A stretch of 64,000 nucleotides of DNA from Terebella lapidaria (lineage: Eukaryota > Annelida > Polychaeta > Terebellida > Terebellidae), in contig OX424555.1 in NCBI GenBank assembly GCA_949152475.1, positions 74,663,499 to 74,727,498 of the forward strand, given 5' to 3'. Positions 1 to 64,000 of this stretch are shown here, piece after piece; position 1 is the first letter of the stretch; the number at the start of each line of letters is the position of its first letter. Position numbers and translations under genes: made by a program. Below the pieces are notes generated by a model that searched no databases, had not been told where the DNA came from, and saw only the letters and a list, made by a program, of their open reading frames with translations.

Positions 1-761
1 AACAAAACGTACATACCAACAACAACTTGTTCGTTACGCTGAAGATACGACGTGTTGTTTGCTGACGCGTGTAAAAGTGATATCTATAATCATCACTTTG
101 TACAAGCACTGTGATACTTTTTATAGAATCATGTCTCGGTTCATCATCCGTGGCTATACATATCTCTGTTAATGAAGTTTCATGAAGAAAGGTTGGGTAG
201 TCTTGCTGATTTTGTTACCTTTATGTTTACATTACAAATGAATGGGAGAGCGGCTCACTACAGTGTTTGGATTGTTACCCGCAGTCAATCCTTAAATGTT
301 GGAGTTTTGGAATGGTTCTGAAACTTTTGAAGGACCCCTGGTAAGGCCAGGAATACCACGGTGTTACGTACATTTTCAAGACTTCCTGGTTTGGGTAGCT
401 GGCTGCGCACGTGGGTAATATATGTGTGTCAACTTGTCGATGACAAACTTCCTTTTGGATGGAAATGAACATTTCGGATCTCTGTTCAAAAGTCACTGTC
501 TACAAAATTGAAGTTCATAACGGAACAATTGCGCTGTTTCTCGACTTCACAGTGCCAGCTTATTACGCATCCATAGTAATGATTCTTTCATCCAATTGTT
601 CTTCACTTCGCATATTCAGCACAATATAATATATTATGATATCTTACAATATTAATGCGGTGTGACTTGTAGCTACTGCCACATGAACACTGAAGAAATC
701 AGCAGTACCTGCAATTGCGATAAATAGTGTGGAATATCCCGGATAATAACAATGTTAGGAT
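1..761. other. 5' flank of the host gene; no gene seen
   Basis: AT-rich sequence with no convincing coding exon on either strand. It should hold the promoter and 5' UTR of the YWTD gene if exon 1 at 762 is right. No clear TATA box or initiator could be assigned. A short upstream ORF (ATG at 752, stop TGA at 767-769) overlaps the proposed start codon in another frame and could lower translation. Confidence 0.4.
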
Positions 762-837
762 ATGGCTGAGGAAGTACGTCAAAGGATATGGATGTTTTTG
801 CTGATGACTTCAGCATTATTGGCCGTAGAATCTCAAG
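762..837 (+). CDS. Exon 1: signal peptide
   Basis: ATG opens 25 codons with a typical secretion signal: a basic n-region (VRQRIW), a hydrophobic core (MFLLMTSALLAV) and a polar end (ESQ). It stops at a CAAG/gtaata donor in phase 1. Exon 2, 17.4 kb away, starts with the two bases needed to complete the codon (G+AA = Glu). Phase match plus signal peptide support the assignment, but the distance is large and transcript evidence is absent. Additional phase 1-1 exons inside intron 1 cannot be excluded. Confidence 0.6.
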
Positions 838-3800
838 GTAATATCTTCTTTTCTCTATTAGAATGTTATGAATAGTGTGTGTAGTTAGTTATAACTGTTA
901 ATTATGCATATTCATAATCATTATTTATGGATACTATGAATGTGTGGGCATGATGTTAATGAGTTGCACTCACATACTAGTAAATCATATGTACACATGT
1001 ATGGTTGGCCAAATCGCTCATAAGTAAACTTTGTTGCGCGCAATAAATATGTAAACATTTTGCCCACAGTAAATTAACTAATCAAAGGACGGTGTATTAT
1101 GACGCGATCAAAATATATTTATATCGCGCAGTAAGTCAACCATTTATATCCCGTCTCCATGCGCGACACATTTCCAATGATACTTTTTGCGGCATTAAAT
1201 CAGGAATTTTATCATCGGATTGCTGAAAATGCCCGATCATCCTGATTGGTAAATTCCCCGACAATACAACGCCGTATTTGGAGAGCTGTGACGCAACCCC
1301 ACGATATTTTCTACACCATGGGCTTCAGGCGGGTAATAGGGAATGGCGCTTTGGAGAGTTTCATATAATCCAATGATAAAATTGTTACCATGGCTTCAGA
1401 CCCGAATACGGCGTGATATTTGCCTTCAGTCAGCATCAGGATATGGTGACTTCAGGCAGATCTCACGCCGTATTAGGGTCTGAAGCCCATGATAACTTAT
1501 AGTATCGTGCAGTAAATTAGCCAGTCACTCTAGGTGGAATAATCGTTTTCTGAAATTCGAAATCAATCAATTGGCTAGCATGTATTAGATGATATATATA
1601 ACACCGTTACAACCCCCCAAAATACCCGTGCAGTGTTGTTTGGAAATACCGTAAAAACGCATAATGTGATCGAATTGTTTACATCTACGCTAACATATAA
1701 AACACAGATATGTATTTCCCTATATAGTCGTTATTACACAGTCGTCAACTTGCGCACAGTATTCCTGAAGCCTGATATATGAATATATATATATATGAAG
1801 CCTGCTAACAGGAGTAACATAATCTGAAAAAAAAATTGATGGTAAGGTATTTTTGGTTGGAAACACATCCCAAACGAGATTTCAAGCAAAGGGGACTTAG
1901 CAGATAGACTAATATAATGATATTCATTTGCGTGGTAGTTTCATTTGTTGTTGACATCTCTGATGACGCCAGTGTGTCTTTGGATTAACTATTTGGTCGG
2001 GCTTTGTTTCAATTGCAAAATGTTGTATTTTACGTTTGTTATTGGCATCATCAAAATCTGAGTGTATTGGTTGTAATAGATTGATACTTACATCCGTTAT
2101 TATTAACTATAAACACATGAAGTGAGATTATTCCTCAATTATCGTCCGATTGCCTCTTTATCTACATGTATTCACCATATAATGGAATTTCTGTCTACTG
2201 CTAATGTATTATGGGGGTTGATTGGTTCACAGTTGATCAAACTAAACAGTTACTGGGAGGTGGCACTCGGCTGTTTGTGTTTGTCAAGCAATTGTTTATC
2301 ATAGCACACACGAGATATGTGCTGCAGGATTCACGTTACAGGCGCTGCAGTATTCACGTAAAAGGGGCGACAGTATTCAAGTAACACTAGATGTAAAATT
2401 GCCCCAGAATTTCTCTTTCCACTAAATTAACTTCGTGCTCATCAATATAAACACATACAAATGTCAGATTTATGATCATCGTGGATCGTGCATTATACTG
2501 TTCCAGTAAATATACGAGTATATAGGCTGCAATATTCCTGGCTGGATCTCATCAACTGGCAATTTCTTTTCTTCGTTGTTAAGTAATTCAGTATGCAAGT
2601 AGCACTAGATGGAAAATTGCCCCTAAATATCTCTTTCAACTAAATTGACTTTGTATACATCAATATAAACACATACAAAGGTAAGATTCATGGATTGTGC
2701 ATGGTACTTTTCCAGTACGAGCATATAGGCTGCAATATTCCTGGCTCGATCTCATCAACTGGCAATGCCTTTTCTTCGTTGTTAAGTAATTCAGCATGGA
2801 TTTGTCTCTGTCGCGCTGCGTCCGCCGCCGCCATAGAGATTTTCTTGTGAATGTTCTACAGGTGGCAAATCTTAACCGATTCCAATATTTTTTATACAGA
2901 CACTTCTTATAGTAAGATCCCGACACCAATCAAATTGGCCGATTGGCGACACATTTTGTGCTCATATAGTCCAGTGGCTCAGGGGGTGTATGTGTGCATG
3001 AGATGTCCCCTAAATTTGACTTCAGATATGTAATTTGGGGCAATTCAGGGAACATATCATTCAGGGTAGACATTTGGTAGCCCGGCCCTAAGCGAGAAAA
3101 TTGACATTTTATACGGGTCCCCTCGAAGTCATGTTTTGCTGTTTTCACGCAAATTATTTAAGGGGGTATTTCGGCCATTGCATAAGTTTTGATGAATCAA
3201 TCATCATATATCACATATCAAATGGAAGGTTTTTGAATTATCTGTCCAATGATATGCTAATATTGCAGTTGCAATAAAAATTCATCTCTCTGTAACTAGT
3301 TAAAAATAACTTTTGTCGCCAACTCTGAACAAACTCTGCCGAAGACCCACCCCTATGGTGGCAGGGTTAAGTTATCCCTGAAATCTCTCAAATATTCTTC
3401 ACCCACTAGTATATTTTTGTCCACTGGGGGCTTCTAGGTTGGAAAGTCATTAAAAGAAATCAATATAGCCACAAACTTCATGGTAACATTTTGTAAACAT
3501 GCGTAACCCAGAATTGACATTTCGCGATTTTCACTCAAATTATTTAAGAGGTATACTTGGTATCAGAGCCACTATATATGTTTTAATACTTTGATAATCT
3601 TATGTCATGAGCATATAACAGGTAATTGAATTATCTGTCGAATGATGTGTTTATATTTCAGTTGCTATAAAAATTCAGCTCTCTATATCTAGCTAAATGT
3701 AGTTTTTGTTTACATCTCTGAAGAAACTCTGTCCAGGACCCTCATGGTACATCGATTGAGTTTTGCTTTGATATATCATAGCTTCACCTGAAGCCATATT

Positions 3801-6800
3801 TGTGTCCACTGAGGTTTCCTAGTTAACAAAATGGCATAACAGGAGCAATATAGCCCCAAAATCGATTCTAACACTTTGTACCATTGGGTAACTCTGAATT
3901 GACTTTTCACAATTTGTACTCAAGGGGCTATACTTTGTTTCTGTGCCGTGTAAGTTCTGAATAAATGCATTATTTATTACGAAAATGTGGCAAACCATTA
4001 GAAAGGCAATTTATTCAACTATAAAATGATGTGTTATTTTCTCTGCAATCTTTCTGTAACAAACTATGTATACTTTTTTCAACATCTCTGTTGGTGGAAT
4101 TCTTATGTGGCCTTCAGAGAGGATGATTCTGACATACAATGTTGTGGACACCATTTGATTCATTGATATGTCGAATCTATATAAATCACATGTTTTTTGT
4201 TCTGGCAGTATGATGAAACCAACCTAGATATAATAGACGTGGAATCAATACCCAGTATTAAGTATTCCGAGCAAACAAAACAAGGTCCGTTATCCAATCT
4301 CATAGTCCGGGGACAGAAAGTCATATCAGGCATACGAAGTGACAGAAAACAAAAATGACAGGGAAACTCATGAACCCCCAAAAATGGCCATTAGGAGGTA
4401 AAATCAGGTGTTAAAATACTAAACAGTGAAATTAGTGCATTCGTTAACATGTTAATACATAGGTCACTGATATTCTGTTGGCGAGTTCTTTCTGTGGCTT
4501 TCAGACAGAGTTTTGATTTATAGTTGCAAAATACACAACAGGAGATCACATTCTGTAGGCTTGACCGTCTGATAATAAGACCCTTTCACAAGAGTTTTCA
4601 CGATTTTGGCGGATTATTTTATTTTTTTATAAGACCCTTTCACAAGAGTTTTCACGATTTTGGCGGATAATTTTGTTCTCACCATAGTTGTATTGTCATA
4701 AGTTTAGGTCATTCGTTCCCTATTTCAATACATTCACCAAATGAACTTAAGCTTTAGTCACAGCAAGAATCAACTGCGCTTAGCTCTCCTGTTTCGAAAT
4801 GACAGCGGGTCTACTTTGCGCATTGAAAGTTGTTCCAATATACAACCGTCTTCAGCTCAGGATGTGTTTTTTTTTTCAAGTTTGCGAAGTGGGATATATC
4901 GAGAAGTGACTTCTAGATAGTTCTAGATAGAGTTAATAGATATAGTTCTTTCAATCTAAGGGGCGGAGCTCCTATTTAACAGAGAATAAGCACGTCTGTG
5001 TCTAATAAAAGGGTAATAATTCATGTCGTTCCTTTCCTGGTTGCATGCAAAGCATGTGGGATGAGGCGTGCTTCTGCTTCTTCAATCTTTATATCCAGGT
5101 GACTGGATGTGGTGAAAGTTACACCAACATCTTGAAGAACGCGTCATCATTTGCCTTCAGATCGACATCAAGTAAAGATGGTGTTCAATAGAGTAGGTGG
5201 CGTCAATCCTGAGCCCTGACAGTCTGCCCAGAATGGGAATGTCACCACCTATACCAAATATGGTGGAGAAGAAGCAGAAACGACATCAATAGTTATACTG
5301 TCATCAAGCACATGTGTCCTTGTCCTGGGTCTTCTACTGGAAGCTGCTCCATTCCGATGCATGCCTGGTTGCGAGCTGGAATACTTCATCAAAAATTTTA
5401 CCACTCGATACATACCACTTCACATTCCTGGGGGAAACATCCTGAGCATTGTGGTTCAACCTGTAGCACAGCAAGGTTGGACCAAAACATTCAGCGATCA
5501 AGGTAGATTCATCATTGTACATCAATCATATCGGGAAAAAGGGGAGCCAAAGGTAGTTGAATCTTTCCGATGCAAAAGCAGAAGATTATTTGTTGAATGT
5601 CTTGAAATAGGGAACAGTGTGTGCATGAAAATGACGTTATTTTACCGCAATACCACTGCAGCAAATGACAGAACAATCCAGCAGCTGCCACCAATTTCTT
5701 GTGAAATTAATTTCTACATATCACTATCATTATATACAACACATATACAAGTGCTACCATCAGATGGCCAGCCAACAAATTGCGAACCATTGCACAAATT
5801 TTGTTATTCTGTATGTACCTGTATATATTTCAGTAGTTTTCCAATAAATTGTTTGATCACAACATTAATGTCTTATCGACATAAAGCAAGTGAAATTTAT
5901 GTGTTCTGGATAAATTTGACAATCAATACCTTCCATTTGATATGCTGATTGACAATGATCAAGAAAGCAGTAATTAAGTTGACTTAATAGCAGAGATTTT
6001 TTACACGTCATTTGATACGTGAATCAACCGCCTTTCTATTGTTTATATGTCGCATTTTCACATTCATTAATCGATTATTTACAACTTATGAGGCATAGAA
6101 GCCAAGTATAGCCCTCGAATAAAAATTGTGAAACCCCAATTCAGAGTTACTCATTGATACAAACTGTTAGCTTACATTTTGTGGCTATATTGCTTCTGCA
6201 AATGAAAGTGTGTGTTCTAGATAGAGTTAATAGGTCAATACCTTCGATTTGATATACCAGTCGCCATACATGTTACATGCATGCAGTTTACTTTCTAAAG
6301 AGATGTTGAAACAATATGCATAGTTGCTTACAGGAAGGAAATAATAACACATCATTTGATAATAGAATCAAGTGCCTTTCAAATGGTATGCCACATTTTC
6401 CCATTACCTATTGCAATTATTCAGAACATATGCGGCACAGAAACAAAGTATATAGCCCGACGAGTACAAATTGTGAAACGTCAATTCAGAGTTATCCGTT
6501 GGTACAAAGTGTTAACATCGATTTTCGGGCTATATTGCTTTTGTTAATGCCTTTTGGTTGACTAGAAGACCTCATTGGACACACAAATGCCTTTGGGTGA
6601 GTGATATATCAAAGGAAAACTCTACTGAAATACCATGGGTTTCTTCGACAGAGTTTCTTCAGCGATGTAGACAAAAGTTGCATTTAACCAGTTATAGAGG
6701 GATGAATTTTTATAGCAACTGAAATATAAACAACATTTGACAGATAATTCAATTATCCGTTATATGCTGTATAACATCAGATTATCAAAGTATTAAAACA

Positions 6801-9800
6801 GATGTAGTGGCTCTGATACCAAGTATACCCTCTTAAATAATTTGAGTGAAAATCGCAAAATGACAATTCAGGGTTACACATGTTTACAAAATGCTACCAT
6901 GAAGTTTGTGGCTATATTGTTTTCTTTTAATGACTTTTTCCAACCTAAAAGCGCCCAGTGGACAAAAATATACTAGTGGGTGAAGAATATTTGAGAGATT
7001 TCAAGGGATAACTTAACCCTGCCACCATAGGGGTCTTCGGCAGAGTTTGTTCAGAGTTGGCGACAAAAGTTATTTCAAACTAATAACAGAGAGATGAATT
7101 TTCATTGCAACTGCAATATTAGCATATCATTGGACAGATACTTCAATTACCTTCCATTTGATATGATGATTGGTCCATTGAAACTTATGCAATGGCCGAA
7201 ATACCAACTATACCCCTTTAAAAAATAACCCGTATAAAATGTCAATTTTCTCGTTTAGTGCCGGGGTACCAAATGTCTACCCTGATTAATAATTATGTTC
7301 CATGAATAGCCCCGAAATTACATATCTGAAGTCAAATTTAGGGGACATCTTATGCACACATACACCCCCTGAGCCACTGGACTATCAAATTAGCATGTTC
7401 GACACACATGGTTTGTGATGAATGATGATGAAGAGAGACCATCGCATGAAACCTATAGAATGATCTAATATATATTAATAAGTTAACGGACTAATTTATT
7501 ACGACCATCAAAATACCCACTTTGACATCCGTGATCACTCCAATAACCCGCACTGTGATAGCAAATAGCACTGAATTCTTGATCAGAATTGATAACTGAT
7601 GTTTTTGGTGGAAACATAATAATATTACCGAATAAGTTAACATTAGTTTTACTAGTTACTAGTAAATTAATTTACTGCGCGATATAATTCCACACGGAGA
7701 GCTAGACATAGGGCATGACAATACCATTTATATGACGTCACATCCGTTACAGTCAGAGAATTCTTTATTTTGAAATGGGGGACACTCTTTTGCTGGCTGT
7801 TGACCCGAGCTGGTATGCATTGCACACGAACAGTTTCAAAACCACAGCACGCACAGGATGGCTCAGACAACGAGCGATAAATATTGGTTGTCAGGCACCC
7901 TCTGACAACCAATATTTTTAGGGGGTACCCTCAGAATTCGAGCTGTAGCGAAAGATCCAGTATTTCAACTTATATTTTCCTTATTATAATGAGGTGAGGA
8001 AATCAGTTATCTGCCGTTACATATTAGCATTTACGGTTCCGCTTGCTCGAGGGAGGAGCTATGAGGATTTGAAATTGGGCGTTTTAACGTTGTTTTCGAT
8101 GGGAGCGGGGATTACTGGTATAGGTCCATAGCAATAATTCCGTGATCCGTGAACTACAGTGGCTGATATATGCCATAATTATTTTTTTTTTGCAACACGC
8201 TTCACAGCATGCAAAACAAATAAATAAATAAATAAATAAAATCAACAATTTTGATCGCGTTTGAAATGTTTTCTACGTGCTCAAAACATTTCGTACGTGT
8301 ACGAAACTTTCTGTACGCGTTCAAAACTATTTAAATCAAGATCAAAACTATTTTTGACTTACGAAAATAGCTTCTGACGCGTGTAAAATAGTTTAAAACG
8401 TGTGCAAAACATTTTGAACGCGTAGAAAACATATTGAACGTGTACAAAACTAATTTTTGTACGTACGAAACTACTTATTTTAATTTGAAAGAAAATGGGT
8501 GTGAGCCGCCGGTAAGAAAAACGTAAATAATTAAATTAAGCACCCAGCTTAAATATTTAGAAAAACGCAGAACTGAAAAGACGCCAGTATGAATAAATTA
8601 ATTAATCAAACTCAATATTTTTGTACGTACGAAATTAGTTTCTCACATACGAAATCAGTTTTGTACGTACGAAATCAGTTTTGTACGTACAAAATTGTTG
8701 ATCTGACCACACTGAGGAAAACAAAAATACTAATTCAAGCAATTCCGTGAGTACGAAATTAGTTTTTCACGTACGAAAATAGTTTTGTATGTACAAATCT
8801 AATCACTGCCGTAGTCGTAAATCTCAATGGGTCAGGCCATAGAAATGTAGGGTGATATTAACAATTTTGTACGTACAAAACTGGTTTCGTTCGTAAGAAA
8901 TTCCTAATTTTGTACGTTCAAAATTGCCCAATTTATTTATTTATGATTTTTTTGCTTAGTTTGAGGGGTGTTCCGAAGAATTATAATGAAGGCATATATC
9001 AGCAACGGTAGTGAACAGACATGTACGAATTTATCACTGACAGAAATCGAGGCTCGCAAGGGATACGGGATACGTACGTGGCGCGTGCAATATTAGATAT
9101 TCAGGATACGGGTTTATATCACACTTGTGATTGACCAATCCGTTTCGGGTTTGTTTTGTCAGATGGTTAAATTAAATGGCACGTTTCCAGTGGACCAATA
9201 ATTTGAAGCGCAGATCACCCTTCCTGGTCCTACAAAGGCAATAAATTAAATGGGCGTTGATGGCAGCGATGTCGACAACTTCTTGTGACGTCAATCACCG
9301 ATATTCACATTGTATTACCAGAGCAGAACACATAAATCGTGTCCGTATGATTCGAAGTAGAATAGCTACATTGTAAGAATGTTCGGATACTTTCCGAAGA
9401 AAACAAAACTTAGAGTAAGTGAACAATCAAGTGAATTGTAATGGTATTTTTTTAATTTAATGCATCTTTTTATTGTTCTCCAAAGTCCTGGCCTGCAGTA
9501 AATTAAGTAAAGATCTCCTCGGTTAGTAAAGACCTCAGAGGGGTGGAGGTACATTGAATAGGACAAGGTACTCGGCGCATGGCCTTTGGCAATAATAGAA
9601 CGCCTTGTCGACCTACGCTTTGTAGACATGTATCTTATTTGATATATACGGCGCCTAAATATGAACAACTATCTCTCCTATGCGTGGCAGAGGTAGAGAC
9701 GCGACTGGAGGTAGTTTTGTTTGCATAATAATTGTGTCGTCAATTTAATCGAAAAGTTTTTTTTAAAAAAAAACATGGATCGTAGTCAGAAAACAAACCG

Positions 9801-12800
9801 CCCATGAAGACGGCTACTTGGTGCTTGTATATATCGTACACTTGCAAAAGCTCTGATGTTCATAATGAAATCCATGCCCATAGTTTTGTTTGGAATCATC
9901 AGATCAATTATGAATGACATGGGCGTAAATCCGGGGGAGGGGGTGGATGTAGGGGATACCCCCTCTCCCCCTACAAAAAGGGTGGGGGATGAAGTATTAT
10001 TATTCCCCCTAGTGCAGCAGATATGTAGGAGAATTGTGGGTTCGGTGGTAAAAGCACCAAAATTGGTACAAATCAGGCTGAGTACATATATATTGATTTT
10101 AGCTACAATACCAAGCCAGATTTTGCCCGAACCCAGAAATATGGCCAAAAATCCAAAATGGCCGCCATCGCTCGTATCAAAATATGGAAATGGTCATAAC
10201 TTTCTTAATATTTGACATACAAAGACAAATAAGGTGTCCATTCTTATGTTTTGTGACCTGGGGAAGCCAATTAAACACTCAGATTCTACATACAATGACC
10301 CACAAGGTGCCAATTCCCCATATGACCCACCAAAACACAGAAGTTTACCTTCAGAATTCATAACTCAACCTATATGTGTAGTCCTGGCAAACTGGTGGTC
10401 CACTTGGAGTTAAAGGCAAGGGAATGTATTTCCATCTACAATCTGTCTTATGATATCTCTTGAAAACCATCTCATATACAACGTAACAAATGTGCATTTA
10501 ATACAAGATGGCTGTGAAAATTTATTTTTTTGCCCATTTCCCGGATCCGAGATGATATAGTCCACTTGTTTCAAAATGTGGAATATTTTTTTAAGGAATG
10601 GTTATCAATGGACAAAAACTTTTACCATTACCATGCTCATTCGTGTAAATCCAATAAGAATGCCTGGCTAATCTGGAGACAACGGAACAGATCAAATGCA
10701 GTAAAATTAAAGCCGACACTCTTTCCAAACAACGTTTTTGCAGCAAAGGAATACATTGATGAGATAAATCTTGCCACATATGTACAAAAATATCGTTCAA
10801 GAACCAGCCAGGGAGAATGAACACCGGCAACCAACCAGTTGAAAGGGCACAGGGTTCCGCTTATATGTCGTCATCCTCAAGTGACAAGTCTGGCACTTTG
10901 GAGTTGGTAAAGCTTGTAGCATGTCAAGCTTTGCACACATCTATGCACTGCACAGTATATTATATTTCCTGCGGGTCCATCTCCTCGTGCAGTTTTTTTT
11001 GCAGTGACACAAGATGACATCCAGTGGATTTGATGGGCGTGCTGGAAGGTCAGTCTGTATTTGGAGACGTTGATGATATAACACCCATAGTCAGCTGGCC
11101 TCACGTTGTTGCAAGTTCATGCCCTTTGCATTACCTGATAGTGAACACGAAAGCTGTGGTACATACAGATGTAGCATTTGTGGTCCCGATGCCGAGCTGT
11201 TCTTCGCTACCTTGTCACAAAACCTTTGATGCTATCCAAAGTCAATCCCTTCATCTTCAGCACCTCCGTACAATGATACCAGAGCTTCATCTCCCATAAT
11301 TGTTTTGGCTTGCTTTGTTTGGTCCAAGGTTGTGAACATCTTCACTTGCTCACAGAACCTGTCATAGGTTTTTGGTTTCTTGGCTTCCAGTCTCCTCCCG
11401 ATCCAAAGAGAGGGCAGGTTGTGTCACATCCTTGTTTTGAGAGGATGAACACAGATGGTTGCATACATTTGGCCCACCAACTCTCGACAATATATTGAAT
11501 TATACCTTCTGTGTTGGCTTGTTGGGTTTTGGTGCCATAAATAAGTCATGTACAATACCGTCAAGTCTGTTTCATGCATAGTTCAGCATAATGGATCAGG
11601 GGAATCAACAAGTTGTTGCATTCCCTTGTCAGTGCTGTTTCCTACTATTCCCTGGAGCTGAAGACATTACTGTTTCAGTTATCAGTGTAATTGCATCGTG
11701 GAATACAACCAGCTACCCATGTGCTACTCAGGGGATATATGAAGCACTGCTTGTTGCCTGAGCTGCTGTACATTCTCCCACAGTAATCAGTCTCTGATTA
11801 CATAATTTTTCAACATCGACTCCATCTCGAGCTGTTATCCTATACCAATATTGAACAATGGTATACATTGATTGTTATTGAACAAATCCCTGGAGCTGAA
11901 GACATTACTGTTTCAGTTAGCAGTGTACTTGCATCGTGTAATACAACCAGCTACCCATGTGCTACTCATGGGATCTATGAAGCACTGCTTGTTGCCTGAG
12001 CTGCTGTGCATTCTCTCACAGTAATCTCTCATAGTCTCTGATTCCATACTTGCTCTTCATGGTTGTTCTAGATGCAAGTGTCCTGGCTTGATCACCGTTT
12101 TTCTTCTCACTGACTTCCCAAACCATCGAGTTCAGAAATTTCAGACCAATTTCTCCTATTTTTTCAACATCGACTCCATCTCGAGCTGTTATCCTATACC
12201 AATATTGAACAATGGTATACATTGATTGTTAGTGAACAAATCCCTGTCTCTGAGATCAATGATGTCCAAAGAACCTCTGACATTGCCTTTGTACTGTATC
12301 TGGAGTGTCCTTGTGTTGATCACTAGTTTCTAATGGTTACTGCTGAATTGAGTGATGGATGGTTACACAATCTGACTTGAACATAACGTTTAAACCCACA
12401 GTAAGTGTTGGGTCTTACACCTGACTCAAATCTGACATCAGAGCTCTTTACACTGATCAGGACCCGTGATTATTGAATCGGTGAACCGAACTAAAAGGTG
12501 TTGTACTCCGTCGTTTACCCAGGCCTCGAGGTTCCACATTTGAATTCAGTATCAGCAACTAAAGCTGATACTCATCTTCTGCCGTGTCAGTGCATTTTGA
12601 TAAAGGAGTAATCAACCAGTCGAGAAATGAGGCATACCTGAAAGATCCAGGCAACCAGCTACACTTTATACAATAGCAGAGAGTTGGTTGCAGATATACA
12701 CTGATAGATCAACCAAAAGCTTAAAGGGGGACAGTAATGTTTAAACTGACTGGTTCTTGTTCGTCGTCATCCTGAAATGGACGCAGATGATCTCATGATA

Positions 12801-15800
12801 CCAGAACCCAAGTAGTCAGCAGAGAAGAATCGACTCCGTTCCATGGAAAAGTCTCGAGAGTTGCTGGGTCCAACAACATGTATGCGACCATTTGCTGTTC
12901 ATCCGTTCAATCAATCAATTAACAACCTACCACCGCTCTGGATAAAGAAGGTTATGGCAGTCTAGGAACAAAGAACACCATAGCATCTTCTGTGAGCAAG
13001 CGAAAATATTCACCATTCTGAACCAGACACAAAAAGACATTGGGGAAGAAAGCATTGGTATCTTTGTTCGGAAGTACTGAAGATTGGGATATTGCAGCTT
13101 GAAATACCAGCGGTTTTGTGACAAAGTCGCAGAGAGCACTTCTGCATCAGAATTACAAATACTACATTTGTACTGCCTAGTGTTGCAGCATCACAGCCGA
13201 GTAAACGTAGTGTTAACTGCCAACCGAAGCGACCGAGGATGACATTCCATCAATGGAAATGTCTTCAATTAGAGACCAACCGTTAAGAATATTCATCAAA
13301 TCTAATGGACATCATCTTATATGACTGCAGGAAGACTGAAGTCAAAGAGGTGTACAGGAAAAATAGCCTGTGCTACACAGAGTTATGCAGATAATACCAT
13401 GGTATAAGCTTTACCAGCTCAGAAGTGTCGACTTGTCACTTGGTGATTACGATCACATATGACCTGAACTCTTTCAACTGGTTCATTGCATATGTTCATT
13501 CTCACTCATCGGGTATGAAACGATATTTTTATGTCTGTGGCAGCAAAACACGCACCATATCAATTTCTTCCTTTTGATTCAAACATAATGTTCCAAAAAA
13601 AACCTGTCCATTTTAATTACACTGCATTTTATTTGTTTTATTGTGGCTCATTATTGTGGATGATTTAGGCAGCCATGTTGGATTGATGTAATGAGTCATT
13701 TTATATATTTATTTCGAAGTTATTTCTGATGAACTAGCAGTGCTAAAAGTATGATTTTGATATTTTTAATCAGTGAGTTTTTAAATTTGGCCCGAAGAAA
13801 TAGGCACAGTTTGAAATAGGTCATTTTGTATAAATGCAAATGAGGTGTATAACATGGTTTTCACAAGATACTATTAAAGAGAGAGTGTTTCCAGGAAAAA
13901 AAAATCTGTTATAACTGTAATTTCAAGTAGAACATCACATCACCTGGATTATATCCATTTGTTCAGTTATGACTGCTGATTCCGAGTCCTAGTCTTAGTG
14001 TTTTTTGTTTTTTTGTTTTTTTTTGGGGGGAGGGGGGGTGTTGGCACCTTGCAGGTCACTGTATGCGAAACCGGATGGTCTAGTTGGCTTCCCCAGGTTA
14101 GAAAACATAGGTGTAGACACCTTATTTGTATTGATATGTTGAATATCACGGAAGTTATGGCCATTTCAACATTTTTACATGAACGATGGCGGCCATCTTG
14201 GATTTTTGGCCATATTTCTAAATTAGGGCAAAGTCTGGCTTGGTATTGTAGCTAAAATCAATATATATGTACTTAGCCTGAATTGTACCAATTTTGGTGC
14301 TTTTACCACCAAACCCACAATCCTTCTCATATTTGGCACATATCCGCTGCACTACCCCCCCCCCCCCCCCCCGCTTTAATCGGTACAAGAAAAACTTGTG
14401 CCCGTAATTTAAAAAAAAAACGTAGAAAAGCCTCATTCATCTCCAATAGATGTTAGCTTGTAGAAATGTGGTCATTGCTATGTACATGTAGTATCACTGC
14501 AAGATACGTAAGGTGTACCGGGTATATTCTTTAATTCACCAAATCGATTTCCAAATAACAATCCCGGGAAACCCCGAAAACTTCTTCCTGAAAGTGCACA
14601 TGGACATAAATCACTGCGCAGTTGAACTTTACTGGTGAAAAAATTGAGAAAAAATGTGTATATCACAAAGTAACACAAACCAATTTGAGGAAATTGTGGG
14701 GAAAGATTCCCCAGAATATAAATGAAAATCAATGCCATATGTGCTCTGAGAATGCTTCTAGAAGAGCTCGAAATGAAAAAAAATCCGGGGGGCGCCCCAA
14801 GAACGTTTTTGGCTCGATTCGCTCATACCCGTAAACTACAAAATATATAAATCTACGCCACTGATGAACGATATATATTAGCAATCGGCATTGGTGTAAC
14901 TTTCTTATTCGGAATTGAATGTAGGCCAAAGAATGCATAATCTAACTCTACATAATTACTCTATAGTTACAATATATTTGATTCATTGGGTGGAGACATT
15001 TCAAAAACATGAGACGAGTATGCAAAATTATGCACACAATTTTTCTAACGAAAAGTATGAGTTCACTGGTGTGGAGAAAAACATGTGTCGTAAGTTAGGA
15101 GACAAAGTTGAGCCATTAGCCTCCGTTTCGTGACTCCGATTTATTTCTATAAGGAAGTAAAGTGCTCGGGTGCTCGCATTTGATATATGCTGATAAATAA
15201 CCAGTAAGTAATGTCTCTCAGCTGTGGATGCTCCCGGCGAATTGGCGATATATAACTATATATAACTTCTTACAATCTATAACTTTTTTGCTAATCTATC
15301 TCGAGAGGCAATCAAGTTAACACCCATGAAAGTTATGTGTATCGTCCTTTTGAAATCAACTTCGACCGGACTTTTATCGTCCCATCCTAGTATGACTCAT
15401 TTTTAGTGTCATCGATTCACACAAATATTACAAGGAAGATACATGCGATATATCGAATGAACCGTGATTCACCACGGTATCGTCAGTAAAATTGGGTAAT
15501 AGAGCACAGGTAGGTCCTTCATGAGTTTTGTGCCATTTAGAAAATATTTGCGCTCTTGTCTGTATGTATATTCTCAGAAAGTAGGACATCAGTTTTCCTT
15601 CAAAAGGTAGACTCTATTACATATAATTTCATGATTCATTATTACACTAATTTGTCGTCCAGCCCCCATAAAACGCGACAGGATAATAGGACCAAAATGC
15701 TTGCACAACGAATAGGGTCATGTTTCGTTAATGATTGTTAATGAAATTCACTCTCATCTAAACTGACCCAAGGAGGGGTAGGTATGGGAGCGGAAATGAA

Positions 15801-18800
15801 CGCCTCCGATACGTTCTACATCATTAACCCTACCGTGTATCTAAAAGTTAAACATCATTTTTCTATAACTAATATTATGTCCGTACGTGGCTCAAAAGCT
15901 GGAAAAGTCATATATTGGTAACAATTATTCCATTTTCCGAATAAATATTATTTGGCGACAGGACGTCAGACCGGTATGTCACGTGGGAGGGCGTTGTGTG
16001 TTACGTCTCGAGTGCGTAATGTCATGGCCGGGTGATTTGTCGTGTGAATAAAGTAGGGGGAGGGGGGCTATTGTTGGCGAGAAAACCTATTCCCATAGCT
16101 CCTTCAGCGGACTCAGTTTTCTAGTTCTTCAAACATACACACATGTACTTCCTAAGTATGTTATTCTTTGTGACATAGACTACTGGGGATCTTTATAATT
16201 TGCTACCACGTGGAAAAAACATCGGTGTAAAAATCCGACAAAGTCAGAACGACATAGTCATGAAAGTACATGCCATCTAACACTATGGATTACATATAGT
16301 GTACCTCATAGACTGTAGGGCTATTCAGTCATTGTACCCTATTACTCTAGTGTACTTGACACATCTAAGGAATGTGCAATGGAACGTTTTTTTATACATT
16401 CTGTACATGTCAAGGTATGGAAGCTATCAATAGCTTTCAAGCTATCAAGTGTGTAAAAAGGAGTATATCCTACGTACGACTAATATCTCATATATTAATA
16501 AGTTTACATACGAGTTAAATAAGTCATACTTATGAGTTAATAAGTCGTAGATACGAGTTCCTAAGCTGTATACACGAGGTAAAGATGTCGTACTTATGAG
16601 ATGCTAAGTTGTATGTAATTAACTCGTATGCATGAGTTATCAGTTTAAATCTAATCAGTTCAATGCCAATCTCTAGATGAGGACGGAGACACATGACATT
16701 TGTGCTGAAGTTCAATACTCTTTGATCATCCCAAAACTTTATATAAGTGTCACATCGTGCGTGCTAAACAGCGAGTTTCGATTGAATTCTCTCCGCAGTG
16801 TTTCATCCTGACTATTTCACCAAAAACAACATGGGTAACTTTTGCCCATTTTTACAGAGATTATTTTGTTGGTATGATAACAAGACGTTGCTGAAAATCT
16901 GGTTATAATTTGGTTATACCCAGACCGACTGGTGTGCAAGATTTTGCCTCTGTACTGGGATCACCTCCAAACTTCATCACTACAATCATTAATATAATTC
17001 AATATCCATGGAGCTTGCAAGAAATTTACTCACTATGACAACAGTGATTGTACAACAGACATATTGTGTGGCACCAGAAAACCGACCATACCTACTCTGG
17101 TGGTTTTTACGCCGATCGGCGTATCGTCTTGTATGTTGTTGTTCTCTCTTAGTGTTTCCCATGTTGAGGGGTAAATGCCTCGTAGACAGAAAACAGTGTC
17201 AATTAGGACCAACTATTCTCATCGGAAGTATAGCCATATGCTCGCTTTTTGCTGGTGGTGACCTTGAATTTGACATCAAATAGACCTTCATTAAAAAAAA
17301 ACATATGAACGACTGACATTATCTCCATGATGTATTCTTGTCAATTCGATGGCTCATTCAATGTTTCCGTGTGATAAAGATCAAAGACAGTTTTCGACGT
17401 TGAAGAGAAATGCTAATTCGGAGCATATACGAACTTTTATTAAAATGCTGCCTCCCTGTTGGTATGTTCATCTTCACCTTCAATGACCTCAGGACAAGTC
17501 CAAGGTCCTATATGTTTCAAATTTTCTCTTTCTCTGTTTTCTCTACAATGTACATGTTTGGCGATGAAACATAACATTTCTCTGATAAATGAAATGTCCA
17601 ATGTCCTACATGTTTCAAATTTTATTTTTTTCTCTTTTCTCTACGTATCTCTGATGAAACATGTTTGGATCCTGAAAACGTTTTACTCTACACGGGGTAT
17701 ACCAATTAATGGTTTCAGGAACGTGCAAAACATGCTGAACACCAAAACACTCCCTTTGGGTTTTTTTCTTATTTTCCAGAATAAATGTACAAAGCATTAA
17801 TCAGTTTGACCAAAGGCTTTATTGGTGGCTATTACTGGTCACAAACGTGAAAATAACTTATTAGCTTGCATCACAGTTCGATAGTTGCAATCTGTATGGA
17901 TGCCATCATTGAATCATGTGCATAATTTCCCTCATTCTTAAAAAAACTCCAGCAAATGCGCTAAATGTATTACATACCCAATATCCATGAGAATAAGGAT
18001 TCCTATGGAAACCAATACTTCTCATGGACAAGGTTCACTCTGGAAGGTATTCATGTAGCAAAAAGACCTATGTGATAGCTTCAGGTCGTGTACTCCTGAG
18101 ATGGTGTCTGTTTTCACAAGCCAACACGGAATGATGCAAAGAAATGAAAACATACGCTTGACCATGTTGACGACTTTCGAAGCACCGAAGTTACGTTCGA
18201 AGTGAATGCTAACATTTGCCCCTCTAAATGTTTCTACAGAAACCATTGTGGAGCTGACGAGACGAGCATTGCTGTGCCAATCGAGTTCGGCGGCACCCAA
18301 TTCAGGGTGCGCGGACACACTCGATGGTACAACACGACCTGGTAACGAGTGGGTGGCTGCTGCTCCTGGAGCAACGAACAACCTCGGGGAATGGATGCTC
18401 CTCGAACTAGGTGGTTCGTACTGGGTGAATAGAATCCGCATGTTGGATCGATGCAGGGCAGCGGCACAGACGTCAGCCTGGGACATTGAATCAGGGAATG
18501 GTACTGTTGTACAGGTTGGTATTTTAAGAGGCAACTACCAACCTATAGCCAGCCATACAACAAGATTTTGATGACGCCAATAAAAAATGGGTTGCAGTAT
18601 TGCTACTTTATATTTTTTTCTTGAGTTTTTATGCACATGTACACGTATTGATTTCTAATGCTACATTTTTTCTTGTCTTGTCTTGCATTCATTTGATCCC
18701 GATGTGTTGTAGATGTCAAAGGACTGTCTGGGTACAAGTGACGATCTGGATTGCTCAGGGCCTGGTACTGGCTGGTATGAGCTGGTCCTCACAGAGCCCG

Positions 18801-21800
18801 TGTGTACCTCGACACTGAACTTCACCATATCAGAGATCTGCAACACTACCGACACCGCACAGGGAATAAGAGAGATCCAAGTATTTGGGTTTTCAGGGTA
18901 AATCTTCTGATAGATTTATCAATCAAATCTATGAAAGAAGATATCAACCATACGCATTCATCAAAATGATGCTTGCTTTAGGGAAATTATGCTTAATTAT
19001 GCTTAATAATGCTTGCATCGTATCGGGTGTTTATTACTCACTTGCCTTGTTCGGTTTAATATGTTACTAGTGGTGGTTCAGATACAACCTGTTGGGGAGA
19101 TGTTCCAATAGAGCTGGTGTCCCGTCAACCAGCCCTTCCAGGTAATATTAGTTAGCGTGCTGCAAAATTTTATAACAACTGCTCACCAACTGTATTGTAT
19201 GCACGACCATTTAAACACGTGCAGGAATATTGATATCTGCGCGGAAGACGGAGCTCCGTTGGATAGATATCACAAAGCCTGACGATCGCGGGACTTGGAT
19301 CCCTGTCCAAGGATTATTGAACGTTGTTGCTGTCAGTTACGACCCACGAGATCAGCTCGTATACTGGTCTGATGTAAATCAAGGAACCATCAGCAGGGCG
19401 AAATTGGATGGATCGGGTATGTCGTGAATCTTTCGAAACCATTCAAAATTCACAATGGTTTATTGTGTTGAAGAAGTACGCCACGTGTCAAGATAATCGA
19501 TGAATTGTGTGACTATATATTCATGTGTAGAAAATGTATCAGGGAAATCATTCCTGAAAACAAATTTTTAAGAAAGTAATTCTTCACTCCATATGGTATT
19601 ATCTGTCGGTATATCTTTTGGACATATTCAAAGATTTCGTCTCAGATTAACAACTCAGTAGCCTTTTGGCTTGTGATTAGGTATATATGTACATGTCATA
19701 CATCTATTCCATGGGGTTTGTTTCAAATTTCAAAATTATTTTTCATAGGTTGTTGGGCAGTTTTATACTAATTCCATCAGGTGTACAGTAGAAACAACTA
19801 CATTCAACACACTGTCTGCCCCTAATGGCGCCAGTGTGTCTTTGGATAAACTATTTGGTCGGGCTTTGTCTCTATTCCAGAATATTGTATTTTACATTTG
19901 TTATTGATATCATCAAAATCTAGTGGTATTGGTGGTAATAGATTGATACTTACATTAACATAATAGGAGCACTGTCAGTTTTCCAATTATTTTCGTTAAT
20001 AAACTTGAACCCGATTTGATCACATATTTACGGAGCCTCTGAGAGGACATGGAAGAAATATTTTTAGCACATTGTTATTGCGTTCCCTCGCAATATTATC
20101 GCGTTCCCTCGCAATAATATTGCGTTCCCTCGCAATATTATCGCGTTCCCTCGCATTCCGGATCGCGTTCCCTCGCGATCTTATTGCGTTCCCTCGCAAT
20201 CCGGATCGCGTTCCCTCGCAATCCAGATCGCGTTCCCTCGCGATATTATCGCGTTCCCTCGCGATCTTATTGCGTTCCCTCGCATTCTGGATCGCGTTCC
20301 CTCGCATTGTGCTGACGCCAATGACTTCTGAGAAGGTTATTCTACAAGATCGCGAGGGAACGCGATCCGGAATGCGAGGGAACGCGATATTATCGCGAGG
20401 GAACGCGATAATATCGCGAGGGAACGCGATAATATCGCGAGGGAACGCGATCTGGATTGCGAGGGAACGCAATAAGATCGCGAGGGAATGCGATCCGGAT
20501 TGCGAGGGAACGCAATAAGATCGCGAGGGAACGCGATCCGGATTGCGAGGGAACGCGATAATATTGCGAGGGAACGCAATATTATTGCGAGGGAACGCAA
20601 TAACCGTATGTCAAAAAAATATTTCTTCCATGTCCTTTCAGCGGTCCGTACATATTTCTATGGGAGTGGAAGTTTAATTCGAAATCCCAAATTTGTACAC
20701 TAGCTGGAGTACTAGACTAAGTGAGATGAAACACGAATGAACAGCCAATCAATCAAGTTCCAAGACTCTGTGGACGACTTTCAAATGTTATGTGTATAAT
20801 GTGGTCAAAATGATGCAATGAGTGATGCAATGAGAATCAAAATGAAAGTCATTAGCAACATCCGAAGTATCTTACGCTACAGTTTAACATACTCTTTTCC
20901 AGTGCGGATGACAAAATATTCATAATTTTGGGACTGTTATGTTGTGTATATCGTTCGTTCCATTACCAATGATCACTTTTTTATCAAGCATCCGTCATAT
21001 CAATGTAACCAATCGAATTTACTTACAATATTACACTATACTCTTCTCAGAGCAAGAAATCATAACAAGCGATGTCGGAATTGTGGATGGTTTGGTGATA
21101 GATATCAACAACAGAAGAATGTACTGGACAGACACCGGCAACAACACTATAGAGACCTCAATGCTGAATGGCTCAGAACGGACTGTATTGGTGTCCTCGG
21201 GATTAGACAAACCGCGGGCCATAATTTTGCATGAAGATCAAGGGTAATTGATTCAAGCAATTGTTTTCGAAAACAGACAATATTTTTTGAAAACTATATT
21301 TCATATTAAACATGTGAAATTGACTGAATGAGACGTACTCGCATCAAATGTTATGGCTACAACCAGTCGTTTGGGGGGAATTTTGCTCATTTGAGCAGGT
21401 GATTCATGCGTCAACACAGGAACTGTATCCATCTCACGCAGATGTAAACAAAGCATAAAAGTGCACACCATCGTATATCACTGATTATTTTCTCATAACT
21501 ACACGATATATGCAGATACAAACTGGAAAATATACTCGATTTGGACTTTTAAGGGCAATTTGGGCATTTGTTTGCATTCGAGCTTGATGGATACATCTCG
21601 TTTGTTTATATACAAACCTGGCATAAAATGTGTGTTACAACGGATGGAAAAACGACTCGGACGGGCTGCAATCGTCAAGATCAATGTGCACATGTTTTAG
21701 TATGTCGTATAAGATGATTCGCACTGAAATTTATACGTATGAAAATGTGTGCATGGATTTTTTTCCAGTCTCATGCTGTGGACAGATTGGGGCGCGGTGC

Positions 21801-24800
21801 CAAAGATAGAACTCGCCAGCGTCAATGGCTCACAAAGGAAGGCGTTGTTCAACACGGACTTGTTGTGGCCTAATGGCCTCGCGCTGGACAAGCAATCGGA
21901 GGTTCTGTACTGGGCTGATGCCGATCTTCATGTTGTGGAGAAGGCAAATCTAGACGGGACCGGACGTACAACTATCGTCAATAATGTTCCTCATATCTTT
22001 GATTTAGCATTTTACGGTCAGTATATTTTTGGACGAATTTTTGTACTTTGTCAAAGTACCTATTCAAAATCCTTTTAGACATAATTATTTTGCTTGACAC
22101 TGTGTCAGCTGACTCCACTATACCAATACTGTCCTGTCCTGACTTTCTATTATGATTGTCCGACAAATATCATGTTCTCTATTCAGGTCCGGGTTGGATA
22201 TGTAAATATACCTATCCAAGATATTGGCCCTCAGTGTAAATCGAGTCAAGTTCCCTGATAGACATGTCATATATGCTGATACATTATGATAAATAGACAG
22301 AACCTGATAGGAGTGTTCAAATATGACCAATATAATTACGAGCTTTAAACCAATATATTTAGGAGTTCTGACTTCAAGGTATGATTGATACCTTAAACTC
22401 AACAAATCAAGGTCAGTTGAAAGACATAATTATTCCTTGATCATCAAGATACCTGAAACATATTGTTTGGCACAATAGCTGCCAGGACTTGCTGTTTCAT
22501 GTGACATTGCATGAGACCTAATAAATATGTCGACGATATGATTACATAAAACGCAGAATTCATTGTCTCACCTGATGGGGATACACGTGTCGTAAAGATT
22601 GTGTTGCCCTACGAAAACGGCAACTTATTTTTATGAATTCAGTTTACTTGTATATTCAAGCTTTCGAAGAAAAATAACACAAATTTGTTACTGAACGAGG
22701 ACGTACCGGTCATCAATTGGTTCGGGTAAAACCTACCGGTCATCAATTGGTTCGGGTAACCCGAAAACTTACCCAGTCTGCCCGTTTCTAATAAGTAACT
22801 GCGTCGATGCTTCGACGAATTGCTCAGGCACATGTGTGTTCCATGTCCACTGAAATGAGTGGTTCATGAGTGTCTATGGTATTAAAAACATCTACAAATC
22901 TACATATATTTGGCGTGCGTCAATTCGGCACCAGATGACATTGGACTCACAGTTATGAGAAATACATGTAGTGAAAGTAGCCACTAGTAAAGTAATATGG
23001 TATGAATATCTCTGATCACCAATTCTCAAAAAATTGCAGATGGATTTCTGTACTGGTCGGACTGGTCGGAGGAAACAATTAGTTGGCGTGACCAGGAGGT
23101 CATGCGTCTAGACACTCTGAACACAGCTGATGATCATCGGATCCTGTCTTATGACTCTGTTTTCAATGGAATTCATGTGACGACCACCCGTGAAAATCGA
23201 AGTAAAAAAAATGTGTTTGGATGATAGCGTCCACTTGCATTCTTATTAAATATACTATATTCAATACATATTGATAATGTGCATCAGACATAAATTGTAC
23301 ATGTATATGAAACTCCAATTTGCAGGTATAGTAATTTATATAATACAACATATAAAAAATATAGAAAAGGGAGATACATGAGATTTAAGAGATACACTCA
23401 TAACGACAGTATGGATACTAGCGCTACGTAATAATAACTAGACGTCAAGGCCTAAATGCCTTGGAGGCATTTCAGAGTGAAGCATGAAAAAAAAAAAATG
23501 CTGACTCAGCAAAAACATGTCAAGCTCCCAATGAGACCTATAAGACATTTGTGCAATTACATGTATGTGAAGGACAAGCTTGATACCCCTGAGACTATCT
23601 GTCTAATGTCTGTTTTGGTCGGTCTAAGTCGCCCCGTTTCCGAGGAATCGATGAAAATGAAAAATGCTGATTCGGCGAAAAAATTTTAGGTCAAGGTCAA
23701 GCTCATCCCTAATACCCCTCAGATATGTTTGTCTAGGGCCACGAGTCCGAAATTAACGCCTATTTCGCTCTACGACGCACCGTTTCTGAGATATCAATGA
23801 AAACGAAAAATGCCGACTCAGCGAAAAAAATTAAAGTCAAAGTTCATCTCTAGTACCCCTTCGAAATGTTTGTCTAGGGCCACGACTCCGAAAATAATGT
23901 CCGTTTTGCTCTGCGATGCACCGTTTCTGAGATATCGATGAAAACGAAAAATGCCGACTCAGCGAAAAAAATTAAAGGTTAAGGTCAAAGGTCATCCCTA
24001 ATACCTTAAGACATGTTTGTCTAGGGCCACGAGTCCGAAAATATCGTCCGTTTGCTCTACGATTCACCGTTTCCAAGTTATAGACGAAAGCGAAAAATGC
24101 CAACTCAGCGAAAAAAATTAAGGTCAAGGTCAAAGGTCATCCCTAGTACCCTAAAGACACGTTTTTCTAGGGCAACGAGTCCGAAAATAACATCTGTTTC
24201 GTTCTACGACGCACCGTTTCCGAGATATCGACGAAAGCAAAAAATGCCGACTCAGCGAAAAAAATTAAGGTCAAAGGTCATCCCTAATACCCTTAAGACA
24301 GAGCGACGAGTCCGAAAATAACGTCCGTTTCGCTCTACGATGCACCATTTCCGAGATATGCATGAGAGCCTAAAGGATGACTCAGCTAAAATTATTTCGA
24401 GCCCTAGGTCAAAAGATCGTTTGACGGATCGGCCTCAGAGTCAATAGGCTTTCTCCCTGGTGAGATATGAACCTCCATGCAAAGTTTCACAATCATTGCC
24501 ATAATACTTTTTTAGTTATCGTGCGGAAACCAAAAAAAATGATTTCATTCTCACGGACCCCGGAGCCGGCTCAAAAGCAATAGACTTCTTCTACACAACA
24601 TTTCTGACCAGCGGTGAAAATTTGGCGAAGATACATCGAGGCAAACTGAAGTTATCGTGCGGAAACCAAAAAGTGAAAAAAAAGAAGAAGAAAAAAGAAG
24701 AACAATTTTTTTTTGACAAAACCATGATAAAGGCATTTCTGCTGAAATGCCTTAATAATGTGTATTGCCTGATGGCCCTAAGACAGGAGACATTCTCCGT

Positions 24801-27800
24801 CGTGCATGTCCGTCGTAATGTCCTGTCGCCATGGAAACTTTATATATCAAATGCGACTTTATGTGCTCCACTTGAAACATGTATACTAGGCCAAACTTTA
24901 GGGACTACATTGTTGAGCATCAACGTATGTTGATAACTGACCTATGAAAACATTTCATATCTTCGTTCTGTAATACAACAGTTTGTAAGTACAACATGGT
25001 TAGTATTATTCGTTATTTTTTCAACAAAATCACGCGATTCAATTGTTTTTCCTCCCCACACGCCCGGACACGAAAACAAACATAATTAATAATATATGTG
25101 TAATCCGTGCAGAATATTCATGCTTCACAAAATTCACAATCACTTTCATACATGTACTTATCTGACCCAATGATCACTCCAGCATGAACTGAGAAGTAAA
25201 ACTGAGAACATTCCTCTGTTTAATGTAATATAATATAATGAAATAAATATAACAAATTTCCATCTCGGAATACAATAGTTTAAACTTACAGACCTCATGT
25301 ACGTGGCTGGGAGAAGCGAAATACGACTGCTTGATCTAGACGTGGAGGGTGACCTGGGTAAAACCATGGATGTAACAGGTCTCGAAGCGGTGCAGGCTCT
25401 GGACTATGACCCTTTGGAAGATTACATCTACTGGTCTGATATAGTTTCTGGCGAAATAAATAAGGCCTTTGGAAATGGCACAGGTGAGGGACGCTGTTTC
25501 GCAAATCAATTACCATCAATTACCTTGAGTGTTATTCATGTACATTGGTATCCTCGCAACTTTATGTTATCTGCATTAGTATTTTTAATGGTATTCATAA
25601 CATTTGAGCACTGAAATGCTAATATAATGATTTGACTTCGTATAATTAACGATTGACTATGTTACCATACTCGGCCCATGTAGCGCAGCTTACTATTTTT
25701 TCTAAATTCAATGAAGATTAAGAAAGTGCCAGACGGATTAAATATGGTATATATTCAGTGGGTGAGTAGTATTAACAGAGTAAGGTGCGCTACTTGGGCC
25801 CAATACTCCAGCTGCTGTGATAATCATGAGCTAAACCTACAATAATCCCCAGCTCACATTACAGAAAGACCCCATTATGCCGGTATGACTCAAGTATCAT
25901 ACCTTACGCCTAAATATTACTCACCCACTAAATGAATGCCATTTAAGATGGTGAAACCCTGCCGATTGTTGGCAGTAAATTTCACGACTTTAGTACCGCA
26001 TACAAAATCTGAGCATTTGTCATAAAACTTCTGGTAGTCCGAAGTGACTTTTTGCAGTTGGAGTGAATAGAGGAGTCATTTTCTTGTTTTATAAAAATAC
26101 AATCTTCGACCTGAAACGTCTGGATCATTCCGGATCATAACGATAAAGTTGGTACATCCGTTCTCAATATGAACCACGTAATCTTTAGAATACATCGACT
26201 TTTTACATAGTGGAGCAGTCAGTGTCTATGAGCCGAGAATTACTTTTTGAATATACCGCCTACATTTGTCACAAAATGCCCGACTGTCTTTGACACATTT
26301 ACGAGGTGCGCCATTTTCAAAATATCACGTGGATTTGGACAACACACAGACTTGAAATATCATCTATTATTTTGATGATTTTCAAAGAATAGCTGACTTA
26401 CTTGGGATTGGTACATCGTAGACTCCATGACGAGCTATCCAAAGCCATGTGACAATGCGTTTTCCCCCGTAAAATAGAGTCTGAACATCGGCTACTTTCA
26501 ACGTCAGGTGCCTCGAAATCGTGTCTACATATTTCCCAGGTCAAAGTTTAATGTATCCTTACGCGAGACTTATCTTTGGTCATGTCGATTCTGGTAATCT
26601 GTATAATCCATTGATCACACCAAATAATCCACTTTCTGAATACTGAACGGGACTACGGCAGAAAATGTTCGCAGTACGACACATTACATGTGTTTTGTGA
26701 TATCAATTGATAGCGGTCATCCTCGGAATATTTCCTTCGGTTGTGAAGACCATATTTTGCGACTATGAGATTCGGTAGCTTCGTCCCCAAATGTTTTCCC
26801 GCGGGGCACCAACAGTCCCATGTGTTATGCATGTATATCGGCATATGACGGAGGTAATCCCAGAAATATGTACATAATCGAAGACATATTAGTTCATAGA
26901 CAAAGAATTGTTGTAGATCGGGGAATGACAAACACTGAAAACCATGTTTCCAGACGATAACTGACATATCGCTCACCACGTGAGTTTGTATTCGCTCCGG
27001 TGAGAAAGCCGTTGAAATCCGTGCACAGGGTTTTGAGTTCAATGTGAAGAGCAATACTCACTAGCTGCTCAAGTCCAGTCTCATTCAGTGATCGCATGGA
27101 ACCACACGGAAAATCGTCGAGCACATGTCCTGGGGCGGATTATTAACCCTCTATCAACCCTTCTTGCACATTGGGAGTTCATTTTCACAAATAGGTAATA
27201 TATTACTATATTTGTTCAGGTACGTACACGTAATTTAAGGATTCTGTAATTGGAGCCCCGTCTCTATCAACACTGATCAAGTATCTATGAGTACCTATTC
27301 CATAAGTTCGTGGTTGAATACATCTCGATAACAAAATGAAACTGTATGTAGATGTATATCTATATATGTATGTCGAGAAATTTAAATCAGGTGCCCTGAT
27401 TGGCACAAGTATATGAGGTAATTATCAATAAGCAGCTATATGAGTTATTCATATCACTAACATAATTATATATATTTCTCTAAATCAAAAAGTTTACTTG
27501 ATTGTAATATTCCAGTGATCAATTCAAGGCAATGTGATTGGTATCAGCAACAGAATAGAGTGCCATCTGACAAATCCATCATCTCATATTTTTCTGACTC
27601 CAGATGACTCCAGATGTTGCTGACAACTCCACACCACTTTCCTGACAGCTCAGCCAGAAGACAACACAACCAGAAGCTCCATAAATCCTGGTTCAAGTCT
27701 CAATCAGAAGACAGGCAATAGCAGCTCCAAACCACTTGACTGATCCCCCAATGACAGGCACCCAGGAGCAATCATTCAGTTGGCCAACAATATGGATGTC

Positions 27801-30800
27801 AAAGCATAACAACAACTTGTGTTTTAAAGTTTGCACCAATATATACATGTATATTAAAACAATATATATATAAATTCAAATTAAGTGCATGTTGGATCTG
27901 TGATTCTGAAAAACCTGTACAGAATTGCACACCACCATTTTGGGTATTGTATTGTCACTATAAGACAATTGGATATCTTATACAACAGCAATTTGGGGAT
28001 TCAATGGCCAATTAATAATATTTCCATATTTTATATTTTATTGGATGAAGTGGCCAACACATTGTATGTATCAAAATTTTTTTATTGATACACATGTGTA
28101 GGTCAGAAATACATTATGAAGATTTGAATGGCAGTGTATCAAGTGGCCATGTGCAATATTGTTTGCCAATTATGATAAATTCATAATCTTTTTGATTGGT
28201 ATTATATTTGATTTATTTTGTTCTTGTTTACCTTCCATGTACAAACTTTGTAAGATGAACATATGGATAAGGAGTATACTACCAAATACACTATTTATTC
28301 ATGACATTTCTTGTCTGGTATGTTTGATATCATACCTGTGATCCATGTCTGTCAAAAGATGAAGTGCTCCAATTCATAACTCATGAATCGTACTAATAAA
28401 ATGCTACCACTGTGTGAATTTCACATCAATTATGTTGACACAACCAATGTGCAATAATGATACATTAATGTCACATGTAATCATGATGACAATGAATCAA
28501 AAGCCTGGTGATATTTACATTTACATGTTATTGGGATCAGGATGTATCCTGTATCTAGCTTGAGGTTTGTGTTCTTTGTATGCATAGACACAAGCATTAT
28601 GCACAATAGGGTCAGTGAATACATACATGTACTGTTAGTTATTTGATGAACACAGAGTGTTATGAATTATGCCAAATACAAGAAGATGTTACTTCCCCAG
28701 AAGTTTTAAACTTATAACTGTCACTTCGGAAATACGGGTTATTATTTGCATTGATCAGGTGAATAGAGTAGTGTCATGGCCCAATGCACACATAAGCCCT
28801 AGCATGTAGCAGTCTACATGTAAAAGCCAGTGTGAAGTGTGCACAATGGAGCATATGATATTGAAGTCTCCCTCTCACTGTGGCAGTGTCTTGAAGGGTT
28901 AAAAAATAGTGCCTGTGCTGGCCACTTGGCAAAATTTTCAGTTGTCAATAAATGTCTGAACTTCAAAAATCATTTGTGATGCAATGGATTTGAATTTCAA
29001 AAAAATATTTCTCGGCTCATAAACTAGCATATGTAGTAATGCTCAGAAAAATACTTAGAACATTCGTAATCGACTTTTTCCACAAGAACGGATGTCCCGA
29101 AATTTTGGTAGTCAATTTCACCAATTTTAACATAAGATGCATAATAACTGCGCGTAAAATGCTTTAAATTAGTTATTAACATGATAATATAACATTTATG
29201 TGAAATATGTGTTCATTTCTTCAAGAAAAAACATTTTCAAAAATATTCAGTGCGCATCACTGACTAAAATATGGCGAGGGTAACAACCCCTTAATCAATC
29301 TCTCATCTTTTAAATCCTTATAACTGAACTAACGACGGTGTATGCTTTGAGTTGTTTGTCCGAGGGGATTACTATTGTTCGGCAATATTTGTCCGAGGTG
29401 TACGCACAGGATATGATACTTGCTGATACTCGTTGTCCATGTAATCACTCCAGATTGGCCGTTGCGGAACTAATAGGCGTTTCGCTTGATTCAAACCACA
29501 CACACGAATTTCACACATGCCGTCGTGACATATTTTGTCATTACATATTGTCAAACTTGGCTCTTTTGTGCAAAAAACTTCTTTTTGCGATTTGTCCATG
29601 AAAAGAAGTGCGGTATTACGCAAGTTTTTGGGCTTTTGGGTTGATATGTCCTACAATACGGAGCCATAGGTCAGTATAATCAGGATAATGATGTTCCGTG
29701 GTCTATATACACTAAGCACCAAAATTTTAGGTTCAGCATGTAATCGATACCCGGACTCAGAAGTGGTCAGCTCAAAGTCCAGATATGAACCTCATCTAAA
29801 TTCGATCAGACCTTGGTCATCTGTTGCACACACGCCTCCAGACACCCTGGCTGTACTTGAGACAAGTCTGCATGGAAAATGGGCAAGAATCATCCGGGAT
29901 ACTTGTCTGAATCTTGTCAGGTGTTTATCTTGCAGAGTCTATGCATTGTGAGAAGCCCGAGGACGACAGACATGTTATTGTTGGAATAAGTGTGTGTAAT
30001 CCTAGGGTCTATTTATTATTAACATGTGTGTCGTCCTCAGGCTTCCCATACCGTCCAGACTCTCCAACACAAGTTCCTGACAAGATCCAGACAAGATCCA
30101 GAAAAGTGTCCTGGATAAATCCTGCCTAGCTTTCAGCAAGAGCTGCCACGGTGTTTGAAGGTTCCGAACAAGGTGTTAGAGAAAATTTAGGTGGAGTTCA
30201 TATCTAGACTTTAAGCTGAACACTTAAGAGACCTGGGGCCCGTTTCACTAAGATCATGAAGAGTTCGTTAGCAGCAAAATTCTCGTTAAGTTAAAGAATC
30301 CTCGTTAATAACGAGGGTTTATCAATCACTAAGATTTCCATCGTTAAAAATGCTCGTTGTATCCATCGTTAACAATATGTTGTCATAGTTATTTTTGTGT
30401 TTTTATTTCCATTGGTATAAACTTCAAGGAGCACTTTATATAACGAGCTCGCTATCTTAGTGAAACGGACCCCAGGTGTCTCTTACATTTTAAACTTAAA
30501 CTTTTGGTGCTTAGTGTATATATTTATTCCAGGTGTCTTGACAGGGTTTCCATCGACTGATTTGAGGATGCAGTCACGAAGGCACAATTTATTCACAGTA
30601 TATATCTTGTGTAGGTGGACAGGAGCTGTTGGTGTCAGGGATTGGATCTTCATACGGTATAGCTGTGTGGGTGGAGGAGAGGAAGATTGTGTGGTCGGAC
30701 TACATGAACGGTCTCATCGAAATGTCGTCACTAGATGGATCCAACAGGACAGCGCTATATTCACCAAGTTCACCGTATTCTGTAGCTGTTGACAACAATG

Positions 30801-33800
30801 CCAGGTAATACTGTGAAGACCGAGCTACATCGAAGTTGTACTAAATATATCATATTTGATGTCCGATTACAAAGCAATTTGTATTATGAAACAGCACGAT
30901 CTATTGGACGTCTTCAGCGTCTTTGATTGGGCGAATACACTATCCAGATCTGTCTATGAATATACTGGTCGATCGGGATCTAGTACTTCCGTTTTTTCTG
31001 ACGTTGGACATTCCAAAGGGGAGAATGTACTGGACTGACGGAGTTTTGGGTCTGATTGAAACAGCTAACATGGATGGATCAAACCGTTACACAATCGATC
31101 GCAGCAATAACAACCCGGCGTTCACTCTCACGGGTAGGTCGCTATTTCCCATTCCACGCCATGGAAGAAATGTGAGTGACAAAGAGATGTATGGTGTAAT
31201 ATAAAATGCATCTTATTGTACCTCAATACAACACAACAATATAATAAGAACATTTCTAAGGTTTTGTAATAAAATAATAACCCCAAGGTAGTGGTTGATA
31301 GTTTGACAAATATAACAAAAATAAAACTGTGCCGAGAACGGCAGCCAGAGGCTCGAAGGGTTCCCATGTGCTCGAGGGGTTTCTCTATTTTAAATCACCC
31401 GGGAATCAATCAGCCGTGACTACAGCGTTGGATGAACACCTGCCAGATCAATTCAAGTGTGGATTGAGTTGTTGTAACAAGAATCATACGAGATCTCCCC
31501 GGATGAAAGAAGTCCATTGCGCATTCATTTCTAGCACTGTTTTCAATTTAATTCCGTGCGCATATTATATAGGCCTATACTTAGTATACGATGTCCATGC
31601 AGGACGATTACCGATATGTGAAAGCAATTGGTACCGTATAGTTAATACTGATGAATAGTAGTCCCTGATCGAGTACGCCCATCAAAAAATAGCAAGGTGT
31701 TCATAAAATCCAGCACCGTTTTCTATTTGGCTCGAAATTCAATATATTCGTAAAGTTGTTTTTGGTCGATAGTGTACAAATAGGCGATAATATATATTAT
31801 GCTATATGAGAAGTGTCTACAAAACTTGAGTACCGTCGGAATAGTTATAAGGACCAAATTTCAATGTTGAAGGCGGTAGCGTTGAACTCGGAACCCATTC
31901 CGACTTTTACACATTGCCAACGATCAATAGGCCTACCACGGTTCTCAATCTTCCCACTCGAAAAAAATAGCTCGTTATGGGACAGCGAAAACTAAATGCG
32001 CTCGATTGTTAAAAGTAAAGATGCAGTCATAAAATAGAACGTAACAAACGTGCTAATTTTACTACTCCAAAACAAGGAAAATTAGGCACTGACATAAAGA
32101 ATAAGCGTGAGATATGAGCGATGACTCGACAGTAGAGACAAAAGTGATACACGGTTGACTGAATGCACACCGTAGTTATGTATTTATTCTCAAATCCAGC
32201 CGAGACTCTAATGTTCAGTAAATCGGCGATAGTGACGAAAAAATTGCTCCCTTCGACGAAAATATTCATCAGATTATATTAATTAACTGAATTATTTACG
32301 TCGAGCTCTGTAGAACACACGTTCGAAGTATTTTGTCTTGGAACCAGGTTTTTCCCCCAGTCGAAGAATATTTCCCCCATGGGAATATCAGAGAGCGTTT
32401 AAGAAGTCTCCCCTGCGGGGAGACAAATATGCTGTAAATAGGTAAACGGCCGTGTGGAAAAATAGTTTGATAACGCCCACGATCTTCCGTCATGGATAAA
32501 CCGAAAGTAAAACCACAGAACCACACGTTGTGGGCGGGTATATGCACTGGCGCGAGACAGGCCACCCAAGACTAGGCCAAAGGCAGTCGGCTGTAATGGC
32601 CAAGTGGTATAAAACCATTTCTGCAGTATGCGTCCATGGTCATTTGACATGTTCCCCACAGCGAGATGTGAACATACACACTCAGACTGCGGAGTATAAT
32701 TGAATAATATCTATACGTACACAAAATCCTGCATGGAACATTTTGGTCCTACAAATTTTCCTCCTCAGCCGCAATGCACATATACTCTGATTTTTCTAAC
32801 TTGTTTACACCGGTTTTTGACGATATCTTTGCGGTGCTAAATCGTATCGTTCAATAACTCGGCATACCTCACCTGGGAGTCAAACGGCAATTTTCTAATG
32901 AATTTCAGACTTCTATCGCAATAATGGAAGAAGTTGGCAATCTACCCCAATGTTAAATTTCAGCCAAAAACGGGATCTCGAGAATCTGCGCATATTCGTG
33001 AATTTGATCCTGTTTACATCCATTAGGAATCGATGTATTGTTGTAATTTTAGACCAGAAGATACACTGGAGTGTATTCTACACAAACATGTTGATTCCAA
33101 ACGATTGCACCACTACAAAACTGAGCAAATGCACAAAATTGTGTGCGGACCCAGAAATTAAATGGAGGGGCTAAATTTAACGTTGGTGTAGATTGGCAAC
33201 TTTTTAATTTTTGTGATAGTAATAATACCCGGGTAATTGCCGTTTGACTCCCAGGTGGAGTATGCCAAGTTATAGAACGATAGCATTTAGCATCGCAAAA
33301 ATATCAGCGAAAAACAGTGTAAACGAGTTAGAAAAATCAGAGTATAGTATCTATCGGTGTGACGTATTAGTATGACTTCCAGCAGAAACCAGCCATATCT
33401 TTTCCAGTAATTCACATGCGTAGATAACTCCCAGAATCGTAACCGCAGTAGGAGAATCATACATATTTGTACACAACAAACAAACGGACCGTGTGTCCTG
33501 GCAAAGTTTGTACTCATGTGTTGTAGAACAGTGCTCACTCACTATTGATAGTGTAGGGTTATTGCACAATATGGGGTTTTATGCCCGAGGGCCAAGTCTT
33601 TGAGAAGCCCGACGCGAAGCGGAGGGCTTCTTGAAGACTGGGCCCGAGGGCATGAAACCCCATATTGTGCAATAACCCGTTTATCATATGCCAGTGGATG
33701 TCGGGGACATTTCAGTATGTTTCAAATGACCGAATCATATCCGATTTAGAAAGAAAAAGCAAGAAATACAGCTTTTATTCACACATTTATTCGATTCACA

Positions 33801-36800
33801 GGCCATTTCAGAGTTCCAAGAGCATCAGCGTAAAACGTAAATCGGCGGCAAAAACGTCAAACATAACGGAATCGGGCCAGGAGAGCGACCATGTGCTTTG
33901 TTTACCCTTCAAAATTATGACGTTTTTTTGAACAGGGAGCTGCCCGGGCAAGTGTGGAATTTACAGCCCGCCGGGCAGAAGTTTGTTATTGGAAATATAG
34001 GCACAGCTATTGAAAAACAAAATTCATAGAAATAGTGTATTTTCAGGTCTCAGTTCGTTGACAGTAATTTAAATTACTGTATAATAGCATTAACTACGCT
34101 ATTTGCATCAACTGTCATTCTGGCATATGATAAATTGCATTACATACGGACTTTGGGACGAGGTATATGCCTCCATGGTCTATTGATTATGTCACACAAT
34201 AGGCCAATCGCCCTCGCCTTTTATACGGTAAAAAATCTCCCCAGTCGGCCTAGGCCGAAGGCACCCACTTATGTCACCAGTCAGCATCAAAGGTTCAGGG
34301 GATGTTTCAAAAGCTCTAGCGCATTGTACAGTATCCCTTTATATAGCATATTTTCAGCTTTAACGGAAAGCATATATATAATATTGCTCTTCCAGGAATC
34401 GAATGACAGTAGACTGGGTATGATGGATCAGATGTTATTGTGTCTGGCAACTAATAGACTCAAATGTAAACAAATTCTAGGCATTTCGGCCCAAACAATA
34501 CTCTATCAGCACATGAGTAAACCTATGAAATCGCCTATATCAAAATACATAGACAATACTACCTGGTTTTTCCAGTATGTGACCCGATATTTGCCCGAGA
34601 TCCCCAGTGATTAGCCCGATGCCGAAGGCCGAGGGCAAATGCCAGAATCAAGGGCATATATCGGGGCGCATGCTGGAAAAAAACAGGTGATGTTGTGTTT
34701 ATTATATACCGTGACAAGAATAACGTAAACGACAACAGGACACGTGTATTGTGTTGTCATGACAGCATCATTCGATGCGCATGAGCGATCGTTGACAGCG
34801 GGCAGAATACCGGCCAGTATTTGCCCTCATATTTGCCCGCTGAGCGTTGTTATCGTACAGGGCACAAACATTGTTATGCGGACGAATAACATCGCAGGTA
34901 TATAATAAGCAGGTAGATTCAATAGCTTTTTATTTATTCATCTCATGTCATACCATCTGAGTAGACATCAGTTGAAGTAGTAACTCCAGTAGCTAGGAGG
35001 GTTACTCTATTTTAAATCACACCGGATATCACTGTGATCAGCCGTGGTTTATCCAACATACAGCCTTGGACAAACACCTGCCAGAACAATCCAAATGTGT
35101 CTTACTATTATTTTTTTTTCAGATGAATATTTTTACCTGGCCGATGCTTCCGGCATCAAGCGTGTCGATAGAAGCCATGGTACTACAGACGCTGGAATAT
35201 CGAACACCGCTCAGCTCATAGGCCTGGCAGCCAAGAACGGTAATGTTCAGATAGATGGTAATGTTCAGAAGGTAATGTTCAGAACAACTTTGGACTCTGT
35301 GACTTACTGCTCCCACTGGTCGACGGGTTTGTTTATTCGTCAACGCCAATCTTAGCAAAGTTTTCACAGGTCTTTTGCACTGCAATGGGGTAACGTGTGA
35401 AACAACACAAGTGTATTATTTGTCATACATACCGAGTAAAACATACACACCAACTAATGTGAAAGAATCCTCATGTGAAGTCCTCCAGTGACGTCACTCT
35501 AATGTTCTCCGTCTCCAGCAACAATATGTAATGGAGACCTTCGTGTAAATATTGGAGCTCAACTGCAACTGTGATATATTGAGAGGAGTTTTGTTCGCTC
35601 CATTGAAATTGGGATCATATCTCGTGGATATCATGCATGATGACACATCACCTTGTTGCGAACTGCGGAGCACATGCAGGATAGAGTGCCACTCTGGGCA
35701 AACGTGGGCGTGACCAATCAGCACATATGTACTGAGTGACCAGTTTTGAACCAATTACAACCTATGTCTCAGATTACCAATGTTATTTTACATGCAAGCC
35801 AACACGGCAAATACTGCAAACGGCTACATGTCTGGCACTTAGTTTGGCATTATCAATGACTTCAGAAAAAGCATCACCAAGGCCTTCGCGTTGTCATTTT
35901 CAGAGGAATCACATTCATTAAAGGAGGACTTCCTATCAAATTCAAACACAATTCGGTAACATATGAGTTTCACGCACATGGAGTTTTCATTCAGATGACT
36001 TCAAAATCGAAGAGATCATATTTGTAAAACTACTATTGAATGTAAAATCGAAAAGAAACTAAACTACCGGGCCACGCCCTCCAACTGGGGAGAATGAATG
36101 AGTCAAAACGATGACATCATTGTTTTGATGATGTCTCGGGCAAAGAATCACTCCCAGCATCTTTGGTTCCCGCCTGTCGAGGCTTCTATCAAAACAATGA
36201 CGTCACAGAAATTTACGTCATGTATGACGTTTCTGTCAGCCGTGCACTGCCGAGTGGAAAAAAACTTGCAGATTTTCGGTGTTTTTTAATATATCCTCAG
36301 TACGATTTGTTTGTACTGAACAAATATATATATATATTCCATATGTGAACGAAGCTTGAAGTCTTCTCCGTTCAAATGCATTGAGATATATTTGCAATAT
36401 GTAAGTTTTAACCGTAAAACCATTGGTCGAAGCCAATACACATTGATAGGAAGTCCTCCTTCAACTCATTCACTGCCGGCGACGAGTTATCTCGTCGCCC
36501 AAACGTCACAATCTGTGTGCCGCGACGAGTTATCTCGCCTGGGGGGATTCCCCACATGGAGGAACCTGGTTTCGGTTTCGTTTATTAAATAGCTGTTCCA
36601 TGCGATATGTGGCGCCTCTAGTACTACCTTCCTGGCTTGTACTTCGTTTTTGTTGACGATATGAACAAATTCAGACATATTTCTGACAATTACTGGTTGT
36701 TTTCCAAATTATTTGAGTGAATTTTCATCAATTTTGAGTAATGCCCTATATATTGAGAACAGCATGTGAAAATAGCGAGAGCGGATACTTGGAAAGCTAT

Positions 36801-39800
36801 TGTTGCTTTCAAGAAATCAGTCTTATTATAAGCTGATTATCAAAAGTTGGTTGTGTTACTATTGATCTTGGAATGAAAATAATGACATCTAAAATCGGGA
36901 ATTTTTCATATTTTCTAAAATTAGTGTGGCATACAGCCATACAGGCCTTGGAACCCCAAAATTATCGTGGCAGTGAATGAGTTAATACTACAACAACAGA
37001 AGGAACAACCAACCGCGATAGTGATGGTATCGTAGGTCCTTTGATTAGTTGATTAGTTTAGTCCTTGATCGTCGCTCCGGGCATCATCTTCGTGTCCTGC
37101 AGTCTGTTTTATCGATGTCTATGATGATTCTACTTTCTGGTAGTAGAGATACCGCTTGGTTTGTCCGTCTGGGGCGCACCAGGTTGACCAGCAGAGAGCT
37201 GGACAAGCTCAAGTTTCATGTCTTCAATGTTTTTTCGTAGCTCACGGTTTACCAACCTTGTGTTGACCTGTTGTTCCCTTTGCGAGATTTGAATCTCTAT
37301 TAGATTCTGTACAACTTGTGTATCCGTTGTTGCATTTGATACAATAAGTTAATGGGCTTGCAACCGCGTCTTCAGTCAGAGACATGTTGGTTATGCTCAA
37401 ACTCAGATTAAATATGTTCTTTACTGACTTATGCACAACCTTTCTTTATGTAACTCTGTGTCTCTTGTACTGATCGAACAGCTCTTTTCTATCAGAGCAT
37501 TTCTGATGTCAATTGGCCAGCTCCAGGTTGTTCAGATTTTTAGTGATGTCCTTCAAGCCATACCGGCATATTCTGTCTAAGTTTGCCACATACAGGTTTG
37601 TCACTGGTGGATATGTCATTGAGCACAAACGGGGTAGACAGTTCAGGTGCAGAAGTGCTTCCAACAAGCGACTGCAATCCAGTTTCCAGTGCTGTGAGAG
37701 AATTTTTGCCTGCTTTTTGGGTGTAGAAAGCCTCCCAGTTAGGTTGGCCCTATGATCATTGAAAATTATACTTATATCCCCTGTCCCCCAGTTTACTTGT
37801 TGTACTGCCACCTATCGGCAAATGAATAAGGATTCAGTATGAACACCAGCCAGTATGTACACTTGTATTTGTCATTGACTTGTCCAGTGCATGGAGGCGC
37901 GATATTGCCTCATGGACCTTTTCGCTAAACACACTCCATCTAGCTATGTATATTCATATGCTTGGAAACAACTTTGGATTCTGAGACTGTGCTGGTCAAC
38001 GAGATTCTTCATTCGTCAACGCTTTTCAAACCCAATCTTTGAAAGGTTCTAACAGGTCTATAATGTGGTTATTTAGCTGTTTAAGCACCCTGCAACATAT
38101 CTTAAATCGGTAACGACCTATTTCTAGCGGTCAGGTCATGTTATTGTCACAGACTTGAAACCAGAATTTTTGGACGAAACCTCGACATTCCGTAAGAAAA
38201 ATTCAATTTCTGCAATATGAAGCATACATACAGTAACTGGGGGGGGGGGGTGATACGATGTCCGAGATATTACTGCTCATTTTGTAATTCACAAATGTTA
38301 GTAGCAGTTGATATTCTTCAAAAATAAGGTTTCTTCCACCGATATTTACCCCAAACTTCTGGACATTGTCTTTCAATAATCGCTACACGGGAATTACGAT
38401 AATCATCTCATGTTTCATATATCCTGTGCATATGCACAAATATATTGTAATTTCTCAGTTATTCCAAACTGAGTCAAAATTGGGGTAAATATCGACCGCT
38501 ACTAACATTTGTAAATGACATTAACGGTCAGTAGTATCTCGGACATCGTATCATCCCCCTCAGCTACTCTATATTTGCATCAAGTTGCAGAAATTGCATT
38601 TTTCTTAGCGTGTGTCAATGTTCTGTCCAAAAATTCTGAGCTCAAGTCGGTGACAATAACATAACATAACCCCTAGACAATAGAACTAGGTCAGTTACCG
38701 ACTTATGATATGTTGCAGGGTGTCAAGGGACACACAGCACTGAGAATGGTGGCAATGTCAACGAACTTAAACATCTTCACCAGAAACTCGCATCGAAATC
38801 AATGAGAAAGGAGCATCTGTTTGGGCATACAATTGCAGATATATAACTAGTTTGTTTTCTTTGTTCGGTCAGAAATTTATGCTAAAATCTATAACTTTTT
38901 CCCTATATCACTTTCAGTCAATTTATCAGGAAATAGACACAAGTTATTCATTTACTAATCCGACAAACAGTAACAATCTTTTAGTTGATTGCCCTCCTCT
39001 AGTGACAACCAGAAGTTTGTATGGGCTGTACTGTTTCTCGGGTAATTATTGAGTTATGCGAATTAGATCAACCATCATTAAAGTTCTATTCATATCAATA
39101 TAACTCCAATATCCAGAATAAACAGGTATCTCCACTTACACTCAGGTTTTCACAGTCAACAAGAAAGATGGAAATATCAAGACATTCATTGAAATCCTCT
39201 CCTATGCTGAATATGCAAATTAGCATCGTCATAATTTATAATGATGTACATTCAATAAAAAATCGTAATACATTCAAACAAAAAATATCAAAACTTCTTA
39301 AAGACCAATATAAATCAACCGTAAAGTGTCAAAACAATGTATGTCCGGATTGCCGTCCATAAGTAAGTTCCTCTTTCTGTACAGGCCTCTGACTTGGCTG
39401 AAAATATTTTCATTTATGTTACTGGTGGGTTTTTCATTCATTCTTTTTTTATTCCTTTCTTTCCCGAAAGGACAACTTCATTCTCATTCTCATTCATCAT
39501 CTCACTGGCATATAATTGTCGTGCACAGTTTTGAGAGCTTATTATTGATTTTCTTGTTCACCTTTTTTAGTATTATTATTATTTCATTTTTTGTTAGGTT
39601 ACCGTCACTATTATTTAATCAGTACGGGCTTCATGGGAAGACGGCCAACTTTGGCTATGTGAAGTCCGGACTTCTATAAAACTTTTTTTTGGTAATCCCT
39701 CATGTAGATATATTTAAGTGTGTCGAAATAAATTCTATTCTATTCTATTCTAAAATATGTTTTCCGGAGATATTTGAGAAAAATTAACATAATTATATTT

Positions 39801-42800
39801 GTACACCAGGTTTTCTTGGTGGATGAGCAAGATTATAATACTACGATATTCATCGATTGCATAATATCAATTATGGCTGTCAGTTATGTCGAATATGCGA
39901 ATTAGTAGCTCAAACCTTTCATCGTGATTTGACACCTATAGCTTCCAGAAATTGAATGTGGTGTCAATTTATCCACATTAATTTTGTTCTCTGATCAGAT
40001 GTGTTGATTGTGGCCATGACTACTGAGCTACTGTGGGTAGATCTAACTGACCCCGACCACCGAGGCACCAGGATACCGGCCGTGGGACTCATCTCAGTGT
40101 CCGGTGTAGCGTATGACCCGAGTAGTGACATGGTGTACTGGTCAGACAACACGACACAGACAATCAACAGATGTCGTCGTGATGGCTCAGGTAAAAGATT
40201 CGTACCCGTTAACACGATCTGAATCAATGATTGTTCGACGGAATATTCGTCGGTGCTGATACAGTGGTGGCGTTATGATTGTAGATCAAGACGTTATATT
40301 CAGCACACCTGGGATGCCATTCGGCATAGCCCTTAGCGTGAACGAACATACCATTTTCTGGGTTGACAATGAGACAAACGGTATTGAATTCGCTGATCTG
40401 ATTGGAAACGAAACGTTCACGTTTGACGATGCGTATGATGTATTGTCAATAGATGTGGATGACGAGCAAGGGTGAGTGCCAATATTGGGAATGCATTACA
40501 GCCCCAAACATAATGATTTTGTAAATACCATTTGACTGTTAATACTATTATGTATTGTTAGGCACATACATCTGGTGTGTAGATTTGTATATTAAGATGT
40601 GAATAATGAATTAAGAATGAAAATGATGATTACAATTCACCGTTACGTTATTGGTCATGATATAAGCATGTGCCCTAATAGAAGAGCACCTCCCTGCCGA
40701 TGGTCTCAAAAGAATGTCGCGTTCGACTCCTTATAATTGGCGCGAAATAGCCTTATGATTTTTTCTGATTTTTTTTTAGGTTACCGCACCTTTGGTCCGA
40801 TAACCTATTGCCGTTGGTTGCGTCCGTCGGCCGTAGTCGTCGTCGTCCGTCGTCGTCGTCCGTCTACATTTTTTATCTTTATAAATTACAATCGAATCTT
40901 CCTGAAATTGTGCACAAAAAATGTCTAAAAATATTTCGAGAGGGAGGTATTTTTTAGTTTTTTTATTTTCGCAATTTTTTTCAAAATGGCGGCCCATTTT
41001 TGACGAGAAACGGCCAATTTTGGACTTTGACGTCCGTTTTCTCAAAATCTGTTGAGTAACTTTTTTTTTATTGATGCATAACACTCCTCATGTGTACCCC
41101 TGTTACGTGCATAAGTTTCGTTGCCCTTCAATCGGGCCATTTTGGGCCCAAACTCGACCCAAAGGGAATTTCCCATGATAAATTCTCCTATGCTTTATAA
41201 TGGGACACATTTTGCCTAAAATCTCACTTAATATTGAGATTAGAGATTAGGAATCAATTGTGGACATACAGAAAATGATATATGCTGAATATTATCTTGA
41301 CCTTGAGTTTGACATCTGACTTAATTTTCAAGGTCACAGGACAAAATCGCTAATATCTAGCTTATCATCAACTTAAGGTTGTTCGATACACCGAACGCGT
41401 CATCAATGTGGCCCGTCTATGGTTGACCAAACGTGTCATAAACAGCGAATGTAACGGCGGGGTGAAATAGGGATCGGCGGGGTATGAATGTTGCCGTGCA
41501 ATGGGAGTACTGGAAAATCCGGCGGTCTGTAATCAGTACGACGGAGTCTCGACTTGAACACACAAAGTACTGGAAGCATCACAGCATATGTCTGGTATCT
41601 TTCAGTGGGCCAGCCTCGGTTAAGAAGATAATACTACTAGAACATCCATTCGTTACATAGTTTTAATATGTATATGAGTAAACGTTTGCACAACAAAACT
41701 AGTAGACCTAACAATTTCCAAATCTTCTGATTAACATAATCAAACAGATCGTAAAATTATTCAAAACACTGTTAAATAAATTGACAACACTTCTGTGGAT
41801 CATGGCATAATTTTCAATACAACTCAAGCTTAGCGATAATAATATTTTGAAAGACTATTCATGGTATTGCAGATCTCGTAGGGCTAATAAGCATGAATGT
41901 ACTAGTATGGCATAACACATGAAATTTGTTGCTACTTGACTTGAGTGGACCAAGGACAAAAGATACAACGAATGCAAGAGCAAATTTGAGGGGTGAGGGG
42001 GGGGGGGGTTGCTGGCGCAAGTGGCGCTCATTACTTTGTATATGATATCTACGGTGGCTCATATTCGCCAGATGGAGGAATGCACTTTTTTCTTTACAGC
42101 GTTATAACGCTGTAATACAGCGTTATAACGCTGTAATACAGCGTAATAACGCTCTAATTTACAGCGTAATAACGCTCTAATTTACAGCATAATAACGCTC
42201 TAATTTACAGCGTTATTACGCTCTATTACAGCGTAATAACGCTCTAATTTACAGCGTAATAACGCTCTAATTTACAGCGTAATAACGCTCTAATTACAGC
42301 GTTATTACGCTCTAATTACAGCGTTATTACGCTGTATTAGAGCGTTATAACGCTGTAATTTACAGCATAATTACGCTCTAATTACAGCGTAATTACGCTG
42401 TAATTACAGCGTTATAACGCTCTAATACAGCGTAATAACGCTCTAATTAGAGTGTAATTACGCTGTAAATTAGAGCGTTATAACGCTCTAATTTACAGCG
42501 TTATAACGCTCTATTACAGCGTAATAACGCTGTAATTAGAGCGTAATTACGCTGTAAATTACAGCGTTATAACGCTCTAATTTACACTGCCAGAGACATC
42601 ATCGGACCTGCTAGTTCATCAGCTCAATCATTTGTAGGGAAATCTCAAAATTATTCTGATCTAGATATGTTTATTACAAATCACGATAATGGAAATATGC
42701 TAGGAAGGTGAACGGTTTAATTTAGAGCGTAATAACGCTCTAAAATAGAGCGTTATAACGCTCTAAATTAGAGCGTTATAACGCTGTATTACAGCGTTAT

Positions 42801-45800
42801 TACACTGTAATTAAAAATTTGCGGTCCTCTATGTGGCGAATATGAGCTTCCGTAGATATCTGTGTAAGACCAATAAAACAAGTGTGAGGGTTTCTTCCGT
42901 TTCTTACCACATCCTCCCATCCGCCGAATCCTGCATTTTGTGCCCCTGTGGAGTGTTTTCTTCACAATTCCAATCTCTTAGAACTTCAAAGTTCACCACA
43001 AAATATCCAGAGGTCGTCAAACACTCTTTTATAATAGTTTGTCCTATGCGCCCAAACACGCATATGCATTTCCAGTTCCACTAAGCAACATTCCATTGAC
43101 ATACATCAATTCCTCTATAGCCTGTCCATTATATAGCCTGAATATACCAAATGTTCACTCTTTAAGAGGAATACATCATAAGAAGAGCTCAGCTTCATTG
43201 GGCCGCAACATTTACAGCCCACAAGGCTCGATTTCGCGGGGCTCCGTTTTCGTTACAGTTGTCATTTTTGACACGTTTCGTCTACCATACCCGTTCCGCT
43301 ATGTAAGCCGAATGGGGCTAACTTTTTTGTTTCCGCAGCTTATCTGCCCAGAAATTTACACTATGTTAGGCGATTTTCTGCCAAAATTCATCGAGATGCA
43401 TGAAATAGACCTATAGACGAAATAATCTCCAAAATTCACCACGCACAGATCAGCGCTATCCTCTCAGTCAAATCCGTTATCAGCCATTTATATATAATAA
43501 GCTATATCCTCACGTTGTCCGTATGTAGTTATCGCAAAATCCTGTGCCAAATGTGGCGGTCATCTTGCTCAAGCTAATTGGGTGAAATTTATTCCTAAAG
43601 TTCTACTGACTTGTCAAATTTGATGGGGATATTTCAACTATTAGGCCTACTGAGTTGGCGACCGGAGAGAATCTCATCTGAGCCAATTGACCAGTCAACA
43701 TCTAGTGGTTTATTCTAGCAGCCATACCGTTCATGCTAATGATCACATCTACCATGCCAGCCTTTTATACATTTCTGAGTCAAGTCAGAACATACAATAT
43801 ATGAAATATATGATTTTTTTTTCAATTCATACTCACAAAAACTTGAATAATTTGACATAGTATGCACTCCAAATTCATGAAATTATTGATTTTTTGTTTC
43901 CATAAAATGACACTTTTCATGTTTTAACGCTTATATCGCGAAAAGTAACCTGGATAGGTATATTTTTTACATTATTTTTACAAACCCAAAATATCATTGA
44001 AGAAATATGTGTAAAAAAATTAGAAAAAAATACTGTATTACTGACCGACCAGTGATACTCAACGTTGTATGGATTATCAGAAGTTACTCTTTTTCTGTAA
44101 AATTTCAGTGCTGAAATATATACACATGTTCTTACTCTTGCCACGAAACATATCAAACTCAGTGCTAGCGAATTTTGTTTCATCAGTTTAATGAACCGTT
44201 GCATATACAACAGTTCTATACTGAAAAATCCTATAAATATATAGTTTTAGGCAAAAATATGCAGTTAGATTGCATGTCATGATGTAATGGATTGTGGCTA
44301 TTGCTGAGGTACTTTCAAGACTGATAGGAGGTCAACAAAATGCATCATAGCAAAAAATATCATACGGTGACCTACTATTTTTTTCTGCTTTTTGTAACCA
44401 TCACATATCTAGCTATCAAGAAATATAACTTTTTACTCAATAAAAACACCTTTCCGGGTGTTTCGAACAACCTTAACAGCTTAGGAATCAATTGTGGACA
44501 TACATGTATATGAAATGATATACGCGGAATATTCTGATGACCTTGAATTTGACCTTTGATCTCATTTTCAAGGTCAGAGCATAAAATGGCTAATATATCG
44601 CTCATTATTGACTTAGCAGCTTAGGAATCAATTGTGGACATATAGGAAATTATATAGTCCGAATATTGTGATGACCTTGGATTTGACCTTTGACCTCATT
44701 TTCAAGGTAAAAGAACAAAATGGCTAATATCTCGCTTCTTATCGACTTTACATCTTGAGAATCAATCGTGGACAGATAGGAAATGATATATGCTGAATAT
44801 TGTCATGACCTTGAATTTGACCTTTGACCTCATTTTCAAGGTCAGAGCACAGAATGGCTAATATCTCGTTTATTAACTTTACAGATTAGGAATCAATTGT
44901 GGACGTATAGGAAATGATATATTATGCTGAATACTATCGTGACCTTATTTGACCTTTGACCTCATTTTGAAGGTGTCACAGGACAATTTGGCTAACAGCT
45001 TGTTCTTTATCAAATTTACAACTCAGGGTCCTATTGTGGACATACAGCAAATGATATATGCTGAATATTCTGATGAACTCTAATTTGACTTTTTATTTAA
45101 TTTTCAAGGTCACAGTACATAATGACTAATACTAGTATCTCTCTTATTCACAGTGCCGAAACCGACTATGGTAACGCGCATTACCATAATCAAAAATGGC
45201 GGCAGGTATTTGTGGTTCGAATTTGATCGAGCTTAACAACTTCAATGAGAGGCTATTTTGAAGCATTCAGCAGTCTGTGATATAAAGTTGATTGTGCTGC
45301 ACATAATTAATAAGGCGAGTTACAGAAAAATGGGCCTTTTCTACGAGATATCGGCGACTGAAAATCGTGGCTGACTATGGTAACGCCCGAGTCAAAGGAT
45401 ACATTGACTATGGTAACGCATAGTGTCGACTATGGTAATGCATTCACTACTTCACTTCAAATAATATATATAACACAAGAATTGAACTATAATTTTAACG
45501 ATATTCGTATATTTACTGCAAGTAATAGGTCTGTTTCAGGTTACAGTGCAATTTTTTCTTTAAAACTGCAAATATATACTGTACTGGGTGTAGTACCGTG
45601 CTGAAACCCATGCTGACATCGTGAGATGTAGAACCACTGAGTCGCATGTGATTAGTCCCGGTCACATGCTGACACTTTGTTATTTGATGACAACAGGATC
45701 GATGGACTGAACACAGTTTGCGGACGATGATCCAATATATGAAAACACAGGCCGTCACTTTCCGACGTCACTGCCCTGAATACAGGAACAAGGACAAGGG

Positions 45801-48800
45801 TGCGTCGGACTAGTAAATATTGAAATATTTGAATAAAATGGGACACTTCTTACCCCTCGCACATCAGTTGTAAGAAAGTTGCTTTTCCAAACTAAGTTCC
45901 CTACTCCTCTTATTACTCAGTATATTTATCAGAGATAAAAGATGGCAGACGGATAGAATGGCATCCGCATTTAGTGGATCATGGAGTAACATATTAGTAG
46001 ATTATTTGGGGTGCAAATTCCCAGAGGCCCAAAGAGCATGGTCCCAAAATCAATGCCGACATACCGGTATTAATATTTACCCAGACAAACATGGTTTGTT
46101 CTCGATATAGGATGAAAGACCTAGATAGAAAACAAGATGAACTGTGCCACAGGTATGACCCACAGGCCCAACACTCCTTTTATAAGCTCTATTTTGCCTT
46201 CTCTTTCGTATTTTAGGCATGATTGTTGTCGTGAAAAGGCACCAACATAGCCTACGTTAATGGTGATCCATGTTCACACGACAAAAACACCCGTCTGCCT
46301 ACAGATTCTCTACAAATCACACTCATATATCGTCAATTTACATGCGACTCGAACGTACAGTGTGACCAGTGAGGGTCGCCGCGACCAGATCTCATGCGAC
46401 TGGCGTGCAACCGAGTCGCTGCAACTGACTCGCATAGTCTGAGGGCAAGCTTAAATCAAACTTGCATTGTCTCCCGTTTTTGAAATTCCTCAATATTTCT
46501 GACAATTTGATGGGGAAATGCACAGATTTGTAAAATGCACAGATTTGTCTCATCATGGTAGCATAGGTCTGAAATAGTAACATTGATGGAGTTGCTGACC
46601 TGTGTACAGTAATAAAATCGTATAGTTTTTTTTACATGGATTTGTGATAAAATAACAGATGATTCAAGAGTTTTCAACACATTTTTATTATACCCCTCAA
46701 ATCATTGTTATGTTGACAAAGAATTGTGTTTGTGTACGAAAGCCCCATCGCATTACCATAGTCATTAAATTTCCTACAAATCACATTACCATAGTCTGAC
46801 ATTCGCGTTACCCTAGTCAGGACACAACTGTCCACACTCCGTTTCCACTAACATATCACCGAGTGACTCATTGCACATATTCGGGATTAACCTACATGTA
46901 TCGATTTCGCTATCTGTCGAAGATCCACTCGATTTATACACGTTATATGCATATAAATTCACGAGCAAATTCGAACCACAAGTGCCTGTCGCCATTTTCG
47001 ACTATGGTAATGCGCGTTACCATAGTCGGTTTCGGCACTGTGCTTATTACTGAATTTACAGCTTAGAAATCAATTGTGAACGTATAGGAAATCATATACC
47101 CCCGGTATGCTGAATCTCTCGTGACTTTAAGTGACCGTGACCTTATTTTCAAGGCCACGGGACAAAAAAGCTATTATACATTGTCCGGTAAATCTTAGCC
47201 CTTGGGCTATTTTTTTTTTTTTTTCGTTTTTTTTTCCTTTCACTTTCCGCCGTTTCGTTTCTGCGCGATTACTCGAGAACGCCTCAACGGATCAACTTGA
47301 AATTTTCACCACTGATCAGACATATTATGTAGATGTAGATGTTGATCAATAGAACCCTATTGATTTTCGGGTCACATGGTAGAACGACCTTTGACCTAGA
47401 GCTCGGAAGAGTTTTTGCTGATTCGTCCTTGAGGATTCCTGTATATCGCGGAAACGGTGCGTCTTAGACTCGTCGCCCTAGACAAACATGTAAGGGGTAT
47501 TATGGATGAACTTTAACATTGACCTCAATTTTTTTTGCTGAGTCTGCGTTTTTCGTTTTCTTCGATATCTTGGAAACGGTGCGTCGTAGAGCGAAACGGA
47601 CGTTATTTTCGGACTCGTCACACTAGACACACATGTATTGTGGGTACTGAGGATTGACCTTGGCCTGAAATTTTTCTGCTGAGTCGGCATTTTACATTTC
47701 ATTCGATATCTCGGAAATGGTGCATCGTACAGCAGAACGGATGTTGTTTTCAGAAATGTCGCCCCAGACAAAGATGTCTAAGTGGTATATCGGTTGAACG
47801 TTGACCTCCAACGTTTTCGGAGTCATCATGGTTCTATAATATTGTCTCTCAAGGATATGCAAGGTAGAAAACAGCTTCACACGGAATGCCTCAAGGCATC
47901 TTTAGGCCTTGACATCTAGTTGTACATATTTATTTAAAGTAATGTCTTCAGTTGTTTCAAACATCATATTTAGGCTATTTTACTAAACTAACACATCATA
48001 CAAACTGCATAGGTATTGACGTCTAGTCAATGATTTCCTCGAAATGTCTCTCGAATTTTACTTTTTTTTATGCTCGCTATTATTGAAAGTCTTGCGATCG
48101 AGCCCCGCTCTTCTATTGGGCCTAAAAAAAATAATTTTCTGTTTCTCGTCCTCCCATTTTTTTCAAGACGGGTAGGGAGAGACTTTTTATTTTTTTTTAT
48201 TTTTTATTCTTTATTTTGCAAAATATATTGTCCTCAGCTCATGAGAAAATTGTCCTCAGCTCATGAGAAAATTGAATTAAAACACTCGCGCACAAAGGCA
48301 TTTAAGCCAAAATAAATCGAGCCTTTGGAATTGGAATCATGTGTCACACATGTGATTTCATTTCTAGAGGCTTGATTTATTCAAGCAGATTCAATCCCAA
48401 ATAAATCAGGCCTTCAGAATTGAAATCATTTGGTACACATGATTTTAATGATTTCATTTCTAAAGGCTTCGTTTATTTGGGTTTGAAAGCCCTTGGCCGG
48501 GCACCTTAGCACCACTGGTGTGCCATCATCCTGGCAGTCAGCACAGACAGGATGACTATGTGTACTGGCAGTATTATGATCAAAATCGTTTCAATAATGA
48601 GTAATTGTGGAAAACCGTTAATACATCTATTGAAGTATACATGAGGAAATATAGTAAATTAATTCGTGATTTTGATATTATTACAAACCACATTGAATAA
48701 CTGTTTTTGGAAACTGGTAGCTTCTTTATATCATTATGCGGCGAGTGAAAACAAGGAGTTAACCTAAATATATGCCTAAGTTGCATGCTGTGATTCACAG

Positions 48801-51800
48801 GCGTATGGCACCATCGAGTACGGCCATCACCTCATATCGCATTTAATATAATAAGGCACGTAACGCCGGCGTCCCGGCTTCAATTCAAATGCCAATAAAA
48901 TCGTTTTGCTTGTTCCCCACACACAAACGATACCTACTTTTATTCCATATACATCACTCTTCCAAAATATGGTGTGCAAATCCACCTCTTTGCAGTATAG
49001 ATTAAAGAATCACACTTTGAAACATGATTTCAACTTTTTGACAACCTCTGCGATTATTTTCATTCAGTTTCAAGGCTGACTCGCCAGGCGTCTCTGTTCT
49101 TGAGTACAACTCATTTGCGGCTTGTGGTTTAGCCTGGGCTGCACCGTGACATTGAGTATTTCAAACACTGACATGAACATACAGATTTTGAGTTAAACTG
49201 TCTTGTGTGGCAAAACCCATGCTGCATAGTGATAAACTATAGTGAATAAACTAGGCCTATAGTGAATTTACGTTTATACATCAAGCTGGAACAGGAAAAT
49301 CATCTACTGTCAAGGAGCTCACTTCACAATTATGGGATCGTCGGAAATGAGTGCAAATATGCTAAAACCTTGCAGGCCTGTAATGTACATATGATCCCAA
49401 TCACTTCACAGGTCAAATGTTACTTTTAAATTTTGCAACATAACTGATTGTATTTGATATCATTATACAGAGGCCCTGCTAAACATTTTTCTCCTATGCA
49501 GATCAATCCACACATTATATTTTAAGGAAATTACATATTGATATGATCACTTCGAGATACTTGTCAAAATTGAGATAGTTGGTGAACGTTATTGACTTTC
49601 TCCAATTCAGGGTGATTTCAGATACGTATGATTTGAATGCACGTCCTGCTATATTCGTTAGGTTGGGAACTTTGAAAGCCACGTATCACCCGGGTTTATA
49701 ACTTGTTCATCGTCTACAAATTGGGACACAGTTATTCCCGGACGTGCGAACTGATGGACTTTACGGGCTAACTCTATGTTAAATTCTATACCTTAACTTT
49801 CCCAGTAAGTCATGAAAAATACCCCGTAAAAGCGAACTTTTGGACTATAACATAGTTAGGGGCCTAGGGGCTATGTACAGCTCCCCCCCCCCCCTAAAGC
49901 TCCCTCCCTAAACCCTCTGTGTTTGCCCGATGATTCAAATCCACAATCCTTATCAATCGTTTTGGACACTGGATTCGTATCATATTATACACTTTCCAGT
50001 GTGTTACAATGTTCTTATTGAGGTATATGGTTTATCTACAGTTCACAAAAACAATGATCACTGTAAAACGCGGCGCCACCTGGCGAGTCAGTCCTGAAAC
50101 TGCATCAAAATAATCGCAGAGGTTGTCTAAAAAGTTGACATTTATTTGATTTATTTTGGATAAACATGAGTACAAAATACATAATATACATACATGAATT
50201 GAAGATACAGACATAGATTGAACCCACACATACCCATGGATAGCACACGGAAGTACAAGTACTTGTTTCCAGCGTGGTCCATTTACGGGTCATGATGGTA
50301 GAGGCTAAATTGTTTTGACACAGTTTAATTTAACAATATTAAACATGTTAAATATGAACACATATTTGAACAACTGACATTTGAATAGGATGATTAGTAC
50401 ACAAACTCTGCCCTTTCATTCCCATGTACACCGTTGATAAGATGTTGTTTTACTTCAAGTTTGAATCTGTCATATTCTGTGATGATTTTGATACAATTTG
50501 GTAGTGCATTCCAGATGATAACCCCGTAATACCCGGAACCCTTCGCCATGTTATGTCTAACCGAAAGAACGTGAAAATTGAAAAGAAGACCCACGAGTGT
50601 AGATGTTGTGGTGTTGATGGATTTCAACAGAAAGATCTGGGAGATAGTCTGGGGCCTTGTTGTGGTGGACTTTGTGCATGTTGTTTAACATAAGCTGATG
50701 AGCTCTGCATTCTGTGTTAAGTAGCCCAAGGAGGTCCCTTTCTGACTGACCGACATGATCTCTAGGAGACACATTTAGTAGAAAATGTACAACCTTATTT
50801 TGTGCAACTTGTAATTTTCCTTTGAGGCTTTTGTTGAGACTAGGATACCATGCAGAGACTGCATAATCGAGATGTTTTTTTTTATTAATGCAGACATTAA
50901 CAATTTCCTACACTTGGTGTTGAGTACATTACTGTGTCTATACATAAATTTGAGTTTACCCATGGTTTTGTTTACAATGGATTCTACAGTACAATAACCG
51001 GATAGAGTTTGGTCCATATATAGGCCTAGGTATTTAACTTTGTTTGTGGCAATAATGGTGATGCCACTACAAGCAACTTCAAAAAATTTTGTTAGATGCT
51101 GTTTGCTTTTAGATGTGAACACAATGGTTTCCGTTTTGCCCATATGCATCGACAGATTGTCATTTGTTAACCAGTGAAAACAGTTTTGGATTTCTGTACT
51201 GAGTCGCTGAGAGAGGCTACACAAGTTGTTATCTTCAATTGAGAGTACCGTGTCGTCAGCATACATCAACAATTTACAAGTGACAGCTGAACAGATATCA
51301 TTGCAGAAGATTAGGTAGCACCAAGGTCCAAGGATACTGCCTTGTGGTACTCCACACTGTATGGTTTCTTCACTAGATGCATTTCCATTAACATGAGCAG
51401 TTTGTTTACGACCAGTTAAGTATGACATAAACCAGTTTGGATCAATACCAGCAAGTTTGATCTTTTCAACCAACATTTCATGATTGACACTGTCAAATGC
51501 TTTCTGTACGTCTAAGAGGGCCATGCCCACAAATTTACCCTGGGATATACCTTTCTTTATACAATCATGTAGATAAATGAGACAAGTATCTGTTGAGTAC
51601 GCTTTTCTGAACCCAGATTGGAATGCATAAACAGTATTACGAGTTTTACAATATTCCTCCACTTGATGATGAACAGCCTTTTCGAGTATTTTAGACAGAG
51701 AAGTGAGTATGCTAACTGGTCTGTAGTTACCAACATTTAGTTTACTATTCTTTTTATAAAGGTGAATAACCTTTGCACACTTTGTATTTTCAGGTACAAA

Positions 51801-53544
51801 ATTTTTATAGACTTGATAGACATATTGACTAAGTGGATAACAATTTTTGCTATGACATCAGCACCGTCTTTAAGAAATGTCGGGCTTATATCATCTAGCC
51901 CAGTGGCTTTACTTGGTTTTAAGTTTTGAAGCTGTTCTAGAACACATTCACAGCTTACTTCCTGTAGTTTATACAGATCAGAAGAAATACCCTTATAACA
52001 GAAGAACATTTTACATTTTTCCGTGAAAGCACTGTACACATCCTGTAGGTTGGGAAGTTCACTCACAAGTTTGTTTGCAACATTGACAAAGAAATTGTTA
52101 ACATATTGAGAGTTTGTTACCGGGTCGAAACATTTTTTACCATCGCTTTCAAGAACCAAAGGTTCTTGACCTGGTTTAGATTTGAGTCCAAGTGACTTTA
52201 GGGTGTTCCATAACTGCTTTGCATCATCTTAATGATTGTCAATTTGACTGCTTATGTATTCAGATTTTGACTAGACATTGAACCTTATTTCTGTAAGAAC
52301 AATATTCCTTATACAAGGTTAAGTTGTTTTCTGATTTTCGGTATTTATACAGAAATCTATCCCTTTCTGATATGGACTCCAATATTTCAGATGTTATCCA
52401 TGGTTCACAATCTGTTTTAATTCTACACTGTTTTGAAGGGGCGACCATATCAATTACAGTCAACAAAAGTTTTTCAAAGTTTTTCCTGGCAACATTGACA
52501 TCCATACAGTTTATAACCGAGCTCCACTTAACTTGCCTGAGTTTTTTAATAAAAGCATCTGCTGTGTGGTGTTTCATAGACCTTACTGTTACATACTGAC
52601 AAGGAGCCTCCTGTTATTTTACCGTTTTTCCTTGTACAAAAAATCATATCGTGATCACTAAAACCCACTGGAATACATCCAAAATTTCTGATATGGTTGT
52701 CACGATTAACAATAATATGGTCCAGTAGAGTTGAAGTATCATTGGTCACTCTTGTTGGCTCACAAATTATTTGTTTCAACAAGTTTGACTTGAGTAGACC
52801 TCGGTATTCTTTGGTTAACTTCGTTTAAGTGGGTAGCATCATGTTCCAAACTGTAATTATGGAATATACATTGTGATGAGTTGGGTTTGCGTACCAGATT
52901 TTGGAAGAGAGATATATATGGAATAGAAGTATGTATCGTTTGTGTGTATGATACAAAGCAAAACGATTTTATTGGCATCTGAATCGGAGTTGGGACTTTG
53001 TTGTTACGTGCCTTGTTATTATTATAGGCGACATTAGGTGATAGCAGTAATCGATTGGTGCCATACGCCTGTGCTGTGACTCGATCATTCACTATCCTCT
53101 AAAATAGGGGCGGGAACACCTTTTTTTATTTGAGAATCGCAAATACAAAAATCCCGGAGACTGCTTTTGAACACAGGCGGGTGGGGAAGAGAAACATAAA
53201 ATTAATTTTATCAGGCCTTAGGACAAATACGGTATTGATGCAAGTTACTATAACACCCCAATTTTGAACATATCTGAGGGAATGTTTTGTGTTTCGCAGT
53301 CAGATTTACTGGACGTCTGGTGGTCCATTCGCTTCGATTGAAAGAGCCTTCCTGAATAGTACAGGGCGTGAAGTACTTGTGCGGGGCCTATCTGAACCTC
53401 GGGGCCTGACCCTCGACACATCCTCAGGCCGCATGTACTGGGTTGATATGGGCCTCTCCTGGATAGCTACATCTTCTTTCAACAACAATGGACCTTATAC
53501 ACTCATACCTTCCATATCGGTTGGACCAGACATCGCAGTGTATG
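762..53544 (+). CDS. Secreted or membrane discoidin-like/YWTD beta-propeller protein (15 exons, 3' partial)
   Basis: Gene-level entry. Exons: 762-837, 18240-18514, 18713-18897, 19071-19141, 19225-19416, 21051-21243, 21769-22016, 23040-23201, 25292-25483, 30615-30804, 31024-31133, 35123-35239, 39999-40190, 40285-40471, 53300-53544; more must lie beyond 64000. About 878 residues are visible: signal peptide 1-25, a galactose-binding (F5/8 type C-like) domain about 27-180 with all eight of its region's cysteines, a short linker, then YWTD propellers at about 203-467, 468-670 and 671 onward. YWTD propellers are extracellular ligand-binding domains of LDLR-family receptors and nidogen; discoidin domains bind sugars or lipids. 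All intron borders are GT/AG and every phase matches across junctions. No EGF, LDL-A or transmembrane exon is visible. Orthology to a named gene is not claimed. Confidence 0.8.
838..2370. other. Start of intron 1; non-coding with a hairpin
   Basis: No coding sequence was recognised. A local inverted repeat lies at about 1384-1416 and 1463-1496 (arms around GGCTTCAGACCC and its complement GGGTCTGAAGCC, both containing ACGCCGTATT-type sequence). At about 1957-2110 is one copy of a dispersed repeat whose second copy, in the same orientation, lies at about 19810-19965. Confidence 0.5.
1957..2110 (+). repeat. Dispersed repeat, copy 1
   Basis: About 150 bp, highly similar and in direct orientation to 19810-19965. 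Both copies share GCCAGTGTGTCTTTGGAT, then CTATTTGGTCGGGCTTTGT, and end near AATAGATTGATACTTACAT. No coding potential was seen; it is probably a fragment of a non-autonomous element. Confidence 0.75.
2371..2798 (+). repeat. Tandem duplication of a 218-bp unit
   Basis: Unit 1 (2371-2588) and unit 2 (2589-2798) both begin CAGTAT(T/G)CAAGTA and share AAATTGCCCC, ATCAATATAAACACATACAAA, GGCTGCAATATTCCTGGCT and TCATCAACTGGCAAT in the same order. Divergence is moderate, so the duplication is not very recent. It sits just outside the left end of the first foldback element. Confidence 0.8.
4572..4678 (+). repeat. Short tandem duplication in foldback element 1
   Basis: A unit of about 55 bp containing AAGACCCTTTCACAAGAG followed by TTTTCACGATTTTGGCGGAT is present twice, at about 4578-4615 and 4631-4668. 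The copies are almost identical, indicating a recent local duplication inside the element's centre. Confidence 0.8.
5361..5948 (+). CDS. Unrecognised 195-codon open frame in foldback element 1
   Basis: This is the longest open frame in the centre of the first foldback element. The first ~120 residues have ordinary amino-acid composition; the last third is low-information and overlaps the repeat unit near 5950. I recognise no domain, no catalytic signature and no splice context. Another frame (5312-5506) overlaps it. It may be a fragment of an element protein or a chance frame. Confidence 0.2.
   Translation: MPGCELEYFIKNFTTRYIPLHIPGGNILSIVVQPVAQQGWTKTFSDQGRFIIVHQSYREKGEPKVVESFRCKSRRLFVECLEIGNSVCMKMTLFYRNTTAANDRTIQQLPPISCEINFYISLSLYTTHIQVLPSDGQPTNCEPLHKFCYSVCTCIYFSSFPINCLITTLMSYRHKASEIYVFWINLTINTFHLIC
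7386..8148. other. Intron 1 spacer; nothing recognised
   Basis: No exon, repeat family or RNA gene could be supported. TATATCGCGCAGTAA near 1123-1137 reappears inverted near 7669-7685 (ATTTACTGCGCGATATA), which might be ends of an older larger insertion enclosing foldback element 1. Confidence 0.35.
8149..9016. mobile_element. Word-array element 1 (TACGTACGAAA)
   Basis: Outer imperfect inverted repeats of about 26 bp (8149-8174 and 8991-9016) both end inward with GCTGATATATGCC. Inside, 8244-8935 is filled with a degenerate short word, mostly TTTTGTACGTACGAAA and variants such as ACGCGTxxAAAAC, on both strands. An (AAAT)n tract lies at about 8218-8242, with a partner TTTATTTATTTA near 8932. 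No coding capacity. Same plan as 20030-20650 and 42044-42860. Confidence 0.75.
9017..9915. other. Intron 1 spacer; nothing recognised
   Basis: No exon, RNA gene or repeat family could be supported between the word-array element and the second foldback element. Confidence 0.35.
10900..11500 (-). pseudogene. Broken Cys-rich element protein, left-arm copy
   Basis: Reading the - strand from about 11500, successive frames give FCEQVKMFTTLDQ, MGDEALVSLYGG, then FCDKVAKNSSASGPQM, then a Cys-rich tail near 10960-11030 (CHCKKNCTRR followed by KYNILCSA) and YKLYQL. Stops and frameshifts interrupt it. The order of an FC-x-K-V-A-x-SSA segment and a terminal CxC-type Cys cluster resembles, from memory, uncharacterised repeat-encoded proteins common in marine invertebrates; this could not be searched. 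The + strand copy at 12930-13440 has the same blocks. Confidence 0.5.
11650..12241 (+). repeat. Tandem duplication in the centre of foldback element 2
   Basis: Copy 1 (about 11650-11888) and copy 2 (about 11889-12241) both start CCCTGGAGCTGAAGACATTA and end ACAATGGTATACATTGATTG, and share CTCGAGCTGTTATCC. Copy 2 contains about 110 bp (around 12040-12155) that copy 1 lacks, so one internal deletion or insertion occurred after duplication. Similarity elsewhere is above 90% by eye. Confidence 0.85.
12930..13440 (+). pseudogene. Broken Cys-rich element protein, right-arm copy
   Basis: On the + strand the blocks FCEQAKIFTILNQTQ, FCDKVAESTSASELQ and HSRVNVV appear in order, then a Cys-containing segment (YDCRKTEVKEVYRK, then CYTELC) and YKLYQLRS, ending near 13440. 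These match the - strand copy at 10900-11500 block by block, with stops between them. The two form an inverted pair of the same gene, so the foldback arms extend through the coding region. Confidence 0.5.
14411..16440. other. Intron 1 spacer; nothing recognised
   Basis: AT-rich sequence without a supported exon, RNA gene or element boundary. Short open frames on both strands show no recognisable domain. Confidence 0.35.
16465..16650. repeat. Degenerate array of ACTCGTAT/TAAGTCGTA words
   Basis: About 185 bp in which ATACGAGTTAATAAGTC-like words alternate in both orientations with 5-10 bp between them (for example TACGAGTT, CTTATGAGTTAATAAGTCG, ACTCGTATGCATGAGTT). It resembles the inside of the three word-array elements but is more decayed, and no outer inverted repeat was found. 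Confidence 0.55.
16651..18239. other. End of intron 1; nothing recognised
   Basis: No repeat family or RNA gene could be supported. Two + strand open frames (17008-17283 and 17459-17800) lack recognisable domains and I do not call them exons. The intron ends with the acceptor TTTCTACAG at 18231-18239. Confidence 0.4.
18240..18514 (+). CDS. Exon 2: first half of discoidin/F5-8C-like domain
   Basis: Acceptor TTTCTACAG, 275 nt, starting with two bases that complete the exon 1 codon and ending in phase 0 before gttggt. It encodes about 91 residues with F5/8 type C hallmarks: a Ser/Ala-rich start, DTLDG, NEWVA, GEWMLLELGG, then YWVNRIRMLDR. Three cysteines (LLCQ, SGCA, DRCR) pair plausibly with those in exons 3-4. 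The donor is weaker than the consensus, so the 3' border is the least certain point of this exon. Confidence 0.75.
18713..18897 (+). CDS. Exon 3: second half of discoidin-like domain
   Basis: 185 nt after GTTGTAG, phase 0 in and phase 2 out before gtaaat. It encodes a Cys-rich segment ending GIREIQVFG, the usual closing strand of F5/8 type C and related galactose-binding domains. Four cysteines (KDCL, LDCS, PVCT, EICN) and N-glycosylation sequons (NFT, NTT) fit an extracellular protein. Confidence 0.8.
19071..19141 (+). CDS. Exon 4: linker between discoidin-like domain and propeller
   Basis: 71-nt exon between ...GTTACTAG and gtaata, phase 2 in and phase 1 out. It encodes a Gly/Ser start, one cysteine (DTTCWG) and a Pro-containing tail (RQPALP). 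It carries the eighth N-terminal cysteine and joins directly to the first propeller strand. Confidence 0.7.
19225..19416 (+). CDS. Exon 5: YWTD propeller 1, opening exon
   Basis: 192 nt, phase 1-1. It encodes the entry strand ILISARKTELRWIDI and the first full motif LVYWSD, then GTISRAKLDGSG. The pattern hydrophobic-YW(S/T)D-x5-I-x3-x-LDG is that of LDL-receptor class B repeats. Exons 9 and 13 have the same length and phase, showing that propellers were copied as exon sets. Confidence 0.9.
19417..21050. other. Intron 5 with a dispersed repeat and a word-array element
   Basis: No coding exon was seen. It holds the second copy of the 1957-2110 dispersed repeat (about 19810-19965, direct orientation) and the word-array element at 20030-20650. 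Confidence 0.6.
20030..20650. mobile_element. Word-array element 2 (GCGTTCCCTCGC)
   Basis: Outer inverted repeats of about 37 bp (20030-20067 and 20612-20650; shared core GGACATGGAAGAAATATTTT) enclose two opposed arrays. The left array (about 20091-20314) has 11 copies of GCGTTCCCTCGC; the right (about 20350-20602) has 12 copies of its complement, one with a single change. Copies are separated by 9-10 bp spacers drawn from a small set (AATATTATC, ATTCCGGATC, GATCTTATT and similar) that are themselves near-palindromic. Open frames on both strands here are artefacts of the ~21-bp period. No protein is encoded. Confidence 0.9.
21051..21243 (+). CDS. Exon 6: YWTD propeller 1, second exon
   Basis: 193 nt, phase 1 in and 2 out (CAAGG/gtaatt). 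It encodes an EQEIITSD entry, then INNRRMYWTDTG and the sequence toward DKPRAIILHEDQG. RMYWTD is the family consensus. One sequon (NGS) lies in the loop. Confidence 0.9.
21769..22016 (+). CDS. Exon 7: YWTD propeller 1, two blades
   Basis: 248 nt, phase 2 in and 1 out, after TTTTTTTCCAG. It encodes two consecutive motifs, LMLWTDWG and VLYWADAD, the second followed by VEKANLDGTG and ending DLAFYG. LWPNGLALD between them is the conserved (W/R)PNGLxxD strand of LDLR-type propellers. Confidence 0.92.
23040..23201 (+). CDS. Exon 8: YWTD propeller 1, closing exon
   Basis: 162 nt, phase 1-1. It encodes GFLYWSDWSEETI and ends with FNGIHVTTTREN. In LRPs this place reads like MDIHVxHxxRQ and is followed by an EGF module; here the next exon continues straight into another propeller. 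Confidence 0.88.
23438..24790 (+). mobile_element. Element with ~145-bp AGGTCA-rich tandem repeats, copy A
   Basis: It starts near 23438 (ACTAGACGTCAAGGCCTAAA) with a small hairpin (AATGCC...GGCATT) and ends near 24790 after a second hairpin (GGCATTTCTGCTGAAATGCC). About six units carry CTAGGGCCACGAGTCCGAAA, GACGCACCGTTTCCGAGATA, ATGCCGACTCAGCGAAAAAA and AAGGTCAAAGGTCATCCCTA. The unit near 24080-24290 produces a repetitive false open frame. A poly-A-rich block after GTGCGGAAACCAAAAAGTGA lies near the right end. An inverted shorter copy is at 47185-47927 and a decayed fragment at 53869-53975. Confidence 0.75.
25292..25483 (+). CDS. Exon 9: YWTD propeller 2, opening exon
   Basis: 192 nt, phase 1-1, same length as exons 5 and 13. 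It encodes LMYVAGRSEIRLLDLD, then LDYDPLEDYIYWSDIVSG. The preceding exon joins directly, with no EGF cysteines. Confidence 0.9.
25484..29704. other. Intron 9; mostly unassigned
   Basis: No exon, RNA gene or clear repeat boundary between about 25830 and 29700. Near the left end, CCCATGTAGCGCAGCTTACT (about 25676) recurs inverted as AGTAAGGTGCGCTACTTGGG (about 25780), a small hairpin element. Confidence 0.4.
29705..30522. mobile_element. Nested foldback element 3
   Basis: Outer inverted repeats TATACACTAAGCACCAAAA (29706-29724) and its complement (about 30502-30520). Inside is a palindrome of about 230 bp (29880-30112) with blocks GAATCTTGTCAGG versus CCTGACAAGATC and a central hairpin AAGCCCGAGGACGACA versus TGTCGTCCTCAGGCTT. 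Next to it lies a second terminal-repeat element, about 30226-30485, with ends AGAGACCTGGGGCCCGTTTC and inner TCGTTAA words. No coding capacity. Confidence 0.75.
30615..30804 (+). CDS. Exon 10: YWTD propeller 2, second exon
   Basis: 190 nt, phase 1 in and 2 out (GCCAG/gtaata). After GTGTAG it encodes GGQELLVSG, then WVEERKIVWSDYMNGLIE and SLDGSNR, ending SVAVDNNA. KIVWSD replaces the usual YWTD aromatic with Val-Trp. Confidence 0.88.
31024..31133 (+). CDS. Exon 11: shortened blade exon of propeller 2
   Basis: 110 nt, phase 2 in and 1 out. The acceptor GGGGAG/A gives AG+A = Arg, so the junction reads NNARMYWTDG, parallel to NNRRMYWTDTG in exon 6. It then encodes GLIETANMDGSNRY. It is equivalent only to the second half of exon 7, so one blade is missing. 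The splice acceptor was chosen by phase and by alignment; an alternative further upstream would break phase. Confidence 0.75.
32781..33346. mobile_element. Foldback element 4 (~565 bp)
   Basis: Arms of about 185 bp (32781-32970 and 33160-33346) with ends TATACTCTGATTTTTCTAAC and its complement. Inner matched blocks include GGGAGTCAAACGGCAATT versus AATTGCCGTTTGACTCCC and TTGGCAATCTACCCCAA versus TTGGTGTAGATTGGCAA. The 190-bp loop has no coding capacity. Non-autonomous inverted-repeat element. Confidence 0.85.
33556..33678. repeat. Near-perfect 123-bp hairpin
   Basis: The two halves are inverted: GGGTTATTGCACAATATGG at the left end and its complement at the right, meeting at GAAGCCCGACGCG/AAGCGGAGGGCTTC. 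It resembles the 34561-34687 hairpin in layout. Likely a tiny inverted-repeat element, though a transcript would fold like a small-RNA precursor. Confidence 0.85.
34561..34687. repeat. 127-bp hairpin with GCCGAAGGC core
   Basis: Ends ACCTGGTTTTTCCAG and CTGGAAAAAAACAGGT, inner blocks CCGATATTTGCCC and GGGCATATATCGG, and a core GCCCGATGCCGAAGGCCGAG. Same general form as the 33556-33678 hairpin but different sequence. Confidence 0.8.
35123..35239 (+). CDS. Exon 12: YWTD propeller 2, closing exon
   Basis: 117 nt, phase 1-1, after a long T tract and CAG. It encodes DEYFYLADASGIKRVDRSHG, where YLAD is a degenerate YWTD, ending IGLAAKN. It is 15 codons shorter than exon 8. The donor lies in a three-fold repeat of GGTAATGTTCAGA; the second donor (exon end 35257) would add 18 nt in frame. 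Confidence 0.8.
35921..36461. mobile_element. Small inverted-repeat element
   Basis: Ends AAGGAGGACTTCCTATCAA (35921-35939) and its complement (about 36443-36461). Inner inverted blocks include AATGATGTCA/TGACATCATT-type sequence around 36105-36215. About 540 bp without coding capacity. It abuts the next element. Confidence 0.7.
36463..36985. mobile_element. Small TTAA-type inverted-repeat element
   Basis: Ends AACTCATTCACTGCC (left) and GGCAGTGAATGAGTTAA (right), about 523 bp, with the word CGACGAGTTATCTCG twice near the left end (36479-36540). The right end closes with TTAA and the left with TCAA, suggesting a TTAA target as used by piggyBac or Kolobok families. This class assignment is tentative. 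Confidence 0.6.
37130..37348 (-). pseudogene. Coiled-coil coding relic
   Basis: An open frame without an ATG, ending at TAG 37130-37132, encodes a polar helix-forming sequence including QNLIEIQISQREQQ and NRELRKNIEDMKLELVQL, then QPGAPQTDKPSG. Other frames just upstream (to about 37800) give short plausible segments, suggesting frameshifts. It is likely part of a transposon protein, but the family was not identified. Confidence 0.35.
38086..38723. mobile_element. Foldback element 5 (~640 bp)
   Basis: Ends CACCCTGCAACATATC (38087-38102) and its complement GATATGTTGCAGGGTG (about 38707-38722). Arms of roughly 280 bp share ATACGATGTCCGAGATA, TTGGGGTAAATATCG and ACATTTGT(A/G)AAT blocks in inverted order. 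A run of 10-11 G lies at 38239-38249. No coding capacity. Confidence 0.85.
39022..39752 (+). mobile_element. 3' fragment of a non-LTR retrotransposon (LINE)
   Basis: A frame ending at 39362 resembles the C-terminus of a LINE reverse transcriptase (SIKNRNTFKQKISKLL). It is followed by a non-coding tail and the simple repeat AAATAAATTCTATTCTATTC at 39727-39751, a usual 3' end for CR1/L2/jockey-type elements. The rest is absent, as expected from 5' truncation during insertion. The clade cannot be fixed. Confidence 0.6.
39999..40190 (+). CDS. Exon 13: YWTD propeller 3, opening exon
   Basis: 192 nt, phase 1-1, closely matching exon 5: VLIVAMTTELLWVDL, DPDHRGTRIP, VAYDPSSDMVYWSDNT and RRDGSG. It has one cysteine (NRCRR), the only one seen in the propeller region. 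Confidence 0.92.
40285..40471 (+). CDS. Exon 14: YWTD propeller 3, second exon
   Basis: 187 nt, phase 1 in and 2 out (CAAGG/gtgagt). It encodes DQDVIFSTPG, NEHTIFWVDNETNGIE and VLSIDVDDEQG. The exon ends DEQG, as exon 6 ends EDQG. Confidence 0.9.
41377..44471. mobile_element. 3.1-kb TTAA-target DNA transposon, non-autonomous
   Basis: Flanked by TTAA (41373-41376 and 44472-44475). Inverted ends GGTTGTTCGATACACC and GGTGTTTCGAACAACC differ at one base. Removal restores the tandem repeat unit. TTAA targets are used by piggyBac and Kolobok superfamilies. No transposase was recognised; the 125-codon frame at 43039-43416 has no known domain. It carries word-array element 3. Confidence 0.8.
42044..42860. 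mobile_element. Word-array element 3 (ACAGCGTTATAACGCT)
   Basis: Outer inverted repeats of about 36 bp (42044-42079 and 42825-42860; shared GATATCTACGG and GCTCATATTCGCCA). Inside, 42103-42590 and 42718-42810 are packed with near-palindromic words such as ACAGCGTTATAACGCTGT and TTAGAGCGTAATAACGCTCT. A unique core of about 125 bp (42592-42715) separates the two arrays. No protein is encoded. Confidence 0.9.
45149..47042. mobile_element. 1.9-kb DNA transposon with CTTATT target duplication
   Basis: Ends CACAGTGCCGAAACCGACTA and its complement; the match continues inward through ATGGCG and the TTCGAACCACAA region, giving arms of about 75 bp. Both flanks carry CTTATT, a 6-bp target duplication. 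Subterminal copies of GACTATGGTAACGC (45372-45445 and complements near 46750-46820) may be transposase sites. No transposase frame was recognised. The superfamily is unclear. Confidence 0.85.
47185..47927 (-). mobile_element. AGGTCA tandem-repeat element, inverted copy B
   Basis: Reverse orientation of 23438-24790 with fewer internal units (about three). The right end reads AAGGCATCTTTAGGCCTTGA then CATCTAG, matching the left end of copy A; the left end has the T-rich tract complementary to copy A's A-rich block. Open frames here are repeat artefacts. Confidence 0.7.
48225..48490. repeat. Short tandem duplication and hairpin
   Basis: AAAATTGTCCTCAGCTCATG occurs twice in tandem at 48227-48270. 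Next to it, 48310-48480 folds on itself: CCAAAATAAATC with GAGCCTTTGGAATT against AAAGGCTTCGTTTATTTGG, with inner ATGATTTCATTTCTA repeats. Confidence 0.6.
48796..49093 (+). repeat. Repeat A, uninterrupted copy
   Basis: About 300 bp from CACAGGCGTATGGCACC to GCTGACTCGCCAGG. An inverted copy is split by a LINE at 50077-50139 and 52846-53080. One frame is conserved between copies (TIPTFIPYTSLFQNMV versus TIHTSIPYISLFQNLV), so it may be a piece of an element's coding sequence. Confidence 0.7.
49094..50076. other. Intron 14 spacer; nothing recognised
   Basis: No exon, RNA gene or repeat family could be supported. A C-rich run lies at about 49881-49894. Confidence 0.35.
50140..52845 (-). mobile_element. 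Non-LTR retrotransposon (LINE), decayed
   Basis: It runs on the - strand from part of the endonuclease region to the 3' tail (AATAAATCAAATAAATG at about 50143-50160). The 5' part is missing. Coding blocks are listed under 50394-52782. The jockey/CR1/L2 group is likely from the reverse transcriptase motifs, but a tree is needed. Confidence 0.8.
50394..52782 (-). pseudogene. LINE endonuclease/reverse transcriptase pseudogene
   Basis: In order on the - strand: the end of an AP-like endonuclease (52782-52546, EPTRVTNDTSTLLDHII and GFSDHDMI), a linker (52577-52260), the start of reverse transcriptase (52159-51737, LKPSKATGLDDISPTFLK), the core (51662-50775, with QSGFRKAYSTDTCL, ALLDVQKAFDSVNHE, GVPQGSILGP and catalytic YADD), and the C-terminus (50772-50394, IIWNALPNCIK). 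The segments change frame near 52550, 52200, 51700, 50773 and 50600, so no full protein can be made. The YADD active site itself is intact. Confidence 0.85.
53300..53544 (+). CDS. Exon 15: YWTD propeller 3, two blades
   Basis: 245 nt, phase 2 in and 1 out (TATG/gtgagt), matching exon 7 in length and layout. It encodes QIYWTSGGPFASIERA, LSEPRGLTLDTSSGRMYWVD and a closing DIAVYG. It is the last host exon in the window; the remaining blades and C-terminus must lie to the right of the retrotransposon. Confidence 0.92.
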
Positions 53545-54440
53545 GTGAGTATAGAAATAATACAGTGTGGGAATTTGTCCGACTCCGGGAAAACAAATGC
53601 ACCGTTCAAATGCATATAAAATAGCAAATAAATTATTGAAAATCACAGATTTAGAGTTCGGAATGGATCTAGGCCACGTAAGCAATCTCGACTCAGCAAA
53701 AAATATTAGCTTTAGGTAGCTATCGACTGATTGTATTTACTGCGATATATGACCGAAAATGTACCAGCACGCCAAACTGGGACATAGGTATTGCCACCGA
53801 TTGAAATTTAGAGGCGTAATCGACTGTTTAGGTAATTGAATAGTTAACTTGTCAAAGTTCTTTATTGTAATACCCCTCAGACATGTTCGGCTATGGCGAC
53901 GAGTTCAATAGTGTTTCTTACAGTTTCGCTGTAAGGTACATTTTTTTCCGAATTCTGGATAAAAATGAAATATGAAACTGACACACAAACAAAAAGAACC
54001 CCACCAGGTAAAGACCGCTAAAACACGCTTTTCTCTGAGAATTATGATAATAATTTCACCATATATTCCACAAATACCGGTATGGCTTGCATATTAGTTT
54101 TTTCCCAATATGTGGCAGGAAATGCTGAGTCACTCATTCCAGAACATCTGGTTTCACTTCATTCTGGCCATATGTGAAGTTTCATGAAACTCCTTCCGTA
54201 ATGAAGGCTAGTGTTGAATTTCCGATAAAATTCATACGAAAAGGCCACGGGTATGTTGCTCGTGATAAAAAACGAATGAAGAACCTGATATATCAACAAT
54301 TATTTGATGCAGACGCTTCGGGGAATACCTCATGCGGTTGTGAACATTTTGCTCACAATGCGATAGTATTGTGACGTTTGGTAATGACTTGTTTTCGGTG
54401 TGGCCCAAAAAACCTGGTTTCTCTGATCGTATAGACTTTA
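53545..54440. other. Intron 15 before the retrotransposon
   Basis: No exon seen. About 53869-53975 is a decayed unit of the 23438-24790 repeat family (CCCTCAGACATGTTCGGCTA, GGCGACGAGT). The retrotransposon 3' LTR begins at 54441. Confidence 0.5.
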
Positions 54441-54927
54441 TGTAACTCCCGCTCGTTGTGATTCGAGAGCCGTCACTAAATTGGTGTCCCCCAACGCTGG
54501 TGTATCATCACTCCGTAGCTCACCGGCTTCACTTAGGCAAGAAGCAACTCAGATGTAAATAAATTGAAGATTTATATACATCAAATCAACTTACAATTGT
54601 ATGGCTGGTCACCCACGTGACGTACAAATATGAAGTTCAGACATGGAGCACTGTATGATCACATTTCAAAAATAAATAGTGCACGAGGGCACAACTAAAA
54701 AGAGTTCTTAGCCGGCGGCGTCTCTCTGTCCCTTCCCGTTGAAGTTTCCCGTCCCGCTTAGTCGAATGGTTTCTCCAGGTAGTCGGTCTAAATCCCGGTT
54801 GACTCTAAGGCCCTGAAGAAGGAGTCGTCCGCACGGAGTTCGTCGAGTCCCTTGGCTGTGGCGGTGACGATCTCCCCACGGTCGATGTCGCTGTTGCAGT
54901 GCTCTCAGAGCGGCCGTCCGCTCTCCC

Positions 54928-54935
54928 TTATATAG
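54928..54935 (-). promoter_or_regulatory. TATA box of the LTR promoter
   Basis: CTATATAA on the - strand, followed by a GC-rich start region (GGGAGAGCGGACGGCC). It lies about 26 bp downstream of the nearest TTCCGCGAAC unit and would direct transcription toward the LTR R region. Confidence 0.65.
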
Positions 54936-54960
54936 CCAGGGTGGCTGCGCGCGCATCTTC

Positions 54961-55190
54961 GTCCGCGAACGTATCTTCCGCACTCTTCTCCACGTGGTGA
55001 AGACTGCGTCCGCGAACGGTTCTTCCGCGGAGGCTCCTCTTCCGCGAACGGTGCTTCCGCGACTGATGCTTCCGCTGATGATGCTTCCGCAATCGTGCTT
55101 CCGCGAACGGTTCTTCCGCGAACGATGCTTCCGCTGATGATGCTTCCGCAATCGTGCTTCCGCGAACGGTTCTTCCGCGAACGGTGTCTT
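54961..55190 (-). repeat. TTCCGCGAACG array in the LTR (U3)
   Basis: Seven exact TCCGCGAACG words plus variants (CTTCCGCTGATGATG, CTTCCGCAATCGTG) fill the region upstream of the LTR TATA box. A block of about 60 bp beginning GATGCTTCCGCTGATGATG is duplicated in tandem (about 55066-55185). Position in U3 suggests promoter or enhancer sites. Confidence 0.8.
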
Positions 55191-55265
55191 CGCAAGTGGA
55201 CTTTGTAGATCACGTGACCGTTCCTAACGAACGTTTCAGCGCGGCAGTTGCATGGTTTTGTTACA

Positions 55266-55283
55266 ACTCCACCCTTTCTGGAG
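55266..55283 (-). other. Polypurine tract
   Basis: The - strand reads AGAAAGGGTGGAGT directly before the TGTAACA start of the LTR. Such a purine run primes plus-strand synthesis in LTR retrotransposons. Confidence 0.7.
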
Positions 55284-55385
55284 ATCAACGTCCCCGTTGA
55301 TCCTTTCTCTCTCTTCTTTTCTCTTCTTCCTCCTTCTTCGTCTTTTCCTGCCTGTCTGATGTTTACAGGGCTCTCTCCCTCCACT

Positions 55386-56474
55386 TCACTGGCGATCCAC
55401 CTCGCTTTCGGACGTCTCCGCCAGCCTGTCTCGAGTGTCTGTATATGCTCGGAGCTGTTCCCGGAGCAGCTTGGTCTCTCGGACGTGGGCTCGCAGCTCC
55501 TTCCGGTGGCTCTTCTCTCGTTGAGAGGCCTCCCCTCGCAGCTGCAGCACCTCGGCCTCGAGCTGTCTCTGCTCCTCCTTGGCTTGGAGCCGAGCCTCCG
55601 CTTGGGTGAGGTGGCGTCGTCCCATGGCTATCGTGGATGCCAGGTCCTCCAGGGCCTTCTCTCCGGCAGTGACCGCTCTGCCCAGGCCCTCCACATACGG
55701 TCGCAGTTGGTCCTCCTCCTCCGGAACGGGCTTGAGGTACCAACTCAGGTCTAGGGGCTTGTAGGTAGGGGCCGAGTCTCTGGGAACGGGGGGTCCGTCG
55801 TCCTCGGGGGTGGGGGCCTCCGGGGATTCCGCCTCTCTCCGCTCCTGCTGAGACTCCGGTTCCTCTTCGCTATTCGGGGGGTCGTCCTCGGGGTCTGGGG
55901 CGTCCTCTGACCTGGGGGCGTCCTCCCGGGGGCTTGACGGCGTGGAGCTGGTCGTCCCGCTGGCCGCAAAGCTGACAGTCTTCAGCTCAGGGGCAGACAC
56001 AGTAGTCGGACCATCTCGGGGGTCGGACACGGGCGTGTCGGTCGTCGTCCTCCTCCGTCCTGGCTTGAGGGTGTTGCCGCTGGCATGCGACGTCTCATGC
56101 CGGTCTCTGTCAGCTCGGCGGGCGAATCGCTGGCTGCACATCTTGCAGAGGTGCCGCCCCTCCTTCTGCGTGTGTTTGGTCGCCACGTGTCGGCTAAAGT
56201 TGGATGCCGTCACGTGGATCCGGCAGGGGCTGCACCAGCGTCGCCCTCTCTCGGTGGACAACTTCCGGGCAGGGGACCGTCGACCTCCTCGGGGCTCCTC
56301 ACGACGCTCCCGGCTCCTCGAGCGCTCCCGCTTCCGGTCAGGCTTGGTAGGTGGGTCGCTCATCTTGTCGACTTCAAGGGGCAGAAAGTCAGCCAAGTCG
56401 AAATCTGGAACGTCCCCGAAATCTTCGTCTGCAAATGCGGGTATCTCAATGATCTGCAGAGTTGGTGTGTTCAT
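55386..56474 (-). CDS. Third ORF: C2H2 zinc-finger/coiled-coil protein of the gypsy element
   Basis: 362 codons, 239 nt after the pol stop. Layout: acidic/hydrophobic N-terminus 1-36 (EDFGDVPDFDLADFLPLEV), Arg/Ser-rich basic stretch about 45-72, two C2H2 zinc fingers (C81, C84, H96, H101 and C110, C113, H126, H130), a Pro/Glu/Asp-rich acidic region about 150-235, and a heptad-like coiled coil about 245-355 rich in Glu, Gln, Arg and Leu. There is no signal peptide or transmembrane segment, so it is not a typical envelope protein. It looks like a nuclear DNA-binding factor that dimerises. A TATA box lies 34 bp upstream of the ATG. The function is unknown; regulation of the element, integration targeting or host-gene capture are all possible. 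Confidence 0.75.
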   Translation of the reverse strand: MNTPTLQIIEIPAFADEDFGDVPDFDLADFLPLEVDKMSDPPTKPDRKRERSRSRERREEPRGGRRSPARKLSTERGRRWCSPCRIHVTASNFSRHVATKHTQKEGRHLCKMCSQRFARRADRDRHETSHASGNTLKPGRRRTTTDTPVSDPRDGPTTVSAPELKTVSFAASGTTSSTPSSPREDAPRSEDAPDPEDDPPNSEEEPESQQERREAESPEAPTPEDDGPPVPRDSAPTYKPLDLSWYLKPVPEEEDQLRPYVEGLGRAVTAGEKALEDLASTIAMGRRHLTQAEARLQAKEEQRQLEAEVLQLRGEASQREKSHRKELRAHVRETKLLREQLRAYTDTRDRLAETSESEVDRQ

Positions 56475-56507
56475 GGTTGAAGTGATGACGGAATCGTAGG
56501 CCGGCCT

Positions 56508-56517
56508 GCTTATATAG
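56508..56517 (-). promoter_or_regulatory. Internal TATA box before the third ORF
   Basis: CTATATAAGC on the - strand, 34 bp before the ATG at 56474. A start about 30 bp downstream would give an mRNA with an almost absent 5' UTR. The TTCCGCGAACG array begins about 70 bp further upstream, as in the LTR. Confidence 0.6.
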
Positions 56518-56584
56518 AAAAGGCGCGGACCAGGGATCTGGGGGAAAAAGCATTGTCGTGGAACGAAATAACGTTTTTCGCTTG

Positions 56585-56705
56585 CTTCCGCGAACGGTTC
56601 TTCCGCGAACGCTGCTTCCGCGAACGTGCTTCCGCGAACGGTACTTCCGCGAACGCTGCTTCCGCGAACGCTGCTTCCGCGAACGGTTCTTCCGCGAACG
56701 CTCCC
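56585..56705 (-). repeat. TTCCGCGAACG array between pol and the third ORF
   Basis: Eight copies of CTTCCGCGAACG at 14-15 bp period (given here on the + strand), starting right after the pol stop. The open frame across it on the - strand (repeats of AFAEAAFAEVPFAE) looks like a by-product of the period. It probably belongs to an internal promoter. Confidence 0.8.
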
Positions 56706-56713
56706 GTCATCGT

Positions 56714-59700
56714 TTACATCGTTTGGACTGCATTCCCGCTGTTTTCCACTCGTCCCTCGTCATCACTGGGGGTCCGGACTGGGGTCACATCGTCCGGATT
56801 GGGTATCCAGGCGTCGGTTTCAGGGGTGAACCAGCACCTTTTTATATTGTCAATGTGGACATCTTTAATCTTGCCACCGGGTCGATCTTGTATGGACACC
56901 ATCCATCCGAGATGAGACTTCAGAACGAGATAAGGTCCCGTCCACCCTAGTCCTAGTTTTGGTCTAGCCTTTGGAGGGTACCAATACATCACCCAGGTGC
57001 CCACCGGAAAATGTCGAGCGGCTGATTTTATGTCATGATGGCGCTTTTGTCGCACCGTAGCCGTCTTCAGGCACTCTCGGGCAGTCTCGTGAGCTTGTAT
57101 GGTGGCTTCCTTCACCCATTCGACGTATTCGGACGCACACTCGGGGACTGGTCCTCCCAAATCGTCCGGTTTCGTCCGGTACCTCAGGTCCAATGGGGTG
57201 GTTGCCTCCCGTCCCATCATCATTCGAAATGGTGTACACCCAGTGCTTTCGTGTACTGATGTTCTATAAGTCGCCATCACGTAGGGCAGATGGTCGTCCC
57301 AGTCGTCATGGTTCTCGTCCACGACCACGGCCAGAAGGTTCAGCAGGGTCCGGTTGAATCGCTCGACCATCCCGTCTGATTTGGCGTGATAAGGGGTCGT
57401 CCGAGTCTTCTCCCCTCCTAGGATCTTGATCATCTCAAGGAAAAGCTTACTCTCGAACTCTCGTCCCTGGTCGGTGTGTATCTTGGCTGGCATTCCCAGG
57501 CGGCACACGAACTCAGTCACAAAGACGTCCGCCACCGTCTGAGCCTCATGGTTGGGTAGAGCGTAGGCCTCAGTCCACTTGGTGAAATAATCACCCACGA
57601 CCAGTATATACCGGTTCCCAGAATTGGTGATCGTTCCAGGCTCCAAAATGTCCATGGCCACCCTTTCTAGCCGATCGCCTACCGGTAGATTTCCCATGGG
57701 GTGGTACTTGGGCCCCGGTCGCGGCTTTCTCCCACTACACTTCAGGCACTCCCGGCACCAACGCTCCACGTCCTTCGTCATACCCGGCCAGTACATTCTC
57801 GCTTTTAGTCGGTGGACTGTTTTGGTGATTCCCTGGTGGCTCATCAGCTTGCCGGTGTGGACCTCCTTCATGACGGCGCGTCTCAGGACCTGTGGAACGA
57901 CCAGTTGATGGATTGGTGCGTTCTGGCAAGCCGCTTGGTACCGCCGGTACAGAAGCCCATCACGTAGCTCCAGCTGGTCCCACTGTTGCCACAGAGTCTT
58001 CATTTGCTGACTTTTTGTTCTGACTTCGGGCCATGCAGGTCTCTCAGTGAAAATATTCTTCCACCCGAGGATGCCTCCAACTTCAGGGTCGGCTCGTTGA
58101 AGGGTCACTAGGTCCTCCTGGGAATAACCATTCAGGACCTGGGCCTCCGGGGCTCCCTCCATCGGATTCCGGCGTCCTCCCGTAGCCATAGCCCGCGTGA
58201 CAGCTAGCATTTGTTTGTCTGGATCTCGGAGCACAGGGTTGGGGCATGGGTCCAGGAAGGGCTCCTCTCGGCAGCGCATCCACACGTCGGCCGTCGCGCC
58301 GATCGCTGCTCCGGCCACAACCTCCGGTCCCAAACCATGCAGTGCGAGGAGCATCATCAGGAGAAACCAAACCCAGGCAGAGGGGCGGAGCTGATGCAGG
58401 GTTCTGCAGACGCTCCTGGCTCCTTCCTCCGTCTGTGGGGGGCTCCGGTCAGGCAGGCATTCCTCGGTCGGCTGGGTAGTCGTCCTCGGGTCCTCCTGGC
58501 AGCGCACCTCCCAGATCTGGAATATCCCGACTCCATCTCCGCAATAGTAGTCCTCCGTCCAGGGCTCCACAGGGACCTCCCGCAAGATGTTAACTTGAGG
58601 TCCTCCGGGGCTCCATCCTTCTCCGCTGATCGGTGGAAGCAGATCCTCGTCAGAGAGGTCCTCCAGGGGTAGGGGACACTCCTCCTGAGTCGGACAGGCC
58701 TCCTCTTCTCCTTCGGGTCTTGTGGTGTGGCGAGGGGCGGGACAATCCGGTCTCCGGCACTGTCGGCATCTGGACATCCCGTCTGCATTCCCGTGTTGTA
58801 CTCCCGGTCGGACCTCACACCTGAAGGCGTAGCTGGCGATGCGAGCTGCCCATCTAGCGATCATTCCTTCCGCATCCCGAAAGTTCAGTAGCCACTTGAG
58901 AGAGGCGTGGTCGGTTCGTAGTAAGAACGCTCTCCCCCACAAGAAATGTCTGAAATGGTGTATCATACTGACGACGGCCAGGAGCTCCCGCTTGGTGGTG
59001 CAGTAATTCCGCTGGGTGTCCCTCAGGGTTCTGGAAGCATAGGCGATCACCCGCTCTCGTCCGTCCTGCACTTGGGATAAGACGCCTCCCACTCCGTAGC
59101 CGCTAGCATCAGTATCTAAAATAAATTCTTGGTCCATGTCAGGGTACACCAGCAGGGGGTGCTCGGTCAGGGGTTGACGCAGCGCCTCGAACGCCTGCTG
59201 ATGAGCCTCGCTCCAATGGTAGTTGACTTCCTTCTTTAACAGGTGGTTGAGGGGTCCCGCTCGGGTGGCAAAGTCAGGGATGAATCTGCGGTAGTACCCC
59301 ACGAACCCAAGGAAGCTCCTTAGTTCTGTCAAGGTGGTCGGAGGAACCATTTTTGTTACAGCTTCGACCTTGGCAGGGTCGCACTGGATGCCTCGGTCGG
59401 ACACGACATGGCCCAGGAAGTTGACCTGTTGTCGAAACAGCTCACACTTGGCGGGTTTCAGCTTCAGCCCGGCAGCCTGCAGTCTCCGGAACACGTCCTC
59501 GAGGTTGTCCACGGCTTCTTGGAAAGTCTTTCCAAGACAGACGACATCGTCCAAATAAATTAGACAACGCTTCCATTGGAGTCCCCTCAGTGCCAGCTCC
59601 ATTAGACGTTCAAAAGTAGCCGGGGCCGTCGCCAATCCAAACGGCATCACTTTAAATTGATAGAGTCCACTACGGGTAGTGAACGCCGTCTTCTCCTTGT

Positions 59701-61786
59701 CCCTGTCGTCCATCTCGACCTGCCAGTAACCACTAGCCAAGTCTAGCGTCGAAAAATATCGTCCTCCTGACAAGGTATCAAAACTCTCGTCGACTCGAGG
59801 CAGGGGGTACGCATCCTTCCGGGTGACATCATTTAGACGGCGGTAGTCGACGCAAAATCTCAGTGCACCATCCTTCTTTTTCACTAGCACGATGGGAGAC
59901 GACCATGGACTGTCACTTGGCTCCACAACGTCAGCTTTCAACATCTTGTCGACCTCGTCCTCGATCAGCTCTTGTTGGTAGTACGGGGCTCTCCTCAGAG
60001 GCTGCTTGATCGGGGGGTGATCTCCCGTGTCGATGACGTGTTTCGCCAGGGACGTCCGGCCCAACCTCCCATCTGGTCCCATAAAGACCTGCTGGTGGCG
60101 TCGAAGGAGATCGCTGACGACCTCCACCTCCTTTTCCGTCAAGTTCGGATGCATTCCCTCCAGGAGCGGTTCTAAATGCTCCGGGCACTCTGGTGTCTTC
60201 GTCGACGATTCTGCGTGCATGGCGTGCACTCTGGTTTCGGGCTGCTCAGGCGTCCGGTTCCGCCACTTGGTGGAGTTTGGTGTAAGGGGCTCATGCTCCC
60301 TCCCGCTCTCCTCCCGGTACCACTGTTCCCTTTTAGGTTCATTCTGGGTTGTTTTCCCTCCATCGGGACGAAATCCCAGGTCGATCACGGCCTCTATTCC
60401 GTGAAGCTCGGCTAGGATGGTCCCCATCAGCACAGTGCAAGCTCCAGCGCCGGCGTTCAGAAGTACCACCGGTACCAGGCGTCCTCGGGGTCGTACCAGG
60501 GCTCGTCCCACTACGAGGGGGTCGTCCTCCAACGGCTCTCTTGCGGACTGCACGAGGCCGGCCTTCGGAACTCCTCCCTCACTTCCTGTCAGCTTGAGGT
60601 CCACCATCATCTCTGAAAAGGGTGGCAAGACGACCGTCTCCTCCGTCACCAGTGTGTAGACGGCGCCCTCGTGGCCCGAGCTCATCACTACGGTAGTGTC
60701 GCCCACCTGCCACTCGCCCTTACGCAGATCCAGCTGTCCCCCAATCTGTTGAAGTACATCAAGCCCCAACACTCCCGGGATCCCTAGTTTGGCTACCAGT
60801 ACGTCTGCCGACACGAGTCGTGTGCCCAGTAGAAGTTGAACTGTCATCTCTCCTTGAACCTGTAAGTAGTCTCCGGTTGCTGCCCGTAACCTTATTCTCG
60901 TCTGCCTTATCATTGCTTTATGTTCGTCATCCATTTGGTCGAAGAGACACTCGTCCAGAACGGTGGAAGAGGCACCCGTGTCCACCAACATACGAGTCGC
61001 CTTCCCCATAACGTGGCACGCCGCATACCACGCCAATGTGCCTCGGGCACCGGCTGACAGCGACACCACCTGGCCATTTCTGTCAATCTTAAGAGAGCTG
61101 CCACTCTCCTCAGGGACGCCGCCCTGGATAAGTACTGAGTCGTCCACCCACAGTGATGCACCACCCTGGTCCTCTCTGTCAGTCTTAAGGGAATCACTCC
61201 CCTCGGAACCGCCGCTCCGGATAAGTAATGAGTCGTCCACCAGCAATAGCTGCTGCGCTGGCCCCTTGGTCATTCCGCTCCACCGGCCCTCCGTCTCCTC
61301 TTTCACGGCCGCTTGTGGTTCAGTTGCATAGGGGGGTCCCTGCTGTTTCGCAGCCTCCAGCCTCAAGGTTGTAACCTGTTGGTTCTCCTTGCTGCTAGCA
61401 GAAACCTCGTTGATGTCTCCGTGGGTCCCCAGACGCTCCACGGCTCCATCGGTCTGCATTTCGTCGACGTCTCCGCGGGTCATTAGACGCTCCACGGCTC
61501 CATCGGTCTGCATTTCCTTGACGTCTCCGCGGGGCATTAGACGCTCCACGGCTCCATCGGTTTGCTGTACATTGGCACTCCCGTCTGTGTTGACAGGCTT
61601 GCCCTCCAAATAGTCGAGAATTCGATCCTCGAGCTCCTCCTGCGCCCATCCAGTTACTTCGGATGCACACCGGAAAAACCTATTAAAAATCTGTGAAACT
61701 AAAAATTCCCCCCTGGCAATGTGTTCTTCACGTCTTCGTCGAGCTTCTCGCCTGTGAAGCCGTGCACACACCTGCCAATGGCCCAT
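56714..61786 (-). CDS. pol: Gypsy pol polyprotein (protease, RT, RNase H, integrase)
   Basis: 1690 codons, intact. Residues 1-250 are repeat-rich. Aspartic protease follows with LVDTGAS (D269). Reverse transcriptase lies about 590-790 with VDYRRLN, LDLASGYWQV, MPFGLATAPATF and catalytic YLDD (744-747). RNase H is about 885-1010 (LDTDASGYGVGG, KRELLAVV, RTDHASLKWL). A hydrophobic stretch lies at 1137-1165. Integrase carries an HHCC finger (H1310, H1317, C1344, C1347) and catalytic D1379 or D1399, D1439 and E1475 with the expected 35-residue D-E spacing. The C-terminal GPY/F-type module is about 1613-1655 (WTGPYLVLKSHLGW). No chromodomain was recognised. The ATG is in the -1 frame relative to gag, whose stop lies 23 nt upstream. 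Confidence 0.95.
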   Translation of the reverse strand: MGHWQVCARLHRREARRRREEHIARGEFLVSQIFNRFFRCASEVTGWAQEELEDRILDYLEGKPVNTDGSANVQQTDGAVERLMPRGDVKEMQTDGAVERLMTRGDVDEMQTDGAVERLGTHGDINEVSASSKENQQVTTLRLEAAKQQGPPYATEPQAAVKEETEGRWSGMTKGPAQQLLLVDDSLLIRSGGSEGSDSLKTDREDQGGASLWVDDSVLIQGGVPEESGSSLKIDRNGQVVSLSAGARGTLAWYAACHVMGKATRMLVDTGASSTVLDECLFDQMDDEHKAMIRQTRIRLRAATGDYLQVQGEMTVQLLLGTRLVSADVLVAKLGIPGVLGLDVLQQIGGQLDLRKGEWQVGDTTVVMSSGHEGAVYTLVTEETVVLPPFSEMMVDLKLTGSEGGVPKAGLVQSAREPLEDDPLVVGRALVRPRGRLVPVVLLNAGAGACTVLMGTILAELHGIEAVIDLGFRPDGGKTTQNEPKREQWYREESGREHEPLTPNSTKWRNRTPEQPETRVHAMHAESSTKTPECPEHLEPLLEGMHPNLTEKEVEVVSDLLRRHQQVFMGPDGRLGRTSLAKHVIDTGDHPPIKQPLRRAPYYQQELIEDEVDKMLKADVVEPSDSPWSSPIVLVKKKDGALRFCVDYRRLNDVTRKDAYPLPRVDESFDTLSGGRYFSTLDLASGYWQVEMDDRDKEKTAFTTRSGLYQFKVMPFGLATAPATFERLMELALRGLQWKRCLIYLDDVVCLGKTFQEAVDNLEDVFRRLQAAGLKLKPAKCELFRQQVNFLGHVVSDRGIQCDPAKVEAVTKMVPPTTLTELRSFLGFVGYYRRFIPDFATRAGPLNHLLKKEVNYHWSEAHQQAFEALRQPLTEHPLLVYPDMDQEFILDTDASGYGVGGVLSQVQDGRERVIAYASRTLRDTQRNYCTTKRELLAVVSMIHHFRHFLWGRAFLLRTDHASLKWLLNFRDAEGMIARWAARIASYAFRCEVRPGVQHGNADGMSRCRQCRRPDCPAPRHTTRPEGEEEACPTQEECPLPLEDLSDEDLLPPISGEGWSPGGPQVNILREVPVEPWTEDYYCGDGVGIFQIWEVRCQEDPRTTTQPTEECLPDRSPPQTEEGARSVCRTLHQLRPSAWVWFLLMMLLALHGLGPEVVAGAAIGATADVWMRCREEPFLDPCPNPVLRDPDKQMLAVTRAMATGGRRNPMEGAPEAQVLNGYSQEDLVTLQRADPEVGGILGWKNIFTERPAWPEVRTKSQQMKTLWQQWDQLELRDGLLYRRYQAACQNAPIHQLVVPQVLRRAVMKEVHTGKLMSHQGITKTVHRLKARMYWPGMTKDVERWCRECLKCSGRKPRPGPKYHPMGNLPVGDRLERVAMDILEPGTITNSGNRYILVVGDYFTKWTEAYALPNHEAQTVADVFVTEFVCRLGMPAKIHTDQGREFESKLFLEMIKILGGEKTRTTPYHAKSDGMVERFNRTLLNLLAVVVDENHDDWDDHLPYVMATYRTSVHESTGCTPFRMMMGREATTPLDLRYRTKPDDLGGPVPECASEYVEWVKEATIQAHETARECLKTATVRQKRHHDIKSAARHFPVGTWVMYWYPPKARPKLGLGWTGPYLVLKSHLGWMVSIQDRPGGKIKDVHIDNIKRCWFTPETDAWIPNPDDVTPVRTPSDDEGRVENSGNAVQTM

Positions 61787-61809
61787 ACGGTTGGGGGCTG
61801 GTATGAGCC

Positions 61810-61849
61810 CTACTGGTTTTCCGACTCCTCGTCTGTCAAACTGTTCCGC
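61810..61849 (-). other. gag-pol overlap in the -1 frame
   Basis: The pol frame stays open upstream of its ATG to a TGA at 61850-61852, overlapping the end of gag by about 40 nt. In the overlap, six bases before the gag stop, the - strand reads GGAAAAC (61822-61816), close to a -1 slippery heptamer. Pol may be made by frameshifting or by reinitiation at its ATG. Confidence 0.45.
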
Positions 61850-64000
61850 TCACCAATCTCCTCGATTAGTCGACTCAAGCGCTCCTCCTTGGTCCGAGGT
61901 GGCGGCCGATCTGGACACTGGTACTTCCGATGACCCGGCTTCCCACAGTACCAACAGTCATCTGGTCCCGGCCTAGCGCTTGGTCCCTTGTTCTCAGCAG
62001 TGGCGGCCCTCGGCTTGATGGATAGCACCTGCTCACACAGCTCGATTAGTCGATCCAGCTTCCTGTCTTGGCTCTCAAAGAGCCCCTTGAAGTAGGGAAG
62101 TCTGGGTAGACCCGCTACGTTCGGCTGGTTGCTCTGCTGCCCACTGGTGGTAATCTCGCCTCCCTGCTGGTTCTTCAACAGCTGTAGGACCCGTCCTAGA
62201 GCTGGCTCGGAGTCCTCCGACTCTATGGACATCACCGGCTTCCCAGGCTTGGGTTTGACACATTCGTACTGGGTCACGAACGCTATGGCCTCCTCCATGG
62301 TCTTCATCTTCCTCATGAGCGCCATCACCTTCATGTCCCCATCTGGATGGCCCTTCCAGAAGTGGTCTAAGGCGATAGCCTCCTGAGCTGCGGAGTTCAG
62401 ATCCGGATAACCACGGCCGGCCAGTCGCTGCAACTCATAGCCGTACTGCTGGGGTGTCTCTGCCTTCCTGCGGGTTCTCTGTCCCAAGGTCGCCTTGTAG
62501 GACTCCTCCTGACAGTCAGGGTCGAATCGTAGGGTCAGCTTGTCGGTCAGAACGTCGATGTCCCTCCGGTCTGCAGGACTCAGGCTGGTCAGCATTCGTC
62601 GCGCCTCTCCTGTCAAGCTCCCGGCTAAGTAGACGCCCTGTTCCCGCTTGCTCCATCCGTTGACCTCTGCGATGACGTCAAAGTGGGCCCGGTACACCGG
62701 CCACTCTATGGAAGTCCCATCGAACTTGTCAGGGGTCAGCATCTTCCGGTTCCTTCTGCCGTTCTGATTCCAGGCTGTGCTGTCCTCGGACGACGAGTCC
62801 TCCTGCCTCCGTCTCGGCCTAGGGCTTCGTCGGTGCAGCGGCGGTCCCCGCCTCGGTGGTCTCCTCCCCCGTCCTGGGTAACCATGGCTGCTCTCGGTCC
62901 CTCCATCAGATGAAGGCCCCTCATCGCCCGATGATGAGAAAGGGTGCTGTCTCCGGCCTCCCTGGGTGACTGAAATAGAAGCTGGATTTCTCCAGGAGGC
63001 TGGCTGTCTCGGTTGTCGACTGGGTGAAGACCTCCCTCTTCCGCGAACGCTGTCTTCCGCGAACCCTCCGCGAACACTGTCTTCCGCGAACCTTCCGCGA
63101 ACGGACTCTTCCGCCAACAGCTCCCGAAGAAGTTCTTCCGCGAACAGGCCTCTTCCGCGAACGCCGTCTTCCGCGAGTCTTCCGCGAACGGGCTCGTCCG
63201 CCAAGATGTCTCGGAGACGTCCCTCCACAAAAGATGCACGTCCGCGAACGCCATCTTCCGCGAGTCTTCCGCGAACCGGCTCATCCGCGAATGGTCTTCC
63301 CCGTCTATTCTGAAAAACTGGAAAGGAAGATTGGTCGCCTGGATCACTCCTTTCGTCGAGCCGCCGTCTGGGTGAAGACTCCTCTCTTCCGCGAACACTC
63401 TCTTCCGCGAGTCGTCCTCGTCCGCGAACGTGGTCGTCCGCGAAGGGCCCTCCCCGGTCACAAGCGTCCTCGTCACCAAAGACTCCCCCTCGCCCACGAG
63501 CCCGTTCATCCACGAAGGATCCCCGGCTGCAAGCGTCCCTGTCGCCGAAGAATGCCTCTCGTCCGCGAATGTTCTCTTCCGCGAAAAGTCCTCTCCCTCT
63601 CGAGCTGCTCTCTTGGGTCGGAGCCCAAGTAACCCGTCCTCCAGTCACTCCCGTTTGTCGACTCGTCACACCCGACCGCTGCCCTGTTGCACCAGACTGC
63701 TGCTCTGTTGCACCAGACTGCTGCTGGGACTGGTCCCAAAGCCGTCTCAATGCTGCATTCTCTGGAGGTGCCACACTTGGACTCTGCTCCGGTAGCTGTA
63801 GCCGATCCCTCCTCGCCCAGATTTCGCCGTCCTCCCCGTCCAGATTGACGTACTCCGGTCCCAGCACTCGTCGGAACTCGGGGCCCCTCCTAACGCTCTC
63901 AAGGTAGGTTGACCTCTCCCTGTCTCGATCGTGCTGCCACCCAGAGTCGTGTCTGAAAAGAAAACGGTTGTCGGGTGTCTGGCTCCGGGGTCTCTGTTGA
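61810..64000 (-). CDS. gag: Gypsy gag (N-terminus beyond window)
   Basis: The frame is open from the window edge to TAG at 61810-61812. The codon at 63867 is GTG inside an open frame that continues to 64000, so the true start is off the window. From that GTG: small QQSGAT/RSGVT repeats at 47-75; a long region (about 92-278) built from (F/L)AE(D/E)SVRGR units; a basic Ser/Pro/Arg region; a capsid-like helical domain about 370-560 (LTPDKFDGTSIEWPVYRAHF, YELQRLA); and one CCHC zinc knuckle CWYCGKPGHRKYQC (638-651). Gag packages the element RNA. Confidence 0.92.
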   Translation of the reverse strand, partial: QQRPRSQTPDNRFLFRHDSGWQHDRDRERSTYLESVRRGPEFRRVLGPEYVNLDGEDGEIWARRDRLQLPEQSPSVAPPENAALRRLWDQSQQQSGATEQQSGATGQRSGVTSRQTGVTGGRVTWAPTQESSSRGRGLFAEENIRGREAFFGDRDACSRGSFVDERARGRGGVFGDEDACDRGGPFADDHVRGRGRLAEESVRGREESSPRRRLDERSDPGDQSSFPVFQNRRGRPFADEPVRGRLAEDGVRGRASFVEGRLRDILADEPVRGRLAEDGVRGRGLFAEELLRELLAEESVRGRFAEDSVRGGFAEDSVRGRGRSSPSRQPRQPASWRNPASISVTQGGRRQHPFSSSGDEGPSSDGGTESSHGYPGRGRRPPRRGPPLHRRSPRPRRRQEDSSSEDSTAWNQNGRRNRKMLTPDKFDGTSIEWPVYRAHFDVIAEVNGWSKREQGVYLAGSLTGEARRMLTSLSPADRRDIDVLTDKLTLRFDPDCQEESYKATLGQRTRRKAETPQQYGYELQRLAGRGYPDLNSAAQEAIALDHFWKGHPDGDMKVMALMRKMKTMEEAIAFVTQYECVKPKPGKPVMSIESEDSEPALGRVLQLLKNQQGGEITTSGQQSNQPNVAGLPRLPYFKGLFESQDRKLDRLIELCEQVLSIKPRAATAENKGPSARPGPDDCWYCGKPGHRKYQCPDRPPPRTKEERLSRLIEEIGERNSLTDEESENQ
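63035..63590 (-). repeat. TTCCGCGAAC words inside the gag coding region
   Basis: More than a dozen copies of TTCCGCGAAC or close variants (given on the + strand) lie in frame in gag, where the complement encodes FAEDSVRG-type units. The same word forms the arrays in the LTR and before the third ORF. Inserts of ordinary sequence separate groups of copies. Confidence 0.8.

What the first reader, a model, noticed from the sequence alone, without database searches (positions are those of the whole stretch)
55386..56710. Gypsy element carrying its own zinc-finger/coiled-coil gene in the env position
The third ORF encodes two C2H2 fingers, an acidic N-terminus, a basic RS stretch and a long coiled coil, and shows no envelope features. 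It is full length in an element whose gag and pol are also intact. Ty3/gypsy elements normally carry gag-pol, sometimes with env; a transcription-factor-like third protein is unusual. It may control the element's own promoters, target integration or counter host silencing.
Basis: partly seen in the sequence, partly recalled or inferred. Interest (0 to 1): 0.85.

Follow-up and report, generated by a model that had tools for sequence, protein, structure and literature searches.

The report
Retrotransposon with its own transcription factor
A recently active Ty3/gypsy retrotransposon carries an intact zinc-finger gene kept by selection, and the DNA site predicted for that protein is the short repeat in front of the element's own two TATA boxes, so the element probably switches on its own promoters, much as foamy viruses do.

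Summary
ORF3 (56474-55386, 362 aa) has an acidic N-terminus, a basic RS stretch, two C2H2 fingers and a long C-terminal helix, and follows an intact pol. The LTRs are identical; 446 genome sites match a 30-mer of the ORF3 upstream region.

Of 40 copies chosen by that 30-mer, 35 keep ORF3 full length; variants shared between copies are 20 synonymous to 5 nonsynonymous (about 30% synonymous expected).

New here is the likely target. By the finger code the fingers should read GCG-GA(T/N). GCGGA is the commonest pentamer of the LTR U3 and lies in the most constant part of a degenerate 15-bp array. Such arrays precede the only two TATATAAG boxes in 54001-64000: the LTR promoter and one 43 bp before ORF3. 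A relative and a second gypsy family of this genome also have C2H2 fingers after pol.

Best reading: a self-encoded, Tas-like transactivator with an internal promoter. Binding and activation are predicted, not shown; the sixth base of the site does not fit the code.

The parts
55386..56474 (-). ORF3, 362-aa C2H2 zinc-finger protein
   Evidence: 35 of 40 copies full length; shared variants 20 S: 5 N
56355..56474 (-). ORF3 residues 1-40, acidic N-terminus, candidate activation domain
   Evidence: Passes -13<=charge<=-8 and W+F+L>=6 for tiles starting at residues 1-10; fails the older rule by one unit; residues 1-36 identical in 40 of 40 copies
56238..56345 (-). ORF3 residues about 44-79, basic RS stretch (possible nuclear localisation; inference)
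   Evidence: Read from the translation
56085..56234 (-). ORF3 residues 81-130, two C2H2 fingers, helices TASNFSR and RRADRDR; predicted site 5'-GCG-GA(T/N)-3'
   Evidence: module table in PMC9705829
55392..55715 (-). ORF3 residues 254-361, long helix, presumed coiled coil
56509..56517 (-). Internal TATA box (sense CTATATAAG), 43 bp before the ORF3 ATG
   Evidence: 30-mer from here has 446 matches with up to 3 mismatches in the genome, 0 for the reversed control
56583..56702 (-). 15-bp array (8 units, sense core GCGGAAG) between pol and ORF3, upstream of the internal TATA box
54370..55265 (-). 3' LTR (sense TGTAAC...GTCACA)
   Evidence: 897/897 identical to the 5' LTR at window-equivalent 64432-65328
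55005..55191 (-). U3 array, degenerate 15-bp units with constant core GCGGAAG on the sense strand
54927..54935 (-). LTR TATA box (sense CTATATAAG)
56714..61786 (-). pol, 1690 aa: protease, RT, RNase H, integrase
61810..63999 (-). gag, open at the window end; continues to an ATG outside the window
63039..63582 (-). GCGGA-rich repeats inside the gag coding region (further ones at window-equivalent 64092-64306)

Best explanation
ORF3 is an element-encoded, sequence-specific DNA-binding transactivator. Its two fingers read GCGGA (finger 2 = GCG, finger 1 = GAN) in the arrays; the C-terminal helix oligomerises the protein across neighbouring sites; the acidic N-terminus recruits the host transcription machinery. 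Arrays lie just upstream of two TATA boxes, one in the LTR (genomic RNA, gag and pol) and one internal (ORF3), so ORF3 would drive both the LTR and its own gene in a positive loop. SHOWN by computation: the ORF and its domains, purifying selection, arrays and TATA boxes and their order, agreement of five of six predicted bases with the array core, the same finger contacts in one relative. INFERRED: binding, oligomerisation, activation, use of the internal promoter.
For: Selection: in 39 of 40 fetched copies (one dropped for a deletion) shared ORF3 variants are 20 S: 5 N: 0 stop, binomial p 2.6e-7 against 29.5%; 35 of 40 full length, residues 1-36 same in 40 of 40, finger-1 helix in 40 of 40, finger-2 helix in 37 of 40. 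Target: helices T/N/R and R/D/R correspond to modules for GAT and GCG (PMC9705829 table). GCGGA is the commonest pentamer of U3: 15, next 12, shuffle mean 1.27, maximum 5 of 300 shuffles; internal promoter 8, mean 0.66, maximum 4; pol not enriched, 9 against 7.68. In the U3 array the seven columns of GCGGAAG are 92-100% constant; of the other eight, one is 100% and seven are 50-92%. Layout: the only two TATATAAG boxes of 54001-64000 each follow an array. Relative P0044 (RT 71%): fingers with contacts D/N/R and R/D/R after pol, behind a protein repeat with AE every 7 residues, which GCG GAA would encode (its DNA was not seen). Acidic tile.
Against: No binding, expression or transcript data. The sixth base does not fit: code GAT (window) or GAC (P0044), arrays GAA. 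GCGGAT itself occurs 0 times in U3 and in the internal promoter. Finger 1 has 11 instead of 12 residues between second Cys and first His. A short predicted motif can match a GC-rich 15-bp repeat by chance: 6 of the 1024 pentamers (3 per strand) lie in GCGGAAG, so p is about 0.006 at best, and I had seen the repeat before deriving the prediction. Variation among copies shows no depletion at core positions: 4 variants at 48 core against 5 at 70 other positions in the internal array, too few to decide. GCGGA repeats also fill gag, where they are coding. The activation-domain rule also passes 20 of 1652 pol tiles and fails for P0044's post-pol part. Similarity of P0044 and ORF3 is weak: single-pair domain E 1.6e-5, whole-sequence phmmer score negative.
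Confidence: 0.6

Rival explanations
1. ORF3 binds the same arrays but acts as an anti-silencing factor that removes host repression from the element, like VANC proteins of Arabidopsis VANDAL transposons, rather than as an activator.
For: VANC targets often form tandem repeats in non-coding regions that vary by repeat gain and loss (PMC5735166, abstract and section 9); here arrays vary by whole units (224, 239, 254 bp in 65 copies) and lie also in gag, away from promoters.
Against: Arrays stand directly before both TATA boxes and the N-terminus is of activator type. No methylation or small-RNA data were available.
Confidence: 0.17
2. ORF3 acts on RNA: it binds GCGGAAG repeats in the element's transcript and helps export, splicing or packaging, like CERV of Cer1 or Rev; the RS stretch would fit.
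For: RS stretch; repeats are strand-biased (70 sense to 26 antisense GCGGA in the window) and present in gag, intergenic region and 3' LTR of the RNA; Cer1 encodes such a protein (PMC10309623, abstract and passages).
Against: Fingers carry canonical DNA-reading residues matching the array core; the U3 array would be missing from the 5' part of the RNA; internal TATA box next to an array is not explained. Strand bias partly follows the purine-rich sense strand.
Confidence: 0.12
3. ORF3 is a captured host zinc-finger protein used for integration targeting or another host interaction, and the match with the arrays is coincidence.
For: C2H2 pairs are common host modules; best solved-structure match is tramtrack, E 0.028, not significant.
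Against: Arrays and fingers agree in the window element and, as far as a protein can show, in P0044. Insertion sites were not analysed.
Confidence: 0.05
4. ORF3 is a chance or decaying frame without function.
For: One homologue at E<=0.001 among 7233 scored candidates from 5.8 billion proteins, 99% identical.
Against: Purifying selection and intactness in copies, a frame-preserving 9-bp indel, similar fingers in P0044.
Confidence: 0.03

Closest known systems
Foamy virus Tas (Bel1) with LTR and internal promoter (PMC8670036, abstract and passages)
   Same: Regulatory gene near the 3' end with its own internal promoter; one DNA-binding protein for sites upstream of both promoters (here predicted).
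   Different: Retroviridae with env; the internal promoter lies within env. Here Metaviridae-type, no env found, C2H2 fingers, long tandem arrays. Tas was not compared by sequence.
VANC anti-silencing proteins of VANDAL transposons (PMC5735166, abstract and section 9)
   Same: Transposon-encoded protein with targets in the element's own tandem repeats; both evolve fast.
   Different: Plant DNA transposon; DUF1985/DUF287 proteins, not C2H2; effect is loss of DNA methylation.
CERV of Cer1, C. elegans Ty3/gypsy-type element (PMC10309623, abstract and passages)
   Same: Gypsy-type element with an extra nuclear regulatory protein, possible dimerising helix and possible zinc finger.
   Different: Acts in export of genomic RNA, made from a spliced mRNA, possible C4-type finger; no arrays or internal promoter described in the passages seen.
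Ordinary Ty3/gypsy elements (gag-pol, sometimes env)
   Same: LTRs, gag, PR-RT-RH-INT order.
   Different: The env position holds a C2H2 gene with its own predicted TATA promoter.

Membership tests
Ty3/gypsy LTR retrotransposon | Two LTRs with target-site duplication | tested here: met
   897/897 identical; 4-bp GTAT read from the flanks
Ty3/gypsy LTR retrotransposon | pol order protease, RT, RNase H, integrase | tested here: met
   Pfam matches in that order; nearest RT relatives 66-74%
Ty3/gypsy LTR retrotransposon | RT placed within Metaviridae on a tree | not tested
   No tree was built; placement rests on domain order and RT hits
Errantivirus-type gypsy with env | Envelope gene after pol | tested here: not met
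   No envelope family in Pfam for ORF3; third ORF is C2H2
Foamy-virus-type (Tas) regulatory circuit | Regulatory gene behind an internal promoter | tested here: inconclusive
   TATA box and array before ORF3; no transcript data
Foamy-virus-type (Tas) regulatory circuit | Protein binds sites in both promoters and activates them | not testable with these tools
   Only predicted from the finger code
Foamy-virus-type (Tas) regulatory circuit | Homology to Tas / spumavirus genome | tested here: not met
   Element is gypsy-type by pol matches and lacks env; ORF3 has no Pfam match above cut-off. So it can only work like this, not be one
VANC-type anti-silencing protein | DUF1985 and DUF287 domains | tested here: not met
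   Neither among the Pfam matches of ORF3 at E<=1
VANC-type anti-silencing protein | Loss of DNA methylation over the element | not testable with these tools
   No methylation data
C2H2 DNA-binding protein | C-x2-C-x12-H-x3-5-H with beta-beta-alpha fold and reading residues | tested here: met
   Finger 2 canonical; finger 1 has x11; both predicted beta-beta-alpha; Pfam matches below cut-off

The most novel reading that the evidence does not exclude
A group of animal gypsy elements are complex retroelements: each encodes a fast-evolving two-finger transactivator behind its own internal promoter, and finger specificity co-evolves with short arrays near the element's promoters, giving an autonomous two-promoter switch parallel to foamy viruses and to plant VANC systems. 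The second family (two C2H2 ORFs after pol, a TATA box before each, GCGG[T/A] arrays near both; at least 150 scored matches to the first ORF) and P0044 would be further members.
Probability: 0.45. Interest if true: 0.87.

Novelty: new variant of a known kind. Interest (0 to 1): 0.77.

Why it matters
Gypsy elements without env are usually seen as gag-pol machines that rely on host factors for transcription. An element that encodes a DNA-binding activator for its own LTR, from its own internal promoter, would extend the plan of the complex retroviruses to Metaviridae. It could help explain how this family reached hundreds of sites with very similar copies, and it is directly testable: predicted protein, predicted site and both predicted promoters lie within about 2.5 kb.

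Tried and rejected
Tried without gain: viral contigs with ORF3, with the RT piece and with an RT profile (no confirmed relative); genome contigs with the RT profile (10 loci, 38-61% identical in the best segment, the 61% one over 98 residues; not examined for ORF3); tblastn in phages (none); PHROGs (three weak coiled-coil-type matches); solved structures by sequence (best E 0.028); Foldseek in PDB (26 matches, none at E<=0.001); third protein search with P0044's post-pol part (none at E<=10 among 7982 scored).

Rejected: (1) selection from the 30 best-scoring copies (every ORF3 difference synonymous), because they were chosen for identical protein; replaced by 40 copies chosen on the promoter. 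(2) An LTR end at 54441: other copies continue past it; corrected. (3) A constraint test on array cores: no depletion seen, too few variants; in the same call the LTR stretches were cut too long by a slip (602-705 instead of 332 bases), so its site counts are for that longer stretch. (4) pN/pS 0.94-0.99 for the second family's ORF2 C-terminus in the three pairs with L042: I take this as an indel shifting the comparison, but did not realign it.

Full report
ANATOMY. The finding lies in an LTR retrotransposon on the minus strand. pol is one ORF of 1690 aa at 61786-56714 with protease, RT, RNase H and integrase matches. gag runs off the window end and its frame continues to an ATG in the adjoining stretch. 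ORF3 is at 56474-55386. The 3' LTR is 54370-55265; its partner outside the window is identical over 897 of 897 aligned bases, the outermost probably by chance, and the flanks show a 4-bp duplication GTAT. The element spans about 10.96 kb.

THE PROTEIN. ORF3 has an acidic start, a basic RS stretch, two C2H2 fingers (residues 81-101, 110-130) and a C-terminal helix 254-361. Tiles starting at residues 1-10 satisfy a published rule for acidic activation domains, -13 <= charge <= -8 and W+F+L >= 6 (PMC10550315, passages). They miss the older, stricter rule by one unit (charge -10, W+F+Y+L 8). In the same element 20 of 1652 pol tiles and 0 of 691 gag tiles pass, so the rule alone is not specific.

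CONSERVATION AND SELECTION. A search of the own genome scored 113 ORF3 matches of 1713 first-look candidates: 108 at the top score, 5 just below, none with stops. These are the best matches, so they cannot serve for selection. I picked copies instead by a 30-bp stretch from the internal TATA box: 446 matches with up to 3 mismatches, 0 for the reversed control; 100 places were listed, all with 0 mismatches. ORF3 is full length in 35 of 40: 21 with 365 aa, 14 with 362 aa. The longer form comes from a 9-bp in-frame insertion, present in 25 of the 39 copies compared. The one database homologue, P0002, is the longer form. Residues 1-36 are the same in 40 of 40, the finger-1 helix in 40 of 40, the finger-2 helix in 37 of 40; at least two of the other three are truncated frames. 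In 39 copies (one dropped for a deletion) variants seen in more than one copy are 20 synonymous, 5 nonsynonymous, 0 nonsense; single-copy variants are 35, 37 and 3. Random change would give 25-30% synonymous; shared variants depart from that (binomial p 2.6e-7 against 29.5%) and from single-copy ones (Fisher p 0.005). The five shared replacements (T144A, T144M, T157S, Q302R, E356K) lie outside the fingers and the acidic start; two lie in the long helix. The end of pol, in 32 of 40 copies (8 dropped), has shared variants 5 to 4, too few to compare. Shared variants are not fully independent, so the p-values are guides.

THE PREDICTED TARGET. Counted back from the first zinc-binding His, finger 1 has T(-1), N(3), R(6) and finger 2 has R(-1), D(3), R(6). 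A table of tested modules (PMC9705829, one passage) gives GAT-TSGNLVR, GAA-QSSNLVR and GCG-RSDDLVR if its helix rows are read in the opposite order to its target rows; both rows of the table then agree on the modules they share (CAA, GAT). With finger 2 reading the 5' triplet (general knowledge of C2H2 proteins, recalled), the site is 5'-GCG-GA(T/N)-3'. I had seen the repeats before deriving this, though the helices fix the code. The sixth base does not fit: the arrays have GCGGAA, and GCGGAT is absent from U3 and internal promoter.

THE ARRAYS. GCGGA is the commonest pentamer of U3 (15; next 12) and occurs 8 times in the internal promoter (one pentamer has 9). 300 shuffles give means 1.27 and 0.66, maxima 5 and 4; pol is not enriched, 9 against 7.68; gag has 22 against 5.33. 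Aligning the U3 array to its 15-bp unit without fixing the motif, the seven columns that read GCGGAAG on the sense strand are constant in 92-100% of units; of the other eight, one is 100% and seven are 50-92%. The array before ORF3 has 8 nearly uniform units and adds little. Exact TATATAAG occurs twice in window 54001-64000, once after each array. In gag's array at 63030-63600 all 8 Ala-Glu pairs use GCG GAA, while Glu elsewhere is GAA in 47 of 214 and Ala GCG in 36 of 178; this may be DNA-level constraint or only recent duplication. Among copies the internal array changes by whole units: 224, 239 or 254 bp, with 7-9 GCGGAA in 65 of 70 copies examined; core positions are not less variable than others (4 variants at 48 against 5 at 70 positions), with too few variants to decide.

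RELATIVES. An RT search (120 of 7896 hits listed) held six proteins at 66-74% identity, the rest at 62% or below. One of the six, P0044 (RT 71%), runs from pol into a repeat with AE at a 7-residue step (11 in a row), then two C2H2 fingers and a charged, helix-like tail. Its contacts are D/N/R and R/D/R: GCG-GA(C) by the code, with GCG GAA as one way to encode AE; its DNA was not seen. A pattern scan of all 122 proteins in hand found such finger pairs only in ORF3, P0002 and P0044; the contigs of the other five close relatives could not be read, so whether they have an ORF3 is unknown. Similarity of ORF3 and P0044 is weak: BLAST E 2e-7 for the single pair with composition correction off, phmmer domain E 1.6e-5 for a single target, whole-sequence score negative. 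P0044's post-pol part has no activation-domain tile.

A SECOND FAMILY. P0044's finger part gave 6 loci in the own genome (E 1.8e-4 to 7.3e-4). Four (L042, L043, L045, L046) belong to another gypsy family, RT 53% identical to the window's (L050), with integrase upstream in the three places looked at (L042, L048, L050). L044 and L047 show finger pairs with stops and were not classified. This family has two C2H2 ORFs after pol. A TATAAAA box lies 86 bp before the ATG taken for ORF2 and 268-269 bp before that of ORF1. Arrays with GCGGT or GCGGA cores lie at 1566-1629 and 2357-2498 of L052: the second is upstream of the ORF2 TATA box, the first lies between the ORF1 TATA box and its ATG, so the layout differs from the window element. 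ORF1's second finger is R/D/R again; its first finger varies between copies; ORF2 has S/T/R and R/G/K, which fits GCGG only loosely. pN/pS is 0.12-0.34 for ORF1 (3 pairs), 0.23-0.66 for the ORF2 finger part (6 pairs, few changes), and 0.16-0.26 for the ORF2 C-terminus in 3 of 6 pairs, the three with L042 giving 0.94-0.99. Activation-domain tiles in ORF1: 0 (L052), 1 (L053), 7 (L045); none in ORF2 of L042 and L052. A search with 152 residues of ORF1 scored 150 of 649 candidates at 89-100% identity, 145 of 150 without stops; these contexts were not read beyond the loci named.

MECHANISM. The simplest account is a self-activating regulator: LTR and internal promoter share TATA form and array, and the gene behind the internal promoter encodes fingers that match the array core. 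Foamy viruses do this with Tas (PMC8670036, abstract and passages). VANC proteins are the transposon precedent for a self-encoded factor on self-encoded repeats (PMC5735166, abstract and section 9). CERV is the gypsy-type precedent for an extra regulatory protein, acting on RNA (PMC10309623, abstract and passages). I put 0.6 on activation, 0.17 on anti-silencing, 0.12 on an RNA role, 0.05 on host capture with another role, 0.03 on no function.

NOVELTY. Paper searches of an open-access library, seen as listings of titles and abstract starts (one returned none), showed no paper on a C2H2 transactivator with an internal promoter in a gypsy element. Subscription papers and repeat-library reports are not covered, so this is weak evidence of absence.

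Noticed in passing
L052, L053, L042, L045 (same genome): A second gypsy family with two C2H2 ORFs after pol; at least 150 scored matches to the first ORF.
   Followed up: partly
L048, C1:79163173-79166605, minus strand: A 1144-aa open frame antisense to the neighbouring second-family pol, with RT and integrase similarity (39% and 33%) to the window element: another gypsy element, perhaps nested.
   Followed up: no
pol C-termini of P0045, P0047, P0051: Short peptide repeats near the C-terminus of pol in close relatives, where the window element has its array after pol; may mark similar arrays in other versions.
   Followed up: no
50775-52228, minus strand: Frames that look like a non-LTR reverse transcriptase (read by eye, no family search).
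   Followed up: no
42094-42813: Dense 22-23-bp tandem and inverted repeats with core AGCGTTATAACGCT.
   Followed up: no
20075-20603: Two 21-bp arrays that are near reverse complements of each other.
   Followed up: no
44472-45131 and 23619-24359: 134-bp and 146-bp tandem arrays; the first contains TTGACCTTTGACCT-type motifs.
   Followed up: no
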